Notes under the pieces: model-generated | Database searches by the model: none | What the model was told of the DNA's origin: nothing | What the model saw: only the letters and a program-made list of their open reading frames with translations | DNA from: a virus | DNA: 30,411 nt | Virus record (IMG/VR): IMGVR_UViG_3300012936_000097 | Span: 1 to 30,411 of that record | Direction: 5' to 3' (one strand) | Position numbers and translations under genes: made by a program | Part shown: piece after piece, positions 1 to 30,411 of the stretch | Layout of the letters: every line of letters begins with the position of its first letter | How positions within the stretch are numbered: the stretch's first letter is position 1

Positions 1-2070
1 AACTGCAGCTCTAGCAAATTCTTTTACCGTATCTCCGTCTATTTGAATATATTCGTATCCGCCTCCTTTTAATTTAGGAGCAGTTATTTGTAAAGCTATA
101 CCGTTCGGTCCTGCAAATCTTTTCATTGAAAACTTATCCCCTTCGTATAAATCAGTACCTTCGTTAATAGCATGCTCTAGAGCTAATTTGTCTATGATAG
201 GTTGTTTCTCTTCAGAATCTAGATAATGATATGCTTTTGATACGTAATCTTTTGCTAAGATTAATTTTGATTGCCACCAGTTAGGAAAATCTACTTCTCC
301 ATCTACTTGGTCATATTTAGCTAATTTCTTATATAATTTAGCTGCATATGTTGCTATTTCGTAAGAAGTTGATTTTAACATTCCAGGTTCGTCATCTTGA
401 TGTCCTACATCTAAATCATCTCCTCCATGTCCTTCTCCAACGTTTTCTTCATCTGCTAAAGCTTTTCTAGCAAGTTTAGCAAAGAGTTCTTGGTTAGCCT
501 CCTCATCTTCTTTTTTATTCTCATTTTTAGCTATCATAGATTTAAGTAACTCCATAGCTTTATTATAAGCAATATCAATGTTACCAGATGCTTCAATATC
601 GTCTATATGTTTTTGGGTTACATTTTCATCTAATTCAGCACTATGGTCATAAACATTAATACCATAAGCTTGTAAATCCATTACTGCATCATACATAAAC
701 GAACTAGCTTCTCCTGATATTATATCGTCTTCTTTAAACATAAAGTAAATAATAACATTGCCCATTCCATCTGAATCTACAATATCCATTTTTACTCTGC
801 TTTCTTGAGCTAATTTATTTAAAACTGTCATAGCAGCTTTATATTCCATTCTAGGAACTTTTATATAGTGATGATCATCTCCTTCTCCTTCATTCTTATA
901 TTGAGTTACCGGAGGTACTTTAGATCTTTGTTTATCTTTTGGATCACTTAATCTAGCTCCTCTTTCTCTAGCATCTTTAGTTAATCTACCTTTTACTAGA
1001 TTACCTGATTTAGTAAAGTAATGGCCTTTAGGAGCACCTTTAGTTTCGTCAACATCTTGTCCCATTAAAGTTACATCGTCTCCTTTACCATCAGTTTTAT
1101 TAGCTACATCTTCGATCTTTTTAACGTGACCTTTTAAATAATTAATTTTACCAGGATCAATTTCTAAATCTCTAGAAAGATGAATAATTTCATCTCTCAA
1201 TTTATTAGCTACTTTTACATGTCTTTCGTCAGCTTTATTTGATTTTAGAACCGCTTTTTCTAATTTAAATAATTCATCATGTTTAAAAGTCCACTCACCT
1301 AATTCTTCAGGTGATTTACCTCCTTCGATTAATTCATCTCTTAATGATTCAGCACCAGGACAAATATCAAAATGCTTAGGTTCTGTATAAGTAGAGTAGT
1401 TTATTTCATTTAATTCTTCGTTTAAAGATTTAAAATGCTTCATTAACTCGTTAGTCAATACATCTTTATTTATAATAGGTTTACCAGAACCAGCTACACC
1501 AACTTCTACTAACTTTTTATCGAACGAAAAGTCTGCTAAATGCAGATTATTATCTTGTATATGGAAGGAAAATTCATCATCACTATTTCTTTCTCCTTTG
1601 TAAACTACATGTACGTCGAAACTCATTGGCTGAATTCTCTTTACTCTCATTCTAGCTAATTCATCTCCTGTATTGATGAGTGCTTTTGCAAGAGCTTTTC
1701 CCGTTTCCATTGCAATCATAGCTGTTTCATTTTGATCGAATTCGATACCTGAGTTTTTGTTTAATCTGTCTAGTTCTTTTAGTGATTGACCTTTTGCAGT
1801 ATCAATTCCAGTTATATTAGGATCTTTTTTAAGGTCCATAGCAGTTTTTCTATCCATTTGTACAGCTTTAGTATCGCCGCCTTTAGTAGAGATAAACATA
1901 GTTTCCTCTTTTTCTGCTAATTGTTTTTGAAGTGATTCTTTTAAGGTAGTTAAGTTGGATATACTTTTACCTGTATATGAAGTTTCTAACGTAGTTTTAT
2001 TTCTACTTCCAATAGTTTGCAAAGCAGTTTCAACTTCGGTTAGACGTTTTTTGATTTCTTCGTACGTCAT
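1..2070 (-). CDS. Large phage protein, N-terminal part (cut by window edge)
   Basis: An open frame of 690 codons runs from an ATG at 2070 to the window edge without a stop, so only the N-terminal part is visible. It starts MTYEEIKKRLTEVETALQ, a predicted helix or coiled coil. The rest is hydrophilic and rich in Lys, Glu and Asp. A Lys/Arg-rich stretch near residues 350-390 precedes an acidic, Asp/Glu/Gly/His-rich stretch near residues 530-560. I recognise no enzyme motif and no signal peptide. The start is supported by the preceding 39-nt gap, which holds a TATTTATA box and A-rich sequence but no Shine-Dalgarno motif. It is the last gene of the minus-strand run and follows a block of small accessory proteins. 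A virion or internal protein is possible, but the function is unknown. Confidence 0.8.
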   Translation of the reverse strand, partial: MTYEEIKKRLTEVETALQTIGSRNKTTLETSYTGKSISNLTTLKESLQKQLAEKEETMFISTKGGDTKAVQMDRKTAMDLKKDPNITGIDTAKGQSLKELDRLNKNSGIEFDQNETAMIAMETGKALAKALINTGDELARMRVKRIQPMSFDVHVVYKGERNSDDEFSFHIQDNNLHLADFSFDKKLVEVGVAGSGKPIINKDVLTNELMKHFKSLNEELNEINYSTYTEPKHFDICPGAESLRDELIEGGKSPEELGEWTFKHDELFKLEKAVLKSNKADERHVKVANKLRDEIIHLSRDLEIDPGKINYLKGHVKKIEDVANKTDGKGDDVTLMGQDVDETKGAPKGHYFTKSGNLVKGRLTKDARERGARLSDPKDKQRSKVPPVTQYKNEGEGDDHHYIKVPRMEYKAAMTVLNKLAQESRVKMDIVDSDGMGNVIIYFMFKEDDIISGEASSFMYDAVMDLQAYGINVYDHSAELDENVTQKHIDDIEASGNIDIAYNKAMELLKSMIAKNENKKEDEEANQELFAKLARKALADEENVGEGHGGDDLDVGHQDDEPGMLKSTSYEIATYAAKLYKKLAKYDQVDGEVDFPNWWQSKLILAKDYVSKAYHYLDSEEKQPIIDKLALEHAINEGTDLYEGDKFSMKRFAGPNGIALQITAPKLKGGGYEYIQIDGDTVKEFARAAV

Positions 2071-2095
2071 CGTAGTGTTTTTTATTGTATAGCTA

Positions 2096-2103
2096 TATAA
2101 ATA
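2096..2103 (-). promoter_or_regulatory. TATTTATA box upstream of the 2070 gene
   Basis: Minus-strand TATTTATA ends 25 nt before the ATG at 2070, in the 39-nt gap. It is the same octamer found before four other genes. Possible late-promoter element; weak evidence alone. Confidence 0.3.
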
Positions 2104-2109
2104 AATAGA

Positions 2110-2739
2110 TTAATCTTCCCAAATAACGTTTTTAAACTTTTCTGGTGATAATCCAAAATAATCTGTTCTCCATTGTGTTTGCTCAAAGAAATCTAAATTA
2201 AACCATTCACTCTTCTTTTTCCATAATTTCTTAGCAATATCATCCCAATCTTGATTAATAACAAATTGTTCTATTTCTAATTTTTTCTCTAGTACTGCAT
2301 CGTATTCAAAAGAATCCCATTCATAGTGAAAAACTTCAAATACAGCATCTGGTGAGACATAGTCAATAGAAATATCTATTCCCCATTTTGGTTTCATTTT
2401 AACTAATTTCCAAAGCATAGGATTGTTTTCTTGAGCTATATAAGATATCTGTTCTAAAGCAACAGAATAAAAACCTTTTCTTTCAAATAGATCTGAATGA
2501 TTTATGTGGGCTCCGTCTCTTTTATCCCAAGTAATCCAGTCATATCTCATACAATCTTCGTGTCTTCTTTCTACAATTGGGTACCCATTACTACTTAAAA
2601 AAGCTTGTTCAGCTTTTGTTAAATGATAACCGTTTTGGTCAAATAAGTCTACACAGTTAGGGTCTAATAGTACCTCTACTTCTTCAGTAGGATCTAAAAA
2701 ATAAGCATTCCTATGTAATTTATTATTTGATATTTTCAT
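2110..2739 (-). CDS. Hypothetical protein, 209 aa, acidic and Trp-rich
   Basis: Complete 209-residue frame. Its start overlaps the stop of the upstream 75-aa gene by 4 nt (ATGA), implying translational coupling. The sequence is rich in Asp, Glu, Trp, Phe and Tyr, has only two Cys, and shows no signal peptide or membrane segment. Residues 30-60 contain a segment that looks like an N-terminal helical domain, including AEQAFLSSNGYP. The C-terminal half is aromatic, with several Trp residues and EQTQWRTDYFGLSPE near the end. I do not recognise the family. It lies at the end of the small-gene block, among proteins that I suspect are virion cargo, but it lacks the N-terminal tag of those proteins. 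Confidence 0.75.
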   Translation of the reverse strand: MKISNNKLHRNAYFLDPTEEVEVLLDPNCVDLFDQNGYHLTKAEQAFLSSNGYPIVERRHEDCMRYDWITWDKRDGAHINHSDLFERKGFYSVALEQISYIAQENNPMLWKLVKMKPKWGIDISIDYVSPDAVFEVFHYEWDSFEYDAVLEKKLEIEQFVINQDWDDIAKKLWKKKSEWFNLDFFEQTQWRTDYFGLSPEKFKNVIWED

Positions 2740-2963
2740 TTTTTCTTGCCTGATTTCATATTAGCACACCAGTGGTACATTTTACCTTTCTCACCGCCGT
2801 ACTTTTTAGCTTTTGCTCTCAAGCTAGTAACAGAACCTTTGCAACTAGCTCCTGATTTTTTTACTCTACCTGGTCTAGATTTACCTTTTACTTTACCGTC
2901 TTTAAAGTTTTCATCTAAAACTTCTCTAATTAATTCTGCTATTTGTGCTTTACTAAATGGCAT
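2736..2963 (-). CDS. Small basic Cys-pair protein, 75 aa
   Basis: A 75-residue protein made of two parts. Residues 1-19 form an amphipathic helix (MPFSKAQIAELIREVLDEN). It resembles the short leader found on neighbouring proteins and contains an L-I-R-E site of the (L/I)-x-E type. Residues 24-75 are strongly basic, with KSRPGRVKKSGASC, a second Cys in MYHWCANMKSG, and a Lys tail. From memory, this two-Cys basic module recurs in many T4-like marine phages as a short hypothetical protein; its role is not known to me. Its stop overlaps the next start by 4 nt. DNA binding is plausible from charge but not shown. The opposite-strand frame at this place is a mirror of this gene. Confidence 0.8.
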   Translation of the reverse strand: MPFSKAQIAELIREVLDENFKDGKVKGKSRPGRVKKSGASCKGSVTSLRAKAKKYGGEKGKMYHWCANMKSGKKK

Positions 2964-2972
2964 TTTTTTATA

Positions 2973-3446
2973 CTAATTTATCGGTCCTCCACCAACCCAA
3001 GCATCACAGGATCTAGCTCCAGCACATTTGAACCAGAAAAATTCACAAAATCCTATGTTTGATTGTTTAACTATTTTTTCGCCTTGTTCTCCTATTGCTT
3101 TGGCTATTTTAGAAAGTACTGTTTTCTTTTGATTAAAAGCAGAACAATTAGAACATGTAGAAGTTTTTGCATGTTCAACAGTCGTATCCCACATTTCTGC
3201 TTTATCTTCCCAAAACTTTTTTGCCCCTTTTTCATCCCCAGGATTCAAAGGTCCGTATCTATACTCTTTTACTGTTACGTTTCTACTCAACGTATTTAGA
3301 TCTAAATCAGTTATAGAATCTTTCGGTTTAGCTTTTTTAAACCTAATTTCTTTCTCTTTTCTTAGAGCTGCTGGAGTATTATTTGTACCATAGTCGGATA
3401 GTTTTCCTTCTATTACTAACTCTTTAACTACATCAGTTAATTTCAT
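2973..3446 (-). CDS. Tagged protein with five-Cys C-terminal domain, 157 aa
   Basis: The protein begins MKLTDVVKELVIE|GKL, a variant of the leader seen on several unrelated neighbours. Residues 14-90 are basic and hydrophilic. Residues 98-157 form a compact Cys domain with C98-x2-C101, C134, C141 and C147, ending CDAWVGGGPIN. Aromatic residues (GFCEFFWFKC) surround the later cysteines. The spacing suggests metal or iron-sulfur binding, loosely like a high-potential iron-sulfur protein, but this is inference from pattern only. I recall similar short Cys modules in other marine phages. The start is coupled by a 4-nt overlap to the upstream 65-aa gene. A disulfide-stabilised or zinc module is the alternative. 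Confidence 0.8.
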   Translation of the reverse strand: MKLTDVVKELVIEGKLSDYGTNNTPAALRKEKEIRFKKAKPKDSITDLDLNTLSRNVTVKEYRYGPLNPGDEKGAKKFWEDKAEMWDTTVEHAKTSTCSNCSAFNQKKTVLSKIAKAIGEQGEKIVKQSNIGFCEFFWFKCAGARSCDAWVGGGPIN

Positions 3447-3640
3447 AAAGCATTTCTTCTTTCTAGTTCTCTTTTAATAATATTTTTTTTCCTTTTAAAA
3501 GAGTCACTTTCATACATCTTTTGTAACTCTTCTGTTGAGGTATTATGAGGTGTATAATGTTTCCAGACATACTTATTGGTCATTTTACCTCGAGCATCTC
3601 TTATATAATCTTTAGTACTAGGTTTTAATTTTGCAGGCAT
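3443..3640 (-). CDS. Small basic conserved phage protein, 65 aa
   Basis: The frame is open from 3658, but I place the start at 3640 (MPAKLKPSTKDYIRDARGKM). This ATG shares one base with the TAA of the upstream 406-aa gene (TAATG). An AAGGAG lies about 7 nt upstream, inside that gene's last codons, and the MPAKLKPS start matches how I remember this family beginning. The 65-residue product is hydrophilic and basic, with the segment KHYTPHNTSTEELQKMYES and a C-terminal Lys/Arg-rich helix (KRKKNIIKRELERRNAL). No catalytic motif is visible. Homologues with the same 'MPAKLKPS...NTSTEEL...KRKKN' layout seem common in marine T4-like phages, function unknown. The longer start (71 aa) cannot be excluded. 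Confidence 0.8.
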   Translation of the reverse strand: MPAKLKPSTKDYIRDARGKMTNKYVWKHYTPHNTSTEELQKMYESDSFKRKKNIIKRELERRNAL

Positions 3641-4860
3641 TATTTTTCTCCTTTCCAAATTTCGCCTCTTCTACAACGAACAACTGCCCCGGAGGCGTAT
3701 GCTGAAGGCCAGGTGTCATATTTTCTTTTTGCTATCCTTGTACATCTATCATCTTTCTTTTTTTTCTTTTTTTCAGAGATAGGCTTTCTCTCTTCTAATA
3801 GACCAACTACTAAATTAATAATATCTTCCTTAGTAATTTTTTTGTAGCCAGAACCAAAAGGAGCTGCTTTACCATCATGATTAGGAGCTACGTTTTCGTT
3901 TTTCACTGAATATTCTCCTTTTTTCAAAAATGGTAATACATCGTTGTAAGGTACGTATTTAACCCCGTCGAATGTTTTGATTTTTCCAGCAAATGCTTTA
4001 CGGTCATCTTGACCTCTAGTAGTTCTTTTATCTTCATCAGAAAGAGCAAATACTTCATCAGTGAGTCCTAATTTAGCAATTATAAATCCTAAAAGTCCAA
4101 CAAAAGGAATTTTTTTAGTTATTGCTCCAAAAACTACTGCGTTGATTTTAAGAAGATCTAAAAGCTGTCTTTTAATAAATTCTTGATTTTCCCCACTAAT
4201 AGTTTCTCCTTTTAGATAACGTGCAACAACTTTTAACATATCTCTAGTTTCACCTGCTTCTTCTCTAGCAGTTTGAATCATATTGTTAACTTGCCCTTGT
4301 AATTTATCGATACCTCCTGCTACTAATTTGCCTACACCAGGTATTTTAGATATTGTTTTTTCTATTTGGTCTATTTTAGCATTGATGTTTTCTTGCATAA
4401 CAGCATCTGGGTATAATGTATCCATATCATATATGCCTCCTTTTTTAAAGTCTAAAGCATCTAAAATATCTCTTTTTATATCTTTAGGCATATCGTATAG
4501 TATATGCATTGCAAATTTTTCTCTACCTATGCTTTTGGCTAGCTTTTCTAGCATATCGGTTATCTTAGTATCTCCGTAAACTCTTACTTCTTTTTGAACG
4601 GTTGCTTTTTTAGTATTTTTCACGACTGTTTTTCCTTTAGCTCCTGCTTTACGTTTTTTTCTAGCAGTAGCTGCTCTTTGTGCTTTAGTTAAACTTCTTG
4701 CTTTAGCAGCAGGCAAACACCTATCAGGGTTCTTTTTATTTTTAGAGGTACCACATGGACCTGCTATGTTACCAGCAGTACTAATCCTAACCCACTTTTC
4801 TTTTTTAAACCAATCTCTTAAAGATTCTTTAACAATAATATTTAATTCATTTTTAGTCAT
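3640..4860 (-). CDS. Mosaic basic protein with two Cys-pair modules, 406 aa
   Basis: Three regions are visible. Residues 1-12 are a short amphipathic leader (MTKNELNIIVKE). Residues 25-90 are a basic module with C36 and C48 (RISTAGNIAGPCGTSKNKK), followed by an Ala/Lys-rich helix. The central part (about 95-330) is mostly helical, with an apolar stretch near residues 240-265 (FVGLLGFIIAKLG) that could be a membrane-active or buried helix. Residues 370-406 are a second module with C373 and C396 around TWPSAYASGAVV. I recall both terminal modules as separate or swapped pieces in other marine phage proteins, so this looks like a modular mosaic. No enzymatic motif is seen. The context of tagged small proteins suggests a packaged or DNA-associated role, but this is unproven. 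Confidence 0.8.
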   Translation of the reverse strand: MTKNELNIIVKESLRDWFKKEKWVRISTAGNIAGPCGTSKNKKNPDRCLPAAKARSLTKAQRAATARKKRKAGAKGKTVVKNTKKATVQKEVRVYGDTKITDMLEKLAKSIGREKFAMHILYDMPKDIKRDILDALDFKKGGIYDMDTLYPDAVMQENINAKIDQIEKTISKIPGVGKLVAGGIDKLQGQVNNMIQTAREEAGETRDMLKVVARYLKGETISGENQEFIKRQLLDLLKINAVVFGAITKKIPFVGLLGFIIAKLGLTDEVFALSDEDKRTTRGQDDRKAFAGKIKTFDGVKYVPYNDVLPFLKKGEYSVKNENVAPNHDGKAAPFGSGYKKITKEDIINLVVGLLEERKPISEKKKKKKDDRCTRIAKRKYDTWPSAYASGAVVRCRRGEIWKGEK

Positions 4861-4866
4861 TAATCA

Positions 4867-5214
4867 TTAAATTATTTCTGTTAGTAATCTAATTATTACA
4901 GCAGCTAATCCTGCAAATAAAATCCATAGTGCCTTAGTTACTCCATCTTTCCAACGTTTAAGATCTTCTACTTCAGCCATTTTAGCTTGAAAGTCTCTTT
5001 CGTTACTTTGCATATCTCTCCTGAAATCAGAGTTTTTATTTGTTTTGACTATTACTCCATCTTCTGGGTTAAGCAGGGTGAATTTAAGGTCAGACATATC
5101 TTCTTTAAGTTCTCTTACATCTTCAATCATAGCCTTAAGTTCACCATTAGGCATATGTTTTTTAATATGTACGAGTTCGGATAATACAGATTCTAATAAT
5201 TGCTTCTGTGTCAT
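4867..5214 (-). CDS. Coiled-coil protein with C-terminal membrane segment (holin-like?)
   Basis: A 115-residue protein starting MTQKQLLESVLSELVHIKKH. Residues 1-40 and 60-88 are charged heptad-like helices. Residues 93-115 are a single apolar segment (KALWILFAGLAAVIIRLL), preceded by the basic LKRWKDG. This layout, a long soluble coiled coil with one C-terminal transmembrane helix, resembles XhlA-type haemolysin/holin-associated proteins, which act at the inner membrane during lysis. No dedicated endolysin is next to it here, so a tail or DNA-injection membrane role is also possible. The gene has its own 37-nt upstream gap containing a TATTTATA box 25 nt before the ATG, so it may be separately transcribed. 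Confidence 0.75.
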   Translation of the reverse strand: MTQKQLLESVLSELVHIKKHMPNGELKAMIEDVRELKEDMSDLKFTLLNPEDGVIVKTNKNSDFRRDMQSNERDFQAKMAEVEDLKRWKDGVTKALWILFAGLAAVIIRLLTEII

Positions 5215-5239
5215 TGGATAAAAAAATAATATAGTTTAA

Positions 5240-5247
5240 TATAAATA
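5240..5247 (-). promoter_or_regulatory. TATTTATA box upstream of the coiled-coil/membrane gene
   Basis: Minus-strand TATTTATA ends 25 nt before the ATG at 5214, in a 37-nt AT-rich gap, at the same distance as in the 2070 gene. Confidence 0.3.
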
Positions 5248-5251
5248 TATA

Positions 5252-5827
5252 CTAATCTAGCTTACTCTTTAAATAGTCTAAATATTCCTTTAATTTATCA
5301 GACATTTCATTTTTAATCTTAGACTCATTCGATTTCCAAACTTCTATATCTCCTTGTTCAGTTACTATACTCGATTCGTCATCCATATACTCCTTTAATT
5401 GCTGCTCAACATCACTTACAAAAACTTTAATATTTCCTTTTTGCATTTGACGAATATAATCATCTAGTAATCCTGCTTTTCTAAGTTCATCGTTATAGTC
5501 CATAGTACAGTTAAAGCACATCTTATTTATTTTATAAGTTTGCTTAGATAAATGATAATTCATAGGACCACCACACTTAGGACATGCTAAAGGTGTTTTA
5601 GCTGCTTTTTTAGCAGAATCAAGTTTAGTAATATTTTGTTTGAGACCGTTTTTTATAGTCCATTGTTTACCGCGTTCTTCCCAAATGTCTCCTTCTTTAT
5701 ATCTCTTAGTAGATTTTTTATAACCGGTTTGTAATTTAGTTTTAGAAGTAAAATCTTTATTGACTATATTTCTTATTCTATCTACATCTGATTTCTTAAA
5801 CTCTTTTTTAAGAGTATTATCCCTCAT
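5252..5827 (-). CDS. Zinc-ribbon protein, 191 aa
   Basis: Residues 1-78 are basic and helical. A zinc ribbon follows: C82-P-K-C85 and C104-F-N-C107, spaced by 18 residues, typical of a rubredoxin-like knuckle pair. The C-terminal 80 residues are charged and helical, ending KLKEYLDYLKSKLD. No catalytic residues were recognised. The start overlaps the end of the upstream HAD gene by 11 nt. The CGGPM context right after the first knuckle is usual for structural zinc sites in nucleic-acid or protein binding modules. I recall similar zinc-ribbon hypotheticals in T4-like marine phages but cannot name the family. Confidence 0.78.
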   Translation of the reverse strand: MRDNTLKKEFKKSDVDRIRNIVNKDFTSKTKLQTGYKKSTKRYKEGDIWEERGKQWTIKNGLKQNITKLDSAKKAAKTPLACPKCGGPMNYHLSKQTYKINKMCFNCTMDYNDELRKAGLLDDYIRQMQKGNIKVFVSDVEQQLKEYMDDESSIVTEQGDIEVWKSNESKIKNEMSDKLKEYLDYLKSKLD

Positions 5828-6410
5828 AACCTAGTTGTTTTAATCCCTGTATAGCAGGTCCGATATCTCCATCTTTTACTCTGAAAGCAATACCGCCTTT
5901 AGATATCCATTCAGCTATATTAGATTTCTTATCATCTATTAATATTCTATTTTCATTAGCATATCTTTGTTTATCAGCAGAGTATGCAAAGTTTACTTTT
6001 GGTTTCGGAGTAAGATTATTTTTTACCCATAAATTTTTTCCTAATCTTGATGTATTATTTCTAGAAGGAGAAGTAAGAAGTTGAGGATTATAAGGACTAA
6101 TAAAATTCCATAACTCTTGCCCTCTTGGCATCCAATCCATACCTACCCAAAACGATACACCTACGATATTATCAATAAAGTTCCAAAATTCATCCATACC
6201 AAATATTTGTTCAAAATGCTTTGGTTTAGTTACCTTTTGAATATCTCTTAAAGGATAATAATCAGGACCAACTTCATTAAGTTTTTTATGAAACCTAGAT
6301 TCAAAGTCAGTCAATACTCCATCCATATCACAGTATATCTGATAAGATGGTGTTTCTTTTTCTTCCGGAAGAGGATATGCCTCTAGTAAGTCTACAATAC
6401 TTGTATTCAT
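5817..6410 (-). CDS. HAD-family phosphatase, 5'(3')-deoxyribonucleotidase-like
   Basis: All HAD landmarks are present in 197 residues. Motif I is D28-x-D30 in YCDMDGVLTDF, with the nucleophile and acid aspartates. Motif II is T113/S114 in LLTSPSR, a candidate motif III lysine lies at K125 or K130, and motif IV is D159-D160 in ILIDDKKSNI. The cap lies between residues 35 and 105. Small HAD proteins of this type in phages are often 5'(3')-deoxyribonucleotidases or polynucleotide-phosphate phosphatases; the substrate cannot be told from sequence. The N-terminus MNTSIVDLLE|AYP has an extra leader of about 20 residues before the HAD core, ending in an L-L-E site like those of tagged neighbours. 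It sits between the zinc-ribbon gene and the nucleotidyltransferase fusion. Confidence 0.88.
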   Translation of the reverse strand: MNTSIVDLLEAYPLPEEKETPSYQIYCDMDGVLTDFESRFHKKLNEVGPDYYPLRDIQKVTKPKHFEQIFGMDEFWNFIDNIVGVSFWVGMDWMPRGQELWNFISPYNPQLLTSPSRNNTSRLGKNLWVKNNLTPKPKVNFAYSADKQRYANENRILIDDKKSNIAEWISKGGIAFRVKDGDIGPAIQGLKQLGYEG

Positions 6411-6471
6411 ATAACCTTTATTTAACTATAGTTTTCTTATATAATATACGAACTTTCATGCTAATATCCAA

Positions 6472-8151
6472 CTATTTTTTAGACTTTTTTAAACGTTGAG
6501 TTTTCTTTTTTGATGCTTCTTTTCTATCTTTTATATAGTCAAAAGCACTTTTTAAACGTTTTTTAACATCAGGTTTTTTTGCTCTATTATATGCTGCTCT
6601 AGTTCTCTGATGAATCAAGTTTATAATTTGAGATTGTCTAGCATGTGATTTAGCTTTAAAAGATTTTTTATTTAAAGTATCTACTATATCTTGTCTGGAG
6701 CTGAATTTAACTCCGACTGTATCTTTTGGATCTTCATCTGTGTATAATCTTCTGCTTGATCCTTTTGGTTTCTTACCTGTTCCTTTTTTAGGTTCTTCCT
6801 TTATTATCTTAATTAAATCTTCAGCTAATTCATCGATACTAAATACTACTTCGTTTTTAGATTTTTTTAATGCTGTGCCTGCTTTTTTAGCTGCTTTATA
6901 CGCTTTCGAATTTTTATGAGAAGATTTTTTACCAGATTTCTTTTTAGCATTTATATTCGCCCATAAACTCTCGTCTAAATTTTTTATACTATCTTCCCAG
7001 TTTCTAAAAGTTATATTACCTAAAGTATATGCTTCTTTCTCTAATTGTAATAATCTGTCATCTGAGTTAGTATCGGTAGTGTTGATGTTGGTAAGAACAC
7101 CTTGTAAGTTTTGCATATGATGCACCATTTCATGTGCATAAGATCTAACTATATCTTTATTATGTCTTCCGGTAATATACAAAACTATTTTTTTTTCAGA
7201 AGGAGAATAGTAAGCTGTTCTTCCAAAAAAGTTAGCAGCATTAACTTCATCTTTTTTAACTATTACTTCAGGTAATGGAGATATATTCATTCCTATATCT
7301 AACATATACTCAGTTAAAGAAGTAATATACTCTTTTAGTTTTAAATTACTTTTTTCTTCTTTCAAGTTATCAAATTTTACTGTTAAATAATCTCTATTGT
7401 GAGTAATATTTACTCCGCTAGGTACTAATCTGTAAAGGTAATTATAAAGAATATCTAATCTATTTTTATCAACAGAGTTTATTATTCCTGTCTTATTCAA
7501 TTGCCCTTCGTTAAAATATTCATTTATAAAACCATCTATATTTTTTGCTAATATTTCTGCAACGATTTTATCTTTTAGATCATTTAAAATTTTTAAAATT
7601 TCTTCTCTTGATAAATCTTTAGGAAAAAAATCAGTAATTTGATCTAAGTTACCTGAAAGTATATTCTTTCTAAAATCTGTAGCCCTTATACCTGAACCGG
7701 GTTTAGAAGCTAAAGCTAAACCTTGTACGTTAGGTGCATTTTTAAAAGTAGTTACTCTTCTTAAATCTACAAAATCTTCTTCTGATCTTATTCCTGTTAC
7801 TGCTACAAATTTAGTTTCGGGATTTGCTTGAGCATAATCTTTTGCAGCAAACATTGGATTACTTCCCCCATCTAATATTTCTACATTACCTAAGTATTTA
7901 GCGTATATGTTCCAAATAGTTAATGCTTCGTCTTTATCTATGCCATTTCTTTCTCCTGCACCTACAAATACTATAACTTTATTTATATTAGGTTTTTCAT
8001 TAGATTCGCCAGAAACTAGATCTGCCCCTTTTTCTTTATAGTTGTCTTTATCATATATAGAACCATTATAAGAGCCGTCGAGTAAAGATTTTACTACGTT
8101 AAAATGACCTCTATGAGGTGGTTTAAATGCTCCTGGGTATAATGCTATCAT
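6472..8151 (-). CDS. Nucleotidyltransferase - zinc metallopeptidase fusion, 559 aa
   Basis: Residues 1-200 look like a nicotinamide-nucleotide adenylyltransferase or related cytidylyltransferase-fold enzyme. The start is LYPGAFKPPHRGHF, with an HxGH motif at H13-R-G-H16. SGIRATDFRK further on matches the family's ISxTxxR motif. Residues 250-400 contain a zincin signature, H340-E-M-V-H344 in SYAHEMVHHMQN, with a candidate third ligand downstream in LEKEAYTLG. The last 160 residues are very basic and joined from short pieces (LWANINAKKKSGKK; RRLYTDEDPKDT), ending in a Lys/Arg tail. I recall these pieces as separate modules in other marine phages. The gene starts within the ATGA overlap of the upstream P-loop kinase, suggesting linked functions. 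Substrates of both catalytic halves are unknown. Confidence 0.82.
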   Translation of the reverse strand: MIALYPGAFKPPHRGHFNVVKSLLDGSYNGSIYDKDNYKEKGADLVSGESNEKPNINKVIVFVGAGERNGIDKDEALTIWNIYAKYLGNVEILDGGSNPMFAAKDYAQANPETKFVAVTGIRSEEDFVDLRRVTTFKNAPNVQGLALASKPGSGIRATDFRKNILSGNLDQITDFFPKDLSREEILKILNDLKDKIVAEILAKNIDGFINEYFNEGQLNKTGIINSVDKNRLDILYNYLYRLVPSGVNITHNRDYLTVKFDNLKEEKSNLKLKEYITSLTEYMLDIGMNISPLPEVIVKKDEVNAANFFGRTAYYSPSEKKIVLYITGRHNKDIVRSYAHEMVHHMQNLQGVLTNINTTDTNSDDRLLQLEKEAYTLGNITFRNWEDSIKNLDESLWANINAKKKSGKKSSHKNSKAYKAAKKAGTALKKSKNEVVFSIDELAEDLIKIIKEEPKKGTGKKPKGSSRRLYTDEDPKDTVGVKFSSRQDIVDTLNKKSFKAKSHARQSQIINLIHQRTRAAYNRAKKPDVKKRLKSAFDYIKDRKEASKKKTQRLKKSKK

Positions 8152-9089
8152 GCTAAAAATGCTTGTACTTTTTGATCTATTTCTCTAGGAGTTGAATGTT
8201 TAAGTTTTTCTTGAAAAGTAGGATTATAAATCATATCTATAATATTATCTAAAACTGCATCATAATCTGCATCTCTTTTTACTTTTCTATCTCTATACTT
8301 TTTTACTGCATCTCTTAATTTATCTTGACCAGGACCTACTCCATTCTTTCTATATGCTTTTAAAAATTCTTTCTTAATAGCTTTATCTTCAGATCTATTA
8401 TCTTTATCCCAACTAACACTACCAACGTGTTTTATAAACTCATCTTCTTCTTCTTTAGACATTTCTACTGGTTCAAAGAAAGAAGAACCGCCTATGTCGT
8501 TTTCTTCATTATACCTTTTTAAATAATCTTTCACTCCAGATATACCTGCTTTAGCAGCAGTATTAAATGCTTCTATTTCTTTATTATATTTTCCGCCTCT
8601 ATCACTAACATATATTGATAAATTACCTTTTAACTTTTTATTGTAGTCTTCAATTTTTTGATAGATATTTCTCCAAGTAGACATCACTGCATCTGCAGGT
8701 ACGTTTCTTTTTCTGCCTTTGAAGTTTGAAATATAAGAAATCATAGGATGTGCATATACCATCACCATGTATATATCATAACCTAGAGAAAGTAACTTAT
8801 CTAAGTTTTTCTGAAAGCCAGCTCCTGAAGCAGTAGTGTCCCAAACAAAGCTAGTTTTGTCTTCCGCCGCCGCCATTGCGTCCTTGGCTGTTTGACTGGA
8901 CGCTGGACCTAGCTTGTTGTGATACGGATGATCCGGATCCTCTATATACTTGTCTGGGTTGAACTGGGTTAGAGAGTCTAGGGATAACTGGTTTAGAAGG
9001 TACGTTTTGCCTGTTCCAGCTCCCCCTGCCATTATTACGGCTTTCGGACGACCAGTTTGCTCCAGAATTATTTCTGATAATTTGATCAT
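8148..9089 (-). CDS. P-loop kinase (zeta-toxin/AAA_33-like), 313 aa, tagged N-terminus
   Basis: The N-terminus is MIKLSEIILE|QTG, the leader shared with unrelated neighbours, directly followed by a Walker A motif at residues 22-29 (GGAGTGKT). Further on, FVWDTTASG is a likely substrate-binding or Walker B-like strand. FKGRKRNVPADAVMSTW resembles the arginine-bearing lid region of zeta-toxin and polynucleotide-kinase-like P-loop kinases. The C-terminal 100 residues are charged and helical, with no known domain. It probably phosphorylates a small metabolite or a nucleic-acid end; the target is unknown. The first 80 codons are read in a second frame by the upstream lipoprotein gene. Its stop overlaps the nucleotidyltransferase start by 4 nt. 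Confidence 0.85.
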   Translation of the reverse strand: MIKLSEIILEQTGRPKAVIMAGGAGTGKTYLLNQLSLDSLTQFNPDKYIEDPDHPYHNKLGPASSQTAKDAMAAAEDKTSFVWDTTASGAGFQKNLDKLLSLGYDIYMVMVYAHPMISYISNFKGRKRNVPADAVMSTWRNIYQKIEDYNKKLKGNLSIYVSDRGGKYNKEIEAFNTAAKAGISGVKDYLKRYNEENDIGGSSFFEPVEMSKEEEDEFIKHVGSVSWDKDNRSEDKAIKKEFLKAYRKNGVGPGQDKLRDAVKKYRDRKVKRDADYDAVLDNIIDMIYNPTFQEKLKHSTPREIDQKVQAFLA

Positions 9090-9744
9090 TATTACTGTTG
9101 TTTATTATTCTTACGTTAAGTCCATTTTCTCTAAATTCGTTAACTATACGATTAATATTATCATTATTAACGTTATTTCTAGGATTATTATACCTAGTAA
9201 TCATTTGATTACTAATGGTCCTATTATTATAATTAGTTGTATTACTCCCTCTTCTTCCATTAATGTAAGCAACATTATAATTATTATAATTTGAACCCCA
9301 TACTACATTATTCCATGGTCTGTAAGGACGATACCATCCATAATAGTGATAAGGTCTATACCAGTCGTACCAAGACCAAGAATTATAACTGAAAGCCCAA
9401 TCGGTCCAAAACCAATGGCTGTGAAAATAAACATCGAATCTATTATAGGGTCTCCATATTCCGTCTAACCTTGGATTATTCCAATACCATGAATAAGGTT
9501 GATTCATAGCATATTGAGCAAAATTCCATCTAAAATTGAAGTCAGTTCTTAACTTCCACCTTAAATCTGAAAAGGAATTTAACGTGTCTATTTTAGTTTC
9601 TTTTGCAACTGGTATAATATAATCTACCGGGTATAAAGGGTCGTGATTTAATGTAGCAAGTTTATAAGAAGCACATCCGTAAAGAATAAACATGGTGATT
9701 AATCCACCTATTAATCTAAATAATGAGCTTGGTAATTTTTTCAT
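8851..9744 (-). CDS. Trp/Tyr-rich lipoprotein, 297 aa, C-terminus overlapping the kinase gene
   Basis: A lipoprotein signal peptide is visible: MKKLPSSLFRLIGGLITMFI followed by the lipobox L21-Y-G-C24, so export and lipidation of Cys24 are expected. Residues 75-150 are extraordinarily rich in Trp, Tyr, Asn, Pro and Arg (WYDWYRPYHYYGWYRPYRPW). Residues 155-225 are Asn/Arg-rich, and the tail is Ser/Gly/Gln/Arg-rich (SSVSQQARSSVQSNSQGRNG). This order matches a class of flavobacterial lipoproteins as I remember them, suggesting acquisition from a host. The start is coupled by ATGA to the upstream nuclease, and a TATTTATAATA motif sits 22 nt before it. The last 239 nt overlap the P-loop kinase gene in another frame. 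It may modify the infected cell surface; this is inference. Confidence 0.78.
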   Translation of the reverse strand: MKKLPSSLFRLIGGLITMFILYGCASYKLATLNHDPLYPVDYIIPVAKETKIDTLNSFSDLRWKLRTDFNFRWNFAQYAMNQPYSWYWNNPRLDGIWRPYNRFDVYFHSHWFWTDWAFSYNSWSWYDWYRPYHYYGWYRPYRPWNNVVWGSNYNNYNVAYINGRRGSNTTNYNNRTISNQMITRYNNPRNNVNNDNINRIVNEFRENGLNVRIINNSNNDQIIRNNSGANWSSESRNNGRGSWNRQNVPSKPVIPRLSNPVQPRQVYRGSGSSVSQQARSSVQSNSQGRNGGGGRQN

Positions 9745-10523
9745 AATTTTAAAGTAGTTGGGTAACTATTATAAATAGGTTCAACCTTAGGGTTTTCTAA
9801 AGAATATAGTTTATAGATTGTTTGAAATAAATCGAAATTATAATCAATTTCATCTACTATTTTTATTTTCCAACCCTTTCCTTGATATATTCCTTGCTTT
9901 TTTGAAGGTCCTCTTGATTGAGCTTTTAACCAAATTATACCGGTTCTATCTATTTTGATTCCTTTAGTTTCTTCTAATGCTTTAGCGTATGCAGCTAACT
10001 GTAGATCATAAGATTTATGTAAGCTATTAGAAGTTTTAAGGTCTAACAACCAAACTTCATCGTCCATTTTTACTACTAAATCAGCAGTACCTGCATACTT
10101 AAACTCATCAGAGTATACAAAGTCTTCTGTGGATATTAGTTCAGGCTTATAAGTACTCCAAAAATCATGGAATTTAAGAATCATTTCCCAAACTATCTGA
10201 GAATATTTAGCATTACCGTAATTATCCATCCAAGAAATTTCTTCTCCTTTTACTAATGCTTCTGCTGCTTCATGCACTTGAGTACCTTCTTTACCAGCTC
10301 TTCTCATAATAAGATCGGCACTATGCCCAACATCTTTAAGCCATGACTCAAAAAATTTATTTTTGGGCATGTACTGGAGTATGGTAGTTACAGATGGATA
10401 ATATACTCCTTCCGATCTTTTATAAACTCTTCTATCTAAAAAATTAATTTGTTGGAGTTCAGGTTTAAAGTCCAACCTTTTTTTCTCGTTCTGTTCGAGA
10501 ATATTCATACCTTGTTTTATCAT
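9741..10523 (-). CDS. PD-(D/E)XK nuclease (RecB/Cas4-like), 260 aa
   Basis: The nuclease core is clear. A GxxxH element lies at G80-H84 (GTQVHEAAEAL), followed by D148 in AGTADLVVKM, then D161-L-K163 in WLLDLKTS and the Q175-LAAYAKAL helix. This is motif-for-motif the RecB/Cas4-like exonuclease arrangement with a two-metal active site. No Cys cluster for an iron-sulfur site is seen, unlike Cas4/AddB. The N-terminal 40 residues are basic; an in-frame Met6 (MNILEQNEKKRL) could be the true start. It overlaps the primase gene by 4 nt and the lipoprotein by 4 nt. Primase plus nuclease suggests a role in phage DNA replication, recombination or host DNA breakdown. Confidence 0.88.
   Translation of the reverse strand: MIKQGMNILEQNEKKRLDFKPELQQINFLDRRVYKRSEGVYYPSVTTILQYMPKNKFFESWLKDVGHSADLIMRRAGKEGTQVHEAAEALVKGEEISWMDNYGNAKYSQIVWEMILKFHDFWSTYKPELISTEDFVYSDEFKYAGTADLVVKMDDEVWLLDLKTSNSLHKSYDLQLAAYAKALEETKGIKIDRTGIIWLKAQSRGPSKKQGIYQGKGWKIKIVDEIDYNFDLFQTIYKLYSLENPKVEPIYNSYPTTLKL
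9767..9777 (-). promoter_or_regulatory. TATTTATAATA motif upstream of the lipoprotein gene
   Basis: The 11-mer sits inside the last codons of the nuclease gene, 22 nt before the lipoprotein ATG. Identical copies precede the giant fibre and the 219-aa structural gene. It also contains TATAAT, so a sigma70-like -10 element is an alternative reading. Confidence 0.35.
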
Positions 10524-11443
10524 AGGTCTAATTTATGCAGCATTAGACGAGATATATCTAATTCTTCTGCTGTTTGAATATAACTGGTAAAAGCTCGAAA
10601 TCCCATTTCGGAAGGATCTTTATCCTTCATCTCTACAATAAAAACTCTTTTACCGTTATTTAAAAATTGTTCAGCTATTTTTAAAGCTTTTGATTTAGCG
10701 TCATTATCTAACGCAATATAAATGTCCCTCAAAGGGCTTGTTATTATTTTCTTATAAAGAGACGTAGATATGTTTTTACCTAATATAGGTATAGCGTTCC
10801 TACGTATCGCCATTGCATCGAATACTCCTTCACATAAAATAATAGGAGCATTCCAATTTATTAAGTTTTCAAAAAAGATTATGTCTTTGCTCGCTTCCGG
10901 GTTTTTATACTTATAGTAGTTGCCATCATAACTTCTTGCAACAAAGAAATTGAGTGTACCGGATGCAGAATAACTTGGGATAATAACTCGTCCTCCATAT
11001 TCTCCAGATGTACAGTATCCAATCCCATATTTAATAAAATCATTGTCGGAAAGTCCTCTCTCATATAAATATTTTTTTACCAAGTTAGCTATAACTGATG
11101 CACCAGAAGCGGAATATAGCGGCTGATATTCTTTCGGTAGTTCTATTATAGATAGTTGCTTATACTCTATTTGTGCTCCTCTTGGTACGTATTTAAGTAT
11201 TTCATTAGCAGTATCTCTTGGTGTCTTAAGTTGTTTAAGTAATGAACGTACGGTACGCCCTTTAGTTTCACAAACCCAGCATTCCCACGGATTTTGTCCT
11301 TCTTCGTTAGTAGACATTTTAATCTCTAACTTAGGTTTATGATGATTGCAAAAGGGGCAATGAAAGGCATAATTATCTCTAGCTCTTTTATGAGATTTAC
11401 CTAATATATTTTCAATAGAGCCCAGTAGGAATGTATAATCCAT
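10520..11443 (-). CDS. DNA primase, CHC2 zinc finger plus TOPRIM, 307 aa
   Basis: The N-terminal zinc finger has C29-x2-C32 and C55-x2-C58 (HCPFCNHHKPK ... WECWVCETKG), typical of DnaG/gp61-type primases. The TOPRIM domain carries E205 in LCEGVFDAMA, D246-x-D248 in IALDNDAKS and D276 in DKDPSEMG, the metal-binding residues for RNA primer synthesis. The overall length is close to T4 gp61 and much shorter than bacterial DnaG, and no helicase part is attached. It makes primers for lagging-strand synthesis, presumably with a phage helicase outside this window. It is the first gene after a short intergenic gap that contains a 16-nt AT palindrome, so transcription may start there. Confidence 0.9.
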   Translation of the reverse strand: MDYTFLLGSIENILGKSHKRARDNYAFHCPFCNHHKPKLEIKMSTNEEGQNPWECWVCETKGRTVRSLLKQLKTPRDTANEILKYVPRGAQIEYKQLSIIELPKEYQPLYSASGASVIANLVKKYLYERGLSDNDFIKYGIGYCTSGEYGGRVIIPSYSASGTLNFFVARSYDGNYYKYKNPEASKDIIFFENLINWNAPIILCEGVFDAMAIRRNAIPILGKNISTSLYKKIITSPLRDIYIALDNDAKSKALKIAEQFLNNGKRVFIVEMKDKDPSEMGFRAFTSYIQTAEELDISRLMLHKLDL

Positions 11444-11461
11444 ACGTTGTTCTGTAACTAG

Positions 11462-11477
11462 TTATATTATAATATAA
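11462..11477. promoter_or_regulatory. 16-nt AT palindrome upstream of the primase
   Basis: TTATATTATAATATAA reads the same on both strands. It lies in the 45-nt gap between the primase ATG and the mini-kinase stop. It could be an operator, part of a promoter or a chance AT palindrome; there is no following U-run of the kind expected for a terminator. Confidence 0.25.
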
Positions 11478-11488
11478 GAAGAATTAGT

Positions 11489-11917
11489 CTAAATATCAAC
11501 TAATTTAAGGTGTTTTTTCTGATTAACCATTATGTTTGAAGGTCTTATATCAAGCTCATCTGGATCTATTCCGTATCTAGGAGCTTCTTTTTCAACGGCA
11601 TCAACCCACTCTTCCGGAATACTACCTCTAAATTCTCCTAAAACTTCCATTTGTATTATACCTAATTTAGGATTGATAACTTCAACATCGTATATTCTAG
11701 CAAAGTTATTCGTTTTTTTACCTTTAAGTAATTGTGCGTGCTCTAATTCAATTTCGTCAGTAGTTACTTTGTAAACTCTACCATTGAGTAGATAAGCTGA
11801 TCCATAGTCTCCAGAACCTAAATGTTTACCTCCCTGATCTAAGATTTTATCTACTTGTTTTTCGAAATCAGGATCGTAATATAAAATTTCTCCCAGTATT
11901 ACGTGCGATAGTCTCAT
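11489..11917 (-). CDS. Minimal protein-kinase-like protein, 142 aa, tagged N-terminus
   Basis: A tiny kinase fold with its key residues in the right order: a glycine loop at 34-39 (GSGDYG), K50 in RVYK, a candidate alpha-C glutamate at E57 or E59, a hinge near QMEVLG (89-94), then D123-IRPS-N128 matching the HRDxxxxN catalytic loop. D141 is in the position of the DFG aspartate. The protein ends right after it (LVDI), so the activation loop and most of the C-lobe are missing. It may be a pseudokinase, a minimal active kinase or a phosphotransferase for another substrate. The N-terminus MRLSHVILGE resembles the leader on neighbouring cargo-like proteins. It follows a 141-aa tagged protein with 4 nt between the genes. 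Confidence 0.75.
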   Translation of the reverse strand: MRLSHVILGEILYYDPDFEKQVDKILDQGGKHLGSGDYGSAYLLNGRVYKVTTDEIELEHAQLLKGKKTNNFARIYDVEVINPKLGIIQMEVLGEFRGSIPEEWVDAVEKEAPRYGIDPDELDIRPSNIMVNQKKHLKLVDI

Positions 11918-11921
11918 AACA

Positions 11922-12347
11922 TTAATCTAACGGCCCTCCTTTACCGGAACTCATATAATCACCAAATTCTCGAGATTCTTTTGTATCTATTTGAACGTAG
12001 ATTGGATGATTATCAGCTCCTTTAGGACCAATTAAATAAAAAGAACTTATTCTTATACCTTCTAACTTATTACCTTCTTTTTCATGTTCTTGAACTACTT
12101 TTGCTACAGTAGCGTAAACTTCAAGTTTCCAACTTCCTTCAGGTTTAATTTTTTTAGTTGAAGGAGTAAACATACCGGTATCAGTAGGTACTTGAATGCT
12201 TTCTATAGTGTCAGGCATTCTTTTTAATGCTTGTTCAAATTCTATGAGAGTATCAGCATTACCTAGCCAATCAGTAATATATTTTTTACCGTTAATAATG
12301 CTAACGTCTTTTCTAAATCCTTCGAATATTATACCGGTTAATTTCAT
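11922..12347 (-). CDS. Tagged hypothetical protein, 141 aa
   Basis: It begins MKLTGIIFE|GFRK, a clear copy of the leader on unrelated neighbours. The body is a mixed alpha/beta soluble domain: YITDWLGNADTLIEFEQALK, then a Thr/Lys-rich loop, WKLEVYATVAKVVQEHEKEG and SFYLIGPKGADNHPIYVQID. There are no Cys residues, signal peptide or membrane segments, and no catalytic motif was recognised. The start overlaps the stop of the 44-aa gene upstream by the ATGA pattern. I cannot name a family. The leader and the position beside the mini-kinase suggest the two proteins share a destination. Confidence 0.78.
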   Translation of the reverse strand: MKLTGIIFEGFRKDVSIINGKKYITDWLGNADTLIEFEQALKRMPDTIESIQVPTDTGMFTPSTKKIKPEGSWKLEVYATVAKVVQEHEKEGNKLEGIRISSFYLIGPKGADNHPIYVQIDTKESREFGDYMSSGKGGPLD

Positions 12348-12478
12348 CTTCCTTGACCTCTATATTTCTTTTTATAATTTACGCTTCCTTTTGATCTAGA
12401 TGTTTTAGTCTTAGCATGAATGCCAGGTCTCTTTTTTTTAACTTTAGCAAAAGTGCCGCCTAAATACGTTCTAGCCAT
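12344..12478 (-). CDS. Small basic protein, 44 aa
   Basis: A short frame read by eye: it starts MARTYLGGTFAKVKKKRPGI, ends KKKYRGQGR and stops with TGA inside the next gene's ATG (ATGA overlap). The product has about a third Lys and Arg, with no acidic residue. The gene starts 2 nt after the stop of the metallothionein-like gene, so it sits tightly within the operon. I remember near-identical 'MARTYLGG...HAKTKTSxSKxSxNYKKxYRGQG' peptides in other marine T4-like phages, so it is probably a genuine conserved gene. DNA or RNA binding is plausible from charge only. Confidence 0.82.
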   Translation of the reverse strand: MARTYLGGTFAKVKKKRPGIHAKTKTSRSKGSVNYKKKYRGQGR

Positions 12479-12480
12479 TT

Positions 12481-12546
12481 TTAACAATCACAGCAATTGC
12501 ATTGACATGATGTTCCACACTTACAAACTATACAATCGCATTTCAT
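12481..12546 (-). CDS. Metallothionein-like micro-protein, 21 aa
   Basis: A 22-codon frame encodes MKCDCIVCKCGTSCQCNCCDC. Nine of 21 residues are Cys (3, 5, 8, 10, 14, 16, 18, 19, 21), in C-x-C and C-C patterns typical of metallothioneins that bind Zn, Cd or Cu(I) clusters. Coding is supported by context: its ATG overlaps the stop of the 87-aa gene upstream (ATGA), and its TAA is 2 nt before the next start. A random frame would rarely contain nine Cys codons in such a setting. It is shorter than cellular metallothioneins, about one cluster domain. A role in metal or redox buffering of the infected cell, or as a zinc donor for the phage zinc proteins nearby, is conjecture. Confidence 0.72.
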   Translation of the reverse strand: MKCDCIVCKCGTSCQCNCCDC

Positions 12547-12806
12547 AATTTAAATATTTTAACTTTTAAATCACCAGTTCCTTTTATTAACCGATGATAT
12601 GTTTCCTTTGGTATAAATAGTTTGTTTTCTGATAATCTTTGTGGAAACTCGTTATCTAATTGGAACTGCCAATCGGTATTATGCAAGGCTTGAACTATTC
12701 TATCTTCTTTATCTCTATGCCACACGAACTCTAAAGCGGGAGTATTAGTAGAAAACTCTCTAATAACATATTGATCTGTAACTGTTTCTTTATAGGGATT
12801 GCTCAT
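12543..12806 (-). CDS. Small cupin-like conserved phage protein, 87 aa
   Basis: Complete 87-residue protein. It contains FVWHRDKEDR near residue 30, a LQxDNExPxxL-like region, and IPKETYHRLIKGTGDLKVKI at the C-terminus, which suggests alternating beta strands as in small cupins. The paired His/Asp/Glu around WHRDKED and the YHRLIKG turn could form a metal site. From memory this small protein is conserved in many T4-like phages, function unassigned. It is joined to the metallothionein-like gene by an ATGA overlap and lies 5 nt below the virion gene at 12812-13378. A cupin fold is my inference; structure prediction would be decisive. Confidence 0.78.
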   Translation of the reverse strand: MSNPYKETVTDQYVIREFSTNTPALEFVWHRDKEDRIVQALHNTDWQFQLDNEFPQRLSENKLFIPKETYHRLIKGTGDLKVKIFKL

Positions 12807-12811
12807 AAGTA

Positions 12812-13378
12812 TTATATCTGACCTTGAGATGTAATCAAAATAGACCTTGATGAACCGTATGCAGTCCCCTGACTATTTGTGGCATAAGCTCGAATATAAT
12901 AAGTAGTTCCACTAGGTGCAGTCAAAATTTGATTTGTAGATCTAGAAGTTGTGTATTGTCCAGTACCTCCTGTAGGATGTGTTTCAGTGAATTGATTGTT
13001 ACTAAGTGTTGGGGCTGTAGTATTAGAAGAAGCAACATGTCCTCTTGCAGTCACGGTAGCTCCTCCAGTTGCACTTACGTTACCTATCATTGATAAAATA
13101 CCGCTTGATACTGATACAGTTCCTGTACCTACTGTAGGTATAGTAAGACTGGTTTTATCATGGTCGTAGTTGTACCATTCACTCATTGCATGAGGGGTAG
13201 ATGTATCTGGTCTGTTAGCTATACTATTAGCTGTATTAATAAGACCAAACTGAGTACCGGTTGACATATTTGTCAAACTTAAATTATTGCCAGGGTCAGT
13301 TGAAGTACTATAATTATTATATCTCTTTTCTCTAGCTATTCCTCTCAAAGAAAGTGCTCCTGCAAATGGTACTGCCAT
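12812..13378 (-). CDS. Virion surface protein with Bacteroidota-type Fn3-like module, 188 aa
   Basis: Residues 1-72 resemble an N-terminal module common on phage minor structural proteins (AGALSLRGIAREK ... MSEWYNYD). Residues 78-188 look like one beta-sandwich domain with GNVSATGGATVTARGHV and TTYYIRAYATNSQGTAYGSS. The last phrase is close to the repeat unit of Fn3-like domains of Bacteroidota adhesins and secreted proteins (typically '...YYVRAYATNSAGTAYG...'). I infer a tail-associated or capsid-decorating adhesin that may touch host surface or polysaccharide. The initial part is similar in design to that of the Hint-bearing protein at 15175-15888. Met1 is preceded by A/T-rich sequence with no Shine-Dalgarno motif. 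Confidence 0.8.
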   Translation of the reverse strand: MAVPFAGALSLRGIAREKRYNNYSTSTDPGNNLSLTNMSTGTQFGLINTANSIANRPDTSTPHAMSEWYNYDHDKTSLTIPTVGTGTVSVSSGILSMIGNVSATGGATVTARGHVASSNTTAPTLSNNQFTETHPTGGTGQYTTSRSTNQILTAPSGTTYYIRAYATNSQGTAYGSSRSILITSQGQI

Positions 13379-13390
13379 AATAGAAAATTT

Positions 13391-14179
13391 TTACCAGTAT
13401 CCTGAAAAGTTTGAACTTCCGCCTAAAGACTTCCAGTATCTACCGATATTGCAAGACCAGTAACCAGCTTTAGTTTTATCTTTCTTCTGTGCACATTTAT
13501 GTCTAGCAGCAAATGATGCTCTAGCACCTCTCTGTTTTAGTTTAACAGAAAGACCTGTGTCACCAAAAGATACTTTTTTAATATTACCTGTTTTTGGATT
13601 TTTAACGTAAACGTAGAATTTTTTAGAACCTCCTCGTTTAGGTTTATTTAATTGTACTTTTTTACCTCTATACTCAGCTTCAGGTATATAATCTACAGAT
13701 GCTTTAAGCATTTCGAATCCATTATAATCGAAAGTTTCATTCTGTATTGAAACTGCTTTTCTAAATTTATCCATATTCATAGTACCTCCTATAGATTCTA
13801 CTAGTTCTTTAATTAAATCAAAATCTATCATTTCTTCTATAGAAGCAGCCTCATCGATAGTATTTTCATCTTCAATCATTTCATCGATTAGGTTACCAAT
13901 TTCAAACATTGGATTATAGTTTGGTGATACCATAGGTAAATCTAAAGGTACTCTCATACCATTATAATCTCCATATTCACCAATATCAGTAGACTCTAAT
14001 AATAATTTATCTTGATCATTAAGTTCTATTTTACCGTCTCTCCATGCTTCTCTAGCTTCTTTGAATAATTGTATAAAGGCATCAGAGCTATAACGGTAGA
14101 CATGCTCAGATAACGTTAGCTTTCTATCTAAATGGTACTGTAACGATGGGTATCCTATAATTTCTTTTATTTGTATCAT
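13391..14179 (-). CDS. Two-part protein with basic C-terminal Cys-pair module, 262 aa
   Basis: Residues 1-95 form one region (LSEHVYRYSSDAFIQLFKEA; EYGDYNGMRVPLDLP). An acidic linker with DEMIEDENTIDE follows. Residues 181-262 are a strongly basic module with VSFGDTGLSVKLKQRG, ARASFAARHKC (C229) and AGYWSCNIGRYWK (C243). I recall this basic module at the end of many marine phage proteins, as with other modules in this block. No enzyme signature is visible. The N-terminus MIQIKEIIGYP resembles the neighbouring leaders but lacks the terminal (L/I)-x-E. Both ends are coupled: its stop lies 12 nt before the next gene and its start overlaps the upstream gene by 4 nt. Confidence 0.8.
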   Translation of the reverse strand: MIQIKEIIGYPSLQYHLDRKLTLSEHVYRYSSDAFIQLFKEAREAWRDGKIELNDQDKLLLESTDIGEYGDYNGMRVPLDLPMVSPNYNPMFEIGNLIDEMIEDENTIDEAASIEEMIDFDLIKELVESIGGTMNMDKFRKAVSIQNETFDYNGFEMLKASVDYIPEAEYRGKKVQLNKPKRGGSKKFYVYVKNPKTGNIKKVSFGDTGLSVKLKQRGARASFAARHKCAQKKDKTKAGYWSCNIGRYWKSLGGSSNFSGYW

Positions 14180-14658
14180 GATATATATTTACTAATTTTT
14201 TTCATAGCTTCTTCTGCTGATATTTCATTACCCATCCAATTATTATGAACATAATACATAACATCTTTAATGTTATCTAAATCCCCATTCATTTTTATAC
14301 CCGAGTTAATAACTTTTTCCATTTCATCGTTAGGTTCTGATAAGCTAGTGCTTTCATTTTTCATTTCGGGATGAAATAAAAATTTAACGGTATTAGCATC
14401 TTTTGCTACTTCTTTACCATCTATTTCTATACCAATTGGATAAGGCTTAGTTTTATCATCTGCCCAATAAGCTACGTCGTAACTTTTATCTTCATTACTT
14501 GTTACTAATAATCCTCTGTTATATGTATCTTCTTCGGCTTGAAGTACAACCATTTTACCGGTTGGTAAGATCATATCGCCCATTAGTTTGATATCTCCTT
14601 CATCGTATCCATCGTCATTATAACGATTTTGTTCGAGAATTATATCAGTTAGTTTCAT
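14176..14658 (-). CDS. Tagged hypothetical protein, 160 aa
   Basis: Begins MKLTDIILE|QNRYND, the clearest copy of the shared N-terminal leader. The body is acidic and likely beta-rich (MILPTGKMVVLQAEEDTYN; LLVTSNEDKSYDVAYWADD), then helical at the end (HNNWMGNEISAEEAMKKISK). There are no cysteines, membrane segments or known motifs. It overlaps the GIY-YIG-like gene upstream by 4 nt and the 262-aa gene downstream by 4 nt, so all three are probably translated together. I do not recognise a family. The leader plus neighbours suggest the same destination as the kinase-like tagged proteins. Confidence 0.78.
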   Translation of the reverse strand: MKLTDIILEQNRYNDDGYDEGDIKLMGDMILPTGKMVVLQAEEDTYNRGLLVTSNEDKSYDVAYWADDKTKPYPIGIEIDGKEVAKDANTVKFLFHPEMKNESTSLSEPNDEMEKVINSGIKMNGDLDNIKDVMYYVHNNWMGNEISAEEAMKKISKYIS

Positions 14659-15134
14659 TTAATAAAATCTTTTCTATAAAATTTTCCTAAAACATTATCG
14701 TTAATATAAACGTCATCTTGCTCTAGTACTTCATTTATAAATAGGTATTTACATTCAAAATATGTTAATAGCTTTTTATTAGGAACATAACATAAGATTC
14801 TTCTCTCAAAGTCCATAGGATCACCTTCCTTAAGTAATTTTAAAATATCTTTATGAGATCCGTAGTAATCTTTCCAATCAGATTCGGTAATAACTTTCTG
14901 CTTAAGAGGTACTCTTCCCCCTATACCTTTAGCTTTTCTTTCTTCTTTTAAAGCTGCTAAAGCTTTTTTACCTAACTTTTTATTTCTTTCAAAAAATAGA
15001 ACTTTTTTTCCAATATACTTTTTACCTGTAGGTTTATGTTTAGTTTCATAAATGAAACCATAAGTACCTTTAGGCATATCATCTATATCAGATACATAAT
15101 ATGATTTGTATGTCCAACCTGGTATTGTGACCAT
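14655..15134 (-). CDS. GIY-YIG-like endonuclease, 159 aa
   Basis: Residues 25-42 carry the signature, YGFIY at 25-29 then KKYIGKK at 38-44, close to the GIY...YIG pattern. Downstream are DWKDYYGSHKDI, FERRILCYVP and LTYFECKYL. The last contains a glutamate in a position like the metal-binding Glu of this fold. A Lys-rich insert (KLGKKALAALKEERKAKG) separates the motifs. T4-like phages encode many GIY-YIG enzymes, some homing endonucleases and some host-DNA-degrading (endonuclease II). It lies directly downstream of a Hint-domain gene and near an apparent mini-intein, which makes a free-standing homing role worth testing. The DNA target is unknown. Confidence 0.78.
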   Translation of the reverse strand: MVTIPGWTYKSYYVSDIDDMPKGTYGFIYETKHKPTGKKYIGKKVLFFERNKKLGKKALAALKEERKAKGIGGRVPLKQKVITESDWKDYYGSHKDILKLLKEGDPMDFERRILCYVPNKKLLTYFECKYLFINEVLEQDDVYINDNVLGKFYRKDFIK

Positions 15135-15174
15135 AATCTATTAATATAAGAATTTTTTTATAAAATTACAACTT

Positions 15175-15888
15175 TTATTCTTGAGCATCTTTTTCTACTA
15201 ATTCATCTTGGATGTTATGAGTTAAAAATCCTTCAGCGAAATAATTATCTACATCTTCTACATCTAATACCCCAGTTTGAATATTTTCATCTATTCTTTC
15301 TATACTACTTACTTCTATCCATTCTCCATCTTTATTAAAAATTAGTTCTCCTACTCTTAAATCCCTCGTTAAAACAAATTGTATACTTGTACCTTTAATT
15401 AAAAATGGTTGCTCCCAGGTAGCTTTAATAAGATTATTAATTAAGAAGTAATAATGATAAGTGGCTAATTTATTTTTAATTACTGTTGATGTGCTTAAAG
15501 TACCTGAAAGGTTATTAGTATACCAATTTACCCATTCTTCTTCAGTACCTATTCCGTCAATATTATAGGATACAACTTCATCTCCTTCTATAACATCTTC
15601 TATAGCTTTTGTTGTACCGTCTGCCATATTAATTAGAGTTCCGTAAACTAAACAACCATTATTTCCACCACTAGGCCCAGAAGGTCCGCTTCCTCCAGAG
15701 GACGACGAAGCTCCGTAAAAATCATCAAAATCAATAGTTGTATTTGTAGAGTTATTAATAGTTTTACCGGATGCTTCATTTAAAGATCTAATATCAGAAT
15801 CATTTATAGAGCATTGAGTCTCGGTAGTACCGCCAGCTTCTACGTGTATATTATTTAAGGAAATCGCTCCTGATGTTTGTAATGCCAT
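15175..15888 (-). CDS. Virion protein with C-terminal Hint (intein-like) domain, 237 aa
   Basis: Residues 1-60 are a virion-type N-terminal module (SGAISLNNIHVEAGG ... FDDFYGAS), followed by a flexible Gly/Ser/Pro linker (SSSGGSGPSGPSGGNNG). Residues 79-225 are a Hint domain starting at C79 (CLVYGTLINMADG) and ending FLTHN, followed by a 12-residue acidic tail. The residue after the terminal Asn is Ile, not Cys, Ser or Thr, so protein splicing is unlikely. N- or C-terminal self-cleavage or ligation, as in bacterial intein-like domains, is possible. The usual block-B TxxH histidine is replaced by Gln160 (ATWEQPF). It sits between the giant fibre gene and the GIY-YIG gene. Confidence 0.85.
   Translation of the reverse strand: MALQTSGAISLNNIHVEAGGTTETQCSINDSDIRSLNEASGKTINNSTNTTIDFDDFYGASSSSGGSGPSGPSGGNNGCLVYGTLINMADGTTKAIEDVIEGDEVVSYNIDGIGTEEEWVNWYTNNLSGTLSTSTVIKNKLATYHYYFLINNLIKATWEQPFLIKGTSIQFVLTRDLRVGELIFNKDGEWIEVSSIERIDENIQTGVLDVEDVDNYFAEGFLTHNIQDELVEKDAQE
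15214..15654 (-). other. Hint domain in the 237-aa virion protein (BIL-type candidate)
   Basis: Encodes residues 79-225 (147 residues): Cys1 at the first position, GTLINMADG in block A, TWEQ at the block-B site, and a C-terminal YFAEGFLTHN with the penultimate His and final Asn needed for Asn cyclisation. The +1 residue is Ile, so the domain resembles type-B bacterial intein-like domains rather than splicing inteins. It contains no endonuclease insertion. Confidence 0.78.
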
Positions 15889-15893
15889 AGTAG

Positions 15894-18800
15894 TTAGTTT
15901 TTAGATTCTAACTTCTTTTCTAGCTCGTTTACTTTAGCTGTTAGTTCTTTTATAGCTTCAGTAAGTACCGCTACCGTTGCAGAATAATCGATGGTTTTAA
16001 CGTCATCTATATTATCATCTAAGTTATTAGTAGTGTCGGTATAAGTTAATTCAGGAAGTTGCTTTTCAAAATCTTGTGCAATAAATCCTATCGAACTTCC
16101 TCTTTCTTTATCTTTCCAGTCAAATGATACTCCTTGTAAGTTTAATACTTTATCTAATGCTCCTGTAATAGGTCTTATATTTTCTTTTAACCTTATATCA
16201 GAAGAAGTAGATGTTGTAAATGCGGTAATATTATCTCTAGCAAAAATTCTATAGACTATAAGGTTCCTCCATCTATTACCGCTACCTCCGAGATCGAATC
16301 CTGTTGACGTGCTAGTACTATTTGTATTAGGTAATAAATCATCAGATAATAGATTACCCCCTTTTACTTGGAATATAGTCTGTTTACCTGTAATACCTGC
16401 ATCTTGTCTTACAGCTTTAATAAACTTATCAGCCCCTGATACTACCTGTAGTCCCCCAGCTTTTAATTCTACGAAGTTAGTAGGTAGTTTAACTTGTACC
16501 TGAGTATCGAATGAACCAACTGAGTCAAAAGTTTGAGATTGATTACTAACACTAAAGTGTGATTCGGTATAAGAAGTAATTCCTGAAGCATTAGTAGAAT
16601 GGTTTCTAGCAGAAGAAGATTTTAAAAGCCACTTATACCTCAGCTTTATAGTGCCACTTTCTGATATAGTTAAAAGTACTTTTTTATTGTTTTGAGCAGC
16701 TGCGTTACTTTGAGCTCCAGTAGAAGCAGCAAAAGATACACTATTGTTCCAGGTAAATGTAGCAGTATTGTGGTGTATTATTTCATTCGCTATATAGTTT
16801 ACATGAGGTGGAATTTTTAGAGAAACTACATTTAATTCTTCTTTTATTAGGTCTCTTTTAGTAACTAATTTCTTTTCTATACCGTTTCCTGTGTCTATAA
16901 AAATTTCAGTAAATCCAGGATTAACTTCTTCAACTTTTAAAGCTTCTCCATTTTCCATCCAAAATTCGTGACCGGAAGATACCTTTATTGCTTTACCGTC
17001 TACTTCAACTTCATAATATTCAGCTCTAGTACTTTTCTTTACTTTGCTTATTTTATCAGTAACAAATTTATTTTGAGTATAATCCCATACTTTTAATTCG
17101 TCTCCTTCTTGTAAATTTTTAGCTAATGTTTTATCTCCATTACCTAAAGTTACCAAAGAATTTTCATCAACTGATTCAAATGCTATTAAGAAGTCTAATG
17201 GAGAGCTAGAACTACCGCCTGATGAGTAACCACCGGAACTATTACCACTCGATGTTCCTGATGCTTGACTATAATTATATTGACTAGAATTACCAAACTT
17301 ATGTGCTTGCGCTAGTAGAACTGAACCAATTTCAGTATTGGAAGAATTAAAAGCACATAAATATAAATCAGCACCTAAGAATGCTTTCCTTGGAGTAATT
17401 TTACCATGTGTTTGATTATTATAAGATGCATTATAACTCGGATTAGCAGTTGTACCTGTAGCTGAAACTGAAGGTCTTTTGACTGTAAAAGCTGGTACAT
17501 TTAAGGTAACTTCAAACGTACCTTTAGCATCTGCTGTAAAAGTGTTACTAGAAGCATCTGGGCCTTGTATTGAAGCAGTAGCTAATCCTGATAAAGCACT
17601 ACTTCCTATGACTCCATATGTTGGATTTGATACTGAGGTAGTAGAGGTTAAAGTAGACCAGTTTCCTCCAGAGCTTGGTATACTTCCTACATTAACGTTT
17701 GTAGTAGTATCAGCAATAGGAGTTAATTCATCTAATGGAGATATAATTACTTTTTTCTCAGCACCAGAAAACATTTGAATTTCTGGTATATTAGGTTCAA
17801 AAATTATTTCGCTATTGTCGTCTCTTAATGCATTAGTAGTTTGGTCGATTACCCAATCACCTATCCTACCTGAAGTAGCGGTTATTTCACCTGTTATAGC
17901 AGCATCTTCTGCTGTCATAATACCTTCGCTATTTACAGAGAATTTAGGTGATGCAGCAGTTGGTACACTTATATTACCCCCTATAACACTTCCACCTTCT
18001 ATATTACCTCCTACTATACTAGTACCTGCTATCAAACTACCGGTAATACCGGAACCTTGTACTAATCCTTTAAATTGAGCATCTCCTGATTGACTGATAA
18101 AGAAACCTTTCGAATGTATACTACCTGCAGAATTTAAAGTAATACCTGTACCGGTATTAAATCCTGAGGTATTTTTAGTACCAGAGAAGATTGCATCTGA
18201 ATCAATTGTCCATCCTCCAACAAAGCCATCATCGAAGTTAGCATTAACACCTGATCCTGCGCTAAAATCAAACCAATCTAAGATAGGGTCATTCGTTACA
18301 TCGAAGAATGAAGAATCTAAGTAATAGGTTGTTGTAGCACTTTGATTACTTTCTGTTCTTTTTAGCGTATTATTATGGTAATATTTTATTGTAGCTCCAT
18401 CATAACATATCTTAAATACATCCCCGTTACTTATTGATTCGTATGTCTGTATGCTATTACCGTTTTGGTAAACTTGAGAAGTCGTACCATTTATATACCA
18501 GGCATGATCTATACTTGTAAAAGAAGTATTAGTAGAAGGGTCAGTGTTGAGGCCCATCATAAATCTTCTAGCAGATGCAACATTAGTTACTCTGAATATT
18601 ACTTCTGCACTTCCTGCCTGGCCGTGTAGAGATTTCATTTCACCGTTCCAGGAATTATCATTAGCTATTTTTCTAACTGATCTACCTACAAGTTCTAAGT
18701 TACTAGTTAAACTTAAGTTAGCAGCTAAAATTTGTGATTCATTAATAGAAGAACTTAAAGAAGCTGTTGCACTATTTAATGCTGCTGTTGTTGCTGCATT

Positions 18801-21800
18801 TCCTCCTTCAATATTAATATCTCCTGAGATGCTTAAAGTAGTTCCATTCCAAGATAATTTACTACCTAGGGAGAACTTACCTGTATTATCAGCATAGAAT
18901 TTTGTATTTGAATTATTATGAGTACCGGTTCCTATATAGATTTTAGAAGTACCTAAAGTAATACCTCCTATAGTTCCTGAAGTTGCTTTTAATACTCCCG
19001 CTGGAGTAACGCTAAATGGCGCTGAGGCGAATGAAGCATGTCCTAATTGAATACCTGAAGTAGGAGAGGCTTTAAAAATAGCATTACCAGAACCTATCTG
19101 TAATGAACCTACAAAGTTACCAGTAGCTGCAGATAATTCTCCTTTAAATACTGCGGCTCCATAATTAGTTATCCTAAAATGAGTAGAAGTTAGAGCTCCT
19201 CCATCTAAATCAATAGCTGTACCTGCTGAAGTAAATGCATTACCGTTAGTATTACCTGAATGATTATTAGACTTAATAAGTCCTGTTTGAATCATATCAC
19301 CAGCAATCTTAGTAGTATTACCTAAACTATGACCTCCAGCCATTGCTTGGAAAAGTACTTGTTGAGAAGTTGATGAATAAAAGAAACCAGCTCCTGGTCT
19401 TACAAAGTCTTCTGTTACGCCGTTAGTTATAGAATCGTATACAAATAACGGTGTTATAAAATTACCGTTTTTAAATACTGTGTATCTAGCTCCTGTAGGT
19501 AATAATCTTATTCTAATTCTAAATTGTTGATTATCTGAGAAGTCTGTATCGTTAGTCCATTGAGCAGATGTAGTACCCATTAATTGTTGCTGAGTTCTTA
19601 TTTCACTACCATTTTCATAGATCCTGAACTGTCCGTTATGATGCATATAAACAGCATGGGACATTTGACTTCTACCAAAACTACTTGGTGTTTCTTTATA
19701 TAAACCGATAGCAGTACCTGGGTTTGTAGAACCAGCTACTACATCGAATTCAAATATAGGAGAATCACTTCTTGCAAAAAATGCATCTGAATGAAATCCT
19801 GCATCATGTGAATCGTTATTATTATTAAATCTATTTCCTAAAACCGGTGTAGTTAGAGTTGCTGTTGCTAATGCTCCTGTGCCGTTATCTGATACGAAAG
19901 TAGAACTATCTAATGAGCCGCTAAATTGATAAGTTAATGAAGGACCTAATCCTTTGTTACCTATAATTAATCTATTTCCATCCCATGCTAGACCTTGATC
20001 TCCACTTCCGCTTAAGTAGAAGTTACCATCTTTATCCATATAGGTTAAGAACGTACCGTTGTTACCGCTATGGAATCCTAATTTTTCTGAATCAAAGAAT
20101 AATCCTGGTCCAGTTATACTACCTGTAATAGCAGCTAAAGCAAATCCTGGTTGACCAGAAGGACCAAATGAATAAGAATCAGGATTAGCTAACGATGAAG
20201 TTGCATTAATAACAGTTTGTAATTCTGCTTGAGAAGCAAAATCATTTTCATTAGTTACGGTAACACTACCGGATATAGTTAAGGTTGTTCCATCCCATGA
20301 TAGGGCATTACCTAAAGAAAACTTACCTGTATTGTCTGTGTAAAATTTAGTATCTGCATTATTATGGTTACCTGAACCTATATACATTTTAGTAGCATCT
20401 AATTCTATACCTCCGATAGAACCGTCTCTAGCTATTATACTACCATCAATTGATAAATCTGTTCCGTCCCATACTAATCCACTATTTCCACTTCCTGTTA
20501 AGAAGAATTCTCCAGAAGAAGATAAATAAGCTTTCCATTTATCTGTATCGTAATAACCTAAGTTATTAGCGCTCATAAATAATCCAGTACCAGATGGTGT
20601 AGGATTAAAAGTAATCTTACCGGTATTGTCTACTGATCTAGTTATCGCTGTATCTGAATTAGCTACTGCTTGTGCTGCTTGTGCTGATGCTGTTGTGGCT
20701 AAATCACTAGCTTGATCTGCTGCTGCTGTATTACTTTGAATAGCTCCAGATAAAGAAGCTGATAGGGCTGCTGTTCCATCATTTACACTTCCTGTTACAT
20801 AATCTTGAGTGGCTGCATTACCTCCTAGTACGTTAATATCTCCTGATATAATTAATGAAGTTCCATCCCAAGCTAATTTATTAGTACCGCTACCGGTTAA
20901 GAAGAAACTACCGTTATTAGACATAAATGTTGCAAACTTACTACCGTTGTAAAAACCTAGAGCAGAGTCACCTAAGTATAAACCTGCTGCTGTAGTACTA
21001 GGAGTAGAAACTATCTTACCAGATGAATCTGTAAATATAGTAGCGGCGAAAGATGCTGAAGTTGAGGTAATTAACGCAGCTTGATCAAAGGTAGCATCTG
21101 AAGCTGTAACCCATGTTGAACCGCTAAAAATATAAAGTCTATTTCCATCATTATCATCTATCCACATATCTCCTTGTGTACGTCCTGATGTAGATGGTGC
21201 ATCGTTTTGTCTAAATACTGAGTTCTTTCCTGATACTACTCCGTCAAATGCATCTGCTGTAGCAGCATGAGAAGCAGAGACTGTTAGTGCTGTAGCATCT
21301 GTTTGTGCTATAGAAGCAGAAAGAGAACTAGATAAAGAAGCAGTTGCTGCATTAGTTGCAGCCAATGCGTTTGCTTGAGCTGTTGCTGCTGCGTTACTAC
21401 CACTAGTTACGGCATTAGCTGCTGCAGTAGCGGCAAAATTTTGTGCTGCTGTTTGTGCTGATGCTACTGAAGATGTAGTTGCTGCATTACCAGAGACTAT
21501 GTTTATAGAACCTTGAATAGTTAATTGACCTCCATCCCAAGATAAGAACTGACCATCACTTCCTGTTAAAAAGAAGTTACCATTATTAGCCATATAAGTT
21601 CTCCACTGACTACCTGAATAAAATCCTAAATTAGTATCTCCTAAAAATAAACCTTGAGCATCTGCAGAAGAAGTATCAGGTGTTTGTACTAACTTACCAG
21701 ATGAATCTGTAAAAATATCTAAAGCTACTGATGAAGATAAAGAAGCTGAAGTGGTATTGATTAATACTGTTTGATCATAAGTACCGTCAGGTGTAGCAGC

Positions 21801-24800
21801 AAATGAACTACCATTCCATACATATACTTTATTATTATCATCAGCATCTATCCACATATCACCTACTGTTCTTCCTGAAGTCGATGGTGGGTTATTTTGT
21901 CTAAATATAGATGTTTTACCTGCTATTACATTATTAGCTGAATCTAAACCGTCTTGTAAAGTAGCAGTAGATGAACTAATTGACGAACTTAATGACGATG
22001 ATACATTATCTATATCTGCAGAAGCAGAAGTATATGCTTCGGCTGCACTAGAAGAAGCGAAGGTCTGTGTTGCAGCATTACCGCCTGTTATATTTATACT
22101 ACCTTTTATTTCTAGAGTACCGGCAGAAGAGTCCCAAGCAAGTTTATTACCTGCTGAGCCTGTAAGGAAAAAGTCTCCTTCGTTATCCATATAAGTTGCC
22201 CATTCACCACCTTTATAGAAACCTAAATTAGTAGAGGTCATATAAAGACCTTGAGCAGAAGCAGTTGGAGGTCTAACAGCTCTACCTGAACTGTCAGTAA
22301 ATATCTTACTGTCTATAGTATTAGTAGTTGTAGCTATAGAGCTAGATAAAGAAGCATCTGATGATGATATTTCTGTTGCTAAAGATCCTGATAGAGAAGC
22401 TGTTGCAGCATTTAATTCAGCAGTAGTTGCACCAGTACCTCCTGTTATATCTATAGCACCTTTTATATTCAAAGTACTACCGTCCCAGTAAATGTAGTTA
22501 TTACCGCTTGTTGCAGTTCCTACTCTAAACTTACCATTACCGTCTATATAAACTCCTGTTCCAGAAGTTGTTGTTATAGAGCTTGCATTTGCTCCTGCAG
22601 TAAGAGTCCCATTATTTAAGGAACTAGAAATCATAAAGTTAGAAGTATCTAAACTAAACGTTTCAGTTTTTATAGTTAGATTACCATCTGTAAAGTTATC
22701 CAAACTAATAAAGTTGTCAGCACCGCCTACTTTCCAAGCACCATCTGTATACCAGTAATTATTGTTGTTTACAAATATACCATCATTGGTTCCAGATACA
22801 TCTCTACCTATAGATATTTTTTGACCTGTTTCTAATCCTCCTGCAACTGTAGCAACATGAAGTATACCTGCAATAGAACCTGTATCAGCTGTAATAGCTC
22901 CTTTAAAGAATCCATTTTCTGTATATAAACCAAATCCTGGTTCATTATTACCGTATAAGTACCCTGAGGATAATCCTGATAGGTCTCCTAGTCTAGATCT
23001 TAATTCTAAATCATAAACCCCTGATCCTGTTCTTTCTACTATATCCATATAAGGAGTAGAAATATCTCTAGGATTAGCATTCATCATTATATACCCGGAA
23101 GATACATCTGTAGCTGGATTAAATACACCTGTTGATAATATTACTTGACCTTCGTTTAGAGGACGTGCAGCGGATACGAGGCCGCTTAAAAATTCTTTAT
23201 CGGTATCTATTTTAAATATAGTATCTCCAACAGTATGTGAATCGGCAACACTATCGTGATAGCCTCTAATAACTGTCAATACTTTATTATTAATAGCAGT
23301 AACTTTTAATCTTTCATTATCGATTTTGATAATATCTTGTAAGTTTAATCCAGTTGAACTAACTACTTCGATAGTAGTTTCTGATGCTGTATCTATACTC
23401 GAAGATACAGTAGTAATAGATGAAGAGACAGCAGGTGTTCCTCCAAATCCTCTCTCTACGTAAATTTCTCCTGCTAATCCATCAGGGTCTATTGAACCTG
23501 TATTGTAGCTTAAAGCGTTATCCTCTGAATATCTTTTTGTACCTGAAACGTATAAATACTCTACTCCAAATCCTGTATCATCTACAGTTTTTACTTTTAA
23601 TATTTCCCCTGTTTCAAATCCTGATACATTAGCTAAAGAAAGAGTAACGGCGTTAGCAGCATATGAAGAAGAACCGGCTATAATAGTTCCTTCTGCAGAT
23701 CTTAATGGCTGTATAGTAGAAGCGTTAGTAACCATTAGCTGACCACCAACAACGTTAACACTTTCTTTTTCGAATACAGTAGTTTTTAATGTACCACGTA
23801 TTCTCATATTTTCAAACTCAGCAGAACCGTTTCCTAAAGTATCTATTCTCCAACCTTTAACATTAGTTACGAAGTTAGATGATTCTATAGTGCCTGATGA
23901 ATTAATTATCAAACCTGTTTCACCTTCAGCATAAGAACCTCCAAAGCCGGCAGCAGGAATTGATCTTATTTGATCGCCTGTTATTTCCCATCCACCAACT
24001 TTGTTACCTTGCTGACCGAATTGAGCAATGGTATTACTAGAACCGGTGCCTGCACCATCGTATATTTTTAAACCAAATAAATCTCCTGCGGCATTAGATA
24101 TTTCTCCTAATCTAATTATTTCTTGCCCAGAAGGTTTAAATATAGTTAACCTTTTAGTAGAAGTATCAATATCAAAATTAGTTGTGTCTAACTTAAAAGT
24201 ATCTGTTTTAATATCAATACCACTTGTTGTATTGAACCTTAGGTAGTTACTAGCATCCTTAGTAAGATCCAGCGTAGGAACAGCTGCATCCATACCTAAT
24301 ATTAATCCAGCATCGTTAGTAGCAAAACCTGTTTTAGTTCCTGCAACTATCATTGCGTCTTCAGCGCTTCCTGATATTTTAAATTTATTAGCAGTCCCTA
24401 CTTCTATAGCTGAAGAGGCTCCTAATAGTTTTACACTACCACCACCTAAAGACATAGAAGCATGTGTTGAAGATATCTCTATATTAGAAGCAGATATTTC
24501 TAATAGCTTAGTTGATATACTTACATCAGTACCGTCAAATTTAGCAAAGCTTGATGCTCCATCTCCTACATAAAATCTCGGAGTACCACTATTATGTTGT
24601 AGTTGAATACCTTGATTACCGAAAGTAGAACTCTTAATAGAAATACTTTCGTTCGTAGCATCTAACACTATATTAGATGACTTACGTATTTCTGAGTTAG
24701 TAATGGTCCATCCTGCTATAGTACCACCGCTAAATAATACTGCTGATCCTGTTATATCACCACTACCTTTTAAACTAAAATTAGATGCTGAGATAAAATG

Positions 24801-25355
24801 GTCTGTATTAGACGCTGCTCCTGATATAAAGAAGTTAGGTGTACCTAAAGTTAAAGGACCGTGTATAGCGTCCGGGGTTATGCCAAATCCAGCTATCAAA
24901 CCAGAAGAGGCTGTTACATCTCCTTCAAGTCTAGCTCCAGAAGCAAACATATATCCGCTAGAAGAAATAGCAAAGTTAGGTCCGAAGTGTACATAATAAG
25001 GAGCAGTTGATGCAGGATCGAAGTCTATATACCATTCGTCTGAGGTTAGTCCTCCGCCTGCGGAATTTGGAGCTTTAGTTTTATCGTAAAATTGACCATT
25101 AAATAGGTCAATAATCATTCTACTACCGGTAATTTGACTATCAGCTATAAAGACGTCTCCAATAGATCCACCGTTTTCTTGGAAGTCAGCAAATGCTTGA
25201 CCACCAACAGGAACGTTAATCGTTACGCCATCTTTTCTTTGAAGAGATAAATTATTCTCACTAAATGAAGCAGTAAAGAAAAACGATCTAAAATTAGCAT
25301 CTAATTCCTCATGAGTTAGAGGAGCTCCTTTCTCGTCTCTAAAAGTTATAGCCAT
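15894..25355 (-). CDS. Giant tail fibre, 3153 aa, with mini-intein and S74 chaperone domain
   Basis: Residues 1-30 (MAITFRDEKGAPLTHEELDA) form a module shared with the collar fibre upstream, probably the attachment end. Residues about 30-1000 are Ser/Gly/Thr-rich beta repeats (IAGWTITNSEI). Residues 1018-1850 contain repeated fibre units separated by Ala/Ser-rich coiled linkers. Residues 2728-2863 are a mini-intein-like Hint domain. The C-terminus is an intramolecular chaperone of the S74 type: S3052-D-I-R-L-K3057 gives the Ser/Lys dyad, and release is expected just before Ser3052. If splicing and S74 cleavage both happen, the mature chain is about 2915 residues. It likely recognises the host surface. 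A TATTTATAATA motif lies 13 nt before the ATG, and the upstream gene ends 40 nt away. Confidence 0.92.
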   Translation of the reverse strand: MAITFRDEKGAPLTHEELDANFRSFFFTASFSENNLSLQRKDGVTINVPVGGQAFADFQENGGSIGDVFIADSQITGSRMIIDLFNGQFYDKTKAPNSAGGGLTSDEWYIDFDPASTAPYYVHFGPNFAISSSGYMFASGARLEGDVTASSGLIAGFGITPDAIHGPLTLGTPNFFISGAASNTDHFISASNFSLKGSGDITGSAVLFSGGTIAGWTITNSEIRKSSNIVLDATNESISIKSSTFGNQGIQLQHNSGTPRFYVGDGASSFAKFDGTDVSISTKLLEISASNIEISSTHASMSLGGGSVKLLGASSAIEVGTANKFKISGSAEDAMIVAGTKTGFATNDAGLILGMDAAVPTLDLTKDASNYLRFNTTSGIDIKTDTFKLDTTNFDIDTSTKRLTIFKPSGQEIIRLGEISNAAGDLFGLKIYDGAGTGSSNTIAQFGQQGNKVGGWEITGDQIRSIPAAGFGGSYAEGETGLIINSSGTIESSNFVTNVKGWRIDTLGNGSAEFENMRIRGTLKTTVFEKESVNVVGGQLMVTNASTIQPLRSAEGTIIAGSSSYAANAVTLSLANVSGFETGEILKVKTVDDTGFGVEYLYVSGTKRYSEDNALSYNTGSIDPDGLAGEIYVERGFGGTPAVSSSITTVSSSIDTASETTIEVVSSTGLNLQDIIKIDNERLKVTAINNKVLTVIRGYHDSVADSHTVGDTIFKIDTDKEFLSGLVSAARPLNEGQVILSTGVFNPATDVSSGYIMMNANPRDISTPYMDIVERTGSGVYDLELRSRLGDLSGLSSGYLYGNNEPGFGLYTENGFFKGAITADTGSIAGILHVATVAGGLETGQKISIGRDVSGTNDGIFVNNNNYWYTDGAWKVGGADNFISLDNFTDGNLTIKTETFSLDTSNFMISSSLNNGTLTAGANASSITTTSGTGVYIDGNGKFRVGTATSGNNYIYWDGSTLNIKGAIDITGGTGATTAELNAATASLSGSLATEISSSDASLSSSIATTTNTIDSKIFTDSSGRAVRPPTASAQGLYMTSTNLGFYKGGEWATYMDNEGDFFLTGSAGNKLAWDSSAGTLEIKGSINITGGNAATQTFASSSAAEAYTSASADIDNVSSSLSSSISSSTATLQDGLDSANNVIAGKTSIFRQNNPPSTSGRTVGDMWIDADDNNKVYVWNGSSFAATPDGTYDQTVLINTTSASLSSSVALDIFTDSSGKLVQTPDTSSADAQGLFLGDTNLGFYSGSQWRTYMANNGNFFLTGSDGQFLSWDGGQLTIQGSINIVSGNAATTSSVASAQTAAQNFAATAAANAVTSGSNAAATAQANALAATNAATASLSSSLSASIAQTDATALTVSASHAATADAFDGVVSGKNSVFRQNDAPSTSGRTQGDMWIDDNDGNRLYIFSGSTWVTASDATFDQAALITSTSASFAATIFTDSSGKIVSTPSTTAAGLYLGDSALGFYNGSKFATFMSNNGSFFLTGSGTNKLAWDGTSLIISGDINVLGGNAATQDYVTGSVNDGTAALSASLSGAIQSNTAAADQASDLATTASAQAAQAVANSDTAITRSVDNTGKITFNPTPSGTGLFMSANNLGYYDTDKWKAYLSSSGEFFLTGSGNSGLVWDGTDLSIDGSIIARDGSIGGIELDATKMYIGSGNHNNADTKFYTDNTGKFSLGNALSWDGTTLTISGSVTVTNENDFASQAELQTVINATSSLANPDSYSFGPSGQPGFALAAITGSITGPGLFFDSEKLGFHSGNNGTFLTYMDKDGNFYLSGSGDQGLAWDGNRLIIGNKGLGPSLTYQFSGSLDSSTFVSDNGTGALATATLTTPVLGNRFNNNNDSHDAGFHSDAFFARSDSPIFEFDVVAGSTNPGTAIGLYKETPSSFGRSQMSHAVYMHHNGQFRIYENGSEIRTQQQLMGTTSAQWTNDTDFSDNQQFRIRIRLLPTGARYTVFKNGNFITPLFVYDSITNGVTEDFVRPGAGFFYSSTSQQVLFQAMAGGHSLGNTTKIAGDMIQTGLIKSNNHSGNTNGNAFTSAGTAIDLDGGALTSTHFRITNYGAAVFKGELSAATGNFVGSLQIGSGNAIFKASPTSGIQLGHASFASAPFSVTPAGVLKATSGTIGGITLGTSKIYIGTGTHNNSNTKFYADNTGKFSLGSKLSWNGTTLSISGDINIEGGNAATTAALNSATASLSSSINESQILAANLSLTSNLELVGRSVRKIANDNSWNGEMKSLHGQAGSAEVIFRVTNVASARRFMMGLNTDPSTNTSFTSIDHAWYINGTTSQVYQNGNSIQTYESISNGDVFKICYDGATIKYYHNNTLKRTESNQSATTTYYLDSSFFDVTNDPILDWFDFSAGSGVNANFDDGFVGGWTIDSDAIFSGTKNTSGFNTGTGITLNSAGSIHSKGFFISQSGDAQFKGLVQGSGITGSLIAGTSIVGGNIEGGSVIGGNISVPTAASPKFSVNSEGIMTAEDAAITGEITATSGRIGDWVIDQTTNALRDDNSEIIFEPNIPEIQMFSGAEKKVIISPLDELTPIADTTTNVNVGSIPSSGGNWSTLTSTTSVSNPTYGVIGSSALSGLATASIQGPDASSNTFTADAKGTFEVTLNVPAFTVKRPSVSATGTTANPSYNASYNNQTHGKITPRKAFLGADLYLCAFNSSNTEIGSVLLAQAHKFGNSSQYNYSQASGTSSGNSSGGYSSGGSSSSPLDFLIAFESVDENSLVTLGNGDKTLAKNLQEGDELKVWDYTQNKFVTDKISKVKKSTRAEYYEVEVDGKAIKVSSGHEFWMENGEALKVEEVNPGFTEIFIDTGNGIEKKLVTKRDLIKEELNVVSLKIPPHVNYIANEIIHHNTATFTWNNSVSFAASTGAQSNAAAQNNKKVLLTISESGTIKLRYKWLLKSSSARNHSTNASGITSYTESHFSVSNQSQTFDSVGSFDTQVQVKLPTNFVELKAGGLQVVSGADKFIKAVRQDAGITGKQTIFQVKGGNLLSDDLLPNTNSTSTSTGFDLGGSGNRWRNLIVYRIFARDNITAFTTSTSSDIRLKENIRPITGALDKVLNLQGVSFDWKDKERGSSIGFIAQDFEKQLPELTYTDTTNNLDDNIDDVKTIDYSATVAVLTEAIKELTAKVNELEKKLESKN
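15897..16202 (-). other. Peptidase S74 / intramolecular chaperone domain of the giant fibre
   Basis: Residues 3052-3153 carry SDIRLKENIRPI, SIGFIAQDFEKQLPEL, an acidic loop and a final coiled coil (TEAIKELTAKVNELEKKL). These match endosialidase-type C-terminal chaperones, which trimerise the fibre and then cut themselves off using a Ser-Lys dyad five residues apart, as seen here at S3052 and K3057. Confidence 0.9.
16767..17174 (-). other. Mini-intein (Ser1...His-Asn/Thr+1) inside the giant fibre
   Basis: Encodes residues 2728-2863 (136 residues), the size of a minimal intein without homing endonuclease. Block A is SVDENSLVTLGNGD with Ser as the first nucleophile. Block B has VSSGHEFW with His2796. 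Block F/G is NYIANEIIHHN followed by Thr+1. All residues required for splicing have an acceptable match. The preceding extein is a Gly/Ser-rich segment then SPLDFLIAFE, and the following one is TATFTWNN. Activity is not shown. Confidence 0.8.
19940..22304 (-). repeat. Imperfect coding repeats in the giant fibre
   Basis: Five related units, each containing 'GL(Y/F)(M/L/F)...LG(F/Y)...F(F/Y)L(T/S)GS...(L/S)WDG...G', begin near residues 1018, 1214, 1440, 1571 and about 1740. The first three open with IFTDSSG and end with NAAT. Between them are Ala/Ser-rich linkers and two copies of an 'FRQN-x-PSTSGRT-x-GDMWID' segment. They look like repeated beta domains on a trimeric shaft. They diverge at the DNA level, so they are old duplications rather than recent tandem repeats. 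Confidence 0.8.
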
Positions 25356-25368
25356 TCTGTCTGTCCTT

Positions 25369-25379
25369 TATTATAAATA
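25369..25379 (-). promoter_or_regulatory. TATTTATAATA motif upstream of the giant fibre gene
   Basis: The 11-mer lies in the 40-nt gap between the collar fibre and the giant fibre, 13 nt before the ATG. AAAGGACAGACAGA follows, the nearest thing to a Shine-Dalgarno motif in this region. Confidence 0.4.
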
Positions 25380-25395
25380 CGCTCCAATTCGCTTA

Positions 25396-27036
25396 TTAGC
25401 CCGTATACATAATATAAGCTAGAGCTAAAAATGGAGGTACGTGATGATCTGTATGTATAGTATGGTTATGACCTCCGCCACCACCGGTAGAATTACTAGT
25501 TCCGTTTCTCCAATAAACTCTAGTATTATCATTATCACTGTCTCCACTTCCTTTGTATTTAGTAGGTCCTACATAATCTACTCCACCTATAGCCCCACCA
25601 GCTCCTACTCCTACATTATGTATTTCTATAAAATAAGAATCTTTGTATGTATGAGTATGTGAAGGTATTTGAGAAGTAGTTAAAGTAGTGGTACCTGCAT
25701 TACCTCCGTGATTGTGTGATATATCTCCTCCAGTTGCAACTGCGCTACCAGAAACGGTAGTTGTAGGTGTTCCTGTACTATTACTTGCTCCTACTACAAA
25801 CTTATTTGTTAAGTCTGGTATAGTTAATCCGTTTACTGTGTTACCGCTGTTACCATCACATAAAGTAAATCCTGAAGGTATAGCGTTCATATTACCTGAC
25901 CACATTATTATACCTCCTAATGGAATTGGAGCTGCATTAACTTGTTTTACTATTTTACTTTGTGATACTACTAAGAAATCATAATGATCTGCAGTAGCAG
26001 CATTTCCTACTGTATTAAGAGTTACAGAACCAGATAAAGTTGAAGAACCACTAATATATAAATCTGCACTACCGGATAATACTCCTCCTATAGTTCCTGT
26101 ACCGTTTACTGCAAGATTACCAGAACCTGTTATATTTCCATCTACATGTAACTTACCTGCAGGTGAGGATGTTCCAATACCTACATTACCGTCTCCTCCG
26201 AAGTGAGCTACTAATCTATTATAGGTTGGTTCTTGACTTGAAGTTGCAGGTGCTGAAATTATCGAAAAAGAATCATTACCTGATGTTGATTGAATTCCTA
26301 CCAACACGTGTGCGTTTTGAGGTCCTTCTAAAATTATACCTCTTTCATTTCCTACTAATAGATTATTTCCTGTATTACTTTCAATTCTAGGGTTACTTGA
26401 GTCCCAAGTAAAAAGTTTTGATCTATAAATATCTTCATGAGTTTTTCCAAAAATAATACTTCCACTAACAACAAAATCTCCTAAAGATGAGTCAGCACCT
26501 TTATGTGTGATGTTACCGCTACCTTTTAATCTTAAAACTTCATTACCGTTATTAGTTTCGAAAATTATATCTGCATTGCTATCAGCGTGATGATTTCTAA
26601 TAGTCAAGTCTTTAGTAGTACCTCCCATAGCAAAACTCGATGATACGCTACCTTGTGCAATAGCTAATGTACTATTTTCTAATACTACCTTACCTCCATC
26701 TACTCTTAATTTTTCGCCAGTTTCTAGAGAAGAAGTATTAATTGCTAAACCTACGTTTGAAGAATCATAAACTAATCCAGTTGCTCCACCGAACTGAGTA
26801 CCGTTTAGTTTGTATTGAAGTTCATTTACATTTCCAGCTACCTGTACAGAGCCGGTAAAAGTATTTAAGGGAATATTTACTACCCCGGCAGACTGTAAAG
26901 CACTACCAGTATAGAATAAAGATAAGGAAGAAGAATCTGATGGTACAGAAGCAGAATAGAAAAAACTTTGAAAGTTAATATCTAATTCTTCGTATGATAA
27001 TGCAGATCCTTTATTAGTTCTTAATGTTATAGCCAT
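25396..27036 (-). CDS. Tail fibre with collar domain and His-rich tip, 546 aa
   Basis: Residues 1-30 (MAITLRTNKGSALSYEELDI) repeat the attachment module of the giant fibre. The shaft (30-365) has Ser/Gly-rich beta repeats including NVGIGTSSPAGKLHVDG. From residue 371, IPLGGIIMWSGNMNAIPSGF starts a phage tail collar domain. H-x-H motifs follow at 441/443 and 460/462, and a HNHTIHTDHH cluster near 523-532. These resemble the metal-binding tip of T4 gp12-type short tail fibres, where aligned histidines bind iron along the trimer axis. The final ALAYIMYTG is also typical. It probably binds host surface glycans. The start lies 2 nt after the stop of the upstream structural gene. Confidence 0.9.
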   Translation of the reverse strand: MAITLRTNKGSALSYEELDINFQSFFYSASVPSDSSSLSLFYTGSALQSAGVVNIPLNTFTGSVQVAGNVNELQYKLNGTQFGGATGLVYDSSNVGLAINTSSLETGEKLRVDGGKVVLENSTLAIAQGSVSSSFAMGGTTKDLTIRNHHADSNADIIFETNNGNEVLRLKGSGNITHKGADSSLGDFVVSGSIIFGKTHEDIYRSKLFTWDSSNPRIESNTGNNLLVGNERGIILEGPQNAHVLVGIQSTSGNDSFSIISAPATSSQEPTYNRLVAHFGGDGNVGIGTSSPAGKLHVDGNITGSGNLAVNGTGTIGGVLSGSADLYISGSSTLSGSVTLNTVGNAATADHYDFLVVSQSKIVKQVNAAPIPLGGIIMWSGNMNAIPSGFTLCDGNSGNTVNGLTIPDLTNKFVVGASNSTGTPTTTVSGSAVATGGDISHNHGGNAGTTTLTTSQIPSHTHTYKDSYFIEIHNVGVGAGGAIGGVDYVGPTKYKGSGDSDNDNTRVYWRNGTSNSTGGGGGHNHTIHTDHHVPPFLALAYIMYTG

Positions 27037-27038
27037 GG

Positions 27039-28085
27039 TTAAATATCTAGTTTTACTACTACAGTTGTTTCGTTATTGTCTGATACTGGAACTGGTTGCG
27101 CCATTTTAGCTACTGCAACTAATTCACTAGCATCGTTGTATAATCCTACTGTTGTAAAATAAGGGTTAAAGTAACTTCCAGTAGCGTTATCTGCTAAGGA
27201 ACCGCTACTATCTTTTAATATAGAAGGGTTCGTACTGAAGTTAAATTCACTTTCCTTTACAGGACAGTGGTAATTATATGTATAAATAGGTTGAGATGAT
27301 TGCCAAGTAATACTTCCGGAAAAATAGTTTGCATAGTATGCTCCTACTTGAGGATTAGTTATAACTATTAGACCATGAGAATATATTACATTCCCTACTA
27401 CTCTTTGTGGTTGAGAGGCTGAAAGAATTAAATTACCGTTGCTATCATCTATTAATGTTGTTTTGTAATCATCAAAACCCGGTATTACAAATTCTTCTAC
27501 AGTTTCATTAATATATGTCTCTTCATCTTCTACATATTCGTCATCTTGTAACTCTACTGCACCACCGTATAACGTATCTATTTCTTCAGCAAAGCTTTCC
27601 GATGCATAATTACCAGAGGCATCGCTACTAGTAAAAGCATAGTTAGATGAAGATACTGATGTAGGAGGAGAAATAATAACGCTACCTGGTTTGATATAAA
27701 CTCCAAATAGTTCTTGTGGGACTGATATTACTGTAAATTTTCCTTGTGCCCTTCTTTGATTAGCAGTATAAGAGCTTTGCATATAATTTTCATATGCTGA
27801 ACCAGACATATCATTAGAGCTGGTTGTTGGCATACCTAAATCATTGTATCCAGAATAATATAGATGATTTATACTATTATATACTAATCTTGTATAGTGT
27901 TCGTAATTAGTACCTCCTAATCTTTTATCTCCGGTACTCGGTAACCATTCACCAGAACCAGAGATTCCTATATACGTTTCTACACCGAATTCATCATGTT
28001 GACTTCCACTAATAGTGAAAGTTTTATGAGCTACATACGATGTTAAGTATGAATCTTCTTTTTTTAATTTTTTGTAAGCAGCCAT
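27039..28085 (-). CDS. Virion structural protein, 348 aa (paralogue of its neighbour)
   Basis: No signal peptide or Cys clusters; the sequence is rich in Ser, Tyr, Asn and Thr, typical of baseplate or tail proteins. The C-terminal 80 residues (ESEFNFSTNPSIL ... TTVGLYNDASELVAVAKMAQ ... VVVKLDI) align with the end of the upstream 339-aa protein (NSEFNYSNNPSNI ... TSVGLYNDNNDLLGVAKLSK ... IRIKLDY). The N-terminal parts are different, so a shared C-terminal domain sits on two bodies. An acidic loop (QDDEYVEDEETYINE) lies in the middle. I recall related structural proteins in marine T4-like phages. The gene is 3 nt from its upstream neighbour. Confidence 0.82.
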   Translation of the reverse strand: MAAYKKLKKEDSYLTSYVAHKTFTISGSQHDEFGVETYIGISGSGEWLPSTGDKRLGGTNYEHYTRLVYNSINHLYYSGYNDLGMPTTSSNDMSGSAYENYMQSSYTANQRRAQGKFTVISVPQELFGVYIKPGSVIISPPTSVSSSNYAFTSSDASGNYASESFAEEIDTLYGGAVELQDDEYVEDEETYINETVEEFVIPGFDDYKTTLIDDSNGNLILSASQPQRVVGNVIYSHGLIVITNPQVGAYYANYFSGSITWQSSQPIYTYNYHCPVKESEFNFSTNPSILKDSSGSLADNATGSYFNPYFTTVGLYNDASELVAVAKMAQPVPVSDNNETTVVVKLDI

Positions 28086-28088
28086 TCA

Positions 28089-29108
28089 TTAATAATCAAG
28101 TTTGATTCTTATTAAGGCCTCTTTAGTAAAGTCTTTAAGTAATGGTTTAGATAATTTAGCTACACCTAATAGATCGTTATTATCATTATAAAGACCAACA
28201 GAAGTGATATAAGCCTGTGGGTTATTCACCATAGAGTTATGTCTTAACTCCCCTGAACCTGTAATATTAGAAGGATTATTAGAATAATTAAACTCGCTAT
28301 TTCTAACTCTTACAAATACATAATTAGAGGATATCGTTTCTTCTGAATTTAATTTAAATGATTGTGCTGAGCCATGATTTAGAGCTCCAAATAATATTCC
28401 ATTATTAGCACCATTATTATCAGCTGAACCTGTAGTAAAGTTTAAACTCGTTAAGTGGTTATCTAATGCTTGTCCGTTAAGTAGTATAACGCCGATATCT
28501 GGTAAGAATTTACCAAATGAACCTGCATAATTATTTGCAGTAGAATATCCGTTACCACCGTCAAATGATACTCCATTAGATCCAGATATGATTTCGTATA
28601 CTCTACCTGCATCATTATATGCAACTGTAGATATTTGACCGCTGTTGTCAGTTAGTTCTAAAGTTTGAGAACCTGCATGTAGTTTTATATTAAAAGTACC
28701 AGGCATTAATTTTTCTTTATATCTAGCTCTATCAACAGAAATAGCAAAAAATCCTTTTGTAGATGGTAATCCTCCGAAAAGAATATCTTGTTCTTCGTCT
28801 CCTATAACTAACGATCTATATTGACCGTAAATAGTTGAAGAAGGTGATTTACCTGCAACGTTTGAATTAAACGGGCTAGAACCAACTCCTGAACTATTAG
28901 CATAAGCAATAGAAAACTGTACAGCAGAGTTAGATAAATCTGAACCTGTTTGATATACATTTAAGTAGTAGTCTCCACTTGTTGCTGACTCTTGTGTAGA
29001 GGAAGTAAAAAATGCAGAGAGTTCATACGTATCAGTACTCCATACGGTAGATGATATAGAATCTGAGCTTACAATTACGTCTTCGTTGTCGAATGGTTTA
29101 AATGACAT
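28089..29108 (-). CDS. Virion structural protein, 339 aa (paralogue of its neighbour)
   Basis: The N-terminus is MSFKPFDNEDVIVSSDSISS, followed by Ser/Tyr/Gly-rich beta sequence (YGQYRSLVIGDEEQDILFGG; KEKLMPGTFNIKLHAGSQ). The C-terminal 75 residues match the downstream 348-aa protein (SEFNYSNNPSNI, VGLYNDNNDLLGVAKL). A pair of tandem genes sharing a C-terminal domain suggests duplication with exchange of N-terminal parts, perhaps two components of one baseplate or tail layer. The gene starts 6 nt after the 219-aa gene and ends 3 nt before the next start. There is no Shine-Dalgarno motif before the ATG. Confidence 0.82.
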   Translation of the reverse strand: MSFKPFDNEDVIVSSDSISSTVWSTDTYELSAFFTSSTQESATSGDYYLNVYQTGSDLSNSAVQFSIAYANSSGVGSSPFNSNVAGKSPSSTIYGQYRSLVIGDEEQDILFGGLPSTKGFFAISVDRARYKEKLMPGTFNIKLHAGSQTLELTDNSGQISTVAYNDAGRVYEIISGSNGVSFDGGNGYSTANNYAGSFGKFLPDIGVILLNGQALDNHLTSLNFTTGSADNNGANNGILFGALNHGSAQSFKLNSEETISSNYVFVRVRNSEFNYSNNPSNITGSGELRHNSMVNNPQAYITSVGLYNDNNDLLGVAKLSKPLLKDFTKEALIRIKLDY

Positions 29109-29114
29109 ATCTTA

Positions 29115-29774
29115 TTAGTTTATTTTAGTTACGTTAATTGGAATCGTTACTCTAGCTCCACTATCTCTACCAATAATAGTGATTGTACTAGTTAAAGAAG
29201 TACTAGAAGATCCGTATAACGTGTTAATAGTTGTTCCTGTTAAGTTAATTGAAGTACCTATTACTGTTTTAGATACGTTAGTACCTAAGGTTGTAGTAGC
29301 ATTTAGTCTTTCAGCATCAGCAGTGTTTATACCTACACCTGTAAAGTTAGAAAGTAATCTTACGTCTGCTATAGTAACGGTATATCCACTTGATTCAAAT
29401 GCTTGAGAAGTTCCTAAAAAGTTCAATGTTTGAGGAGTAATAGTTAAAGAAGCTCCTTGCTTCAAAGTAATAGATGCATATCCTGCTTCTATTATAGGTA
29501 ATTTAGCAGTACCTCTTGGTAAGGTAGCTAATTTATATTTCATTACTTGAGTTTCATCAGGAAATGCTTCTAACAATGGCATGTTTTCGATTGCCTCACC
29601 GTAATATGCAGAACCAGATGGGTGTGTAGTATTATACAGTGTATAGTCTATTTCATCATCTGCTAATGCGAATTGGGTGATACGAAAAGATCCATCTCCT
29701 CTCGCTAGTAGCTCTCTTCCTTTTTTGGTCAAGATTGCGTCGACTGTTACGACTGAGTTATTTAAGTATCCCAT
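29115..29774 (-). CDS. Conserved virion protein, 219 aa
   Basis: Begins MGYLNNSVVTVDAILTKKGR and has a soluble, well-conserved-looking N-terminal half (ELLARGDGSFRITQFALADD, YTLYNTTHPSGSAYYGEAIE), then a beta-rich C-terminal half of Thr/Ser/Val/Ile repeats (STSLTSTITIIGRDSGARVT). I remember close relatives with the same 'ILTKKGRELLAR-x-DGSFRITQFALADDEIDY' start in marine T4-like phages, located beside tail and baseplate genes, but have no specific function. A TATTTATAATA motif lies 17 nt upstream in a 52-nt gap, so this may be the first gene of a late transcript that runs through the fibre genes. Confidence 0.85.
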   Translation of the reverse strand: MGYLNNSVVTVDAILTKKGRELLARGDGSFRITQFALADDEIDYTLYNTTHPSGSAYYGEAIENMPLLEAFPDETQVMKYKLATLPRGTAKLPIIEAGYASITLKQGASLTITPQTLNFLGTSQAFESSGYTVTIADVRLLSNFTGVGINTADAERLNATTTLGTNVSKTVIGTSINLTGTTINTLYGSSSTSLTSTITIIGRDSGARVTIPINVTKIN

Positions 29775-29791
29775 TTTCTAACTTTTTTATT

Positions 29792-29802
29792 TATTATAAA
29801 TA
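29792..29802 (-). promoter_or_regulatory. TATTTATAATA motif upstream of the 219-aa virion gene
   Basis: The 11-mer lies in the 52-nt gap, 17 nt before the ATG. Candidate start of a late transcript through the structural and fibre genes. Confidence 0.4.
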
Positions 29803-29826
29803 TATTGTTTTATACTTTTATTGTTG

Positions 29827-30411
29827 TTATGCTGGACAAGTAAACGAAGAAACAACAAATCCTCTATCACCTGTGTTAATTAATGTTCTATTATCTTTTA
29901 CCCATATTCGTTTATTAGAAACAGAAAGTATTCTATTACCCTCTATTTTAAATATTTGAGTACCAGAAAATCTACTCACTACGGTTTGGTCACCGAACGA
30001 TGCTTGTGCTGTAGTTCCTAAAAATGCTCTACTAACTATTATTTCTTTAATATTAAGCTGAGTAGTAGTTATACCTATGAAAGTTCTAGTTACATTAAGT
30101 ATATTAAGTACTTGAACAGTCTCTTGATTACTACCTGAGGTTAAGGTTAAGAGTTCTCCTACTTCTAAAGTAGCTAAGTTTTGAGGTAACCCTCTTAATA
30201 AGAAAGAATTATCGCTATTAGAAGAAATTATATTTTGAGCAGTATTACCTGCTGTTGAATTATAGAGTGCACTACTTGTTATAGTTCCTACTTCAGAACT
30301 TAAAACTCCTGGTAGCTCTCCAGAACCTATAAATAAATAATCTTCTAATTCACCTCGATCTGATAAGCTCTGACCACATATAAAAGATGAAGTTTCCTCT
30401 AACCTATACTC
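29827..30411 (-). CDS. Structural protein, C-terminal 194 residues (cut by window edge)
   Basis: The frame is open from the window edge to a TAA at 29827-29829, so the start lies beyond 30411. The visible part reads as beta-rich virion protein: SSFICGQSLSDRGELEDYLF, FLLRGLPQNLATLEVGELL, FKIEGNRILSVSKNRIWVK, then a terminal GDRGFVVSSFTCPA. There is no enzyme motif. Composition (Ser, Thr, Leu, Ile, Asn) matches the structural genes that follow, so a tail or baseplate protein is likely. It is in the same frame direction as all others and is 52 nt from the next gene. Confidence 0.8.
   Translation of the reverse strand, partial: EYRLEETSSFICGQSLSDRGELEDYLFIGSGELPGVLSSEVGTITSSALYNSTAGNTAQNIISSNSDNSFLLRGLPQNLATLEVGELLTLTSGSNQETVQVLNILNVTRTFIGITTTQLNIKEIIVSRAFLGTTAQASFGDQTVVSRFSGTQIFKIEGNRILSVSNKRIWVKDNRTLINTGDRGFVVSSFTCPA

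Follow-up and report, generated by a model that had tools for sequence, protein, structure and literature searches.

A survey of co-directional genes in 338 prokaryote genomes led to the view that the longest genuine overlap is that of holD/rimI of Enterobacteria (56 bp), and all 715 co-directional overlaps longer than 60 bp were judged to be misannotations (PMC2478687). Across viral genomes, the median +1 overlap is 14 nt long (PMC8903798). Beyond the small viruses, a long co-directional overlap is usually put down to faulty annotation (PMC2478687), and gene callers that forbid them would truncate or drop one gene of such a pair. By analogy, the nearest known arrangement to the locus described here is the overlapped two-component spanin pair (T5, Jersey and DFL12phi1), which is likewise a same-strand partial overlap of tailed phages with an outer-membrane lipoprotein, occurs in overlapped and separated forms within one family, and holds in its overlap the C-terminus of the upstream protein, differing between the forms (PMC6139136). 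Unlike in spanins, the lipoprotein is here the upstream member and its partner is a kinase without a lysis role; the overlaps span 203–254 nt, whereas the cited spanin pairs share 70, 116 and 155 nt, overprinting falls on a catalytic P-loop, and the separately encoded tail has a similar composition. A two-component spanin pair proper was ruled out, as the partner has a soluble P-loop kinase fold and is not an inner-membrane protein with an N-terminal transmembrane segment. The holD/rimI pair is similar in being co-directional, with the upstream 3' end over the downstream 5' end, and conserved across genera, but it reaches 56 bp at most against 239 nt in the locus under study (PMC2478687). A likeness also exists to viral overprinting, where a new frame arises over an older protein-coding gene; the locus differs in that the C-terminal tail alone would be new and that a similar stand-alone tail occurs in relatives (PMC8227390). 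None of the papers searched describes this lipoprotein/kinase pair.

The locus lies in a viral contig that was analysed over its whole stretch of 30,411 nt (the window; IMG/VR record IMGVR_UViG_3300012936_000097). On sequence evidence, and with a probability of about 95%, it is a real co-directional overlapping gene pair of marine tailed phages in which the tail of a lipoprotein is overprinted on the older N-terminus of a kinase. Direct support for this reading comes from the overlap itself, its conservation, the frame-specific and amino-acid-level selection, the separate forms that serve as controls, and the relics. The features concerned are the following:

8851..9089, minus strand: lipoprotein/kinase dual-coding overlap of 239 nt (kinase residues 1-79; lipoprotein residues 220-297 and the TAG stop)
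8851..9744, minus strand: phage lipoprotein gene, 297 aa (ORF; lipobox LYGC)
9673..9684, minus strand: lipobox LYGC with predicted acylated Cys24 (sequence; invariance in relatives)
8148..9089, minus strand: P-loop kinase gene with a zeta-toxin/polynucleotide-kinase-like fold, 313 aa (Pfam, PHROG and model)
9003..9026, minus strand: Walker A motif GGAGTGKT (residues 22-29 of the kinase), covered by the overlap
9060..9089, minus strand: kinase leader MIKLSEIILE, recurring on unrelated phage proteins; low-confidence and unstructured in the model

Analysis of the open reading frames placed both genes on the minus strand in different frames over 8851-9089 (ORFs 8148-9089 and 8851-9744), exactly the 239-nt same-strand overlap that the preliminary description had marked from the sequence alone. 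The shared stretch corresponds to kinase residues 1-79 with part of codon 80 and to the final 78 residues of the lipoprotein with its stop; the kinase leader and the Walker A motif (GGAGTGKT at residues 22-29) are both inside it, as had been read there. In the terms of PMC3887535 this is a phase 1 overlap (239 mod 3 = 2), the usual phase for long overlaps. The remaining same-strand overlaps in the window are of 1, 4 and 11 nt, in keeping with the earlier upper limit of 11 nt, and an apparent 19-nt overlap at 3640-3658 was gone once the ATG start was used. The hand-counted GC content (about 48%, and about 52% in 8861-9060, against roughly a third around) was reproduced by computation: 47.7% in 8851-9089 and 52.0% in 8861-9060, compared to 30% elsewhere in the two genes and 33% for the window as a whole, of which the overlap is the GC maximum. 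Its attribution to the constraint of two frames was borne out as well, since the first 240 nt of the kinase gene have a GC content of 0.43-0.51 where overlapped and of 0.32-0.37 (32-37%) where separate, with 0.42-0.44 in two decaying relics. In the window kinase, the first 67 codons of the second frame contain 0 stops against 7.7 expected from the kinase protein and local codon usage, and 0 of 20,000 synonymous recodings of the stretch were stop-free, which places the dual frame far beyond chance. The dual-coding reading of 8851-9089 is thus strongly supported by the sequence.

Judged from profile matches and a structural model, the product of the downstream gene is a P-loop kinase of the zeta-toxin/polynucleotide-kinase-like type. 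It matches the Pfam family Zeta_toxin (PF06414, E=2e-9, 37.6 bits with a cut-off of 22.3) and the PHROG 2071 ATPase (E=9e-11), and its AlphaFold model (pLDDT 87.8) is closest among PDB folds to zeta toxin (1gvn/3q8x) and bacterial polynucleotide kinase (4gp6/4mde). The kinase fold and the P-loop are thus shared with zeta toxin (epsilon/zeta, PezAT) and bacterial polynucleotide kinase, from which the window kinase differs in its low identity (~14%) and a TM-score of 0.36-0.39 by query. A scan with the patterns used found no kinase relatives in bacterial or archaeal genomes, no close relative was found among named phages (the best, Pelagibacter phage HTVC008M, has 25% over half the length), and a sequence search found no solved structure. 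The alignment of kinases contains 59 invariant columns, and E10, P15, K16, G22, G23, G27 and K28, all invariant, are in the overlap. A kinase start downstream of the overlap, which the preliminary description had named as evidence against itself, does not fit these data: the kinase cannot start there because the Walker A motif and the invariant residues lie in the overlap, and a mis-called kinase start was ruled out on the same ground.

The upstream gene product has the predicted signal peptide, lipobox and single invariant cysteine of a bacterial lipoprotein; Cys24 is invariant in 27 lipoprotein relatives and is preceded by a hydrophobic helix (6-25). No family in Pfam or PHROG matched the lipoprotein, and no relatives were found among named phages. 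Structure prediction gave a helical domain at approximately residues 58-118 and a disordered tail at 208-297 (pLDDT ~30). From the sequences and the model, the tail is a disordered extension under selection that appears to act mainly on composition and less on sequence. As part of an acylated envelope lipoprotein, it would probably act as a basic, flexible linker or as a binding segment.

Scans of viral contigs recovered kinase loci in sets of 46, 80, 16 and 5 and lipoprotein loci in sets of 18 and 31, some of them more than once. Most of the 81 distinct kinase genes keep the second frame open for 203-254 nt, and an overlap of this length was found in 50 of the 58 distinct kinase lineages; kinase relatives were retrieved by similarity to an overlap carrier and include the best 80 of 320, so the 50:8 ratio favours overlap carriers, and the lineages are related to one another. 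All 50 overlap lineages have 0 second-frame stops in the first 67 codons, compared to the 6-10 expected for each from recoding with local codon usage, and farther down the kinase gene the stop counts of the same frame are near prediction. The eight lineages without the overlap show 4-16 second-frame stops. Stops in the lipoprotein frame of close relatives had been proposed earlier as grounds for rejection; there are none where that frame runs into the kinase gene. Fifty lineages with the overlap also rule out a sequencing artefact. The preliminary description had further proposed dN/dS per frame as a check, and this did not prove to be the telling statistic: at medium distance the synonymous rate falls by only ~20-25% from the rest of the gene to the overlap, and in the closest pairs, some of which look mosaic, it is not lower. 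Such a modest reduction indicates weak constraint on the exact tail sequence, and the conserved features, as judged by sequence comparison, are the openness and composition of the lipoprotein frame more than its exact sequence. For the L077, L074 and L073 kinase genes, close pairs are much more divergent within the overlap than farther down the gene, a pattern that suggests mosaic exchange of the lipoprotein together with the kinase 5' end.

The register of the two frames is such that the third base of a kinase codon is the first base of a lipoprotein codon, and four-fold sites in the overlap can be compared with those downstream. T that would make a stop (before AA, AG or GA) occurs at 0 of 465 such sites in the overlap compared to 49% downstream, and T that would make cysteine (before GC or GT) at 0 of 242 compared to 32%; phenylalanine-making T (before TC or TT) is rare and histidine-making C (before AC or AT) is absent. 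Conversely, glutamine-making C (before AA or AG) reaches 54-96% in the overlap and 5% downstream, even though A, which is the commoner base, would give lysine. The 3822 residues of the overprinted tails comprise 0 Cys, 2 His and 10 Phe, whereas recodings that are stop-free but otherwise free would be expected to hold 5.8% Cys and 5% Phe. The residues SGNQRPT account for 78% of overprinted tails and 82% of separately encoded ones, as against 58% of the stop-free recodings, and the mean net charge is +12 in overprinted tails, +7 to +15 in separate tails and +18 in recodings. Both measures show the overprinted tails pushed towards the stand-alone make-up, with Gln replacing much of the Asn. Because third bases avoid stops, Cys, Phe and His and prefer Gln over Lys, the lipoprotein frame is selected at the amino-acid level. 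Both encoded proteins are under selection, the kinase in its invariant columns and the lipoprotein in third bases specific to the codon table of its frame.

Relatives that encode the two proteins apart show that it is selection that maintains the double use of the shared DNA. In L103, L111, L055, L056, L028, L131 and L118 the lipoprotein ends at or just before the start of the kinase, with a Ser/Asn/Arg/Gly-rich tail that it encodes itself, whereas L051, L052 and about a dozen further loci harbor the same self-tailed lipoprotein followed by an unrelated gene. The earlier suggestion to look for the tail in homologues without the overlap was thus productive: at least 18 distinct loci, with the kinase adjoining or not, have a lipoprotein with a self-encoded tail, similar in make-up but not identical (more Asn, almost no Gln). 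The lipoprotein is lost in L087 and L035; the second frame decays there, as it does in the self-tailed L118, and in L087 and L118 the overprinted frame can still be recognised as a relic full of stops. Rarely are natural controls so complete, with the two proteins overlapped, separated, or the lipoprotein lost with its frame decaying, and they permit a direct measure of the extent to which a catalytic core tolerates recoding for a second protein, and of the ways in which overlaps arise and are lost.

Separate kinases and separate lipoproteins were both found, and such non-overlapping homologues indicate that one frame is older. Comparison of L103 (separate) with L097 (overlap) gave a kinase protein identity of 92% over residues 2-80 and 95% after 90, but codons 2-76 carry 43 synonymous and 6 nonsynonymous differences among 75 codons, compared to 15, 7 and 11 synonymous differences in the next three blocks. 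Given the fairly sharp boundary, L103 could have acquired its recoded 5' end through recombination, the donor being a separate-form lineage outside the sample. A tree of the kinases built from codon 90 onward requires 6 state changes, at least 4 of them on well-supported branches; the separate and overprinted forms were thus swapped at least four times, gains not being separable from losses by counting on an unrooted tree. In contigs that reach the gene end, lipoproteins in kinase-free contexts always have their own tail, which suggests that the stand-alone tail came first, and the relics indicate that the overlap was also lost in some lineages. The chances are roughly even that a tail selected for composition moved repeatedly between a stand-alone segment and a frame in the catalytic core of its neighbour, the neighbour being synonymously recoded each time; if true, overlap formation would be a reversible evolutionary switch and not a one-way ratchet.

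Under the overprinting reading, the shared stretch would first have coded for the kinase N-terminus (leader, beta-1 and P-loop), and the original stand-alone Ser/Asn/Arg/Gly-rich tail would have been replaced when the lipoprotein frame extended into the kinase gene. Synonymous sites of the kinase would then have been recoded to give a stop-free, Cys-free, positively charged tail rich in Ser/Arg/Gln/Pro/Gly. Since selection seems to act on composition more than on sequence, the tail could be supplied by either route, and the routes were apparently swapped several times. Both proteins would be translated from one polycistronic mRNA, with lipoprotein ribosomes running past the kinase AUG and stopping ~237-239 nt beyond. 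This distance (~239 nt) is too long for termination-coupled reinitiation to be likely, and the kinase would begin by independent internal initiation in an AU-rich, weakly folded leader without a Shine-Dalgarno sequence. Among overlap carriers the 40 nt upstream of the kinase start have a mean GC content of 26% and are weakly folded, and in the window an A is at -3; the start region is in line with the SD-less initiation described in Flavobacterium (PMC6847099).

The passage of lipoprotein ribosomes over the kinase start could alternatively be the purpose of the arrangement, as a device that sets kinase output, for example by keeping a harmful kinase low or by timing it. All overlap carriers have the kinase start within the lipoprotein frame, and the resemblance of the kinase fold to zeta toxin is in agreement with this, but control of output requires neither Gln over Lys nor the avoidance of Cys, and in several lineages the forms are separate, the kinase beginning where the lipoprotein ends; we consider it unlikely. 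Far less probable is neutral stop loss, by which the lipoprotein frame drifts into the kinase and the tail is a tolerated by-product without selective value. Even in the absence of selection, long phase-1 overlaps can form when the upstream gene lengthens at its 3' end (PMC3887535), and synonymous change in the overlap is reduced to a modest degree only; nevertheless, drift does not account for 0 stops in 50 lineages with 6-10 expected in each, stop avoidance does not explain the avoidance of Cys, Phe and His or the preference for Gln, and the frame decays after the lipoprotein is lost. The GC peak and the constraint on kinase-synonymous positions could also reflect an RNA element, either a structure or a regulatory site, in the 5' part of the kinase gene, the open frame then being a side effect, which is slightly more improbable still: the overlap has an ordinary fold energy (z = -1.0) and no Rfam match, the third-base pattern tracks the codon table of the second frame, and the GC peak is absent in kinases without the overlap. 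Frameshifting to a lipoprotein-kinase fusion is hardly credible, because the one contig in which an indel joins the two frames at the overlap end (L038, 5001-5944) is otherwise like L006 and probably holds an assembly or sequencing error, the lipoprotein stop varies from 203 to 254 nt from the kinase start so that no fixed shift site exists, and the fused product would be without the P-loop.

The overprinted pair is embedded in a run of minus-strand genes:

6472..8151, minus strand: NMN-adenylyltransferase-like gene downstream of the kinase, sharing 4 nt with the kinase gene in an operon context
9741..10523, minus strand: PD-(D/E)XK exonuclease gene upstream of the lipoprotein, with a 4-nt overlap with the lipoprotein gene (PHROG 298, E=3e-44)

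A primase is also among the neighbouring genes. The gene of Flavobacterium phage immuto that is syntenic to the NMN-adenylyltransferase-like gene is annotated NadR. The exonuclease is 70% identical to its immuto counterpart, so that a flavobacterial host appears likely for these tailed phages. At the syntenic spot immuto has a different protein, and neither the lipoprotein nor the kinase is there. In some relatives a 160-aa leader-bearing gene is located between the kinase and the NMN-adenylyltransferase-like gene (L060:6645-7127 and L053:6711-7193).

The kinase leader belongs to a motif, M(I)[KR][LI]xx[IL]xxE, that is also present in the window at 14176-14658, 11922-12347 and 11489-11917, all on the minus strand, and in many loci of relatives (e.g. 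L033:1733-2661 and L060:6645-7127). In the fetched loci it was found at the N-terminus of 178 of 992 distinct proteins, kinases included, compared to 6 of 3752 internal Met sites. Its letters resemble the capsid-targeting sequence of T4. Internal proteins of T4 carry such a sequence (PMC3012670), and the systems share a short N-terminal leader on otherwise unrelated proteins as well as the T4-type prohead protease family, which was over the cut-off (PF03420) in all five long relatives searched, the window being too short to show the gene; the leader sequence differs here. By analogy, a capsid-targeting-like role of the shared leader is a lead, and if it is true the kinase would be packaged and injected. 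Elsewhere in the window, the start of a 3153-aa ORF at 15894-25355 (MAITFRDEKGAPLTHEELDA) resembles the start of the tail-fibre-like ORF at 25396-27036 (MAITLRTNKGSALSYEELDI).
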